This document shows, one piece after another, positions 1-64,000 of a stretch of DNA of 64,000 nt. This DNA comes from Margaritispora aquatica. Lineage: Eukaryota; Ascomycota; Leotiomycetes; Helotiales; Discinellaceae. The stretch's first letter is position 1, and every line of letters starts with the position of its first letter. The notes beneath the pieces were generated by a model. That model ran no database searches and had not been told where the DNA came from. It saw nothing but the letters and a program-made list of their open reading frames with translations. The stretch is taken from assembly GCA_007644065.1 (NCBI GenBank), contig VJWN01000001.1, forward strand, positions 2,618,340 to 2,682,339, written 5' to 3'. A program made the translations under genes and the position numbers.

Positions 1-1045
1 GAGTTGGGCGGGTATCACTGCCTCATAAAGGCATACGGATAGCTATTCGGGTGTTTTCCTCTTTCTCCTTTTGAAATGAGATGGAATGGAATGAAAAAGT
101 CCACCTGGTGACATAGTCTTCTCATGTTCAAGTCTACAGGTCTTACCGAGCAGTTGTGACCTGCACGTAATAAAAGCAGACTAAAAGTTCATCTGTGTAT
201 GTTAATAGATTATTGGATTCTCTCATAAAGGCTTTCTCAAAAGATTAAATTGTTTATCAAGCTTTTTCGTAATTGGGGGCATGTTTGCCAGTTTGTAAGC
301 GAGCCCATTCATTTCTTCAATGTCTTCTACCCTAAGTGACCACGTTATTGTTGCTAAAAAAATAAAAAAAAAAAAAACTCCTGTCGTACATACCTATCCT
401 AAGTCATTAGATTAAACTCCACTAGCAGACATAGGACTTGAAGAAGTGTTGAGTTTGGAATTTTCCCACTAAGTAAGGTAGTAGTTGTTTGGATATTACG
501 TGCCAAAACGTTGGTACATGTGCTGGAGGGGCTGTTGAAGGCTTATATTTGTGCAGTGTTCCAAGCATTAGTAACGTCATCAATATATCACGTCTTGTGT
601 TGAATGAGTTATTTACTAGTGTATTGGTGTGGTACCATGCTGTTCCATATGACATCACCGAGAACTGGAAAACAAACGTTTAATATAACGAAGTCGAGGC
701 CAAGTTCTTGACACTGCTTCAGAAGCATAACACAAGCAAGAAGATTTCTCGAGATGAACTTGAATGCCATTAGGTACTAATCATACATTGTCAATCTTTC
801 AACACAATCTCAAGTTTTGTTCACTCCCACGCTTATGAAATGAAGAATGGCAATAGAAGAACGCTCTCTGTCTTATGTTGCCTACCTGACCTCTTTACCA
901 ATCTTGTTCCCTCACTGTTTCTCTTTTGAGCAAAATGCAATACCCTATCGTAAGTCTATAGAAAGGAGGCCCAGTAATACAATACACAAGGAATCAAACC
1001 AAAGAACCCCTCACACCAACCTCAGCTCCAAATCTAATAGTCAAA
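1..1045. other. intergenic, no gene recognised
   Basis: AT-rich sequence at the left edge. Short open frames exist on both strands around 422-683 and 847-1056, but they overlap each other, have no recognisable motif and no plausible splice partners. An adenine run lies at about 358-377. The last part is the 3' flank of the minus-strand wall-protein gene that ends at 1046. I see no RNA gene here. Confidence 0.6.
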
Positions 1046-4000
1046 TCAAAGCATAACAAACACACCCCCAACTAAAACCATCACACCGGCCAAGACCACA
1101 CTTCTACCCAGTCCCTCGCCACCGCTGGTTTCCACTGGTCCCTTCTTTGGATCCGCATTTGCACCTGTGGCTTTAGGGTTCGCGCTGTCCGCGCTCTTGC
1201 TCGTTGCTTTGCTATCGGCGGTGGCAGCGGTCTTATTCGCTTCGTCTGGTTTCTTAGGATCAGATTTCTGGTCTGGAGACGAAGGTGGATTGGCCGGCGT
1301 AGATGGATTGGTGGGCGTAGGTTTAGATGAGGGACTAGTAGGAGCCGAGGCCATGCCAGAGTTGCCTGGCTTCTTCTCGTCATTCTTACCAGGCGATGTT
1401 GAGTCCTTGTGCTCATCTGAGGAGCCGGGTTTGGATGGAGAACCTGGGTTTTGAGTATCTGAGGAGCCGGGTTTGGATGGAGAACCTGGACTTTGTGTCT
1501 CTGGAGAGGCGGGTTTGGACGGGGAGTTCGGACCTTGAGTGCCAGGCTTGGAGGACTCGCCAGATTTACCTTGTTCGTCTTTGTGTCCTCCATCATTGGT
1601 ATGTTGATCGCCTCCCTTGTTTTTGCCGTTTTCGTCTTTATGTTCATCATCTCCATCCTCACCAGGCCATCCAGTACTATGCTCATCATTCCACTCGTAC
1701 TCGCCCTTCTTCCCACCATCATGCACCTCGCCACTCTTGCCCCCGCCGTTTCCACCACCATTATTTCCACCACTCTTGCCCCCGCCGTTTCCACCACCGT
1801 TATTTCCACCACCATTTCCACCGTTATTTCCACCACCGTTATTTCCACCGTTATTTCCACCGCCATTGCTTCCACCGCGATTGCCACCACCTGTCTGCTT
1901 CGCTATCGGGCACGTGATAGTCATGGTAGGCTTATTCTTACAAGGGTCACAAACCGTGACAGTAGTCGTGAATCCAGGCGGTATTTCGTGAGTCTTATAC
2001 GGACCCTTGCACGTCTCGGTAATGGTGTATGTATGTGTTGTAATACCAGTAGGGCAGACGGACTCGTAGAATGTGGTGTACACCGTCGTGTAGACATCCG
2101 AGAGCGTGACGTCGACTGTCTTTGGTGGGCGGCGACCCTTGGTAGCGGTTGCCTTGAGTGTTGTCTTTGGCGGCTTCATAGTAGCAGTTGATGATTTACT
2201 TGCTGATCGTTCTCTGCCCGTTGCGTCATTTTTACCTGTTGCTGACAATGTAGAAGTTTTCCGATTTTTGGTTTTCTTGGTACGAACTCGCTTAATGGAG
2301 GAAGATGACTTCGACACTGAAGATGATCTTCTTCCGCCTGTCGCATCGTTATTACCTGCAGCACTAGACGATGAAACGGTAGACTGTTGCGCATCTCCGG
2401 TCATAGTTCCAACTATCTTCGTAGAAGAGGATAACTTGGACCTTGATCTGTTTCCATCATCAACGATATTTGTAGCAGCAGATAATGAACTAGAAGACTG
2501 CCTTGTATCCCCGGTCATAGTTCCAACTATCTTCGTAGAAGAGGATAATAATCTAGAGGACGAAATGGACCTTGAATTTCTATTTCCATCATCCACGACA
2601 TCTGTAGCAGCAGATGACGAACTAGAAGACCGTTGCGTATCTATGGTCATAGTTCCGCCCAAGTTGGTGGAAGAAGATGATTTAGTAGCCAAATTTGACC
2701 TTGATCTATTAGCTGGGTCATTTTGATCCGTGGCAGAAGCCAAAGCCGAGCTTGTCCCACGTGAGACATCGGCGCCATTGCTTGCGGAAGATAACAGAGT
2801 AGACGAGCTCTGGGAAGTCGCAGTCGCAGTTTGATCCCCAGCACCACCGGTCGATGACGCAGCAGAAACCGATCTTGGCGAAGCAATACTTGTGTTGATG
2901 CCACCTGATCCGGAGCTTGATGTAGATCTTCCTCTGTTCGTTGCATCGTTGGCGTTTGTCCTGGCTGAGGTTGAAGAGGACAAGGCGTTCCCTGGCAAGG
3001 TCAAAACACTGGATTGTGCGGATGAACTTCCACCTGTTGGTGCTGATGGGGCAATGTTCGATGCCGCGGAGCCTGATGCTTGAACGACTGAGCCTGATGC
3101 TTGGACAGCGGAACCCGATGCCTGTCCATTAGATACACTCGACAGCTGAATGACCACTGTCGATGGCTGACCAACAGGTACACTTGGAACATTGGTAGGC
3201 TGGATCGCTGTCATAGTGCTGGTACATGAATAAACCACCATTGGAGAGTAGTAAGTACTATAGCTAACAGTCTCAGTCATAGGTCCAGCCTGAGAGCTTA
3301 ATCCCATGCTAGATGCCTTGAGGCTGTTGGCTGAGGCGGATACCTGCAAGGATGAAGATTGACCTGCCGAGGGCGTCGCCAAATTTTGTACTGTCACGGA
3401 TGACAGTGTGGCCATGGGAGTAGCAGATGGTCCTACTTCTGGCACAGAAGAGAGGACAGGAATCATCGTCGATGATCCTCCCGGGCCTATCGTCCGGATT
3501 GAAGCTTGGGCTGGTCCCTCAATAGTGAACAACGAAGATGTCGCTAGTAGCGTTCGTATGATGATTGATGAAATTGACGATGGATTGCTTGGCGGCATAG
3601 GCATAGAGCTGCTTTGCAAAGATGGAGGACCAAGAACACTGGTTGGGAGAGGAGGAAAGAAGCTGCTGGTTGCGTCTACAACAATGACAGAGGCAACGCT
3701 ACTCGAGGCCATGGGAACAGGTCCAATGCTACTCGGAGCCACAGGAACAGGGACAGTGCTACTGGGAGCCACGGGAACAGGTCCAATGCTACTCGGAGCC
3801 ACAGGAACAGGGACAGTGCTACTGGGAGCCACGGGAACAGAACCATCGCTGGTCTGAAAAGGACTCATGGCGGCAACGCTAGGCCCTGTGTTCACCGGCA
3901 TAATGCTGCTTGCAGGTGGAGGAATTAGAGCAGCATTGCTACTTGCCTGAGGAGCAACAGCGGGAACATTGCTACTCTGCTGAACGGGAGGGGCAGGTGC

Positions 4001-4133
4001 TTGACTGGACTGGCTTGGAGGAGCACTTTGAACGATGATCTGAGCGACTCTGTTGCGTGCGTTTTAGAAATTCATGTCCTGATATTTGACAGGGCTTCAC
4101 TTACCCCATTGAGGAGGACTCTGGACTCGCCAT
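1046..4133 (-). CDS. Ser/Thr/Pro- and Gly-rich cell-wall protein candidate with GPI-like tail
   Basis: Two exons, 4105-4133 and 1046-4049, joined over a 55-bp intron (GTAAGT donor, CAG acceptor), give 1010 residues. The frame order is a short N-terminus, Pro/Ser repeats (about residues 60-100), a very long Ser/Thr-rich region, a small Tyr/Thr/Cys segment (about 660-735, with TTVYTTFYESVCPTG), a Gly/Asn-rich stretch, a charged Pro/Ser region, and a final hydrophobic segment (VVLAGVMVLVGGVFVML) preceded by small residues, as in GPI attachment signals. Wall glycoproteins and adhesins of fungi have this composition; the exact role is unknown. The oddity is that the proposed start (MASPESSS) gives no signal peptide, so an unrecognised upstream exon may exist. 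The body of the frame is reliable; the 5' end is not. Confidence 0.7.
3721..3840 (+). repeat. perfect 2 x 60-bp tandem duplication inside the wall-protein gene
   Basis: Bases 3721-3780 and 3781-3840 are identical. Each 60-bp unit is itself two diverged 30-bp units that encode VPVAPSST- and VPVAPSSIG-like decapeptides on the minus strand, and a more diverged 30-bp unit precedes them at about 3691-3720. Perfect identity implies a recent duplication, so copy number may vary between strains. Confidence 0.95.
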
Positions 4134-4660
4134 AAATGCTATCACAACCCTAGAGACTGCCAAGAAGCGACCGTTGTTTCTATTATTATAACGACAGACT
4201 GTTGATTAGTGAGCTAAAGAGAATACTGAACAAAGGACATAATAAAGAGAACGTGAGCAGATCAGGGGGTTGAGAGAGGGAGCCTAAGATAATAGTTGCT
4301 GGGGAGCGCTCTTGATTTAAAAGAGTCATTCAAATTGAGAGTTAGGAAAACAACAAGTCCCATAACCTCTGGAATGGAAAAAATGCTTGATAGAGAGACA
4401 TGCGAGAAAGAATGTGCTATGTTGAATGGTTCAAGTCGCTTATAGGGATATTTCGCTTATTAGTAGCATTCTTCGCAATGTCTTCACTTGAGACAAGTTG
4501 CATATTTGCATCTAGCTAGACGATCTCCATTTCCACAAGAAGTATCTCCGCATCTAGGGAATGAAATGATCAAAGTAATAGATAAGACTAGTCTACATGC
4601 CAAACAAATAATGTCGTGACTTTATGGCTGTAACTGGATGCATAAGTGATTATAAGTTCT
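4134..4660. other. intergenic; 5' flank of the wall-protein gene
   Basis: This 527-bp stretch lies upstream of the wall-protein gene and downstream of the CobW gene's 3' end, both on the minus strand. The minus strand holds a very short upstream open frame (eight codons, start near 4241) before the proposed start. No signal-peptide exon was found on inspection, and nothing else is recognised. Confidence 0.5.
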
Positions 4661-5764
4661 TTATGCGATCTTCTCGACCTTGAGTGAGCCATTTTGGCCA
4701 CCCTCTAATTCTATGAAGCCAGCAGTTTCTATCCGCTTTTTCCACTTCTTAGATTCGTATCTCGCCAGGATCATCGTCATCCTTAAAACAACTCCACTGC
4801 TGGATTCGTGCTCATCGCTTGTCATTCGTGTACATGTCCACCGGCCGAATGCCCAATTTACAATGTACCTTGCCTTATCCGTTGATTTTGGCTCACTTGT
4901 GCTTTCATCTGAGGATATTATAGATGATGACGCGGCGAGAACTGCTTTGATTCGATACACCTCATCTTTTGGAGCGGACTTTAGTAGTTTTCCGAGTTTA
5001 GCCACATCGACAAAGGAGCCTGCTTCGGCCTCGAGAGTAATTGAGAGAACTTCGACCTCAGATTGATGTCCTTTCTCGTGAGTATGACCGTTGGTATGGC
5101 TATGGTCGTGCGAATGTTCTTTGTCCTCATTCTCGCCAAGAGTTCTTGCAAGCCCCCCATCAATACCAAAAACCAAATCGACAGGCACTTTGCCCATATC
5201 ACTTTTCACCCACGCAATTTGTACTTCAAGATCTCCTAATCGATCGAGACATTCGTCCATACGTCGTTCACCCACACTCTCCCATTTGTTGAACACAATC
5301 AAATCGGTGTACTTGGCTTGAATCTTGGCCGTGTAACTTGTGTCTTCATATCCCTTCCAATTCTCAACATCTATCACTGTCACCACACCATCTAGGAGAT
5401 ATCCACCATTGGTTTCTCGTGCCAACCGATTGACTTCCATTGCCAGTGTAGCGGGGAACGCACTCCCACTAGTCTCCACCACAATCCGATCTGGTTGTAC
5501 CTTCTCAGAGAGCTCCTTCAAGGCGACATCCAGCTGTCCAACCATGTTACAGCATATGCAGCCATTGAGGAGTTCCCGAACGCCAGAGATAGCGGAGGAA
5601 GATGCCAACTGGCTGTCGACGGCAAGGTCTCCGAATTCATTCTTGAGGAGAGCCAGCTTATAATTCGGGTTCTGAGCACGTAGTTGAGGTAGCAGATTAA
5701 GGAGAACTGTTGTCTTGCCCGAGCCTAGAAAACCAGTTACGATGGTAATTGGTATGGGCGGCAT
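4661..5764 (-). CDS. CobW/COG0523 metallochaperone GTPase (ZNG1-like)
   Basis: Single-exon gene of 367 residues starting MPPIPITIVTG at the ATG at 5764. It has the G3E GTPase layout: P-loop GFLGSGKT (residues 11-18), the family's metal-binding GCICC (68-72), a guanine-specificity NKWE motif (near 158), and a His-rich insert (about 216-233, HSHDHSHTNGHTH) before the CobW C-terminal domain. In yeast and animals the closest family members (ZNG1) hand zinc to methionine aminopeptidase using GTP hydrolysis; that role is inferred here from the CxCC motif and the His loop. The family assignment is firm. The metal and client protein are not shown by sequence alone. Confidence 0.93.
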   Translation of the reverse strand: MPPIPITIVTGFLGSGKTTVLLNLLPQLRAQNPNYKLALLKNEFGDLAVDSQLASSSAISGVRELLNGCICCNMVGQLDVALKELSEKVQPDRIVVETSGSAFPATLAMEVNRLARETNGGYLLDGVVTVIDVENWKGYEDTSYTAKIQAKYTDLIVFNKWESVGERRMDECLDRLGDLEVQIAWVKSDMGKVPVDLVFGIDGGLARTLGENEDKEHSHDHSHTNGHTHEKGHQSEVEVLSITLEAEAGSFVDVAKLGKLLKSAPKDEVYRIKAVLAASSSIISSDESTSEPKSTDKARYIVNWAFGRWTCTRMTSDEHESSSGVVLRMTMILARYESKKWKKRIETAGFIELEGGQNGSLKVEKIA

Positions 5765-8700
5765 GGTGGAGGTAGAGGGGTTGCTGGCTTATCGAGGTGT
5801 TGATGTCGTTGTAGTTAATTTCTGGTGGGGGGGGGTTCAGTTAAAAATTCTTATCTTATCGGGGAACCTTTCGAGCGTGTTCCTGCCTGAACCACAACCT
5901 GGTAGAGCATCAATTTTGACCCCATTTCATCTCATCTCTCTGAACTCTATTCTAACCTCAGTCAAACAACGAAAACTTATAGCTGTCCAGCGTAATTCAT
6001 ATGTAGGTGCTTTTTCGCGGGTTTCTTTCCTACTTGCAAGTCAATTCGCCAGAACATACGTCGGCGTGGTTGCGATATGAAGGTAAAGGTACATATTTCC
6101 AGGTTTCCATTTCTACCTTATCATATCATATATCACCTGATGCATAAGTTACAGTAGGTAATGAAGCCTTCAGCTCAACTGGTTCGCTGGTGTCTCTCTT
6201 CGAAACAACGGTTGGCTTCCCAGCACAGTATTGCAATACTCGGAAAATCCCATAATTCGAGGACTGGAAGCGCCGTCAAATATGCCGCCTAGCTCTCCTA
6301 AAGAACGAAGCGTTTCGCTGTCGCACGAGTGGCTGCACTGAGTTGGACAAATCTGAGATGTCACTGCGATCTGTGATCAAATCTATCCAATCTACAAAAT
6401 ATATATACCGGTTCTATGCGATACCAGTGTAGCGGAATGTCCAGTCGTAAGTATACCAATGCCAGTCAAGGCATAGTAGTAGTAGTAGTAGTAGTCGGAT
6501 TTGGAGGCTAAATCATGGTGCGGGTTGAAAATTTGGAGATGACTTAGGAAGGATTGTTGAGCTATCACATCGCTCATGGTTATAGTTTTGTCTTCCTCGT
6601 CAGATTTACTTGTCGATCTTGTTTGTGACTTGGATTTCGAACACTCCCAACCAACCTCATCAAACCTTTTTTCTGGCGAGTTCTCCCCGAAGGACAATTC
6701 CAACTGGTCCCAACTTGGGGTAGGACTAGACGACACGTCACCAAATCTCTTGATATCGACCTAAAAAAAAAACTATGAACAGTACCTGAATACGTTCTCG
6801 TTAATCTAGCAGACCAATAGCTAGCATATGCCACCCTACCTCCAAGAAAGACGTGCAACTGTGGAACATTGCATCGCAAGTCAAGTAAGTTATTTGCATA
6901 ACACACCAGCATGTGCAAGCTATGCAGAAATCAGTATGCAAACTGTGTGCCCCATATGCCTCTGGCGGAACTGAATCCCATAGGTCTTCTATATCGCGGC
7001 AATCCTCTGGTCTCTGCGACCTCTGATCCATCTTTTTAGCATGTGGATAGGTAGGTCCCGAGAATCTTCGTGTTTGATGATCTAGGACATTCTAACCTCT
7101 TGGCCCCCAACTTTTATTCTATCACTGGCATTGGTATTCAAGAGAGAAAAGAAGAAGAAAATGGACCGAAGTAACAAATACTGGGAACATGAGCGTCTAT
7201 ATCCATGTGCAAACCATGTTCGCGACCACAAAGATGTTGAAGAAACAAAAGTTACTACCGAGCGGGGAGAAGAATGGGGAGCCAAGGGAGATCAAACATA
7301 CCATCCGAACTTGGCGAACCCGGGAAAAAACCTACAAAATGTAAATCAGCGAATCGTTTCAAGGATGATAGGACCCCATCTGATCTGATCATTTGAAAAT
7401 GGTGGAACCATGAAGACGGAACAAAAGGTCAACTCCGAAAAAGAGATCTTCAGAACAAACAAAAAGTTCCGGGATGATGCTCCTTTGAATCCTTTCGGTG
7501 CTTGTATGTGTGGAGCATATTCTTTTGCCCGTCCCAAAGATCATATTTTCCCCGGCGAAATCAGATCACCAAGAGTTCTCTCAAGGTTCTTCGATTAGAT
7601 ATGGTCAGCAGTGCGAGGGACAATTCCATCAATTCACAAACTACAATATCGCTGTTGGAGCATTGGATCATCAAACGACTGGCTATCTGATGGAGGGGCA
7701 ACGATATTCTGTGAGGTCGCATTGCATACCTTATTACAGGTCCTTTTGTGTGCCAACCACCTGATGCCGATCACATTCAAGAGACTACAACAAAATTTGG
7801 TACGACTTCATGTAATCTTTGCATATTTGAAGGCATCAATCTCAATTCTCCTCAGATTGTTGTTGCGGGCTCAGTCTTACCCAACGTTCTCGCGCCCTGA
7901 TGCCCTGATGGATCAGTCGCCTTGCTAGATGTGTCGCAGCGTCAAGGTGAGCTATTCATACAACTATCTCAATGCCACGTTTTACACATCGACCTCTCCT
8001 TTGCATTTGCTTTAGCGAGACAGCCGGCACTCGAAAGATGACATGCAATTGACTGAGTTTCAGTGATCGGATGAACTTTCAAGGCCCTTGAATTTCCACC
8101 GTCTTAGGCAAGTGATAAGAATGGAGTGACTCGAAACAATCTTATCCAGGGTGTCATGAGAGGGATGCTGTTGTGTTCAGAGGGGGGAAGGATATGTGCC
8201 GTTCTCAGGGGGAGCGATCAATGCTTGCATAAGCGTGCCTGTCTGGGTGTTTCGAAACAAGTGGGCACAACGAGCTCCCGAAAGAGGCACAGGCTGGCGT
8301 TTGTGGCGTGCATTGGAGGCTTAAAAGGCGCCAAAGTGAGATGATGATGGGTTGGATGGGAGGCGCCAATCCTTGCACCGATCCCATCCCATGCCTATCC
8401 CATCCCCATCCCGTGTTTGTGTTTCCTGAGATGCAGCTAAAAAATGCTAAAGTCAGGTACAGCCATAGGAGGGGCAAACGGTACCTGGCCTGGATCCTGA
8501 ATCCTGAATCCTAACCCGGAAATGATGAACGAATTATCCTTGGAGGCGACTTGAATGGGAGTATTCTCTCTCTCCCTCTTCCCTTTTGGATGCCCTCCGA
8601 CATAACCTTCCTCGACCACATCGAAGACCTTTCTTTACCCCTCAACAAACTCAAGCTCAAGAAGAAACCAACCAACCAACCATAACAGACCACATTGTGC

Positions 8701-9825
8701 AGGCTAAAATACACTGCATTGTGTAACTGGTAAGTAATGCATGCACTGTGTCCCTATCTCCTGCCGCGCTCTTAGTTCAACTATCACTGTATCTAAATGT
8801 CTCTGAGCTCTCTTGGCCCAGCACGGCAGTAAAATAGCAATTATTGCACAAGTTTTTTTTCTGTTTTGGCTTTTACTTTCGAACCCACTCCCCTGCATAG
8901 ATCCATAATATAATGCTCTAGAATTATGTGAAATCATGTGAAATGCACTGAATTCTTGACAAGACAGGGCCGAGACGGCGCTGTTTTTGTTTTGACTCTG
9001 AGTCTGGCGCTGACATTGACGCTGGCTGGCGTGCGGGAAGGGGAGGGAGGGAGGTGGGAAATATCATTTGCAGTCTTGCGGTCTTGCGGTCTTGCGGTTT
9101 TGCGGCAGAGCAGACAGGGTTTGGTCACTTTGGTGGGAAACACAGGCACAAGCAAGGTGTGTACGCTCGCACTTTAGCTCGCACTATGTACAGTACAGTA
9201 GTTCGTACCGTACTTACTTACTTTCATAAAAAGTCACCTTCTTCCCTCGCATCTCATTCACTACTCCACCTTCCTTCCTTCTCTTGACCTTCATCGTCGT
9301 CGACCGTCGTTTGTTTCTGACCTGTTTATCTGTTCATCTTTTCACTCTTTTGAATCTGTTCACCTGCGCATCCCTTCCCTTCGACAGTCCTTGTCTCTCA
9401 CACTCCTTGAGATATCAACCTGCAACAAACTCACTCTTTGTACAACTTACAACTTCACCTTCATTCAGATTCTACGTCACATCTCACATCGCATCTGTTG
9501 ATACAGATCTGCCAAACTACACCTCACTCCACGTACATACCAACTCGCCTATTCCTTCCAACATCAAATACATTCAATTGAGTCCGAAGAACTCTTGTGT
9601 GTCTTCAATACTATTATTCATCTGAATCACGAGCTTCGACAGCACAATACTAGCATTGTCCATTGTTCTATTGTTGGAACAAAGGTGAATCTTTTCAGTA
9701 CTCCCGGTGATACTTTTCAACATCAAAACTCTTCGTCCTCGACCTGCGACCCAAAAAAATCTAAGACGATTTACGATACCTACGTTTCTGCATCTAGATC
9801 AACGATTAGCATCAACATATTCAAA
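5765..9825. other. 4-kb intergenic region, including the leader of the DUF1996/WSC gene
   Basis: No convincing protein gene. A poly-G tract (about 5827-5836) sits close to the CobW start. A 114-codon minus-strand frame at 6392-6736 (starting MSSSPTPSWDQL) contains a Tyr run made by a trinucleotide repeat and could be a small gene, but nothing supports it. The last 600 bp (about 9200-9825) on the plus strand is C/T-rich with long pyrimidine runs, typical of a fungal promoter and long 5' leader feeding the gene that starts at 9826. A short direct repeat (cttgcggt) occurs near 9073-9100. Confidence 0.55.
6474..6495 (+). repeat. (AGT)n trinucleotide microsatellite
   Basis: About seven perfect AGT units. 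On the minus strand they read as a Tyr run in a weak open frame. Confidence 0.95.
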
Positions 9826-11533
9826 ATGCATTTCAGCGCAGCAACACTTTTGGCTATCTATGCCGCAACAGCTTCGGCTTATACAGCCACCCGTCGATCC
9901 TTTGCCGTCAACCATTTCTATGGAAAGGGCCCTCTTACTTCAGGGCGCATGGACCCAATTGTCAATCCAGGCGTTCCTGCCAGTCACGTTCATGCTATTC
10001 AAGGTGGAAACAAGTTCTCCATGACTATGACCGATAATCAAGCCATGGATTCGACATGTACATCTTCCCGTATCAAGAATGACAAGAGCAACTACTGGAC
10101 TCCTTCTCTGTACTTTATCGACCCCAAGACTGGGAGCATCGAGTCGGTGGAAATGTTTTATATGAATGTTTACTATTTGTGAGTAATCCTCGGTTGTGGC
10201 AGCTGACCTGCATACTGACATGTCTCACAGCTTTGAGGGAACCACAGATAAGATTACGGCCTTCAAGCCTGGTCACCGCATGGTTGTTGGCGATCCAGGT
10301 CTGCGCACCCCACCAGCAACTGGAGGCAAAGCCATTCTCGACAATGCTGATGGTGTGATCCAACCGATTCAATGGACCTGCCCTCGGTCCAACAACAACT
10401 CTCCTCTGTACCCAGTCAATTCGGATGGTCTTCACGGTGCGGGTATTCAGGATCCCAACAACAAGGGTTCAGGTGTCGGCTTCCCTGACCAACAGTGCGA
10501 TGGATATGCTTCTCCTCTCCGAGCTGATATTCACTTCCCATCTTGCTGGAATCCTGCTGCCGGTCTTACAGACTACAAGAACAACATGGCTTGGCCTACC
10601 AACGGCAACTGCCCGAAAGGATGGGTCCACACTCCCCATATGTTTTATGAGGTTTATTGGAACACCCCCAAATTCTCTAGCCGCTGGACTCCAGGCCAAG
10701 GCACACAACCTTTTGTTCTCTCCAACGGTGACCCAACTGGTTATGGCCTGCATGGAGATTTCTTGTCTGGCTGGGATGAGGCTACTCTTCAACAGATGAT
10801 CGACAATTGTGATGCTGGTGATGCCGGTATGGATAAGTGTCCTGGTCTGATCGGTGGCATCAATGACCCATCAACCACTTGCAACATCGACAGTGAAGTC
10901 CAAGAGACAATCTTTGGCGTCTTGCCTGCTCTTCCTGGCAACAACCCGATTGGCAAGTGGGGTGTTGATGTCGCCAAGGCCGTCGCCGCCCCCGTCGTAT
11001 CTTCCGCCCCATCTGTCTCTTCCCCGTCAGCCGAAAAGGTGGCAGCAGCCCCAACATCAGCACCACCCCAGACTCTCGTAACATCCTACAAGACCGCCAC
11101 CACCACTACTTCAGTCTTCAAGACCGTGTCTCCCGCCGCTGCTACACAGACTTCTTCTCCTTCTTCCTCTTCCGTCGTTCTCCCGGCATCTTGGACCTAC
11201 TACGGCTGCTATGCCGACACGAATTCTCGCGTGCTTACTGGCATCAAGTTTGCCAACCTGAATGGCAAAACCACAAACGACAAGTGTGCTGCTTACTGCA
11301 ATGCACAGGGTTACGCAATTGCTGGAACTGAATATGCCGGACAATGTTTCTGTGGAAATGCGCTCGTGGGCTCCAAGAAAGTCGACGAGAGTCTCTGCAA
11401 CATGGCGTGTGAGGGCGATGCGAAGCAGATGTGTGGAGGTGGCTTGACTTTGAGTGTGTACAAGAAGAGCGGTGCCAAGAGGAGCGAGAGAATCCACTTC
11501 CATGATCATCAAGTGCGAAAGGGTGCTCATTAG
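9826..11533 (+). CDS. secreted DUF1996 + WSC domain protein
   Basis: Two exons, 9826-10178 and 10231-11533 (52-bp intron, GTGAGT...CACAG), encode 551 residues. The N-terminus (MHFSAATLLAIYAATASA) is a clean signal peptide. A DUF1996 domain follows (about residues 30-290; the early HFYGKGPLTSGRMDPIVNPG and SHVHAIQGG segments are characteristic). A Ser/Ala/Thr linker (about 300-435) leads to a Cys-rich WSC domain near the C-terminus (about 438-532, starting YYGCYADT and containing QCFCGN). WSC domains bind wall polysaccharide, and DUF1996+WSC proteins are common secreted wall-associated proteins of unknown enzymatic activity in ascomycetes. There is no GPI-like tail; the C-terminus is His/Lys-rich. 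Start choice is secure because only this ATG gives the signal peptide. Confidence 0.93.
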
Positions 11534-13214
11534 TTGGTTGGTTGGATGGTCAGTTGGTTGGTGTTGACGCTTGCTTGCATACGGCTGGCTGTCGTGCGTG
11601 CATGGATGGATATGAACTTCACGACACCCTTTCACTTCTTCTCTTCACTTCTTCGTCACATATTTTTGTGTGTGTCTCTTTCTTGCAAGGCACTACACTG
11701 CACTTCACTTCGATTCTTCACGACTATGTCTGTCTGGGTGGACATTGTCGTGCGACATTTTTGCATGACTGCACTTGCTATTATGGTTGGGGGGGATAGG
11801 ACAAAAGCTTCTGGTGAAGGCTGAGCGTGTATGGAAGTATGTATTTTAGAAAAAAGGACATGCGTTCCCGCTCTTTGTCTTGCACGTTCGTTTCTCGTGA
11901 TGTGAGATGAGGTCTAATGATAGTCTTTGGCATTTTCGCTTCTTAGTTCTTGATGAAAAAAGGAGGGCAATAAATGGATGGAGCCCTTGAGCTACCTTGG
12001 CGTTGCTTTTTTTTTTCAACTTGGTAGATAGATCACAAGGAAGGTGGTAGGGTGACCTACCTGTTGCACGGCTCTACTGCTGTTGTTATGTATGCACTCA
12101 TCCCCACGGGATATGAGAGTGAGGGTGTAGATAGTATACAGAGAATCGAAGGATGGGGAGAAATTGATGATGATGATGACTTTATGAACTTCACATTGAA
12201 ATTTTCCGGGTATTTTACTTTTTGATCGTGTGTGTGTGGGTGTGCATGTTGGGCTGTTTACTTACTGCTTGGGAATGTGAAGGTTTTGTTATTTTGGTGG
12301 TGATGCTGGTCGTGTTATTGGTGCATGGTGAATCGTGAATAGCATCAAAGGCAGCACAAATGCAGCACAACGAATAAGTATTACCTTAGTATTCCACACG
12401 AATAGACAATATATATATGTATATCCCAAGGTGTCGTTGCATCATACCCACCCTGTTCTTCAAATCCAGTCAACTGTCTGTCAAACACAAAATGACACTC
12501 AACTCTCTCCCCCCAAAAACCGCAGTAATCACCGGTTCTGGTCTCGACTCTGGAATCAGTGACTGCTTCTGCGGCTGGTGGGGCTGTTTGAGCGGGCTGA
12601 TGAGCTTTTTGGGGGGTGCTTGTGTCGCGTGTTACCTGGTGCGGGGGTTTGATGCGTTGGGTGGTGAAGGGCTGAAGGTGGTGAGATGGGAGAGGAATGG
12701 AAGGAGGCTTAAGTAAATGTAAGATTACAAATGAGAATGAGAATAGGGATTGGGTGGCATGAGGGTTGAGGGTTGAGGGTTGAGGACTTGGGATTGAATG
12801 GATAGGATTGTAAAGATTATTCAGAATTTGCCTCTTTAACATAACTTATAAAGTAGAGTACGTCGCAAAATCGAAACCTAAAGCGTGGATACGTCATGTA
12901 AAAAACACCTCAGGCTCCAAATGATAGAAACAGCCAACAATTTGAAGCCAGTTAGTCTTGCTACTTGCCAATGTAGACTTAGTCACGCCCTCCAGCTTCT
13001 ATATGCTAGAAAGACTTCAATATTCAGAGAGGTTAATTCTCATTTTGAGCACCAGTCACTCTTTAATCATAACATAAACTTAAAATTAGCACCCTTAGGC
13101 ACTAACAACGCCGAACACCATCCACCCTACTATCCACCCCTTTTCATCTCTATAATTTCCCATCCATCTGTAACTCATGACTGGATCTCTGCTCTTTTCT
13201 ATGTCAAGCAGAGC
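11534..13214. other. intergenic; 3' flanks of two convergent genes
   Basis: This is the stretch between the 3' ends of the DUF1996/WSC gene (+) and the pirin gene (-). It has T-runs, a (GAT)4 block near 12165-12180 and GT-rich sequence near 12226-12245. A 74-codon plus-strand frame at 12492-12716, rich in Cys/Trp/Gly, overlaps a 153-codon minus-strand frame (12381-12842). Neither shows a recognisable family. Confidence 0.5.
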
Positions 13215-14883
13215 TCAATGCCTCATCGTCTTTCCAATCTTACTCTCCCACCCCTCCGCCCTCTCAAATCCATTACTATGGGTCTGATAATCCATCAGCG
13301 CCTGATAGACCTGCTCTTGTGTGTTCAACACGAAAGGACCATATTGCACGACTTTCTGATCAAGCGGAAGGCCAGCAATAAGAACTGTTTGGTTGGTTAG
13401 CTAACATTCAATTTGTAATGTGTAAAGAAGATTCAATGAAATGTGAAAGTGGAAGTCCAGAAAGTGGAGAGATGATCTCGCTTAAATCTCGCTTAGTAAT
13501 AAAAACCCACGATAAAAACTAAACAAGCTTAGGTGCTTCCATAACAACAACCAGCGCCTGTGGTTTAGTGGTAAAATCCATCGTTGCCATAAAAGACAAT
13601 CAGTCAAATGAGAGTCCGATTCAACTTCGATGGGCCCCGGATTCGATTTCCGGCGGGCGCAGAACACCCTGCAAAGTTTCCTTTTTGTATATTTCATTGG
13701 GAAGCTGATGAAACTTTTTGCCTCTTGCAACAGGGTCGGTTCTTGTGGATCCAATTTTGTTTGACAATTGCGGTTGGTATTCGGCCGGACTGGTAAACGA
13801 CAAAGGATATAGTGTCACAATGGAAAAACGGAGATTCTAACCGGCTGGACCAGCTGCTTTGAAGATGGTAGGCCAAGATTGTATCTGTCGCCAGCTTCTC
13901 TGGCAAAAAGGAATTTTCAAGTGAAAGAAGAACGAGAAAATATGCTTACCAAAATGACCATTCTCCTTCGCATCCTCCGCAACTTCTGCATTCACTACAT
14001 CGCCCTTCTGCTCAAAGACAACGTTGTGGAACTCCCCCACAGTAGTCTTATCCTCTCCCACTCCAAATGCCGTACTGCCACTTAGCGTATATGCGAAAGC
14101 GTTCCAGCCGACCGGCAAATCCTGCGTGATCTTTCCTCCCGGCTGAATCTCGATATCAAAATACCAGACGGGTGTGTATGCCAATTCCTGCACACTATCG
14201 ACACCATGGCTGCGTCCCGAAATAACCTTGATATGGACCTTTCCCTCATCAACATCGATATTAGGGATTTCCTTCGCCCTCAAATCTCTATATCTCGGCT
14301 CACACATCTTCAATTTCTCAGGCAAATCAACCCATAGTTGCATGCCTACATTCGCACTCCCGTCTTTATTTTGCGCTGGCATCTCTGCATGCATGATGCC
14401 CTTCCCGGCCGTCATGAACTGCAGATCTCCACTCTCAATGGTGCCCGCATTGCCGGCAAAGTCTTCGTGGTCGACGGCTCCAGATAGTAGGTATGTAATG
14501 GTCTCTTGGCCACGGTGTGGATGGTCTGGGAACCCAGCGCCTGGGGCGACGCTGAAGTGGTCGAGCATCAGGAAGGGCGAGAAGTTCTTCAATTGCGGTG
14601 TGCCGATTGAGCGACGCACTCGCGCGCCGGCGCCTTCAGATTGCTCGCGTGCCAGGAAGGCTTTGCGGATTGTGCGCGGGACTGTCATGTTGGGTGATTT
14701 GGGAGCGCCGTAGATTGAAGTTGGTGGAATGAGGGGGAGGCCGTGGAATGCCGTTGTGAATGTCGTGGTTGTTGTGTTGAAGAAGGTTGTTGTATAGACC
14801 GTTAATGTCTCGATGATTGAGGTCTTGAATGCGATTGATAGAATTGCGATAGCGATAGAAAAGCAGAAGAGAAGAAGCTTCAT
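13215..14883 (-). CDS. pirin-family protein with N-terminal hydrophobic extension
   Basis: Exons 13950-14883 and 13215-13384 (GTAAGC donor, CTAAC branch, CAG acceptor) give 367 residues. The cupin core is clear: FSPFLMLDHF, then the metal-site motif PDHPHRGQET, an HEDFAGN segment and GIMHAEMP. The second exon supplies the conserved C-terminal end (VLIAGLPLDQKVVQYGPFV...). Pirins are metal-dependent cupins, reported as nuclear cofactors or quercetinases. Two things are odd. The intron is 565 bp, several times longer than others in the window, and contains a tRNA-Gly on the opposite strand. The first 65 residues form a hydrophobic segment plus a Thr-rich stretch before a second Met (ATG at 14688, MTVPRTIRKAF), which is where ordinary pirins begin. 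The shorter 302-residue form may be the main product. Confidence 0.92.
13554..13661 (+). tRNA. tRNA-Gly (GCC) with a 37-nt intron, inside the pirin intron
   Basis: A cloverleaf folds once 13590-13626 is removed. The acceptor stem is GCGCCTG with CGGGCGC plus discriminator A, the D arm is GGTTTAGTGGTAAAATCC, the anticodon stem is CATCG/CGATG with loop TTGCCAT (anticodon GCC at 13586-13588), and the T stem is CCGGA/TCCGG. The intron sits after the base 3' of the anticodon, the canonical eukaryotic position. A T5 run at 13682-13686 is a plausible Pol III terminator. The T arm has A53-U61 in place of the nearly universal G53-C61 pair, which also weakens the B box, so this may be a poorly expressed or decaying copy. 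Confidence 0.85.
13682..13686 (+). terminator. probable RNA polymerase III terminator for tRNA-Gly
   Basis: Five consecutive T residues 21 nt downstream of the tRNA 3' end, the first such run after the gene. Confidence 0.6.
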
Positions 14884-15469
14884 GGAGGACAGAGGGGAAG
14901 ATATAGGAATTGAAGAGAAAGACGGGATGGAAAAAGAAGATGAAAGAAAGTTCTTCTATAGAGACGCTATTTGTTACATTTGAGGGTGGGAGAATGGAAG
15001 ATTGGTCGTGGTTTCTCAGCACTTGGTGATCGAGACACTGATTACAAGGTGCTGAGTAAATGCACCTCAGCTCCTTGTCAGCGTTCGTCATTGGGCGTTT
15101 TTAGGGGTTTGGTGGGGTAGCCTGCGAGACGCCGTAAGGTCATGTGATAGAGAGGTGGGCTAGAGGCTGTCAGGTGACCTTGCATGAAACTGCCTTTTGA
15201 ATTGGACCAGCATTTTACTGGAATGCCTTTTGGTGACGTTATCTACATTTTGTGGGAGATGATGATGAGAACGGAGGCATAACTTTTCAACACGTGGATC
15301 CCAGTAGTAAACGAATATTTTAGATCTTAAATTTCGCGAAAGCATAGCTCGCTTCGTCTACTTCGCATATCGATATCAGATGTACTTGTCGGACAAACAC
15401 TTACAAACACTCGGTTGATCACTCCTTGAAAATCGTTTCTTTCTATATCTCCTCCAATATTCTCCATGA
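14884..15469. other. intergenic
   Basis: Upstream flank of the pirin gene and downstream flank of the GNAT gene (both minus strand). A short weak frame at 15160-15345 has no features. No RNA gene or long repeat is seen. Confidence 0.6.
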
Positions 15470-16272
15470 CTATGGCTCAGCCTCCCTCCTCCAAACCATC
15501 GTCCCAACACCAATCATCTTCCCCTTAACCCCAACCTTTGACTCCTGAAGCTCAAAAGCATCCGGTGTAATTCCCATAAACTCAAATCCATTCTTCTCAA
15601 AAACACGTCTACTCGCAACGTTATTCTCCCAGAAACAAGCAGAGATGACACGAGCATTCATATACGGGACCGCGAAATGCTCTATTAGCAGCTTTAATGC
15701 AACGGGCATGATACCCCGGCCGAAAGCTTCTGGGTCGAGGAAAACTAGTATCTTGTTAGTCCGCCGAGTGAAAACAGAAAAGAGAGAATGCCAGGGAAGG
15801 GAAGGGGAGAGGAGGGAAACAAACACCCAAACTCCCACTCAATCCTCTCATCACCCGCCTCAAATCCGTCATTAATCCCCAGCAGCCTCTTCTTCTCCTC
15901 CGCATCCCTCTCCAACAAAAACACCTTCCTCCTAATTCCAATCGCACCGAGATACTTCCCATCACTCCCGTCCTCGTTGACTTCTCTGATTGTATTCACC
16001 GGCGAGTCTTTGACCCATTTCCTCGTCCCCGCCTGCAGTTCCCTGAACTCGGTCAGGGCCTGCGAGGCGAGGTCGCTCATGATGGGCCACCAGGCCGTCC
16101 AGCACTCGGGTGTGTACGGGTACGGTGGACCCGAAAGAAACATGTATACGCGTGGATCGTTGAGGATCTGGGCGACGGCGGGGCCGTCGCTGTATAAGGG
16201 CGGAGTGAGGCGGAGGTTGGGGTGGGAGGGAGGAAAGGGGATGTAGGGCGTGTTGGAGGGAGTGAATTCCAT
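15470..16272 (-). CDS. GNAT-family N-acetyltransferase
   Basis: Exons 15825-16272 and 15470-15744 give 240 residues from the ATG at 16272 (MEFTPSNTP). The frame has the RimJ/RimL-like layout: an LRLTPPLYSDGPAVAQILNDPRV start, a KYLGAIGIRR strand, an acidic loop, FLDPEAFGRGIM (acetyl-CoA binding region) and a C-terminal ENNVASRRVFEKNGF motif. It likely acetylates an amine of a small molecule or protein; the substrate is unknown. The intron is about 80 bp with branch CTAAC and acceptor CTAG. The donor that keeps frame is GTTTGT, joining to give GFFLDP; a neighbouring GTGTTT donor would break the frame, so the junction should be taken as approximate. Confidence 0.85.
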
Positions 16273-17355
16273 CTTGTTATGCACCTCCAGTTGTGGAATT
16301 TGAAAATGTGTAGAATATAAAATTGTTTGTAAAAATGGGCAATGCTACGAAAAAGATGGAGATGAAGATATAAAGAACGACACAGCCAAAGCTAGTGACT
16401 CACGTAAAGGATTCAAGCTTACATGTAGCACGAGCATCGAGTCAATCTTGCCTACTAATTGGCTATCTACCTTAGAGCCTGCTCACTAGAGTAATATAAT
16501 CCATTTACTAAGTAGAAACCAAAAATCAAAGAATCGAAATAGGAAGGAGAGATAAGAGTGGGAGGAGAAGTGACGAAGGCTGATGGACGAAGCGCGTGAA
16601 GTATTAGCCGAGGTTCGCCCGTGGTGGAGAGTCCATTTTCCCCTCGTCCTCGCTAAAGCACTCTCAATTTTCGTTCATACAAAATACCTCCTAAATCGAA
16701 ACCTATATCATCACAATCCCTTGCATCAGAGCCGCAGATAGATTCGTTGCGCAATTCGGAAAAATTATAGCGCAATATTTGCCAACCATAACCCTTCCTA
16801 ATTTCTACCAGCGACCTACCCATTGTTCCAAAAATCCATCTCCAACTACGGCTACTACCCAGGCCAGGACACGATCGAGTTATTCACGGCAGACTTGACA
16901 CCCAAGTAATCAAGTGACCAAGTGACGAACAAACAGCACAAACAAACTAAATTAATGGCAATTTCACAACACCAAAAAAGCTTCATCCCATGCCCAACAA
17001 GATAACCGAGGGTATACGTTCTTAAGTCTATATATCCATCATAAATCTAGCACACTTGGTTGAGACAATTAGATTATTTGTAATGATACCCCTGAAGAGG
17101 TATATGCTAGAGATGTATTGGATTAATTCATTGTTGCTTAATGCACGAGCACCGTTGACACAAATGCTTTTGTTGGAGCTCAGGACATGATTTATAACCA
17201 CATAGAGATTAGTTGCTTTACGATCAGGTCAAGTATAAGTTCAATACGGTGGCAATGTGCTTTCATACACTGAATCTTCTTGGATTTCTTATGCTTCATT
17301 TCTCTGACTAAGAATACTCGCTAAACCAATGTTACATGTGTTTTCACTTAAACTT
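16273..17355. other. intergenic, nothing recognised
   Basis: A stretch of 1.1 kb, AT-rich towards its right part. It contains the promoter side of the GNAT gene (-) and the 3' flank of the membrane-protein gene (-). I found no coding frame, tRNA or long repeat. Confidence 0.6.
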
Positions 17356-18213
17356 TCAACGTTTACCCAAAAATACGTCTATTATCCAAATTACCACCCA
17401 GGCCACGAGAAGAACTTCGATGAACCTTTCTAGATACATTATAAGCCGTAGATGAAATCCGTTGATGGCTCCTCCATTGGCTCCTTGTGCCACTCCACCA
17501 ACGGATTGTGCGCCGTTGCCAGTAAATGGCTGGACAACTCCGGTATTGCCAGCTTGTATTGCCTGTCTTTGTCTGCGTCTGCGAAAGCGTGGACACACAA
17601 AGTTTATCAACAGAGCCCATTGTATGAGTGGGATCAAAGTAAAGCGCACAGCTGCGTGCTGACGAGCGATGGGCGTCCAACCACTCATGGCAAAATATTC
17701 GGCGTGGTTGTCCGGATAGCAAATATGTGCATGCCAAATGGAGAATTCGAAGAAGATATTGAATGCGAAAAGAATCATCCAAAGCGTTACTTGTTCGTCT
17801 CGAGTCCAGTCATCAAAAGTTCTCCCCTGCTCTGTAATGTGAATTGCTGGATTTAGGTGAGCGATACAGATCTTATAATGCGATAAGATCGAGGCTAGGT
17901 AGCTTTGTAACTTACTGTGTACGATAACGATATAAAATGCGACGTGGTTCACCCACCCAAATGGCTTCATGCCAGAGTTGATTACCAGAAAAAGCTTGTC
18001 GACAAACGGGTCGGTACATAGTAAGACTGCCATGTCATTGGTAGCCATTGAGGATTGAGCACCAGCAGCCAGGGTGGGCAAAATCGTTGCTTGCGAGGAA
18101 GTTGATGTCGCTACTTTCACAGCCTTGGTTACTACCCGTGGCAAGACCTTCGGCCACATATTATTTCCAACAAACATGTCAAACACGTTAACAGTTCTAG
18201 AGGAATTTTCCAT
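17356..18213 (-). CDS. unrecognised multi-pass membrane protein
   Basis: The ATG at 18213 (MENSSRTVNVFDMF) opens a frame of 262 residues if the 69-bp stretch 17847-17915 is spliced out (GTAAGT donor, CAG acceptor); that stretch is in frame without stops, so retention would give 285 residues. I do not recognise the family. The visible features are an N-terminal Ser/Thr/Ala-rich part, about four hydrophobic segments (FGWVNHVAFYIVIV, a segment around LWMILFAFNIFFEF, PLIQWALLINFV, and a C-terminal one with VLLVAWVVIWIIDVF), a basic cluster PRFRRRRQRQ, and a Gly/Gln-rich loop. The paired WHAHICYPDNHAEYF segment is His-rich and could bind a metal or haem; this is speculation. The frame is certainly long and membrane-like. 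Confidence 0.65.
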   Translation of the reverse strand: MENSSRTVNVFDMFVGNNMWPKVLPRVVTKAVKVATSTSSQATILPTLAAGAQSSMATNDMAVLLCTDPFVDKLFLVINSGMKPFGWVNHVAFYIVIVHSKLQSYLASILSHYKICIAHLNPAIHITEQGRTFDDWTRDEQVTLWMILFAFNIFFEFSIWHAHICYPDNHAEYFAMSGWTPIARQHAAVRFTLIPLIQWALLINFVCPRFRRRRQRQAIQAGNTGVVQPFTGNGAQSVGGVAQGANGGAINGFHLRLIMYLERFIEVLLVAWVVIWIIDVFLGKR

Positions 18214-18814
18214 GTTTGCAGGAAGGCGCTTCGATCTTGTGAACAATATTGAGTGAATAAATGAATAGAAGAGCTATTAAGCAGATATAGCCTTGAGGAA
18301 TGATTGTTGTTGATGGATAGTCGTTGTCTTTTCGTTTTTGTTGATGGACAAGAAAGAAGAAAGGGAGATGAGAAGAAGGAGAAGGGCGAGGTTGAAGAGC
18401 TTAGGAAATGAAGCGCACCGAAAGGCAACGGCAGGTCTACCCAAGGAAAGAACAACAAGTCCTTTGTAGGATACGTTTGGGCTAGGAAAAATAGAAGGAC
18501 CCGCCAACATGAGAATGAGTGTCTCGTGAGACGAGGCCGACCTTTCATTCTAAGAGACGTAGTTGCCTTAGCGAGGGTTGAGTCAGGTCACTTTCTTGGA
18601 AGCTTGGAAATTGGATTTATTGAGAAAACAGCGGAACCAGTTAGATGAAGCATATATAAAAGAGGAGGAACGATAATGGTCTCGCTCAAGTACCTGGTGA
18701 TAACAAGCGCAAGAGCAACTTGAACCAACCACGTCCAACTACCAATAAATACACTCCTTTATCTTGGATCTCCTACCAAGTCCTTTAATAATTTAATCCG
18801 ACCCAGCCCAACGC
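18214..18814. other. intergenic; promoter side of the membrane-protein gene
   Basis: A purine-rich plus strand (pyrimidine-rich on the coding minus strand) at about 18340-18400 suggests a 5' leader for the membrane-protein gene. A TATATAAA box lies at 18652-18659. No protein gene recognised. Confidence 0.5.
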
Positions 18815-18973
18815 CTAGAAAGCAGTAGCAGCACACCTACAAGCTGAGCTCACCAGACTCGGCTTTGGCTTACAATTATCCAAATACGACGGCAACGCCA
18901 CAGCTGTAGCGTTCTTCTCCACAAAGCTCGCACAGAAATCCCGAGCAGGGCGTTGATTCAGCTCGTTTCTCAT
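18815..18973 (-). CDS. short Cys-containing frame, possible extra exon or fragment
   Basis: A 52-codon ATG frame just downstream of the aspartic protease stop on the same strand. It reads like real secreted-protein sequence (RPARDFCASFVEKN, then Cys-Lys-Pro spacing and a CRCAATAF end; four Cys in 35 residues). Such Cys-containing tails occur next to Ser/Thr-rich regions in fungal secreted proteins, so it may be a 3' exon of the protease gene, the end of a decayed neighbour, or chance. An AG acceptor directly precedes the ATG, but I found no convincing donor. Confidence 0.3.
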   Translation of the reverse strand: MRNELNQRPARDFCASFVEKNATAVALPSYLDNCKPKPSLVSSACRCAATAF

Positions 18974-18997
18974 CTGTCTCGAGTAGATATCTTTATT

Positions 18998-21918
18998 TTA
19001 CTTCGAAGAAGCGGGTTTGATTGCTGGCTGAAAAGCAGCGGCCGACACGGTGGGGGCGAGTACGGTTGTTGATCGAGAGGTAGATATACTAGTTGAGAAT
19101 GTGCTTGATATGGTGTTTGAGAATCGCGAACTATAGGTGACGCTGCTTAGGGTAGATCTTGTGTTTGATAGTATAATGGTTGTTGATTTGGAGGTAGATG
19201 TCACTATTGATGTCGATAATCTTGCTGTTGGACTTGAAGATTTTGCTGTTAGACTTGATGAACTTGCTGTTGAACTTGAAGATCTTGCTGTTAGACTTGA
19301 TAAACTTGCTGTTGAACTTGAAGATCTTGCTGTTAGACTTGATGAACTTGCTGTTAAACTTGAAGATCTTGCTATTGAACTTGATGATCTTGCTATTGAA
19401 CTTGATAATCTTGCTGCTGTTGAACTTGAAGATCTTGCTGTTGAACTTGATGAACTTGCTGTTGAACTTGATAATCTTGCTATTGAACTTGATAATCTTG
19501 CTATTGAACTTGATGATCTTGCTATTGAACTTGATAATCTTGCTGCTGTTGAACTTGAAGATCTTGCTGTTGAACTTGATGAACTTGCTGTTGAACTTGA
19601 TAATCTTGCTATTGAACTTGAAGATCTTGCTGTTGAACTTGATGATTTTTGAGTTGATGAGACTGATGTCGTGCTTGCCCTTGATGGAATACTAGAACTG
19701 GTTGTTATACTGCTCAACCTCGAAGTGGAACTTGAGCTGGACGGCGGTGAAACCGTCGACGATTTTGAGCTGGACCTCATGGTGGACGTTGATACCGCGG
19801 TGGACGAGCCCCCCCGGGTCGTTGAAACCAATGTACTGCTCGATTTTAACACCGTAGTGGAAGTAGTCATCGCACTGCTGGATGTAGGTTTTGAGCTTGA
19901 ACTTGAGCCTGAACTGGCGCGTGAACTGGCGCTCGAGGTAGTGTTGGCGCTCGAGGTAGTGCTGGAAAGTTTTGAACTCGACGTAGAACTACTCGTAGGT
20001 CTTGCGCTAGAAGTGGAAGAAACGCCAACTGGACAACCAGTAACCGAGGGCACCGCATCGATACCACTCCCAATCGCAATGAGCCTCGATCCACAGCTTG
20101 CCGTCTGCGCCAGATGCATGTTGAAGTTATCGAGATCATACACCACTATCAGGACAGGTCAGCACTGTTTTCTCGGACTTTATCAACGAATCTCTCGGTA
20201 GTGCCAAAACCGTTGTCATCCCTCTCCCATCCTGACATATATATATATAAAACAAAAAAAACACAACTTACCAAATGCACTTCTCAAAAACGTATCACCA
20301 AGCACGTACGAATTATCCCCCGCACCAGTCGCCGCGAGTCCCAGATAGCAATAATTAGTGCCCGCCTGCCAGATGAAATCCGAGTACGGCACACTAATGA
20401 TCAAAGGGTTCGTGGTACCGCCAAAGCCGAATTGGACCGAGCCTGCCGCCGTGAGGAGAGAACAAGGTACGGTGTAGTAGCCTGTTGAAGTAACTGCTGT
20501 TGCGCCGAGAGCAGCAGCTATCGGCGCCACGATGCTGAGGGGAAGACCTGTGAAATTCAGCATCTGGAGTGATATGTAGGCCCGGAAGGGTCAAGGGAAG
20601 AAGGCTTACGGCTCAGGGTTCCGCCACTATCGAGGAAAACTGCTTGGGCTCCTGAGAAAGTCTGGGTTGAGCTCGCTTGCCCGGGCTGCGTGACACCAAC
20701 AGTGTTCATGTTGACCCAATATCTTGTTCATAACGTTAGAAAACCTCAAATGTTATCCTTCGACAAAAGCCTCGGACATACCGTGGATAGTTATCTGGTG
20801 CTTGCGAGTACGGAATCATTGGTAGTTTCCTCAGAGTACCAGAAAACTTCCCGGCATCAAGACCACCGAAGATAATCGACCCTGCTCATCCACAGATATC
20901 AGCATTTGTGCATTAGTTGTCCGCCCTTTCGCTCACACTTCCAAACCCCCTACGATGTCCCGTGACCGATCTTATAACTCTTCCCAAATCGGACGCAACT
21001 AACCTTCAGCAGAAGTAAGAGTCCTCAAATCCAAACTAAATGCTCGACTCTGTGTCACTCCCTGTAACGCAAGCTCATCAATCAGATTCGGGTAAGTCGT
21101 GCCCAAACCTTTACCCAACCCAACACCCATCAAGCCTATATTCATAGTCTGCGACGAACTAGCGACGCCGAATCTTGCGTTCGAGAGGTTAGCCCCTGTA
21201 TCTCTCGTCAGCATCTCTTCGCTGCTAGATGTTTCTTCCAATCACGCCTTCACCCAACCCCCGAACAAGTACTCCAATCCCCCCACAACCAGCCCCAAGA
21301 ACCCCAGAAAGAAACAAAAACTACTCACCGCCAAGCCTCAAGGTATCACGCCAATACTCGCCAGCCACACTCCCACTGCCATACCACAACGCCATACTGA
21401 CGCCCACATCGCTCGACGTCGACGAAGCGCTCGCGTTGTACCGCCCAAACGTCTGGCATATCGCCGACGCCAGGTCAGTCCCACAGACGGGATTGACCCA
21501 CGTGTCGGACGAGCCGGTGTCGATGTCGAGCTGGACTTTCTGGGCCGGGTTCCCGATATAAACTGCGTGGTGGTGTTAGAGAAGGGCTCCTGTGGCATTG
21601 TGACGTAGGTATGTGGAACTGTGGAGGAAGGGAGAGAAGACATGGAGTCTGATGAATAGAAGGAAGGTGCGTACGATCGACTACATAGAAATTCCCCCTC
21701 TGCCTCTGCACCAGCGGTACATTCTGCTGTCTCTTCCCCACCCCCGAATCCACATCCACCTCCAGAGTACTCACGCCCATCCGCACCAACCCGGATCCCT
21801 TCTCAGTTCCACTTCCCGAAGCTGCAATCCCCGAACCGGAACTCGGAAGCACAGCGGCCTCGACGCCAGACGCGAGCACAACAGACAGCAGCCCGATGAT
21901 AGTGAGCGTTTGAACCAT
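18998..21918 (-). CDS. secreted pepsin-like aspartic protease with Ser/Thr repeat tail
   Basis: Seven exons (21675-21918, 21329-21562, 21004-21195, 20782-20881, 20610-20722, 20272-20547, 18998-20145), all with GT-AG introns and consistent phases, give 768 residues. The N-terminus MVQTLTIIGLLSVVLASGVEA is a signal peptide. The family's two active-site motifs are DTGS (residues 96-99, followed by SDTWV) and DSGG (288-291, context AVFLDSGGTLSRLP); IGNPAQ precedes the first. The conserved late motif reads YVLGDTFLRSAFVVYDL. From about residue 428 the chain is almost only Ser/Thr/Ala repeats, a likely O-glycosylated stalk. Yapsin-like wall proteases have similar tails but end in a GPI signal; here the end (AIKPASSK) is not hydrophobic, so the protein may be free or covalently wall-linked. 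The first exons choose themselves by frame; confidence in the model is high. Confidence 0.9.
19180..19655 (-). repeat. coding minisatellite (Ser/Thr/Ala repeats) in the protease tail
   Basis: A basic 21-bp unit (seven residues, SSSSTAR-like) is organised in a higher-order 129-bp repeat: the block with the GCTGCT interruption at about 19413 recurs at about 19542. Two plus-strand frames are open right through the array as a consequence of the unit sequence. Confidence 0.92.
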
Positions 21919-24126
21919 GGTGAATGCTGAGCTTAAATGCCAGTTACGCTGTGTTTGTATGCGCAAAAGCAGAGGCGGAATTGATTCACGAAAATGTATA
22001 TATGGCAGAGGACTTAGATATTCATATCAGTCTGGCTTGGGAATGTGTGAGCAACTAGAGATGAGCCGAGGCGAGAGTAGATGGGAGGGCATTGCAAACG
22101 AAACTCAAAAGGCAAAAGTGAATCTCAATTCACGAGATATAAGTAGCAAAGGTACATTATAAAATCGACGATGGTGATTCTGTCTCGAGCCCATCCTCAA
22201 TGAAATCAACTCTTACATGTGAGCGTACGAGCGCTTGGTCGTCCAAAAACCACAAGCTATGGTAGTGATGCAAGTCAGAATAAGGTGCCCCCAAACCCAT
22301 TCTAATCTGCTAGGCGATGAAGAAGCAGCATCGCACCAATCCGCTCGGCAACTGAAGAAGCAAACAAATAGCCTACACGATATTCCAACGGCGCAGCGAA
22401 CGGAGCAAGCATGGATAGCACAAGCGAGCTACCACCACCGCCTCTGCCTCCCCCTCCCTACCCCTCCTCAATTACCCACCTATCCACCTATCCACCTATC
22501 CACCTAGCCATAGCTCTTCACAACCAGAGCATCTCGATCTCCTCGCTTGTGGAGGACTGAATAGCACAGACATAACGACCATGACGTGACAAGTGAAATA
22601 AAGTGAGCCGAGTTAAAGTCTAGCCCACGAAGACCTCTTTTGCACAGGGGAATGACGCTATCAAGTGGCAGGCGCCGCCGCCCCGAAAAAAAAAAAAAAA
22701 AGAACTGCGCAGATTGAAACATACATACACCTAGGCAGACAAGGTAGATTCTGGATGGTTGTTGTCTTGAAAGATTCTATTTCGCAAGACAGACACACAC
22801 ATGACAGAAGAAAGCAGTCGGGTGCCGTCCGGCTCTCGCACACTTTGGAAGCAAACCTCCCATTCCATTCCATTTCTCACTCGAGTACTTTGTGGGGGGC
22901 GGGGTGGAGCGGGGCGGTACGCACTCGCCCCCAAAAACGAGGATATCCGTGCTTACTTCTCTGTTTGGGCGATATGTGTATTTTGATTCATACAAAGAAT
23001 GTAAAAAAAAAAAATAAGTAATCACCTCTTTGGGGTACAAGCCGGATGCGTAGGACGTGCTTCGAGACACTCGTCGAGGCAATCCGCACGCAAACCTAAC
23101 ATGGCCTGATGGGCGATTCATTCCCCCGCCGGTACCTATCGCACGTTGATCTCACATTCATGTCTTGTAACGCGGAACGCTTAATCGCCACGTTCCAACA
23201 AGCCAAGACACTGGATGCGGAGAACCCCTTTTGATGTCTTCGGCCCCTCGCTTCTGGACCAAACTCTTAAGACATGAGTCTCAGTCAGGCATGACGACGG
23301 AAAAATACATCTCCATTGCATTTCTCCAACGATTTTGACGACATGAACATCAACTTAGCTTGCTCCACGTCACAACTCCAACTCATACATCTAGGCACTT
23401 GCCAAGCACACTGCTCTCCTCACACAATCTTCGCAGAAAAAGAGCAAACAGCAAGCGGCAATGACTATGAGCAATTATTTTCATTCCGATCTCTTCTCAC
23501 CATGTACCCACCCACCCACACTCCCGCTAAATGTGATGAACCATAAGGTAGCAAAATGTCCCATCTCCTCCCGCCAAAATAGCAAAGTTCAATCGGGGTA
23601 TACCGTCCATCCTGCCAACCATTCCTCCAATGCTATAAACAAACAAACAAAATAAATGCCAAACCATGCAATGCAATGCAAACCAGTCGCCAGCTCGCTC
23701 ATCATGCTCGCCATCCATATCTCACACGCTATGCTCTGCACCTCACCATTTCCTCCTAAATCGGCCAGTGATAGCCTTCCTAACATCTATTCTTCTTCTT
23801 TGGCACCACAAAATTGCCCAGATGCTACCATCCTCGCCTAGTCTCCTGGTAATGATATATAAAGAAATTCGTAATTGTGGAAGCTCGACGTTATCGAGGC
23901 ATGCGTGTGCCAAAAACCGACACACGATAAAAAGAAACAAGAAAGGTAGCGAGCGTGGAAAATCAAGATCAAAATAGTACACAAGAACGGGAGCCAAAGT
24001 GTAAGAGTTGTTACAAGAGAACGACCATCTGATAATGGACGTGAAAGGACTGTTTGAGAAAATCGAGTTGCTGAAATGTCTGGAAAGGCGAAGAAGATAT
24101 GATGCCGTAAGAATTGCGCTGCTGAT
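21919..24126. other. 2.2-kb intergenic region
   Basis: Lies between the protease start and the 3' end of the RasGEF gene (both minus). It contains a (CCACCTAT)n run at about 22478-22506 and adenine runs near 22684-22700 and 23003-23014. No frame is recognisable; the short frames on both strands overlap and have low complexity. Confidence 0.55.
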
Positions 24127-27100
24127 TTATGCTTGAATCATGTTGCCGTATTTCGCAATCTCTTCGTCTGTCAAAGCGGCCATCCACAGACACCTTTCCG
24201 TTACTCCTTCAATTGGAAAAAATTTGTAGAGTTGACTGGCCTCCAGAAGTCTCAGAAGATTCTTGACAATTGCTGCATCGGTACGGCATCGCTCAAAATT
24301 GACCAGAGGATCTGTAGTGGGTGTACTTGCGACTTGGCTTGGTCTTTCTGAGTTTACGAGCAGATCGTGCGTGTAAATTCCGACAAATGGAATGCAGCCT
24401 AGACCAGCACCAGACCCCTCCATCTCCGCTCTCAGATTATAAAAATTTGCAGTAGGTGTGACCAAAGCTTCGAGATCCCTAAGAATTTGTAGATCGGCTT
24501 CTGGAACATGTGCCCATGTTTCGGTGAGCCTAGAAAGGTCCTTTGAAGTAAGAGCAACAGTAAGTTGCGTCATGGTAGCAAAATTTCGATACTTTCGACA
24601 GTGGGCGGCGATATGAATGTATTTGATCAAGCATCGAACACGCTCCTCCAAGTCTTGTGTCAAGACACACTCAGACACTGCCCATTTAACCATGATGTTG
24701 AATCTAGCGATAACCACCTCGACGCCTCTGGGTTCCTGTGTACGCAGAAAATCGACCCAGGATCTGGCTTCGGTTGTAGCATCCTTCCATCGCATTTCGA
24801 TCAAGTCTTTCCAGTCGATCTCGTTAAGTGCATCTTTCTCGATTAGGGTGAACTGCTGAGCAAGTATCTGCGAATCAAAGGCGAGGATGAAAGGAAGATG
24901 GAGTGATGTTTTCCTGGAAGGTTCCACAATACCATTGAATGGATGAGGATAGAGTGATGGAGACGCTCCTCGCTCGCCTCCAAACGAACCAGAGAATGCA
25001 GCTGTAGGTGTTATCTCTGGCGTTGGGGGAAGGGGTGTTCGAGGGGGGCCAGAATCTTGAGGACCAAGCTTGAGTGCTTGTACCAAAGTAATTGGTGGAG
25101 ATGGAGGTTGGAATTGAGGGGCAGAAGGAAGATTTATCTCTTTGAATGCTGGCGCCATCACCTTAGGAGAGAATTCCTGGGCCACTGGCACATCATGATC
25201 TGTGTACTCGTTTCTTGAAATAATCTCGAGCGACATTTCCGATGATAGATCGCTTCGACTATCACTGTCCAGGTATGATTGATCAAAGCTTGGCCGCGTC
25301 TCGCCAACTGGAATCCTTCGGATGCTATCAGTTTCATCGATGAAATCAAAAGAGTTTACATGAGAGGATTCTGGTGTTTGAAGATCATGATATCTCTCTT
25401 TGCTTTGATCGCGTAGAACAGATTGGTTGGACCAATCCACGGTGTCTCTCGGGTCAATACCATCATCAGTGAAGCCACGTTCAAGTAATGGTATCGAGTT
25501 GTACGATTCTACCGATCTGGCTGATGGTAGAATGGTGGAGGGTCGCATTCCTCGTGGCTTGTACGCTGAAGGTTTTGATTCATCTGGCAGAGCTTGCTGC
25601 AATGGCTGCTGCGGTCGGTATGTCGCTATTGGAGGAGATACTCCTGTAACAACCTTGCCTTGACGATGCCTTCGCTTTTCGTCTCCATCACCAAAGATTA
25701 ACGACCCAACGTCGATAACAGCTGCTCCGAAGCTATCATGCTGGTGTTGAGCATCCTGGGATCTAGCTTTGGACTGCGTAGAAGCATTAGAGCGACGTTG
25801 CTCAAACTTGCCCTCGAGCTTCAACAAAGCAGACTCGATTCCGCCATCATCATCCTCGTCGTCAGGAATCTGAGCAAGCATCTGTGCCTCTTTCTCAAAG
25901 GAGGGTCGCATAACAGGCTGCGATGAGTGTGTGCTAAATAGTGAAACAGGTCTTGGGGTTGGCTCGGCCATCTGCCCTACTGAAAACGTGGACGGATTAT
26001 GCTGTCCCTCATTATAAATGCTCTCAACACGCTCCACACATTCGGACAACAAGTACGAGCTGCGAACTGACTCTGAGTAGGTTGTGAGGGAACCGGTTGA
26101 CATGGGTCTTCTAAGGGTGTGAGAATCCAAGTCACCAACATTTGAGACAGCTCTCAAATCACCCCCTGGTCGCCTTCGGAGCACTCGAAGTGGTAGTGGG
26201 ACATGATCAATATGCGAAAGGCGCTCAATGCCCTCTGATTCTGAGAATGTGGTAGCATCAAAACTCCGCTCACTTCTATGCTTGGTAAGCCCACTGTGAA
26301 AAGAAGCATGTCGACGAAGAGAAGTGGACCGTTTAGATTTGTAAGACAAGCCTTTTGGTCCATGGATCGCGAGTCGGCCTGGTGGACGATGACATGGAGA
26401 ACGCTCCTCTTCTTTAGAAGGACGTGAATCTACAATAAGGGAAGGGGTCTCTTCAAAAGAAGGGGAGCGCGCGGTGATGCGTTCCCCAAGAAGATGCGAA
26501 GATCTTCTTGGGGTTCCCATTGCCGCATCGGGTGGAGTAGAAGGAGGAGTTGGTCCTCCAGAACGGTGCATAAAGGCATCCGGAAAAGTCTCGGATGATA
26601 TATTGATTTGCAGCGCACCAGTCATGACTGGTAAATCCGAAGGCATTGTATCGTCTACAATAACGATCGATTTGCTGCCTGTTGTCATCTCGCTGATAGG
26701 CATACGGCGGTTATTAGGTCTTGTTGTTTCCATTGTGGTATCTGGACGCAAGATTGAGTAATGGAGATCGGGTTCATGTACGGTGCTAATATCAGATGCG
26801 TGTTCGCGCTGTTCGGTTTCTCGTTGCTCGGTGTCGGCCTCTTCCTTGACGGCTCTTTGGAAATGCTCAGCAGCTTCAGCTCCCAGAAGGTCAATTCGTA
26901 AAGGTGTTTTAGCGTGGTTATTTCGCGGTCGAGCTTGTGGGACGACAGCCGTACCAGGCAATCGATTAACAGTTGCTCCACGCACTCCAATTGGGGGCAT
27001 GAAAGGAAAACTGCCTTGAGTTGGGGATGCATTGGGGCTCGAAACATTTCTTGTGCTCAGTGCTCGTCGCACGGAACCCAAAAGTCTCTTCATCCCAGGG

Positions 27101-29436
27101 CCAGACATTGCTGAAGGGCCTTTGGAAATGGATAACCCAGGAAGAAACGTGGTCCGACCTCCTTCCATTGGTGTACTTGGGGCAATAACTTCGACAAAAG
27201 ACTGTCCCGGTGGGAACAAATTGCCCCGTACAAGACTTCCAGCATATGGAAGAGCAAGCAATAGTTCCGTGCTTTTGAATATGACTTTCTGGACCGGTGC
27301 CTGCGGAGCTCGTCGATCTCGGAATGAGTCTGAAAAGCTTGCACTGCGTTTATGGGTATGAGTCGGACGCACTCGCTTGCCAGTAAGAGCCTTTGGTGTG
27401 ATTGCTATGGGAAGGCCAGAATCATAGATGGAGCTAGCGGGCACTGGATGTGCTCCCAATGGTTGAGATGCTCCTGGGCCACGAGCTCTGGATGGGAAAG
27501 AGCAAGAGACAAAATCTTCACTCACAATGCTGGATGGCGACATGGGCGGTTCTTCTCGGTCATCTGATGTCGATAATCTTTGCGTGATGATAGGATCCAT
27601 CATCGATTCGATATGCCCAGCCCGAGAGACATCTGCAAAGAAGTTTGGTCGCTCGAGTTCCAACGTATCCAGAGCGAAGTCAGGCTGAATGATACCTTCC
27701 AACACTGGAGGGCCCTCAGGGTGAAGAGTCCAGAAACCTGGGTCTAATTTGGGATTTCGGGAACCAGCAATCCCTCCTGGCATGATCGGAATATCAGAGC
27801 CCAACTCGGTGTCAAATTCAGGACCATCCCAGTACAATGCGCAGACTCTCCTCCAACATTTCTTCAGCTCGCCAAGAATTTTCAAAGGGACCTTGGTGTT
27901 CGCTCCGTCCAGCGCTAGCTCGTCGACAAAGTTGTTGAGCAGCTGACAAAACGAGCTCCTTAATTCATAATCGATGACGAAGTCATCAAGAAAGTAATTC
28001 AAAATCCAGTGACGAATTGCTACAAAGGTCCTGACCCGGACCACTGTTCCTGTCTCATCACCCCTTGAAAGCGCCCACTTCAAACGGGCAATAAGCATGT
28101 ACAATAAATCCGTTGTATCCAGGAACCCTCGGAAGGTGAGAAAGAAATCAGACAACAGGTCGTAATCTACAAATGTGGGGGAAGTAATCTCGGCCACAAG
28201 ACGTGCTGGTGTCGCTGCTTTGATTCCCCCACTCGCCGAGTAACGAACTACTGATGGATGGTCACAAGAAGGCTTGAATGTGAGGGTGTCGAACATATCC
28301 GGGATTATGGGTGTACGCTGGCGGACTACTCGAGGGACTGGTGAGTGGACCGAGGAGCGAGCAAATGGACTGGTCGGCATGACTGGATAGAGCGGTTGAG
28401 GAGAAGCATCTGAGTGACGGCGAGAAAGAATCTGTGTGGGTCTCTTGCTAGGGTTCTTGGAGGAATCTTGGTGGGAGAAGATACTCGAACGCATGTCATC
28501 GTTTGTGGTGTATGAGGAACCTCGAAGGAAGGCTGTTCCTTTCATGCTGAATCTTGGTGTACCTAGCTTATATGAAGGTATAGGAACCTCCAGCATCGGA
28601 ATACCGTCAAAAGTCTCCACAGTCTTGGATCCGGTTTTTGGCCTCTCGATAACCACTTTGAATGCGCCAACATCGGAATCCTTGACTGGCGCGTATTGTT
28701 CGTCTATTGTTGAGACCGAATGGGCACGTTTGGGGGTAGGTCGCTGTGCAGCAGCATTCTGAGGAAAGTAGTTCTCTCGGCAAGCCACAGCAGGTGTTGA
28801 TGGAGATCTAGATGGGGTCCAAATGCTGTCGCGTTGAGTTTCGTCGGGATCATTGCGAGAGACGAGGGCATCCAGTCCAGCAGTACTAGGAGGGGTGATT
28901 GGAAAGACGAACGGTGGCTGGGGATATCTTTGATTCGTAGGCCGTACGGTAGGGCTATCGTTTTGGTCAGCTAGTGTTATTGTCGAATGTGTCCTCATAT
29001 GTTTGAGTAAACAGGCTACACATATGTCTTACCGCAAGTATATCCTCCCATTATTGCCAACCTTTGCGACGGTAAATTGTCGCCCTTCCCTCCCAGCCGA
29101 AGTACCATCGGGTGCAACATCGTTCTTCATATCCTCCACTTCCCTCTTTGCGCGTCGATTGATGCTATTCTGCTTGCGCAGTCCATCCTGCATCTGCTTC
29201 CTTCTAATTGCATCTGCCGATCGATTCCCCGTTGGCTTCGACCTCGGCGCGGCTGAGAGGGTAATTCCAGTCGCTGGTCCCCCATCCAATTCCTTCACAG
29301 TCGTTGCGATCTTGTTGTTGCTTGACTTTCCCAAACGACCTCGAGGAGTCATTCGATCTCGTTGTCGCTGTCGAAGGCTCTCGGGAGTATGTGTCCTGGC
29401 CGGTTGCAGGACCGGAAATGGCATTGTGTTCTCCAT
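24127..29436 (-). CDS. LTE1: Ras guanine-nucleotide exchange factor, LTE1-like
   Basis: Exons 29033-29436 and 24127-28954 (78-bp intron, GTAAGA...GATAG, junction reading YLR-PTVRP) give 1743 residues. A RasGEF N-terminal domain occupies roughly residues 370-520 (segments LVAEITSPTFVDYDLLSDFF and LNYFLDDFVIDYELRS), followed by a long Ser/Pro-rich unstructured middle. The catalytic RasGEF (CDC25) domain is at the C-terminus (about 1490-1743: ILAQQFTLIEKDALNEIDW, AAHCRKYRNFATMTQLTVAL, GLGCIPFVGIYTHDLL). This two-end layout is that of LTE1, which in yeast promotes mitotic exit and polarity. Target GTPase in this fungus is not shown. The initiator at 29436 is the first ATG of a well-behaved exon; the ATG at 28998 lies in the intron. 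Confidence 0.92.
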
Positions 29437-30260
29437 CGCCGCCCGCTATCCGCTGTCCGCTGTCCGGTAGTTCACTCTATCTTCAATTGACCTGTCTGAA
29501 TTCACAAGCCCTCGCTCACTCAGCTTCTTCGACGTTTTCCTGCGTGACGATGCATTGATGGCAGTACGGGTTCCAGTTGATCGGAGTGTTCGAAATACCT
29601 TGCGGTGTACGTACTTGATTTTGGTGTGATCCAGGTTTCGAGAGAGGTGTAGGTAGGTAGGTGTACGGGTACAGTAAGTGAATGAGCAAGAAAGGACGAA
29701 AGAGAGGCAAGGTAGAAGGTAAGGTAGTAGTAAGGTAGAGAGCCCCGATGAATCTGGATGGATGCAGGTTGCAGGTTGCAGGTTGCAGGACTGAGAAGGG
29801 AAAGTGCCTGTCCTGGCCTTTCTTTCTTTCTAGGGGGGGGGGGATGTTTTGGTAGGGGTACTTGGGGTGCTTGGGGGTGGGTGATTTGGTTGGGTGGTTG
29901 GTTCTTTGAAGTTGAAGTTTGACTGACTGGGGGGGGGTGGAGGGGGCAAGAACTGCCAAAACCACGAAATACTAGGGAGGGAACCGGGGGGGGGGGTAAA
30001 ATAGAGAAGGCTTGCCCTGAAAGTTGAAAGGGAATTCGGGACTTCTAATGTACAAAGGAGGTAGGCGGTGGTAGGTGGTGGTAGGTGGTGGTAGGGAGTT
30101 AAGGTGGATGACCGACCGGCGGAGAGATTAAATTACCCTGACCCTGAGCTGGGTATTCTAAGGATACTCAGAACTTGGGATACTTTGGGATACTTTGGGG
30201 CTGGAGGATAGTGGAAACTCTGGTCTGGTCTGGATACTGTGGCATTAAAGTTGTTCAGAA

Positions 30261-30316
30261 CCTGGACACCTGGAATGGACACCCTGGACACCCTGGACAC
30301 CCTGGACCACCCTGGA
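30261..30316 (+). repeat. GGACACCCT 9-bp tandem repeat
   Basis: Three perfect 9-bp units around 30277-30303, flanked by partial units (CTGGACACCTGGAA before, GGACCACCCT after). Confidence 0.85.
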
Positions 30317-32259
30317 ATAATCGTAAAGTTCACAGTCACAAGTCACAGGGTGTGCAGGGCTCACTTATAGGCTCGGTGGGGAGCCACCATCAAGATCCCG
30401 GCCCGTCAAAGAGTTCCAAACTTCCCAACTGGTGGGTGGGTGGGTGGTTTAAGCTCTGAACTCTGAACTTTGAACTCTGAACTCTGGACACCACTGAACA
30501 TTCAGCACTGCGGTGGGGTGCTTTGAAATTATTCTCTTAAGATACCTCAGAGAGAGAGAGTATCTTAGAGTTGTTCAACAAGCAAAGCAATTAGAGACAC
30601 CATGATCCATAATAACAGGTGAGGTATAGCATGCACTATCCACCACCATTTCATAGCATACCTATCTTAGATTCATATCTGACGGACTACTTACTTGGTG
30701 CTAGCGAGAAATCTCCTTTGCCAGCAAGCGAGTTAACTAGGTACCTATCTATATAACTCCTATAACTCGTCATTGTTTTTTTGCCCAATATAATGACACG
30801 CAAAGTGAGTGAGTGTAAGGCGAACTTGGTGGCCAAGAAGCAATATGATATCAGTGGTACTGAGTGGGTATCGATCTATGAGCGCCTTGGAGAGCCATGG
30901 TTGCAAATAACACTCGGATTCTCCGTGCACCTTGATTCTTCACGTAGGAGTATTCAGATACTTCCCGTACAACACAGTAGGTTATCGCTTAGCTCGGCTT
31001 ATTATGTTGATGTTGATGTTGATCTTGATCTTGATCTTGATCTTGGTGATACGAGGGATAGAAAAACGTGTTTCACCACTGACAACGTGAGGAATGTCTT
31101 TCCTTAAGGTACAGACAGTACTCGTACGGGTTGGATCATCTAGAACATGCATTCTGACGCTAGAAACCTATTGGAGATGCGAGTACCGACCATGACGGAC
31201 AATCAACCGAACGATTCCAGCTAAGCAAAATTGGCGGTAGTGATCGCAGCAATTCCAACCGGAGAGGCGTCAAACGATGTTCAGCCTCTGAAGCAGCCTC
31301 CACGCTCCAGGCCTTGGCCTAAACATCCCACGACGAGTGAGGAGTTTCGCCGCTTTCTTTCATCTCTCTTCCCTCTCGTGTGACGATGGCTCAGCGCTCA
31401 CGAACTTCAGCTCAATTAACCTCAGCTCATCATGGAACTTTGTTTCCGTAGAGATGTAACCTGTGGCTACCTCTCATCGAGCCTCAGACGGCGTCACATT
31501 CGCCGTCGCTTAACGCCTGGACACAAACCAATGTCGCCTGTGTATCAGAAATAGGTCATGTCACCAAGTTGTACCTCCGTAGAGCAAAAACACAATCGCT
31601 GACTCTGGTCGTCTGCATACAAAAGCGGGTATGTTTATGAATGATACTCACTTCCCGTCTCCACATACCTCCCGTACTGTCCTGTCCTGTCCTGTCCTGT
31701 ATGTCTGGGTGTGAAATGATAAGGAGGGGAGGAATGTCTTGGAAAGACGAGAAATGAACAAATGGCTTTATTCAGCGCATTCCTTTTGAGTGCTTCATCT
31801 TAAAATGATTGGATCGTAAGATTTACGTTTGGCTATGATGATGTTGATGTTGATGTAGTCGTAGTCTTTGTGACACCTCACCCATGGATCATCATCAACA
31901 TTAATACTATCAACCAAACATCAATTTACAACAATCACAACAACCACAACAACCACAATCAAAGACCTCAGAGGGAGAGGGAGAGTGAGAGTGAGAGTGG
32001 GAGGAAAGGCGCAAAGCCTCCAGCGCAAAGCGGCGCGGCACTTGAGGTCGTGCGTTGAAGCCGTTGCGAAAATCTGAGATTATGCTTTTCCCTCGAGAGC
32101 TTCGCCTCGCCGTCCACGCTTCAGCCCATCACACGTTCAGTATGCCTCACAATTCCCCTCTTGGGACAAGTCAACACAAACCAACACAGATCCAAGAATC
32201 AACGGCGTTCCCAAAACTGTGAAAGGAGCCAAGTTGCCAATTTTCATCCCAAATAACAA

Positions 32260-32291
32260 TCCATCCATCCATCCATCCATCCATCCATCCC
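32260..32291 (+). repeat. (CATC)n tetranucleotide microsatellite
   Basis: About eight units of CATC in a row. Confidence 0.95.
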
Positions 32292-32735
32292 ATCTCGTCC
32301 ACCCAGGAGAGAGATTTCCACTTGGACCACGGAGAATTCTCTACAATGCCCTCGATGCCTCGACCATGCCGAACCACCACAAGCATCGTGGGCACTTGTG
32401 CAAAGGAGAAGAGTACCCAAGCCACCTGTACCGTAACTTTGACTTATCAAACAGCCCTGCACTACCCCTTGACCCTTTTTTTCGCACATCACTTTCACCC
32501 AAGTCAGTGCTAACCAACAGTTCTGCTCAATGCCCTAGGAGCAAGTACCTGCGTACCCCCCTTCCGCAATCTCCTTTCTACCTACCTGAAGGGACTTGGG
32601 CATCATTTCTTCGAGGTCTCACAATCATCGCAACTCGCTCCACCTATCTATCTACAGTACTCTACCTACAGGGCGGAATACGGGTGGGTTCAGAGAAAGG
32701 AGACAAGCAACCGGTTGGTCTGGCTGATGGACTGA

Positions 32736-32737
<2 letters not shown>

Positions 32738-32784
<47 letters not shown>
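32738..32784 (+). repeat. (GCTT)n tetranucleotide microsatellite
   Basis: About eleven to twelve uninterrupted GCTT units. Confidence 0.95.
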
Positions 32785-33524
32785 GCTGGTCGGCTTTCAC
32801 TTTTCCAGCCGGCTGGAAACGAGAAAGGTTTATCGACCAAGATGATGAGATGGACCAACCACATCCCAGCCTATCGCTTCGGAAAAGCAAAAGCTGTTCC
32901 GGCGACGGCGTGGTGAACCAACCGAATGGATGTCTTTACGCCCAATCAAGGATATGTCCGAGGTGGGAATTGTTACCTTGGACTTGATATTCGAAAGCTT
33001 CTCGCTTCTCAACTCCATCATTGTGCATGCAGATGGTACGTCTCATTTTGTCAAAGCCAATTGTCCAAAGCCTGAGAGATATACTCCAAACCTCACTACT
33101 GCAATGCAAAGCAAAAGCACTTATCCCACGGCCAGCAGCAAGTCCTGTCAGACTCCTGTCAGACTCCTGTCAAACTGCTTTTCAAAAAGCAACCTCGACA
33201 ATGAAAACCAATACAACAGTTACAAAAAAACGTCGGAAACCCACAACAGTGAGACCCATGTTCTCAGCATGTCTCTTTGAGGTCATTCTGATCATTCAGT
33301 GCTTTAGTGTTGCAGTAGGGAAGCGCACGACGATACCCAATCATGGTTTTGGGCTGCATCAAGTCAAAGTCAGAAAATGCATCTGAACTAACCATCACCA
33401 ACCATTTCCACGACTTCGGCTTGTCTCTCCTCGGATTTCTCCTTCTACTCGACTTCTACGTAACTTCTAGCCCCGCCAAGAATCACCATCATCAGGAACA
33501 AAGAACGTGTTCCAAGATTCAAGA

Positions 33525-33821
33525 TCAAAGCTGAAACGTCACCACACACGGCTCGCCAAATCGCCAAACCGCTAAACGGTCCAAACTATCCATCATTTTC
33601 CTCAAACAAACCTGCTTGCGAAACCGGGTATCTTTGGTACGCGACTGCACAAGTTGCCCAAAAGCGCGAACAGCACGCGCGATGTTGGCATGGTTCATCC
33701 CGTCCACTCTCATGATGTTCCTGTCAGCATCAACAAACCTATCGCATCTTTCCAATTTCGGTCGTTTGCTCAGATGCGGGAGACTCTCCGTGCACGGATC
33801 GAAGATTGAGAGGCAAGACAT
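33525..33821 (-). CDS. hypothetical small protein, weak support
   Basis: ATG frame of 98 codons. Unlike neighbouring frames it is not low-complexity: it has a mixed, basic-helical composition (NIARAVRAFGQLV, RKQVCLRKMMDSLDRL). No family is recognised, no intron partner was found, and it stands alone in a gene-poor region. It could be a chance frame or a relic. Confidence 0.15.
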   Translation of the reverse strand: MSCLSIFDPCTESLPHLSKRPKLERCDRFVDADRNIMRVDGMNHANIARAVRAFGQLVQSRTKDTRFRKQVCLRKMMDSLDRLAVWRFGEPCVVTFQL

Positions 33822-36065
33822 GAACCAGCTTGCTGGGACGCCTTTGTCATGTCTCGATTGGCGGACGATTCGTACTGTACGGACGTATTTTGAACGGATA
33901 TCATAAATCCATTGGATTTTACGAACTTACCTCCGCAGAGCTATTCTCATCTGACAGGTATTTCGGAGTTGCACCTTTTTTTTTTCAAAAAGAAAAGGTA
34001 GCAATGGATTCAATTGATTTGAGCTTAGTCAAACTCCAATGAGGAACCCATTGGTTATGAATGAGACCAATGAACTCCGCGAGCAATTCTTTCATGATCG
34101 AGAGTTTATCGCAAGCCTTACTCTCTTCGACAAACGGGGCAGAACAGGCATAACAATCCAAATTTATCACCAAATCCTACGTCACAATCATGAATAATCT
34201 CAAATCCTCACCCATCAGATCAGATCACATCGCCGGGCCAAGAAATGGCACAACTTGCCGTCCCGTCTCACATCCCCGCATAAGCCGTGGACGTGGGAGG
34301 AGACACACCAGGTTCCGTTCCTCACCAGTTCCCTACTCATCATCCTCATCACTCATCATCATCATCCTCCTCCTTCTCAATCTCACTCCATCCCGAATCC
34401 CAATCCTAAACCCTAATCGCAATCCCAAATCCAGCCACTCCCACAACGCACTCCACGCCTTCTCACCACACACTGTGCCGCGCCAGGTGTCCCGCATCCC
34501 CATTGCCACCCCGCATGCAATGCAGTGCACTCTGCTTGCCCTCCATCCGGAAGGCCAGGCTCGTCACGTTGTGTTCATCTGCTGCCGAATCGCCATCTCC
34601 GTAGGTACATCAGTCACATCTTCAGCAGGGAAAAATCGAAGCACCACGACATTATCCGCTGCGAGAGGAGAGCGAGCGAGGCAGGGAAGAGCGATGGTAC
34701 AACGGTACGGAGGTGTGTCTGGATGGTGTTTATCCTACCGAACCCGACACCTTGCGTTTTTTGGTACCGAACGGGCCGGCGTTATGAGGCCGTGTGTGTG
34801 TGTCTATCTGTCTGTTCCGGCGAAGGGCACAAGACGGCTCGTGCAGCCACGCCTCGTCCGTCGAGAGAGTCTGCAAGATTTGCATCCCTGCTTTGCTTGC
34901 GTACCGCCCGGTTCAACGTCAGGTTGCGGCTAAAATGTTCCCCAGCACTTCCCAGCCAGCATCTTTTGCACAAGATGGAAAGGATATCCCAACCTCATTG
35001 TCTCGACGGTGAAAAAATTGGAGAGATCAGATGGTTAGGGAAACCCGGTACCTCGTTAGAGCTTGACACGAGCTTTTGCACCAAGCTACTTGTAGCTAGC
35101 TAGCTATCCATAGCTTTGCGACGCGATGGAAAAGTCTCGGTCTGAACTACATGCAGGGAATCCTCACTCCTGAATCCCCTCGCCCGCTCCACCGCGGGGT
35201 TGGTTGTATCAGTAGGTACGTGTGGACAAGTAAGTTTGTAAGGAGAATCCCAGTGGGATAAGGGGAACTTTGACTCGTGAGCTCCGGTGACAAGATATGG
35301 GGTTCCTTGTTTCGGGTTTGTTTGTTGACATATACGTCGACTTTAGGTTAAGATGCGTTTTTTTTCCCCCTCTTCATCTTCGGATGATGATCCGTGGTAT
35401 CGTGGACATACGGTAGTTGATACTGGGATTCCCAAGTGGGAGGACGGCTTGGAACTACGTGTTGAGATTTGTTTAGACGATCCCAATGTTAATCAGATCT
35501 AAGATAACACAGAAGAATCACATGTGTTCGAGATGCTTGTGTTGACTTTTTCTTGCTGATGACATGCTCCGATCGACTCAGTGGGTAGAAGAATGTCACG
35601 GAGATTAGTGAGAACGATCTTCATGATGCGATAAGGGCACTTGAAGTAATCTAACAAGAAATTCTAAATAGATACAATCTACACTCTCAATCCAAGTCCT
35701 GTGCCCGAGAGAAAAATGCTTCTCGCATCCCTGAACGTGGTAAAGGCAACTGAACCAAGCAGGTAGGAACGTCAGATCCTTCCTTCCTTCTGTTCTAGGA
35801 AGGAACTGTTCGTCCTCGCTTAATCTTGACATCACGTCTTTGGATTGACGACGTGGGAAAGATACATGTAGAGTTATTTGAAAGCAGAATGTTTACACCA
35901 GGTTGGTGATTTTGGAGTTAGTGTTGGTTGGGGGAAGATGGCTGGTAGGTAGCTGGGTTCACTATCGGTGATTTTACTGTGTGAAGATCGTGTTACTTGG
36001 GTATATTTTCTGCAGCACCACGGTGCAGTGGCCATGGATCACTTGTTGAGAGGTGAGCTTTGTGG

Positions 36066-36106
36066 TATGTATGTATGTATGTATGTATGTATGTATGTAT
36101 GTATGT
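36066..36106 (+). repeat. (TATG)n tetranucleotide microsatellite
   Basis: About ten perfect TATG units, 0.8 kb from the tRNA-Asp. Confidence 0.95.
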
Positions 36107-36933
36107 TCGGCGCGAATTGTGTTTAAATCGATATGGCGTGCAATGCTGATCGCCAAGTACACACTGTGGCCTTAACAATTGAACGCCCCCAGCTCTTCAT
36201 CCCAAGTGATTCATGTGCTACATTTGCCGAGCGCAAAGCTGACGTGCATGATTCGTGATTTTTCTCAAAATGCAATAGCAATCACAAATAAAGCCCCGCC
36301 ATTTCCGTCACACATACAGCGTCGCCTCAAAGCAACTTAACAATCTCTGACACTTCAACACCCACCAGGCAACTATTCGACGAGTCTCCTGCTCTTGCTC
36401 CCGAGGGATGGGTTCCAAGATTCCTTTCCAAAGAAAAGAAACTTTTGATGCCTTGCGAATCACAAACAATCGGAGCCGTAGCAGAGCAATGGAGATGAAT
36501 AAAGAGCATTGTATTGGGTCAAAGGACAGCATCAATACTGAAAACTCAGTATATAGTGGCTTCTTTTGTTCTTGTTTGACTATCATGGTTCCATGGCTTG
36601 CTCACTTCCACTTTTTAGTTCTACTTTCGGGGTATCAAAGTCAAGAGGTTGGATGGTTTTTTATTATGTAGGCCATATCAAGTCTCAAATTACAAGTTTT
36701 GGGGTGGAAAAGTCTCGAAAACAAAATCTTCCAAATACCTCGAACTTAGGTGCACCAACCATCATGTCCAAATAGCCAGCAACTAAACTTGCTACTTTTC
36801 TCACTTTCCTCGCTACCATCATCTCATTGCGTGACTTTAGCCTCGTCAAAAAAGAAAAATCTACCCCCCAAAAAATATGGTTCTCTACATTTAACAATGC
36901 AGGGCGATGAACTCAAGAGAAGAATCAAAGGAA

Positions 36934-37014
36934 CTCTCTGACGGGGAGTCGAACCCCGATCTCCCGCGCTTTGTGCTTGACAAGCGGAAATCATGACCGT
37001 TAGACCATCAAAGA
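36934..37014 (-). tRNA. tRNA-Asp (GTC) with a 9-nt intron
   Basis: Reading the minus strand from 37014: acceptor stem TCTTTGA/TCAGAGA (one G-U pair) plus discriminator G, D arm TGGTCTAACGGTCA, anticodon stem TCCGC/GCGGG with loop TTGTCAC (anticodon GTC at 36979-36981), and T arm CGGGGTTCGACTCCCCG with a perfect B box. The nine bases 36969-36977 interrupt the loop after position 37, the canonical intron site. Without them the tRNA is 72 nt. A T6 run about 60 nt downstream (plus-strand A-run at 36870-36875) may end transcription. Confidence 0.93.
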
Positions 37015-37818
37015 TGTTTGTTGTTTTATTGGATGAAGACGGTGGTAGGAGGTGGATTTTTCAATGCGTGAAATGTGCGTTCGGAGTGGGGTGGGGAGGG
37101 GACTAGGGAGGGGCTCGCTTAGCGGCCAGAACCAGGACGGGGGGATGGGGATTGGGAGGCGTTGATGCGTTGGGAGGAGGGGGACGAGTGGATAAAGTAA
37201 GGTAAGGTAGAAAGATGAGTTGTGTTGGACGAGAGGATTGATGATTAAGTGTAGGGTTGCTTGAGTCTGGGATACAAAGGTATGGTTTTGAAGAAAAAAT
37301 ATATATATATATATATATATATATACTCAGAAGTCAAGAGTGAATAAGTATAACACTACCTTCACGCAAAACAACACAATAATAAACACACGAAAATAAG
37401 CGTGGTGGTAAATGATAAAAACTATTTACTTGGACAATATTATACATATCCACGCTCGACCAAACAATTGCCGCCTATCATTTGGAATTGCAAAATTAAC
37501 AGGTAGTAGCTTTCTACACAGTAAGATCCAAAACAAAGTCAAGCAAACAGTGTTTTCAACAATTCAATCTAGCTTCTCGCCATGCAACAATGGAAAGTGC
37601 AAGTGAAAAATGGGCGGTGCCAAAACTTGCCTCCGAAATATCCTCTAGCATAGACTTCAGGCGATTTATGCGTTTGTCTGTCTCTTGCCAATTCGGTGGG
37701 GCAGTTCAGACGAATATGCAAAAAACGACAAAGCCAACTCATTACAGAGAAGTCCCATGTCGTCCCACCTTCCAGTGTGGGTGGTGAATGAGCGCTTCTG
37801 CGAAGAAGCCAACATTCC
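37015..37818. other. intergenic; contains an (AT)n tract
   Basis: An uninterrupted (AT)n run of about 25 bp lies at 37299-37324. G-rich sequence precedes it (37080-37180). No coding frame is recognised; the right end is the 3' flank of the kinase relic. Confidence 0.6.
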
Positions 37819-39869
37819 TCATCTAGAAATGCTATGCTTGGTAATAGTTCTCTCTGGTGGGTTCAATAAATTCTCGACTATGCGCCACATACTAGACTTC
37901 CCAGCGACAGGCAACGGTTGTCGTTCTGTGTACTTTTGTGCCGCAGTACCAGCAAAATCTGCCCTCGTACTTCGCTCATTCAGCGGTGTATGGTAAGAGT
38001 TGACCTCTGGGTTTGGTTCTTTGTGAGTCGGATTTGACCGCCCGTTACGCCCAAGTGGTTCTGGAACAGATTGCTTCGACTGAGCTCTTGATCCATCGGC
38101 TCGTCGAGTCACATCTGGAGAATATTCCAAAGACTTATTTTCTCTCGGGGTGGAAAACTGGCTTGTATATGATAGGCCTGTGCCATTAGCATTAGATTTC
38201 AGAAATGTTAAAGAGTCTATGTCGTTCGATTCTAGCTCCCGGTTCCCGGTGATGGCATGTTGGCTTTGCTCTCCTTGTTTCTCCATCTTAGTGACGTTTG
38301 TTTGGTGTTCAGCTATCCAGGTCCAGTGGCCTGTATGCTCTCGGGAGGATTCACTCGGACTCTTAGGAATATCGTGAGTAGCTGATGCAGATCTCTCACT
38401 AGTAAGGGCACTCCCAGAATTTTGAGTAGGGGATGTATATGAATGTGGTTTTTGGCGCATATGCGATGTTTTACCCTTCTGTTCTTGTTCTTGCCTTTTG
38501 GAATCGGCAGCGGAGTCTGGATGTCCCTCATTCATCACATCCGTCATTTCCATCTTCCTGAGACTAGCATCAGGATTTCCCCGCTGACTGAGTTCGGCTG
38601 TGCCGTCTGAGCTAAATTGAAACTCCCCGGCTTCGAAATCCTTCAATGGCAGAGGAATCGGTGAAAGATGGGCAGGTAAAAATGGTTTGGTGTGAGAAAC
38701 CATGGCAGGTCCGTCTTGGCCGTCTTTGTGAGACTTGGTGTTCATTTCAACATTTTGACTGTCTTTCTTTTGATTGCGAACTAGAGAAATATGGAGCCAT
38801 GGTGCTTCAACAATATTTTTAAACGCCGGTCGGTTCGTGGGAAGTGGCACCAGAATAGATTTGACAAATTTGATACCTTCAGGACTGATTCTCTTCGCGA
38901 GTGGTGCTTCCGGGAAAGGTCCTCCTCTGCATAGCGCAATAAGATCTCTAGGATACTTCAAAAACAGCACTTGTGCAGCCATTATCTCGTAGATAACACA
39001 TCCAAAAGACCACACATCACATGCATTCGTGTAAGTGTCGGACTCTTCATCCTCACCGTCTACGTAGTGAGAAACCTCCGGTGCAAGATAATTTGGCGTG
39101 CCTGTAGACGTTCGAAGGACTGTGCCTGAATTTGATACCCGTTTTGAGATGCCAAAATCGCCTATCTTGATCCACAAGTGCGGTCTCCTCTGCACCATGA
39201 AAATATTCTTGAAGGTAATTGTATTAGCCTGCTGAGAACTACAACAGAAGGGATAGCGGCATTTGTACCTGAGGTTTTAGGTCTCTATGAGCAAAGCTCT
39301 CTTCATGCATGATCTTCAAGCCAGTGGCCAGCTGTAAAGAAATTGCCCTCGCATCATCCTCGCTCAGATCCAGTGATATATATCGATCAAGAGGCCCATT
39401 GGCAATGTATTCCATAGCAATGAAAATGCTATCTCTATTTTCGTACCAACCGAAAAACTTAACAAATACTCCATAATCCAGGAACTAGACGGGCTTAGCA
39501 GCTGCTAACTTTATCCAACTTGTTTCATTGGGAGGAAGTTCCATACCTTCTGATGTGTAAATTTGTGAGTGCAATTAATTCTTGCCGAAAATCGAGCTTT
39601 GCATATTTCATTTTTGCCTTATACAACTGCTTCACAGCTCTGTAGTTATACGTACTACATTCTTGATCATCAATCCGTTGCTGCAAGTGAATGGTTCCAA
39701 ATGTGCCAAAGCTGAGCTCAGGTTCTTAAGGATGCCATGTCTCTATTAGCGCAACCTTCCGAAATCCTTTAGCCCTATCGACCTTGTACGTTGTATGTAT
39801 GACCTTCTCAGGGTTGTGTTCAAATATGGTAAGATATTTGTAGTCTTCTAGGTCATCGATAACGGACAT
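37819..39869 (-). pseudogene. serine/threonine protein kinase, inactivated (one nonsense, one frameshift)
   Basis: Exons 39547-39869, 39269-39484 and 37819-39207 follow clear splice signals. Kinase motifs in order: a glycine-rich loop (FGTFGTIHL) with the AVKQL lysine in exon 1; the FIAMEYI hinge and catalytic loop HRDLKPQ ending exon 2; then N in exon 3 with KIGDFG, the GTPNYLAPE activation segment and DVWSFGC. A long Ser/Gln-rich tail follows. All catalytic residues are present, so the ancestor was an active kinase. Two lesions are visible. A TAA at 39726-39728 follows ETWHP (CAA expected as the simplest source). Near 39563 one base is missing: the frame after IALT shifts, and the shifted frame reads FTHQK up to the donor, which would join exon 2 in phase. 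Exons 2 and 3 remain open, so loss looks recent. The alternative is assembly error. Confidence 0.8.
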
Positions 39870-40433
39870 CGTCGCGAAAGGCGGCTACGAAGCGCAGCAA
39901 CGATTGGTATAGTTGACTGTAAGCACCTGTCCAAAAACTACTATTAGCGATCGCCACGTCCATAGAGCTGCGCAACATGCCTGGCTCACCTTTTCATTGC
40001 CCTAGCCATCAGATGAGCTGTGTAATCAAAATTGCTTTCACCATCTAGGTTACGACCTGAGGTGGGCATGATCTGAACACCACTACTCAGCCTCGCCCTG
40101 CACACATTTGCAGCACACAGCACAGAGTCTGCAACTATGAAGTAGGTACCGTCTTTGACAATCAGTACTCATCTAAGAAGAATGTAACAAAATTGCAATT
40201 TTGCTCCCTCCATCCTTTGCAAGAATGCTGGTATTTCTATAACCGATTATACGTCAGACCGATCAGGGACTATTAAACAAACCGAGCTTTCTGCTACAAA
40301 TGTATATCTTACCTATTATACCTTGGAGTAAACTAATGTACTGAGAAGCACTTCATCTCGTCGGAGCTCTTAGCCAGAGTAAACATTGTCTGATAGTTAG
40401 CGAAGGAACTCTCCTCTCCTGATCCGATTCATT
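39870..40433. promoter_or_regulatory. divergent intergenic region between the two relic genes
   Basis: 564 bp separate the start codons of the kinase relic (-) and the pseudokinase relic (+), a shared-promoter arrangement. No specific element is recognised. Confidence 0.5.
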
Positions 40434-42044
40434 ATGGAAATTGGTGTTTCGGTTGTCAACTTGGCCGATATATGTATTAGGCAATTAATTTTACAACCTC
40501 TTAGATCTAGAATGCTCGCTAATATCAATAGGTACGGAACTCTTCTCGTCAAGACCTGCAAGTCGTACAAGCACGCAGATCAAGAAGTTAGAGAGTCGAT
40601 CTTGTTGATTGAAAGTCGATGGATTAAGATTCAACGCCAATTACAGCTTCTTCGAGAAGTCTCATCTAGCCTCGACGATGATTACTAAATCTATCAGCAA
40701 TCCGTCTTACAAGTGCTTCATGGGAAGGTTCAATCAGCCATAACTTTGGTAAGTAGTGTGTTTGGCAGTGCAGACAACGAGATTTTAGTAAAGAATGTTT
40801 CTTCTAAGAAAGGAGCGACAAAACGAGCGAAATATGCAGTCTGGGTCAAGAGTAGTCTCAAATCCGTCTTGATTGATTTGAAGGACTGGAGTGAGGTTTT
40901 TGATGTTTCTTGGTACCTCATTATACGGCTTGCAAGCAAGAGCTTGGATGACGCTCTACTACCAGTCGCAGCAATGGAAGGGGATCCACTTTCCACAGTC
41001 AAAGACTTGAGAAATGCCATTAAGACCAGCTTCAGCGAGGAGAACAACATTATTGAGAGTACAACAGTATTTCTTGATGCAAATTTGTTTAGTAAAGACC
41101 AGGCGTCTTTGTCAAACTCAGCATCGGAGATCTGGTCCAACACAGCTCTCAAGACTCGTTATCTTGTTGATGAGCCCACACACACCTCCAATGTTGCAGA
41201 TATCTGTAGGCTTGCCAAAATCCTGAGGAAGATTGATCCAATGACATTTGGAATAATGGGTTGTGAAGGAGTGTTGAAGACAATTGGCGACACTGAATCA
41301 CCGTTGATATACAGACTTGTTTTCAATCAACCTCGAGCTTGAGAAGATCCCCAATACCTACGAGCTTCTCTTGAAGCTCTGTGTAGCGGATACTCATTGG
41401 ACGAACGCTTGTCCTTGGCACAGCGAATAGCCAAAGCAGTGATGTTCATACACTCTTCAGGCTTTGTTCACAAAAATATTCGCCCGGAAACAATTTTGAT
41501 ATTTAGGGATCAGGGGAGTCGAGACCTTCAAGCTTTCTTGACAGGATTCGAAAACTTCCGCTTAGCAGTGGGAAAGACCTCATATCAAGGGGATGATCAC
41601 TGGCAAAAGAATATATATCGGTACCCAACACGGTAGGGAACAAAGCCAGAGTCGGACTACACTATGTAGCACGATATATACTCTCTTGGCGTTTGCCCCT
41701 TGGAGATTGGAATGGGAAATTCTTTTGTACTTTACAAGACTGGCAAAGAAGACCCACAACCAAGCCCAAGCATCCTGATAGCTACCGATTCTTCGATCAA
41801 AGATACTCGCAAAAGAGCGTTCGAAACAAAACGAGCTCTGGTAAATTTGGCACGAGAAGAACTGCCTGCTAGAATGGGAAGAAGATATACTGAAACAACG
41901 GTGACTTGCTTGACCTGCCTGGACAAAACTGATAACGCATTCGGGGACGAAAAGGATTTTCTGGATGAAAATGGTGTTCTTGTAGGTGTGAGATATATTG
42001 AAAAGGTATTGTTTCCTCCTGAGTATATCATGGAACATGACTAA
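40434..42044 (+). pseudogene. helical-domain + pseudokinase (MLKL-like architecture) with four in-frame stops
   Basis: One frame runs from ATG 40434 to TAA 42042 without indels but with stops at 40686 (TAA), 41340 (TGA), 41634 (TAG) and 41667 (TAG). The N-terminal third is a predicted helical domain (VNLADICI, SYKHADQEVRESILLIESRW, LLREVSSSLDDDY), resembling the HeLo-like N-terminal domains of fungal kinase-like proteins. The C-terminal half is kinase-like, but the catalytic loop reads HKNIRPET (normally HRDxKxxN) and the DFG region reads LTGFENF, so it would be a catalytically dead pseudokinase. It ends with the conserved-looking LAREELPARMG and VTCLTCLDK segments. A 51-bp in-frame stretch (40481-40531) looks like a GC-AG intron. 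Each stop is one C-to-T change from CAA, CGA, CAG and CAG. Family naming is inference; the stops are direct observation. Confidence 0.75.
40481..40531 (+). other. probable GC-AG intron of the pseudokinase relic
   Basis: AG/GCAATT donor, a GCTAATATC branch-like site and AATAG acceptor. Removing 51 bp keeps frame and brings ADICIR directly next to YGTLL, a better domain sequence than with the intervening 17 residues. A GT donor six bases upstream would break the frame. Confidence 0.5.
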
Positions 42045-42397
42045 ATAAAGCAGGTTTTGACAGTACTCCTCGATATCAAGCTTTGAGAGATTGAGGTAGC
42101 TGCTCGAAGGGTAGAGGATTTCTCAACTCAATTTGGAGACTCAGTGAAATGTATTTTGAATTGGTCATGCAACACGTATGTTTAAGCTTAAATCTCTAGC
42201 GGCTAGGATCTGGGTAGTTTGTCTTGGCGTACCTAGCTCTAAAATAGCAGGCACTTGTTTCGGTGCTGTACATTTGAAATCCTCCTTTATTTATCATTAC
42301 CATTTAACGAAGCTTTATTTCCATATTACTGGTCAAAAAGCAACCTATTGCCCCCTTGAAAACGAAACATTTAAGCATACTGTACAATAACGGCATT
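42045..42397. other. intergenic
   Basis: 353 bp of AT-rich sequence between the pseudokinase relic and the start of the lipocalin-like gene; a short frame at 42178-42390 shows nothing recognisable. Confidence 0.6.
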
Positions 42398-43021
42398 ATG
42401 GCAGACAACACAACGCCCTCTAGCCAGCCCACCACCCAGACAAACATCGCTCACTCTATCTCCCTTCGCTCACCCATCAAATATGGTCTCCCCTCAACAT
42501 TCGAGGCACCTCCCCTGGAATGGCTAGTCGGAACCTGGTCTGTGACACACAGCACTCTTCCCATGTGGCGCAAAGCTAAAAACGTCCGCATAACCTATTC
42601 TCTAATACCACCATCACCTTCCAACCCCTCCGGTCCCACGTTGCTCGACGACACAGTCTCCTCCGTGCCAACCGCCAAAACATGGCTTCCGCAGCCGAAA
42701 GACATACACGGTATCGATACGCCGGATGGAGAGGGTGCGTGGAATTGGAGGGGCAAGGGTTGGTTGAAGATCGCGAGCAGTCATTGGGAGGTGTTGGGAT
42801 GGGGAGAGAGTGAGAAAGGAGGACAGAAGGAGAGGTGGGTGGTCACTTGGTTTGCGCCCAGTATGTTCACGCCTGCTGGGTTGGATGTATACTGTGATCG
42901 GAAGGAGGGTATGAGTGAGGGATTGTATGGGGATATATTGACTGCGCTAGGGGGGCTGGAGGCAGTTGATCTGACGGCACTAGTGAAGTCAGATATGTTG
43001 CCTGTAAAGATTGAATACTAG
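42398..43021 (+). CDS. lipocalin-like (calycin) protein
   Basis: Single-exon frame of 207 residues from MADNTTPSS. After a polar N-terminus comes PPLEWLVGTWSVTHSTLPMW, the G-x-W start of a lipocalin/calycin beta barrel, and then alternating beta-rich segments with Trp pairs (GAWNWRGKGWLKIASSHWEVLGWG, WVVTWFAP). Small fungal lipocalin-like proteins are cytosolic ligand binders of unknown ligand. No signal peptide. An in-frame ATG 14 codons upstream exists, but the extension looks like leader sequence. Confidence 0.75.
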   Translation: MADNTTPSSQPTTQTNIAHSISLRSPIKYGLPSTFEAPPLEWLVGTWSVTHSTLPMWRKAKNVRITYSLIPPSPSNPSGPTLLDDTVSSVPTAKTWLPQPKDIHGIDTPDGEGAWNWRGKGWLKIASSHWEVLGWGESEKGGQKERWVVTWFAPSMFTPAGLDVYCDRKEGMSEGLYGDILTALGGLEAVDLTALVKSDMLPVKIEY

Positions 43022-43166
43022 GAAGTGAAAATGTTTGATCAGTCAGGATGGCATGGCACAATTAGCTGGCTAATTGGGTGGCTGGAATGGTTGGTAATTT
43101 TATTTTGGTTGCTGCTGTTGGAAAGATACCATTGTTCAAGAATATATTAGAATATAGATATAATGT

Positions 43167-44270
43167 CTACTCACGATGCCGTTGGCTATGGCTATGGCTA
43201 TGGTTATGTCGACGTCTCTCTCTACCATCTTCTCGATGTGAACTTCGCCTCGACTCCTTATGATGATGTCTCTCCTCTCTACTCCCGTCATGATGTCTGT
43301 GCTTCCTCGAACTTTCTCTTTCTCTGCTTCGCTCACGATTCCTTTTCGACCTATCTTCATCAAGTCGGAAGTCCTCAAGATCACTTTCGTCATCCCGATG
43401 TTTCCTCTTTCGTGATTTTCGCGTCTCGGCTTCTTCAAGCTCACATATTTCTCTTTCCTTGTCCTTCAACCATGCTTCTCTCTCCATCTTAACTTGCCTT
43501 ACTTGTTTCGCACCAGCTTTCATCATGGCTAGGGGGTCATTTGAGACTATCCTCGCTGCATCTCTCTCCTTCCGTCGTGGATCCACTCTTCCAAATGCGT
43601 TCTTGCCAGGAATATCTTCTTCGACTGTGGCTTTCGACGAGCCGCTCTTCGAATACCAAGGTGCAGCGGAGAGCTCCTCTCTTAACCCGGCCGCATTTGA
43701 GAATCGCATCGTATACTGATCCTCGTACTCTTTCTTCTTTCTAGCAGCCTCTTTCTCAACTTCTGGATGTTTTTCGATTGCCTGAGGGAACAAGTCAATG
43801 TGTCCTCTGTGATCCACTAGTGGTGCGTTCGACTCCTTTCGAAGTACAATCTGTTTATTTGCGTCTGCAGAAGATCTCTGATCTGCTGCTAATCGCATCT
43901 CAAAGTCTGTATCACTCTCGCCGGCTCGCTTTCGCCGCTTTGGTTCCCTGCCCGAGCCATGATCTCGAGCCTCTCGTTTCTCAGATGTGATTTGTTCTAA
44001 CGGTGCCTGTTCGATCGCCAACGGGGTAGGTATTTCTCCCCTAAGAATTTGTAGTCGCCGCTCAGCATCGCGTTCTTGCATACGCTGCTCTTCAGCATCT
44101 TCCTCCGCTTTGGCAATCGCTTCATCGCGTTTAACTTTCTCGATATTTGCGACATTGTAGACGTTCCATGATTTCTTGCCTAGGAGGTGACTGTGCAACA
44201 TTAGTAAAGATGATATCTCAGGCGAGAAAGATTGAGGTAACACTGCGCTAACTTAGACTTACAGTGGCAT
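43167..44270 (-). CDS. Cir_N-domain protein with Arg/Ser/His-rich tail (LENG1-like)
   Basis: Exons 44263-44270 and 43167-44190 (72-bp intron, GTAAGT...CACAG) give 343 residues. The start MPLHLLGKKSWNVYN followed by NIEKVKRDEAIAKAEEDAEEQ is the Cir_N domain (N-terminus of the CBF1-interacting corepressor), found in LENG1 and several spliceosome-associated proteins. The rest is charged coiled-coil, then a C-terminal tail dominated by Arg, Ser, Glu and His, as in splicing factors. A nuclear, RNA-processing role is inferred. The tiny eight-base first exon is supported because only it supplies the family's MPLHLLGKKSW start. It is divergent from SEC18. Confidence 0.88.
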
Positions 44271-44756
44271 TATTGGGACCTTGAGTTCGTGGTTTGCAAC
44301 TTGGAGGAAGAAATCCAAGTCAAGGCTGAGACCCTGAAGTCGAGGCTGCGGTTGGGCTGCTGTGGGGAAAGTGGCTGCAGCGGGGTTGGAGCTCGAGAGG
44401 GCGAAACCGATCGTCAGCGCTTTGTCTCCGCCAGCTGCCGATGCCAAACCAGACAGAGACAGAAGACGAAGCAAAACAGGAACACACCAGTTTGGGATCT
44501 TCATATTGTGCACGTCTTGGATACACATTCACGAAGCAGCCAGTTGTTATATTTGTTAGTAAAGGCATATCTGTTCTTGCAGGCAAGGAGTCATATTCTA
44601 AGGACAGTTTCTGCGCATTCTAGCCTTCGCAAGGCTACTAAGCTGCTACCTACTCGCCCTTTGAACAGTTTGTAGTTTACCTGGCACCTACTTAAAGCAC
44701 CGCACGGTTCTCTTGTCTTCTTCACCTTTGAATCTTGGACAGAGCCTGTGGACAAC
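44271..44756. promoter_or_regulatory. divergent promoter region, Cir_N gene / SEC18
   Basis: 486 bp between the two start codons; the two genes are head to head. No specific element identified. Confidence 0.55.
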
Positions 44757-47368
44757 ATGAACATTCGTCAGAATCTATTTGGCCAGGGCCCTAGATCCAG
44801 CCGTGAAGCACCACCAAGTGGATACGGTCGACCATCACAACTCCCTTCACGAGACGACACTCCAATGGCGGGTGGATATGATGACCCGAGAGGCAGTGGT
44901 GGTTATTCTGATCCAAGAGCTGGATATGGAGCCCCAATGCCATCACCGAGGCAGCAGGCTATGCCATCAAGGCCACCAGTTGGAAGACAACAGCAACAAG
45001 GACCCCCTTCACCAGCACGGAGAATGACCCTGAGAATCGCAAAGGTTGAAGATAAGACTCTTGCGAATCAGTATATCTTCGGAAATCTGTAAGTGATGTA
45101 GTACTAGATGTCATCTGGAGAGAGGCTGAATACACTTAGTTGCGCCGTATCACCGCGAGACTTCCCACCTTCACGAGATGGTTCGGATTTGTACATACTC
45201 CTCAACGGCCGAAACGTCGTGACAGCTCGACCTCTGGACTCTTTCCAGCCAGGATGTATAAGCTTGTCAGACCCTCAGCGAACATGGTGCGATGTCGGGA
45301 TGATGGATCCCATAACGGCTGAAGTATATGATCCCTTCGTTCAAGGACCTGCTGTGTACTTAGGATCTTTGGACGTCGAAGTAGGGTTTGCCTCAGTGAA
45401 GAAGATCACAGAGACGCCATTCGATCAAGATGTCCTGGCTGATGTCTTCATCAAGCAATTCGAGAACCAAGTATTCTCACCTGGCCAAAAAATCATCATG
45501 GATTATAAGAACATTCCACTATTGTTCATGATCAAAACTGTCCAACTAGTTGATCTGAGCATGGAAAAATCAGCCCCAGCCCCTACAGTCTCAGTGCCCA
45601 CAGCTAGAGGCATACTCACACGGAACACACCAATCACATTCTACAAGGATGCAAAGTCACCCATCAAGTTGAAGGGATCGTCGAAACGGCCGGCCGCGAA
45701 CTCGATCATTGCTCCGGATTTCAAATTCGAAGATATGGGCATTGGTGGACTGGATACTGAATTCAGTGCTATCTTTCGAAGAGCTTTCGCGTCTCGTATT
45801 TTCCCACCTGGCCTCATCGAGAAATTGGGTATTCAGCACGTGAAGGGTATTTTGCTTTATGGTCCTCCTGGTACTGGAAAAACCCTTATTGCTCGTCAAA
45901 TTGGAAAGATGTTGAATTCTCGAGAACCAAAGATTATCAATGGTCCCGAAGTGCTGAATAAGTTTGTTGGTCAGTCAGAAGAAAACATTCGAAAGCTGTT
46001 CGCGGATGCAGAAAAGGAGTACAAGGAGAAGGGAGACGAGAGTGGTCTTCACATCATTATTTTTGATGAATTAGACGCCGTCTGCAAGCAAAGAGGTAGT
46101 GGTGCCGGTGGTGGAACTGGTGTAGGGGACAGTGTTGTCAACCAGTTGCTTTCGAAGCTCGATGGTGTAGAACAACTCAACAACATCCTGCTCATTGGAA
46201 TGACTAACCGGATGGACATGATTGATGATGCTTTACTCCGTCCTGGGCGATTAGAAGTACACATGGAAATTTCGCTACCAGATGAGGCAGGCAGAGCACA
46301 AATTCTGAAGATTCACACTTCAAAGATGCGAGACAACAATGTAATGGATAGGGATGTTAATGTTGCTGAACTTGCTCATCTGACGAAAAATTTCTCTGGA
46401 GCAGAGATCGGTGGTCTTGTCAAGTCAGCGTCGTCCTTTGCATTTAATCGTCATGTCAAGGTTGGAACAGTTGCAGGTGTAAGTGACGATATCGAGAACA
46501 TGAAGGTTAACCGAGGGGATTTTTTGAAAGCTCTTGACGAAGTAAAACCTGCTTTTGGTGTCTCTGAAGAGGAGCTGGAGACCGCTATGAGTGCTGGAAT
46601 ACTACACTATAGCCCTCATATTGGAAACATTCTCAAGGATGGCCGTTTATTCGTTGATCTGGTCAAGAATTCTGCTACCACGTCTCTGCTTTCGGTACTT
46701 CTCTACGGACCTCCTGGATCTGGCAAAACTGCTCTAGCTGCTAAGATGGCTAAAGATTCCGAGTTTCCATTCATTAAGCTCGTGTCAGCTGAGAACATGG
46801 TTGGATTTAGTGAAATGGCGAAGATCCAATACCTGAATAAAGTCTTCACAGATGCGTACAAGTCGCCACAGAACATTGTTGTGTTGGACAATATTGAGCG
46901 TATCATCGAGTGGGTCCCCATCGGACCTAGATTTTCAAATCCAGTTCTCCAAGCTTTGATGGTTCTTCTGACGAAGCAACCTCCTTCCGTAAGTCATATC
47001 CTCTCCAGTATCTCACATGTCCTAAGATATTTCAGCCTCGTCGTCTTCTCATCATTGGTACCACTTCGCAACGCTCCGTGATGCGCCAACTCGACTTGCA
47101 GCAAATTTTCAATCGCGAACTAGCAGTACCAAGCATTAATACGCATGCCGAGCTTGCAGCTGTGCTTCGTGAAGTCCAAGCCTTCGACAGCGAGTCTGAT
47201 CTGGCTGAGTCTTTGAACGAATTGAGAGATATCACTGGTACTGATCAGGTGGGTGTGGGAATTAAGAAGTGTCTGCTTGCTATTGAGTCCGCAAAGCAGG
47301 AGGTGGGGAATGTGGCATCTCGATTTGCGGAAGAGATGAGGAGTCAGATGGATGCGAGTAGGGACTAG
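44757..47368 (+). CDS. SEC18: SEC18/NSF vesicle-fusion ATPase
   Basis: Exons 44757-45088, 45140-46988 and 47036-47368 give 837 residues. A Pro/Gly/Gln-rich N-terminal extension (about 100 residues) precedes the NSF N domain. D1 ATPase: Walker A GPPGTGKT (residues 352-359) and Walker B IIFDELDAVCKQRG. D2: Walker A GPPGSGKT (about 634-641) with VVLDNIERIIEW, the degenerate D2 Walker B typical of NSF. SEC18 with SNAP disassembles SNARE complexes after membrane fusion. Both introns (51 and 47 bp) keep the known protein continuous. The start is the ATG at 44757; a GTG three codons upstream is not needed. Confidence 0.97.
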
Positions 47369-47827
47369 ACTGTGGTGATGGTAACCGAAGTAGCAAAAAG
47401 CAAGACTTAGATGTTAGACATGGATACTTGCGAGGCTTAGAATGCGAGATGTTCTAACTACATGGATTTACCTTGTGTCTGCTTACGATTGGGGGGACCT
47501 CTAATCCTCAATATATGAGCGGAGGTAAGCAATACTTGGGGATTGAGAAAAGCGCAATGTCAATTTTACATCAGGCATTCACAAGCGATTAGAGCCAGGA
47601 CTCCTTTGAAGTTTAGAATGTGGTATTGTAATTTTATGCGATGCAAGAGCATCACAGCCAAATGCAGCCGCCTATCCTGTCTGACAAAGAGAAAGCAGCA
47701 ATACCCTGCAACAAATAATTCAACCCTCCCTTACGCCAGTATGAACATCCAAACACGCCGAGAACCCCGGGAGAACATTATGATACAGAAACGAAAGTCA
47801 TATCATGCAACGTGACTGGCTATCATC
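47369..47827. other. intergenic between convergent 3' ends
   Basis: 459 bp separate the stops of SEC18 (+) and NOP58 (-). Nothing recognised; 3' untranslated regions are expected here. Confidence 0.65.
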
Positions 47828-49888
47828 TCAGTTCTTGCTCTTCTTCTTCTTCTTCTTCTCAGACTTCTCAACATCCTCTTCTGACTTGCGCTTCTTGTTG
47901 CTGGATGGTGTGCTTGCAACCTCCTCAATGACAACCGCAGTCTTTACAGTGACTGGTGTGCCATTAGTGGCGGGGAGCTTGCCCTTGGCGAGCTTCTTCT
48001 TGTATTTCTTCAGACTGAGACCAGCAGCTTCGGCGGCCTTGATATCAGGGTCTTCGGCAGTCTCGACGACAGTCACCTCAACTTTGGCAGGTGTAGATGT
48101 TGCAGACTTAGCGGCCTTTGCTTGTCTGCGTGCCTCGCGGTCTGCACGCCTAGCCTCCTTTGCCTTTCGCTCAGCCTTCTTTGTTGCCTTTTCATCCTTC
48201 TTCCGTGCCTTCTTAGGTGGTGAGGATGAGTCTGAAGTATCTGCTGAAACAGAGCCAGCATCGGACATATCAACATCTTCATCCTCAGCCTTGGTACCAT
48301 TCAAGTTGGCATCGGCATCGGCCATCTCTTCATCCTCAGAGTCCTCTGCATCTGAGACCTCCTGGATGAGGGGCTTCGCCTCTTCAACCTTAGCCTTTTT
48401 CTCTTTCTTTTCCTTTTTCTCCTTCTTGGACTTCTTCTCGGAGACTGGAACAATAGCAGCGGCCTCATCACCATCAAGTCCATCAGCATCAGCATTGTAC
48501 TTGCGCGCCTCCTTGACCTCCCACTTGCCAGGGGTCACTGCAGCTTTGCCATTCGGGGCAATGGCAACACCACGTGGAAGAGGTGCCTTGCCCTCCAAGG
48601 TTCGTAGATGACGCTCGATCTTGGCTCTTGATTCAACACCCAATGCAGACCTCTCTTCATCATCAACATCATCACCCTTTCCTTCACCTTGTGCACTCCA
48701 GTCTGAGAGAGCGTCCACACGGATACCAATTGACGCCTTCGCTGCAAGCATACGGGCGATCTTTCCCTTGTTCTTTCCGGTGGCCTGACCAACCAAAGAA
48801 GCGTGGTAAATGAGACCGTACTTAGGAGTGTCGTGCTTGGTCTTCAATGCTCGGAACAAGGCCTTCTCAGCACCAAGGATTTGAATAGTACTAGCAGGGC
48901 TCTTGGCAAGACTCATGAGAGATCCAGAGTGGGCAATCAATCGAGCTCCAACTAACTCGCCAACCAGCTCAGTCAAGTTGGGGGCAATAGCAAGCATACG
49001 AGCAGTCAAATAGCTGGAAAGTTGTTGACGGTATTCCGTGAACCCAACGACCTGTTCTGCCAACAACTGAATGTTCTCCAAATCTTCCTCGGTGATCTCA
49101 GTACCCATACTGACTTCGGCGGCCGCCTTGACAGCTGTTTCAATCTCCTCTGGCAGGATCTCGGACAAGTCAGTCTTCGAGCAGTTTTGACGCATACCAG
49201 CTGTCAGAATGATACGAGCATAGGCCAAATTGTCGTTGATAATCTTGCCCATCTCAGGGAAATGCCATCCGTACCATTCTTTAACTCTCATGGCATATGT
49301 ATTGAGTTCCTTATCCAAATCATCCAGCAATGCAATAGCTTGAACGATCATAGTATCGACCTTGTCTGGGGAGAACTTAAGCTTGTGACGAGACAGCGAG
49401 TGGGAGAGACCAAGCGACATGGTTGCGATGTTCTCCTCGGCAAGACCTGGAATGAGGGACGAGAGGTGGTCGCGAATGGCGCGGTAAATCTCATTGGTGG
49501 TGGAATCAGAGACTGGTGTAAGTGTGATACCTGGGAGCTTGTTGATAGCCTGGGCGAGCTTAGGATCTGCCACTGCTAGAGTTGCCTTTTTCTCATCCTT
49601 GAGGGTGTCCAAAAGAGAACTCAGTAACGGCGAAACTTTTCCTTCTACGAGAGCAGCAACTTCCTCCAAAGCTTGTGCAGCGCTCTCAAACTTCTCAAAC
49701 TTCTTCAACTTGAGACTACATACAGAATTAGTGAGGACTAAAGCTCAATTGGAGATAACTTACAGCTCGTTCACGCTTTCAGCACTCTCTGCAACATCAG
49801 AGAAGTCCTCCTTCTTTAAAATACTCTTGGAAGTGCTTTTGAATAAAGCATATCCAGCGGACGTCTCGCTCAAAATGAAGACACCCAT
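47828..49888 (-). CDS. NOP58: NOP58, core protein of box C/D snoRNPs
   Basis: Exons 49764-49888 and 47828-49715 (48-bp intron, GTAAGT...GTAG) give 670 residues. Start [17 protein letters not shown] and [11 protein letters not shown] are the NOP5 N-terminal domain; the NOP domain follows ([52 protein letters not shown]). The C-terminus is a long Lys/Glu/Asp-rich tail with a final KKKKKKSKN, typical of nucleolar Nop proteins. It acts with fibrillarin, NOP56 and SNU13 in 2'-O-methylation and 18S rRNA processing. Head to head with VMA6. Confidence 0.97.
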
Positions 49889-50162
49889 ATTTACAAAAAT
49901 ACTTGGGTGATCGTAAAGCTATTCGTAAAATATGTCAGGCGCAAAGTCGATCCAAGAATTTTTGAAAAGTGCTCTCGATTGGAAACTTTTCTTGATTGGC
50001 CTAGTCCATTTTAGGTTAGAAAGCTAATCACGTGCAGTCTTGGTGGTGGATGGACGACATCCTGGTTTCTCGAGGTTGGATAGCTAGGCATCGCCACAAC
50101 CCCTACAACCTCAACGATTGATACTCTGAAGATATAATTCCACCCCACCACTTTGAAGCAAA
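49889..50162. promoter_or_regulatory. short divergent promoter, NOP58 / VMA6
   Basis: Only 274 bp lie between the two start codons, so core promoters must overlap or abut. No element identified. Confidence 0.6.
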
Positions 50163-51412
50163 ATGGAGGGTCTTATGTTCAACGTTGACTGCGGGTAATT
50201 GCGCTCCATTACTCAATCATAACGTTGACTTTCTGACATCTTCGTAGCTACATTGAGGGAATTGTGAGAGGATACCGAAATGGCCTTCTTACTGGTCAAA
50301 ATTACAACAACTTGGTTCAATGCGAGACGATTGATGGTGAGTTCTTATTTGCAGTGTACGCAGAGTCATTAGCTCATCGACTTTTAGATTTGAAGCTCCA
50401 GCTGGGGCCTGCTTATGGCGACTTCCTCGCATCCCTCCCACCTAATCCTTCAACGTCGTCACTTGCCGCAAAGACGACCGATAAACTGATCTCTGAATTC
50501 CGATACGTGAAGGCAAACTCCACTGGGGCTCTAGCCAAGTTTATGGACTATCTGACCTATGGATACATGATCGATAATGTCGCACTTCTTATCACCGGAA
50601 CTCTCCATGAACGAGATACTCGCGAGCTGCTCGAAAGATGCCATCCTCTGGGTTGGTTTGAGACAATGCCAGTCTTGTGTGTCGCCACCAATATCGAGGA
50701 ATTATACAACAGTGTGTTGATTGAGACTCCTCTTGCGCCATATTTCAAAGGAAGCTTGAGCCACCAAGATCTGGATGAATTGAACATCGAAATTGTTCGA
50801 AACACTCTTTACAAGAATTATCTTGAGGACTTCCACAACTTCGTCAACACCGAGCCATCGATGGCAGGGACGCCTACGGCTGAGGTCATGACCGAGATAT
50901 TGGAATTCGAGGCAGATCGACGAGCCATCAACATCACTTTGAATTCTTTTGGTACTGAGCTTCAAAAGGCAGACCGAAAAAAGCTATACCCAGCCTTCGG
51001 ACGTCTTTATCCAGAAGGATCATATATGCTATCTAGAGCTGATGATATTGAGGGTGTGCGGTTGGCTGTTGAGGGTGTAAGCGACTACAAGGGCTACTTT
51101 GATGCTACCGGAATGGGCCAAAGCAGCACTGGGGCTGGAAACATGAGTGGCGGTGTTGGTGGTGATGGAAAGAGTCTAGAAGATATGTTCTACCAGAAGG
51201 AGATGGAGATCTCAAAGGGTGCCTTCACAAGGCAATTCTCATTCGCTATTGTATACGCATGGGTAAAGCTACGGGAACAGGTATGTCAATGCTACTTTGT
51301 TCACAAAAGACTTATTGACCATTTACAGGAAATTCGGAATATCACATGGATTGCGGAGTGTATAGCCCAAAACCAGAAGGAGAGGATTGGTAATTACATT
51401 AGTGTATTCTAG
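50163..51412 (+). CDS. VMA6: V-ATPase V0 subunit d
   Basis: Exons 50163-50194, 50248-51280 and 51329-51412 give 382 residues. Start MEGLMFNVDCGYIEGIVRGYRNG and the C-terminal REIRNITWIAECIAQNQKERIGNYISVF-type end (split over the last intron) are diagnostic. The subunit couples the rotor to the c-ring of the vacuolar proton pump. The last intron (48 bp) is in frame and could be misread as coding. A Gly/Ser-rich insert (about residues 295-320) lengthens it slightly relative to yeast. Its 3' end faces that of the uS15m gene 170 bp away. Confidence 0.96.
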
Positions 51413-51582
51413 ATTGTCTTGTCGTTCATTATCACTTGTACAGCTCACTTCATAGCAGCCACTGGTTTGTTGTTGTAGTTTTCATAGGCGGGGAAGGCGC
51501 TGGGAGAATTGGGAAATGCTTTACAGATTGCTTCATGCAATTGAACTCATCTAATATACATTCCTGTGATACACACATATCT

Positions 51583-52597
51583 TTACAAGCTGATCTCGCC
51601 TTGCCATGTTCCCTCGCTCAAACCTAGTGTATTGACAAGATGCTGCCATCTATCCCCACCACGTTCCTTCTTCCTCAAGTATTGTAGAAGCTTTTGTCGT
51701 TTATGAACCATCACCCTCAGATTCCTTTTGTTCACCTTATCCTTCTGCCCGCCCTTCAATTCCAATTGATTTGCCAGCGCTCGAATCTTTGCAGTCAAAA
51801 TTGCAATCTGCACTTCTGAACTCCCAGTATCTGGACCAGCTCTAGGTGTCTTCTCCGTGACTGGTGTGTCACCCAGGATGGATGGATTGACTTGAAGTCG
51901 AGGCCGTAGTGTTTGATCTGTCTTGTGCCTGCCGAACGTGTCTATGCACCGCACAGTATTTGCCCTTGTCTTGTCCTTCTGACTAGCATTGGCCATGCTC
52001 AAAATCCTCGCCATAGCTATTGAAGCGGTCTTGTGACGTTCCAAGAACAACTTCGTCTCAGCTGCCTCCTTAGCTGGGTCAGCAGTATCACGAATCTTCG
52101 CTTCAACGGGCTCAACGAGGGCGATAGAGTGCTTGAGGGAAGCTTTGAGTTCGGCGGGTGTGAGGAAGTGGTTGAGCATTGCATCTTCTGCAATTGGAAT
52201 ATCGACACCTATGTCTTTTTCTGGGTCTGGTTTCGCTTCCACCAACGTCGTCGATCCTCCAACATCGTCGAATGATTCCAGGAATGGTGTGGTAATGCCT
52301 CGGACCGGATCTCCCATCTCAATTGTCCTCTTCTCCTGTAGCTCTGCCCGTCTCGATAAATTGGCTTCTTTCCTCGACTTGGCTTGTGCTAATGCATATG
52401 GATCCTTATACTTTCTTCTCTGTGCCATAGTGACCACATTGGCTGAGGCTATGATGGGAAGTTGCGCATTGGATTTAGGGGCGCTTCGAATGCATACTGT
52501 GAAGTGATTAGTATAAGCAAGTATATATGCTTTGTATACAGGATCGCTCACAACTAGATGCGCCGAAGCGTGAAGGAAGAGGTATCCGAGGCGGCAT
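51583..52597 (-). CDS. MRPS28: mitochondrial small-subunit ribosomal protein uS15m
   Basis: Exons 52552-52597 and 51583-52496 (55-bp intron, GTGAGC...CACAG, branch CTAAT) give 319 residues. The S15 domain is at the C-terminus (TGSSEVQIAILTAKIRALANQL, VNKRNLRVMVHKRQKLLQYL). The N-terminus MPPRIPLPSRFGASS is basic and hydroxylated, fitting a mitochondrial presequence. A longer open frame using an upstream start runs through the intron and is rejected. The yeast counterpart is MRPS28. It is divergent from the RPS0 gene. Confidence 0.94.
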
Positions 52598-52850
52598 TTT
52601 GGTCTTGATATATCACTCCTGTCGATGCCTACTGATGCCATCCAAAATCTTTAGAAGTCTCCAGATCACATGATCTAAGATGCATGAGACTAGCCTAGTC
52701 TTTAAACGGCCTAATGGTTTCTGCCTGAACTTATGCCTGAATTTGTCTAGCGAAAGTTCGAACCCACACAGAATTTCCACAAACTTCAACGTCGATCTGC
52801 AAGATATTTCGACAACTTCAACCTGATAATCTTCAAGTCAAACCACAAAG
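52598..52850. promoter_or_regulatory. divergent promoter, uS15m / RPS0
   Basis: 253 bp between the start codons of a mitochondrial and a cytosolic ribosomal protein gene. A pyrimidine-rich leader is absent on the RPS0 side; the last 60 bp before its ATG is AC-rich. Confidence 0.6.
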
Positions 52851-53910
52851 ATGTCGCCTTCCAACCTCCCCCCATGCTTCAATGCTACTTCTCAGGATAT
52901 TGAGATGCTCTTGAGCGCTCAATGCCACTTGGGATCCAAGAACTTGCAAGTTCACATGGAGCCATACTTGTACAAGACTCGCCCAGATGGAATCAATGTT
53001 ATCAACATTGGCAAGACCTGGTAAGTTTCTCTGCGATTAAAATGAATCTATGCAGACTTGCGCGACACAATTTCATGCGTGCACTTGCGAGTACGAAAGC
53101 TGGAAGCATTCTTGAACATGAACTTACGTATTTTCTACAGGGAGAAGATTGTCCTTGCTGCCCGTATCATCGCAGCCATCGACAACCCAGCCGATATCTG
53201 TGTCATCTCTGCCCGCCCTTACGGTCAACGTGCTGTCTTGAAGTTCGCCCACCACACTGGAGCTGTCGCCATTGCTGGTCGTTTCACCCCCGGTAACTTC
53301 ACCAACTACATCACCCGCTCCTTCAAGGAACCCCGCCTGATCATTGTCACCGACCCCCGCACTGATGCCCAAGCTATCAAGGAGGCTTCATACGTCAACA
53401 TCCCAGTTATTGCTCTCTGCGATACTGATTCCCCAACCGAGTTCGTTGATGTTGCTATCCCAACCAACAACAAGGGTCGTCACGCTATTGGTTTGGTCTG
53501 GTGGATGTTGGCTCGCGAGGTCCTCCGTCTTCGTGGATCTATTGCTAGCCGCACTGCTGACTGGGATGTCATGGTTGATTTGTACTTCTACCGTGACCCT
53601 GAAGCTGAGGAGAACAAGGAGGCCATTGAGGAGGGCAAGGGTGGTTAGTACTTCTTGTTCCTCTACCTTGAGATATTTCTAACTTGCAATAGCTGATGAG
53701 CTCGGTGCTGCCGCTGTTGACACTGGATTTGCTCAGGCTGCAGGTGACTGGGAGGTTTCCGGTGCCAACGCCACCGCTTTTGCAGGTGCTACCAGTGCCG
53801 CAACTCCAGCTGTCGGTGCTTCCTGGGACGCTACTGACGCCGGAGGTGAGTGGGGAGCTGCTCCAGCTGAATGGTCCGAGGGCGGAACCAAGCCACCTGA
53901 GCAATGGTAA
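52851..53910 (+). CDS. RPS0: 40S ribosomal protein S0 (uS2)
   Basis: Exons 52851-53020, 53141-53643 and 53693-53910 give 296 residues. The uS2 core is unmistakable: [73 protein letters not shown]. The C-terminal tail is Ala/Gly/Trp-rich (ending GTKPPEQW), as usual for eukaryotic S0/SA. Needed for 40S maturation and 20S pre-rRNA processing. The introns (120 and 49 bp) contain no recognisable snoRNA boxes. Confidence 0.97.
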
Positions 53911-56900
53911 ACAAAAAAGAAACCCTTGCTGGATTTTTCGGGCTAGGTGCATAGCGAAGGTTGTGTCTAAAAAAGAGGTACATTTGATTGCGCTCATGAG
54001 GGAAAGATATCTCACCGTTGTTCATTCTTTGCAGTGGTGAGGGGAATGCCCTGTGCAGTCAAACATTGGAGTGTCTTAATAGAGCTCCGCCTTTGGGCAT
54101 TCAGACTTGATTGATTGAATCTGTGAATATGCTTGTGATGTGCCTAGAGGTTGTGCTTGCCCCGCAGAAAAAGTTTTCTGCTCCTTGGTGGGGTTCTGGC
54201 CAGCCTGCAAAGCAGCTGAAGAGAGTGATGTGTTATAATTTATCCCAGTGCACTAGCTCTCTTCATAAGTAACAGTACGTCCAGCCGACATCTGGCAGAC
54301 CAATGGCAGCAGGCAAACAACACAAGGTGTTGAACTTGACAACTCCCAATCACTTCTTCCTACTAGATGGTCAAGCGGATTCAATATACTCTCGCCCACT
54401 CTCAGGGTACAACTGTATCGTAACTTGCCTAACGGCAACGAAGCATAATATAACCTGTCATACCTTAGCAGCTATCAGATTTCACATTTACTCGTATTTT
54501 CTTTATCTACATTGTACTTCAACTCCTTTCTAAATGAAAAAGCTCATGACACTACACTACGTTTACTCAAACTCTTCAAAGAAGAATATCACTTCCACAG
54601 AAATCCTGCCTCTGGGCAACTTTAATGCTTATCTACGAAACTTCCTTGAGGCTGTAGGCCTACAACGAGGCCGCTTCCTACTATATCAGACATATATGTT
54701 GTTCTGTGAATTCTTACACGAGCAATGCTATCTCAATTTTACTTCAAGAGAAAGCAAGCCAGCATGTTAACTTCTTTCTAGACTCCAGTAGAACTTTCTT
54801 TCGCCCTTTCTTTCGCCCTTTCTTTCGATCTTTTTTTAGACCTTACCTATTTGTCTTCTCGATTAATTATTGTTCTAGCACAACATCTGATTGACTTCTG
54901 GCTTAGAAGTTGGAAGCAAGCCAGTCTTGTTGTATATCCTGTCCCTGACTTTCATGCCCCACTGTAATCACAATCGCTTAATCATGACAACATTTTATTC
55001 ACCAGAATTCAATGTCCAACAAGCAAATAGGTCGATCCCATCCGGCTCGAAACTCCGACAATTTCATAGTCTTTCTCTACATAACTCTGTAATCATTCGA
55101 TCTCCTCTTGGTATGACTTAGTAATTTCACACTTTGGAGTTGCGAACTTGCTTTGAGTGGCTAGATGAACAATGTGTGCTTACTGCGGCACTGGAAGCAG
55201 TCATTGTATTCTCATTTTGATTGCAATTTTCCAACTCCTGTAGTAGCGGAGGCAGGATATCGAGGGGGCTCGTGACATCACCGGAAATGAAAGTGGATGT
55301 TTGACTTGAACTTGCACATCTGGATTTGTTGATTTTGGTCAATTTGATCAAAATAATCACCTCACTCTCATTGAGAACCTTTTATCTGTTGCGTATGGTG
55401 TACTCCATTGAGTAAACATTCGCTTCTATAAATATTTCACTTTTTACTAAATTTCGCAATGTATGCGTAACAAGCATCCAAAGCCAGCCCAGCCCAGCAG
55501 CACACAACTCATTCTCAGAAACACCTCCATGAAAGTCCACCACAACACGTTCGATTATCCAAAGAAATAGAAGCAGGGGCTATTCAAAATCTCACGTTCA
55601 CACTATCTGGAACGAAACAGTTCTCATGGTCTCTACTGTGCTATGCGACTTGGTAGCAGGTAACTTGCGAGTTAGAGAATTAGCAGAATTCAAACTGAGA
55701 TCCTAAAAATATGTCTTGCACCTAGCTACATAAACTAATTACCTGCCCAAAGGGAATATCCAAATATTAAGATGAGTTCAATATTTGTTTTTGATGTGTG
55801 TGAATTGGCTTCCCTTTCCTGTGGTTTCTCGGTATGAACTCCTATCGATAGCATCTCCTGCTTCACCCCCCTGTTTACTATCAAGCTTTACAAGTCAATA
55901 TAATCTTGCAAGGAAAAGCTTAGAGGAGAGCAAAGAAATACCCATGGAATAAAACACAGAGTGTCGCTTCATATCTCCACTTTAAGAAGCTGCTGCCTCT
56001 ACAACTCCGCTTGAATGAATTATTCTCGTTCCAGTCATGTAGGCAGGCAAATAATCAAGTATAATCATTCAAGTATCTACGTTTACTCTGGCGCTTATGC
56101 TCATCGCTAAGATGTGTTCTATCACTCTTCTCTCTCACTCCCCATCATCTGTACTTTATCACCCCCAAATAAATCAAATACACAATGCACACGAGCACCA
56201 AGCCCATCCTAAGCGTGGATATCAAGCTCAAGCGAGATCAAACATTTGATGAGAACATTGGAGCTTATAGTACTGTTTAGATAGAGTTAAACACAATCCT
56301 TCAAGACATCAAAGATACCTAAGTTAAAAAGATATCGCTGGTGTTTCTCGGGTGTATATTGTTGCTTCAGTCACTCTAAAATATGAGAGAGCAAGTCAAG
56401 GTGTAAACATATATATGTGTTGTGACTAGATGTATGGACGGAGATATGTAGCATCATACATGCATACGCACATAGGCCTTCTTCTCCCAGTCTCTAAAGC
56501 CCCAACAGTCAACCAACACAACCATGAGCTACGAACCATCGACGCTTGTCAAAGTATCGACCTACCTTACTAAAAACTCCTCACCACACTTTCCTCTATA
56601 AAGTAATAGAATTGACAAGAGAGAGAGCACACGTGAGAAAGGACAGGCAATAGATATATCACATGAAAGAAGTAAACTGCATGAGTGAGAGAGTGAGAGA
56701 AGCACGCGAGAGAGCGGAGCAGAGACATCCCACCCTATGGGTCTACTCACTTGAAGCGAAGTGATGTTTCTTCACCCCCATTGAGAACTAGAAATAAGCA
56801 CCAATACCCTCACCTACACCACTATGCACGCCCACATCTACTTTAGCTACACATCTAACTCAAGGCAAGCTAAACCACAACGAGGCACTTCTCTCACACC

Positions 56901-58040
56901 ACTTCCATCTAATAGCCCAATAGTCCATCGACTCACCCACTCACTTACCCTCACGCGCTCATATCCCTCGTCTTCACTTGCTCACTGGGGCTAGGCCGTA
57001 TAAGGGCATACATCTGCCCTCCATGACTGCTCCCCCCACGAGTCACAAGCCTCACTCATCCACTCGCGGCACACGCACCAAGAAGTTAAATCTCATGACA
57101 TTATCACTACTGCCGAAAGAGCACTAGATCCTCCCCTCCCCTCTGAGCCCAGAAACGCCAACATGAATACCACCCACCCCAGCGCAGAGACAGGAAACAA
57201 GGTAGAGTAAAAGACACGCTAGACCTCAAGAAGCAATATCTCCTCCTTTATCTCCTTCGAGAAAACGCCTAAACAAGCCTAGCCACCTGATCCAGCACGC
57301 ACTAAGTAACTGACCCATCCTATTTTCCTCTCACTGGAGAGAATGAAAGTAAGCCTAATATTGCTCCGCTAGCTGTACGGTAGAGAGTACGTTGGCTCGC
57401 TAGCGAGCCACATGCTCTACGCCCGCCAGATGATCGAGCTTGATCCAGCTGCAGGAACAGCCTACAGGCACACACCCACATGCCTAATAAATCCACAGCC
57501 CACAGCACACAGGAAGCACACCATTCGGCTGGGACCGAGCCCGCGCGCCCGCTGCCAGCACCCACGCTCTCCACACAGCTGCAGAACACAGTACAGCTGC
57601 AGTAGCGTCCCCAGTCGTCGAGTCTCGCAGCGAGATAAAAGCAGCATTGTGCCCTGACAGAATCTCGTCGCTCGGTTGTTAAGCGCTGCTTCCCACAACC
57701 ACCTCCCAACAATATGGTTTTGACACCCGCAGCTGCAGTTTGAAACGACACCCAGATCCCAAACTGCTGGGAAGGCAAGACACTTAAGGTGTTTGGTCTG
57801 TGCATACCGTCGATCATGTAAGGTACAAAAGGTACATACAACGAAGCGAAGTGACGCCAAAAGAAAAATAGCTAGCGAAGCGAAGTTGAAAGAGGAGGCA
57901 ACGACAACGACCCTAGTGTTAAAAATAAGAAAAAGCTCTGCTCAGTGCCGAACAAATTTTGGTGGTATCTCAAAAACAAAGAAACAAAGCAAGCTGAAAT
58001 CGCTGGAATGAAAAGCAAAGCTCTATCGCGGGATACTAGT
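53911..58040. other. 4.1-kb region without a recognised gene
   Basis: Between the 3' ends of RPS0 (+) and KXD1 (-). It includes a 12-bp TTTCTTTCGCCC-type repeat near 54797-54832, a purine-rich GAGA tract near 56610-56720 (a likely source of the minus-strand frame 56562-56750) and AC-rich sequence near 56760-57200. The frames around 57320-57860 on both strands overlap and are compositional. No tRNA seen. Confidence 0.5.
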
Positions 58041-58828
58041 TTAGTATTCAGGCGATGGGTAGCGAGCGCGCGCTTGCTTGTATTTCTCTGGGTTCTTCTT
58101 GGAGGCTTTTGTCTTCATTGTTCTAGAAGTGAAATGTCAGCTTCAATTTCTGGTTTTGGTAGGAGGCGAGGTCGTAGCGAGGTTGTAGTTGATATAGGCA
58201 GATTGAAAGATTGGTGGGCAGAGAATTGGAGAATTGGGAACTCACGAAACTCTCTTTTGTGTCCACTCCAAGTCTCTTCGCACCTCCTTTGCATCCGCGT
58301 AGCCCTCAGCGAGTCTAGCACGGGATCTTGCGAGACGCTGCTGAGCCAACTGTTGCAGCTCAAGAAGCTCCCGGTGTTTTGCGTTTAGCAATCCAGATCT
58401 GATTTTAGTTAGCTCCTGTTTTCGTTTCCCATGTCCCATTCTTTCACTTCTAGATAAATACCACTTTGAGTGACAAGAGAGAGTAAGAGTACTTACGTCT
58501 GTGCCTGCACGGCAAGTGTGCGATCCAAAGGCAAGGGGTCAAAGGCGCTGCTGAAGCGATCTTGCATGTACTCTTGCATGTCGACGCCATTAGCAGACGC
58601 AGAGCTGTCGTATTCGCCGCCACTGGCACTGCCGGCATAGCTAGGTGATGTCGCGGAGTAGGCTGAGTGCCCGTAGGTTCCTGTGCCGGTGGAGACAGAC
58701 TCTGGTGCTTCTGGAGGCGAGACAGCGTAGGGACCGTGGGTGGGTGGTGAGGCGTAGTAAGGCTGTTTGTGTGGGACAGCGATGGGGAGGGAGGTTGTTT
58801 GGTAATAGGATTGTTGGTGATAGGCCAT
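58041..58828 (-). CDS. KXD1: KxDL-domain protein, BLOC-1-related
   Basis: Exons 58497-58828, 58246-58398 and 58041-58122 (introns 98 and 123 bp) give 188 residues. A Tyr/Ser/Pro-rich N-terminus is followed by the KxDL domain (about residues 84-165: MQDRFSSAFDPLPLDRTLAVQAQT, then helical NAKHRELLELQQLAQQRL and RDLEWTQKRV). The last exon adds a Lys-rich tail ending RYPSPEY. Yeast Kxd1 is a subunit of the BLOC-1 complex involved in endosome maturation. The phases agree across all three exons, and the ATG at 58828 is the first in the frame. Confidence 0.9.
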
Positions 58829-61484
58829 TGTGAAGTAGATAGATTGGTAGTTGCGTGTGGTTGGTAGGTAGTGAGGTATGTGGTGGAGTGTAGTAGACTG
58901 TGTGAGGTTGATGAGTTGAAGATTGAAGTGTCAAGTAGTGAGGTGAAGGTGAACTTTGTTTGTAAGACAAATTGTTTGTATGGGAATTGTGAAATGGATA
59001 GAAGTTGGAGAAGATGCAAATGAGTTTGATATGGAGGAAAAAGAAAGAGAAACTGCTCAACTCCTTCCTCAAGCACCCTTTTATACCTTTTCTGAACAAA
59101 ATTCTCGCTAATTCTGCTTCCAACCATCGACCATCGAAGGGGGAATGAGTTTGACCCCGATGTCTTCTCTTTCCCCTCCTTCCGTATCTCTGCTGAGGAG
59201 GAGCGTCTGACCCCGCTCTAGGAGGCAAATGGAGAAGATAATAGGACGATAGGCAGCTCGATCGAACCTTGCTTTGGTTTGCAGTCCGTCTCGAGTCGAC
59301 TAGTCTGGTCAAGCCCTCCACAAACTACTACTTACCTACACAGAAACACACACACCAACGCCGTTCTTCGATCCGCACCTCCCGCCTCTCACCTCTCACA
59401 TCTATCCCGAGGGCCTCTTCGCACTTTTTCATGCAGCAACCGGTAAGGAAGTGCAATATCAAAGGAGGGTAATCCCTGGAGGTTCCTTAGCGTGCTTGTG
59501 GAGTGGTGAGAACAAGACAAGGATCCAGACGAGAATGGGCAGAACGCAGCACGGTCTAGTAGGAAACCGAAAGGCAAACGAGGGCAGACAGGTAGATTGT
59601 AGTTGGCTATGCAATGCAGGTGGTGCGGATTAGTCTGGCCCAGGTAGAGTTTCTATTGCTCAGAGATAGCCGTCATGGGCTCTTTTTCGCGGATGCCGAA
59701 GATGGGATTGGCTGATTGCGGTACAGGGGCAATGATTGATACTGGATGAAAGGCAAAGAAAGAATGGGTTGCAAGGGAATTCCTCAACGGCTGTGTAGTA
59801 GTGTGCGTAGTAACCAAAGAGGAAGAAGATGCCGTGGCCCTGGAACAAGAGACAGACTCTCACTCGCTCTAGCTGATAAGTGGAGGATCATGGAAAGTCA
59901 TTTTCCAATTGCCCATTTTGCCTTTTGCATTTTGCATTTGATATTTCAGGGTACGAGCAAGTCAGGTAGAGTAGCGGGAAGAAAGAAACGAACAAGCGCG
60001 ACTCCACCGCCCTGGCCTAAGGTAATCCCATCAAAGCCCTAGTTCCCAGCTGCTGTTTTGCGTCCGGGAGAGACAAAAGCAGCGTTGTAACAGCCATCGC
60101 CGAGAAGCAATGGCATGGCAATGGCTGACAGACTGACATGTCTGAGTCCAAAGTGTGGAGAAGATGGAGAAGAATGCTAATATCTGGCTGGATGAGACTC
60201 CTGGTGCACCTATGTCGAAATAGCTAATTGGACGATAGTAGGGCAAAGAGGGTTTGTGGTCAGGCTCCAACGCATACAAACACAAACATGGAACTGATTT
60301 ATTCTCTGAGCAAGTCCAGTCGAAGTGTCTTTCGTTGCTAGATCCGATGTATTGAGTGGTGAGTGTTGAATGATGTGTGATGTGCGATGTGTTGTCCATC
60401 CGTTCAAATAGAATCAGCCCCTCCAAAAAATAATACATTTGCCGACCCTGGTTAGGAATAAAAATATTTACTGGGATTAGAGATGCTATGATTGGATAAT
60501 TGGCCGAGGTGAAGACTTTATTACTTTATTTGGTTTAGTGATCGATCACAGGACGAGTTTGGTATGCGAGCAATATCAAGTTCGAACTCTAGCTACAATC
60601 ACACCACAAGAACATTCCATAGGATTATCTAGTGATTTGGGTTATTGTGCCAGTCTGTATTATATTAGGTCAACGGCGACATGGATGACTGCCGATGAAG
60701 GCCTCAAATCGTCAAGTGTTTGTGCACTAAAAAGTTACCCCTCCAAAAGGAAGCCTTTCCTCACCAGTACAAGTGCGAACGACATCATACCTTACTCGGT
60801 GACAACCAAAGACTCACTCACAATTGCCCCTCCATATCCATTACCATGCCACACTCCAATGAGCAAGAGAACAAAAAAACAAAAAGAGTTGTCAGCGGAA
60901 TAATAAATAATAAAAATAAGAATAAAATCAAACACTACAAGTGCATCGAGCCAGAACCGAAAGGTGAGGTGTGAGGTGTGTACTTGTACACCACCCATTG
61001 GCCGACGTGCACCAATGGGGCTCATGTAGTGCATGTCTTGCCATGATGCCTACTTCATACCTACCATACCGATCCTCAATTTCAACGAAGATCTGCCCTA
61101 CCATATCAAACGGCCATACAGAATGGAGACGCAAGCAGAAAAAACGTGCCCATGCCATACCATGCCTTGCCATGCATTACCTCACATTCTGCCTGTCAGT
61201 CGAAGCACCACCATCAGGCCCCCGATGAACTCCATCCTGCATGAACAGCAAATCACCACATGCTTCCGCAGCATGCATGGGACAAAGCCAGGGAAGTGAG
61301 AAGAGAAGAAGTGAGAATGAAAAAAAAGTAGTCATCGAGTCCTTTCAAATACACAATCCTAATATCTGCCTTGATATATCACTCTATACCCTGCGCTATG
61401 TGAGCCACCAACGCCATTTCCTCCCTGGTGCCTACCTATGTGCTATCCTCCCATCCTCCGGACAATTAATCATATCCCACTTGT
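58829..61484. other. 2.7-kb intergenic region
   Basis: Promoter side of KXD1 (pyrimidine-rich leader on the minus strand, plus-strand GTAGGTAGTGAGG-type sequence near 58860-58950) and the 3' flank of DGK1. No frame with a recognisable domain; no RNA gene seen. Confidence 0.55.
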
Positions 61485-62663
61485 TTAACCAAAGATTTTG
61501 AGAAAGCCCCACATCCCACACCCCGAGAGAACCGGTATCGTTAGATTGTCATCCCATCCGAATATATCCACCACCTCGCTCGCCGATGCCGCAAACCCTG
61601 TCCATAAACTCATGATCCCTATCGCCGCGGCTCCCGAAATGCTACCATGAACCTCGCTCATGCCGAATGTGTTCCTAACCGCCTCGGGCAACGACAGCGT
61701 TCCTGTAAACATGAAAGGAAAGTTGACGTCCCCAGCAAAGGATGGCGTACGCGGTGCTAACCAGCCCCAAAATGAGGCTGCAGTAATCACACCGACGGCG
61801 AACGCGGCAGAGGATCCTGCGAGTGATTTGCCCTTCCTGATGCGTGGTGTGTAACGTCCATATGCTCGTCCCACAGTACTAGCAGCAGTATCACACCAGC
61901 TAAGAAGCAAAATGCCCATCAATCCTACGTCCTTGGGGAAAAAAGATAGTACAATCCATGCTCCAAGTAGGTACCAGATCACGCCGTTCCAACCTGCATA
62001 CTCGCTCTCCCTCATAAAGGCACCTAGGCACCTGACGTAGAAGCGATTTAATGACGCGTATGTATGTCGTAGATAATCAGTCGTTGCAATAGGTATCAAA
62101 GCTCCCATTAGCCATGGAGTAATCGAAGTTGTTTGCACACCTGACACATATAGCCAGGTAGCAAAGAAACCGATCGAAACGTGTAAAATCTTACGAGGGA
62201 CTTCGTGGCGATGTACAAAACTCCGCCAGTGTCTGTGAATAGGAATAAGACCCAATGGACTCGGGCTCCGACTAATGTCTTGCCAACTCCATCCCGTAGT
62301 AGCACTTGTAGGTGAGAGATGACCATTTGTAGCCTTCCCATTTCCGTTCATCACTCCATCTGTAGAAGTTTCCGCTTGAGGCTCTGGTATCGTATCGAGT
62401 TTTGACTTGTCCTTCGCAAAGGAGAGTTTGGATACATTTCGGGGTTGCATAGAACTCCTGCTCTTCGATCGCGCTCTCCTATTCTCATTACCGAGTTCGT
62501 CCTCCACATCAAGTTCTTCATCGATAGGCTGTTGCGCAGCCAATTTTTTCCTCGCAGATCTTGTCATTGGGCCAAAGTAGCCATCTTGTGTTTCGCGCTC
62601 CGATGGGGTTGGCGAAGGTGAGATTACCCTCGGAGTGCCCGGAATAGGGTTGGACGATGCCAT
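61485..62663 (-). CDS. DGK1: CTP-dependent diacylglycerol kinase
   Basis: 392 residues from ATG 62663 (MASSNPIPGTPRVIS). A Ser/Arg-rich cytosolic N-terminus of about 150 residues is followed by RHEVPRKILHVSIGFFATWLY and several membrane helices; LLSWCDTAASTVGRAYGR (about 265-282) and the RIRKGKSLAGS element are conserved in the CTP-transferase family of Dgk1. The enzyme makes phosphatidate from diacylglycerol with CTP at the ER/nuclear membrane, opposing phosphatidate phosphatase. The same frame stays open for another 153 codons upstream, but that part is rich in unlikely sequence and has no ATG at its head, so it is treated as leader. Confidence 0.92.
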   Translation of the reverse strand: MASSNPIPGTPRVISPSPTPSERETQDGYFGPMTRSARKKLAAQQPIDEELDVEDELGNENRRARSKSRSSMQPRNVSKLSFAKDKSKLDTIPEPQAETSTDGVMNGNGKATNGHLSPTSATTGWSWQDISRSPSPLGLIPIHRHWRSFVHRHEVPRKILHVSIGFFATWLYVSGVQTTSITPWLMGALIPIATTDYLRHTYASLNRFYVRCLGAFMRESEYAGWNGVIWYLLGAWIVLSFFPKDVGLMGILLLSWCDTAASTVGRAYGRYTPRIRKGKSLAGSSAAFAVGVITAASFWGWLAPRTPSFAGDVNFPFMFTGTLSLPEAVRNTFGMSEVHGSISGAAAIGIMSLWTGFAASASEVVDIFGWDDNLTIPVLSGCGMWGFLKIFG

Positions 62664-63541
62664 GGTAAAAGGTGGTAGAGAAGAGACTCGAATGACGCCA
62701 GTGAAGACTCGTCCAATATCTGCAACTCGAAGAATCCAAGAGGTGGGTGTGTTTATGGAGTGGAGATGTTTATCTTTTCTTGAAACGCGGTCCGGAATCG
62801 TGGTGGTGTTGTTGTTGAGCGATGAAAACAAGCTGATGCCCTGGCCTACCGGATCGAACTGGAGAAGATACGCAGAACAAGACTGCACTGCATCGTTGAA
62901 GAAATAAATGATGACTGATTTGCGCCGTGATGTGGCACACTCAGTCGAGGGGATGGGGGTGCCAACTCTGCGGGGAGTGGGAGAGAAGGATTGAGTGGTT
63001 GTGATGGATGAGAAGAAGAGAGGTTTTGCTTGCTGGTGCGCAGTTGTCTTACTTTCCTGCGCTGCGATAAAGATCGAGGGTCTTCCACAGCAGGGGTGGG
63101 CACACGACAGGCTGGCTTTCACATGCGATACGACAAAAGGAAGAAGAAAATAAAGTAAAATAAAACAAATACTTGTTAACTTGAAAATGAAGAATATGGA
63201 GCAAGAAGACTCTGGATACTTCCAAGGTCTACAAGCCCTCGGATATCAAGGTCTAAACAGATGGTCGAGGTACAGATGTGGTGAGCTTCAGTGGTGCGGC
63301 ACGATGATGTCGATGTGGTCTTGAACTTCCTTCATTTGAAGAATTTCAGAGGTCCTTGGTCTTGGCAGGCTCTGTCGGCTAAACTAGGGCTAAACCGATA
63401 GGAGATAACGATGTCCCGCAATTTTTTGTCGTCTGGAAAATTATACCTTTCTAGTGTTGTGTGACGACCATAGCAACATCAGTTGCTCGCCATTGCATAC
63501 AATTGTTCTATCTAACCCGACCGAACGAACCAAAGCTTATC
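62664..63541. promoter_or_regulatory. divergent region DGK1 / SPB4, including a long DGK1 leader
   Basis: 878 bp between start codons. The minus-strand frame upstream of DGK1 is open to 63122, which can be either an untranslated leader or an unrecognised N-terminal extension. Nothing else identified. Confidence 0.5.
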
Positions 63542-64000
63542 ATGGCCCCCGAAGTCGAGAAGAAGAGAGATCCTCGCTCTTGGGATGCTCTAACACCCTC
63601 CCTCGCAGAATGGATACTCGATGCAGTTGCTTCTATGGGATTTGGCCGAATGACGCCTGTACAAGCTTCGACCATTCCTCTATTCTCACAAAACAAAGAT
63701 GTGGTTGTTGAAGCTGTTACTGGAAGTGGAAAGACATTGGCCTACTTAATACCCGTGGTGGAAAAACTGTTGCGGCTGGAAGAACCCCTCAAGAAGCATC
63801 ATGTCGGCGCAATTATCATTTCCCCAACTAGAGAACTTGCGACACAAATACACTCCGTCTTACTATCCCTATTGGCCTTCCACGCTCCATCATCTGAAGC
63901 ATTGAACTCTTCTGGAGAGGGTGATCAAAAGCGATCCACGACCGTCTCAACGGTGCTGCCCCAACTTCTGCTTGGAGGAACGACCACTCCAGCACAAGAT
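63542..64000 (+). CDS. SPB4: ATP-dependent rRNA helicase SPB4 (partial, cut by the window end)
   Basis: 153 codons from [17 protein letters not shown] are open to the window end without intron. DEAD-box motifs in order: the Q motif region [14 protein letters not shown] (about residues 32-45), motif I AVTGSGKT (about 58-65) and motif Ia PTRELA (about 95-100). The start (W-D-L-P-S-L-A-E-W-type spacing) is that of SPB4/DDX55, a nucleolar helicase for 60S subunit assembly. The rest of the gene lies outside the window. Confidence 0.93.

What the first reader, a model, noticed from the sequence alone, without database searches (positions are those of the whole stretch)
40434..42044. Relic of an MLKL-like gene: helical N-domain fused to a pseudokinase, with four C-to-T-type stops
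Seen directly: a single 1.6-kb frame with no indel and four stops (TAA 40686, TGA 41340, TAG 41634, TAG 41667). The kinase-like half lacks the catalytic Asp (HKNIRPET) and DFG (GFENF). A HeLo-like/four-helix domain joined to a dead kinase is the layout of the necroptosis executor MLKL, and fungal HeLo-like proteins are known cell-death effectors. All four stops are one C-to-T step from CAA/CGA/CAG/CAG, three in a CpA context, as expected of repeat-induced point mutation (RIP). An alternative is that the stops are real but rescued by A-to-I RNA editing, known for stop-containing kinase genes in sexual development of other ascomycetes.
Basis: partly seen in the sequence, partly recalled or inferred. 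Interest (0 to 1): 0.78.

Follow-up and report, generated by a model that had tools for sequence, protein, structure and literature searches.

The report
Broken fungal kinase-pseudokinase gene pair
This fungal genome carries the decayed remains of two neighbouring genes, an active-type kinase and a dead kinase with a helical head, which sit together in some other fungi and look like a fungal counterpart of the two proteins that carry out necroptosis in animals.

Summary
The frame and its four stops are real, but the gene is not one exon: relatives imply two introns, so it runs 40434-42086 and the TAA at 42042 is intronic. It is a relic of a large family of helical-head pseudokinases (664 hits); the altered catalytic motifs are a family trait, not decay. 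RIP is not supported; editing cannot explain TAA and TGA.

The association recurs: 5 of 11 pseudokinase-type loci in this genome lie within 3 kb of a kinase (P 7e-7, duplicated pairs not independent), and the two families appear to share contigs in five other assemblies. Nearest partner kinases keep HRD (48 of 50) and DFG (50 of 50); 16 of 50 carry WD40 repeats, though the window kinase's tail has none recognised. One Ser/Thr in the pseudo-activation loop is kept in 120 of 120 listed relatives.

Best reading: a RIPK3-MLKL-like two-gene cell-death module, dead here. Phosphorylation and killing are inferred; HeLo membership of the head is unproven.

The parts
40434..40480 (+). Pseudokinase relic, exon 1 (start of first head helix)
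   Evidence: alignment with relatives
40481..40531 (+). Intron 1, 51 nt, GC..AG
   Evidence: absent from well-modelled relatives; inferred, no RNA
40532..42005 (+). Exon 2: rest of helical head (to about 40965) and most of the pseudokinase (from about 41050)
40686..40688 (+). Premature TAA (residue 68)
41340..41342 (+). Premature TGA (residue 286)
41469..41477 (+). HKN in place of HRD
   Evidence: family trait
41544..41552 (+). GFE in place of DFG
   Evidence: family trait
41577..41579 (+). Thr 365 of the pseudo-activation loop, Thr or Ser in 120 of 120 listed relatives
41634..41636 (+). Premature TAG (residue 384)
41667..41669 (+). Premature TAG (residue 395)
42006..42053 (+). Intron 2, 48 nt, GT..AG; contains the TAA at 42042
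   Evidence: inferred
42054..42086 (+). Exon 3 with the true stop
39870..40433 (.). Shared 564-bp intergenic stretch between the two divergent start codons
37819..39869 (-). Broken partner kinase gene
39564..39869 (-). Kinase first exon: N-terminal extension, glycine loop, VAIK-type Lys
39726..39728 (-). In-frame TAA of the kinase, just before the glycine loop
39544..39566 (-). Frame change in the kinase: matching residues continue in another phase (read by hand)
39269..39472 (-). Kinase piece with HRDLKP
37819..39210 (-). Kinase piece with DFG, C-lobe and a tail without a recognised domain

Best explanation
The window holds a dead two-gene module: a divergent pair of a conventional protein kinase and a pseudokinase with an N-terminal helical bundle. 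In intact relatives the kinase probably acts as sensor or activator: it phosphorylates the pseudokinase, most likely at the invariant Thr/Ser of the pseudo-activation loop, which frees the helical head to attack the membrane and kill the cell, much as RIPK3 does with MLKL, in self/non-self recognition or defence. Shown here: both genes and their breakage, the catalytic loss as a family trait, the physical association, intact catalytic motifs in partner kinases, the helical head in models, the invariant Thr/Ser. Inferred: that one phosphorylates the other, membrane attack, cell death, and the biological role.
Confidence: 0.55

Rival explanations
1. The pseudokinase is a regulator, scaffold or guarded decoy of its neighbour kinase rather than a membrane-attacking executioner; the helical head serves oligomerisation or docking.
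For: Head not matched by HeLo profiles; helical-bundle matches are unspecific; pseudokinases often regulate kinases (recalled).
Against: A paralogous pair joins the same pseudokinase superfamily to a clear HeLo domain, the domain of a known fungal executioner; helix order as in MLKL and HeLo-likes.
Confidence: 0.25
2. The stops are products of repeat-induced point mutation.
For: Three of four stops fit C-to-T.
Against: RIP indices of the frame equal those of the window; no duplicate in the genome; the TGA does not fit; C-to-T excess P 0.006-0.16.
Confidence: 0.06
3. The stops are live and rescued by A-to-I RNA editing in sexual development.
For: Two stops are TAG; stop-containing kinase genes are edited in Fusarium (PMC11156358 passages).
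Against: One TAA and one TGA; UAA to UGA stays a stop; editing not identified in Botrytis apothecia, a Leotiomycete; the partner kinase is broken too.
Confidence: 0.02
4. Sequencing or assembly error.
For: Single genome; no reads available here.
Against: Four substitution-type stops without an indel, further lesions in the neighbour, and lesions in two paralogous pairs, while frames matching RasGEF, AAA, Nop and V-ATPase models are long and open in the same window.
Confidence: 0.03
5. Kinase and pseudokinase genes are neighbours only because a few ancestral pairs were copied; they do not work together.
For: Pairs in this genome are paralogous, so the binomial test overstates significance; not every pseudokinase locus has a kinase neighbour.
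Against: Orientation and tail domains differ between pairs while the association persists, and it recurs in other assemblies.
Confidence: 0.12

Closest known systems
RIPK3-MLKL (animal necroptosis)
   Same: Active kinase plus pseudokinase with N-terminal helical bundle; conserved Ser/Thr in the pseudo-activation loop
   Different: Here the two genes are neighbours; the partner kinases have a distinct N-terminal extension and often WD40 tails; no homology of the head to MLKL shown beyond a middling fold match
Fungal HET-S / HELLP executioners with NLR partner genes
   Same: Two-gene cell-death cluster in fungi; a paralogous pair in this genome has a clear HeLo domain
   Different: Reported trigger there is an NLR with an amyloid motif; here a kinase beside a pseudokinase
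Fungal gasdermin-protease clusters
   Same: Pore former beside a sensor enzyme that often carries WD40, ANK or TPR repeats (PMC12881547 section 20)
   Different: Kinase instead of protease; helical-head pseudokinase instead of gasdermin
HELL-kinase/pseudokinase proteins mentioned in PMC12881547
   Same: Same architecture class, described as reminiscent of MLKL
   Different: The passages and sections that I read do not describe a linked kinase partner
Pfam DUF7580 (PF24476)
   Same: Covers part of the pseudokinase in some relatives (P0001 30.0 bits, cut-off 27)
   Different: 1 of 10 relatives scanned is over the cut-off; no hit in the window protein

Membership tests
MLKL-type executioner | Kinase fold with lost catalytic residues | tested here: met
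MLKL-type executioner | N-terminal four-helix bundle homologous to MLKL's | tested here: inconclusive
MLKL-type executioner | Phosphorylation of the activation loop by a partner kinase | not testable with these tools
   Only a conserved Thr/Ser and a linked kinase
MLKL-type executioner | Membrane permeabilisation and cell death | not testable with these tools
   none
HeLo domain (PF14479) | Match over the curated cut-off | tested here: not met
   No hit in the window protein at E up to 1 or in 10 relatives at E up to 0.1
HeLo domain (PF14479) | Remote homology by profile comparison | tested here: inconclusive
   hhalign probability 14.6, 19.3 and 22.1%
Fungal two-gene cell-death cluster | Executioner-like gene beside a sensor or activator gene | tested here: met
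   Adjacent in the window and in paralogous pairs; function not shown
Fungal two-gene cell-death cluster | Activator with repeat tail | tested here: inconclusive
   WD40 in 16 of 50 relatives; none recognised in the window kinase
RIP-mutated gene | Raised RIP indices and a duplicate | tested here: not met
Gene with premature-stop correction by A-to-I editing | Internal stops all of the UAG type | tested here: not met
   Two TAG, one TAA, one TGA; rule from PMC11156358 passages

The most novel reading that the evidence does not exclude
Filamentous ascomycetes hold a genetically linked necroptosis-like module: a sensor kinase and its own phosphorylation-gated helical-head pseudokinase, encoded side by side and often back to back. 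In the species of this window the pathway is collapsing: both members are broken in the window pair and in the C4 pair, and the pseudokinase in the C47 pair.
Probability: 0.38. Interest if true: 0.82.

Novelty: new variant of a known kind. Interest (0 to 1): 0.6.

Why it matters
Kinase-gated pseudokinase executioners are known in animals, and MLKL-like proteins in plants; the fungal executioners described in the reviews that I read are triggered by NLRs, amyloids or proteases. A linked kinase plus helical-head pseudokinase would put phosphorylation-gated killing in fungi too, in a form where activator and executioner sit together and can be tested in tractable moulds. It bears on whether the kinase-pseudokinase switch is ancestral or arose more than once. 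The decayed pairs show how such a system is lost.

Tried and rejected
RIP as cause of the stops: indices ordinary, no duplicate. Editing rescue: stop types and lineage do not fit. Catalytic loss as a product of decay: rejected, shared by the listed relatives. Pfam HeLo for the head: no hit; P0014 touched PF17111 at E 0.071, far under its cut-off (that this model was once called Helo_like_N is recalled). Whole-protein fold search listed only kinase-fold entries, so the head was untested by it. The head alone gave only middling matches; HET-s was not among the 50 entries shown, which excludes nothing. hhalign of head to HeLo: weak in three comparisons. Hydropathy of the first helix: not distinctive (many gene models miss exon 1). 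Decay measured at 64 columns conserved in 95% of relatives: the window departs at 4 (two are stops), and 6 of 120 relatives depart at 4 or more, so that measure alone does not mark it out; the near-clade measure (5 of 86 against 0-2 in the 14 relatives printed) does. Stops against missense: P 0.055-0.105, not decisive. Species: not named; nearest named relatives are mostly Leotiomycetes, so lineage is inferred. Literature on the linked pair: nothing seen in searches (open-licence PMC only). Read: PMC12881547, passages and sections 18 and 20; PMC9815663, PMC10197012, PMC12258605, PMC11156358, passages only; all others, listing only.

Full report
OBSERVATION. The frame 40434-42044 and its four internal stops are as described. 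Low stop density alone is not rare: 2.9% of sampled 1608-base frames in the window have four or fewer stops. Homology settles it: the X-masked frame finds 664 proteins at E up to 0.001 among the 7995 candidates scored, the best 63% identical over 99% (the best 120 are listed, and the counts below are on those 120).

GENE MODEL. The gene then has 518 codons with the stop and ends at 42086. Some relatives' gene models differ at the N-terminus: P0001 keeps an insert there and others start late. Splice sites are inferred; no RNA was available.

STOPS AND DECAY. Three stops fall in columns dominated by one residue (92, 119 and 120 of 120) that fits a C-to-T origin. The TGA at 41340 lies where relatives are mostly hydrophobic. 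In 86 columns conserved in at least 35 of 36 near relatives the window departs at five, two of them stops, against 0-2 for the 14 relatives printed. In 64 columns conserved in 95% of all 120, the window departs at four, and 6 of 120 relatives depart at four or more. RIP indices are those of the window and the genome holds no DNA copy. Decay looks ordinary and fairly recent. An excess of stops over missense changes at near-invariant sites is only suggestive (P 0.055-0.105).

PARTNER KINASE. Divergent from the pseudokinase, with 564 bp between the start codons, lies a protein kinase gene, 37819-39869 (-), whose pieces hold the Lys, HRD and DFG motifs. It has an in-frame TAA at 39726-39728 just before the glycine loop, where relatives have a sense codon, and Ser for the first loop glycine. 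Read by hand, its first exon changes phase near 39564. So both members of the pair are broken. The 50 nearest listed kinase relatives (of 445 hits, 120 listed) share an N-terminal extension in the consensus. A pattern for it matches 36 of 50, DFG is found in 50 of 50 and an HRD-type motif in 48 of 50 (P0144 and P0152 lack it; P0152 begins downstream of it). WD40 is found in 16 of 50. Ankyrin families are listed for five of them (P0124, P0142, P0143, P0159, P0161), of which P0124 was scanned. The window kinase's own tail matches nothing, and P0121, the nearest, has a WW match.

LINKAGE. Kinase hits in the genome (139 hits, a lower bound, merged to 99 loci) were compared with 11 pseudokinase or DUF7580 loci. 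Five lie within 3 kb: C2 876 bp, window 971 bp, C4 1056 bp, a second C2 locus 1378 bp, C47 2145 bp. C19 is 5.4 kb away. C30, C5, C3, a second C1 locus and C10 have none near. Binomial P is 7.4e-7 at 3 kb and 4.1e-7 at 6 kb, with the caveat that duplicated pairs are not independent. Of four further HeLo loci one is near a kinase match (323 bp). Among relatives, five exact contig-length matches join the two lists of 120 and 118: Rhynchosporium graminicola RCO7_11528 and RCO7_11526; Rutstroemia WRK4; Stipitochalara longipes; a 5157-base and an 83424-base contig. The tool shows no contig names; identity rests on equal length, plus equal organism for three and equal source for the other two. Equal length by chance did occur once within a list (3723 bases, different sources). 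Adjacency is shown only for the 5157-base contig and is likely for the Rhynchosporium tags; sharing a large contig does not prove adjacency.

OTHER PAIRS IN THIS GENOME. C2: an open 633-residue HeLo-pseudokinase (HeLo E 2.7e-34; HET-s 2wvo E 8.7e-7) beside a divergent kinase; an ankyrin match in the next frame is under its cut-off. Its pseudokinase half aligns with this family at hhalign 99.9%, E 2.8e-36. C47: the pseudokinase has three TAG and one TAA. Its kinase is followed by WD40-like repeats, recognised by eye, 6.9 copies of 135 bp at 93% match. Two stops between kinase and repeats may be an intron and were not resolved. C4: the pseudokinase match changes frame where C47 is collinear, and the kinase has in-frame stops. 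Of these four pairs two are broken in both members, one at least in the pseudokinase, and one looks intact.

MECHANISM. Between GFE and the YRHP segment, residue 365 is Thr in 111 and Ser in 9 of 120; it is the only column with Ser/Thr in all 120. With a linked active-type kinase and a helical head this suggests phosphorylation of the pseudokinase releasing the head, as RIPK3 does to MLKL (PMC12881547 section 18). Repeat tails are described for fungal cell-death sensors (section 20); that near-identical repeats mark fungal non-self genes is recalled. No functional step was tested.

KNOWN OR NEW. [quoted passage not shown] I saw no text on a linked kinase partner (searches; open-licence PMC only). 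Hence a new variant of a known kind.

Noticed in passing
L017 (C47:2907000-2916900), 5064-5998: Kinase gene followed by about seven near-identical 135-bp WD40-like repeats (93% match), beside a pseudokinase paralog with four in-frame stops.
   Followed up: partly
L019 (C2:257500-266500), 3529-5427 and 5768-8999: Apparently intact divergent pair: HeLo-pseudokinase (HeLo E 2.7e-34) and a kinase with a weak ankyrin match.
   Followed up: partly
L018 (C4:290500-299500): Third paralogous pair, pseudokinase with frame changes and kinase with in-frame stops.
   Followed up: partly
L016 (C5:390329-393715), 496-2505: Open frame with weak HeLo (E 5e-7) and DUF7580 matches, with another long frame overlapping its end and running on; no kinase nearby.
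   Followed up: no
L027 (C19:458900-468800), 981-9491: DUF7580 frame near frames that look by eye like a subtilisin-type protease and a patatin, and a kinase match 5.4 kb away; possible other cell-death cluster.
   Followed up: no
P0124 (Glarea lozoyensis), residues 1-200: A partner-type kinase with ankyrin tail that also has a long N-terminal stretch, helical by eye; no Pfam match there at E up to 0.1.
   Followed up: no
window 24130-29028, 45108-47078, 47831-49744, 50237-51409, 51586-52650: Neighbours are ordinary: RasGEF, AAA ATPase, Nop, V-ATPase AC39, ribosomal S15 matches.
   Followed up: no
window 36934-37014: tRNA-Asp gene, minus strand.
   Followed up: no
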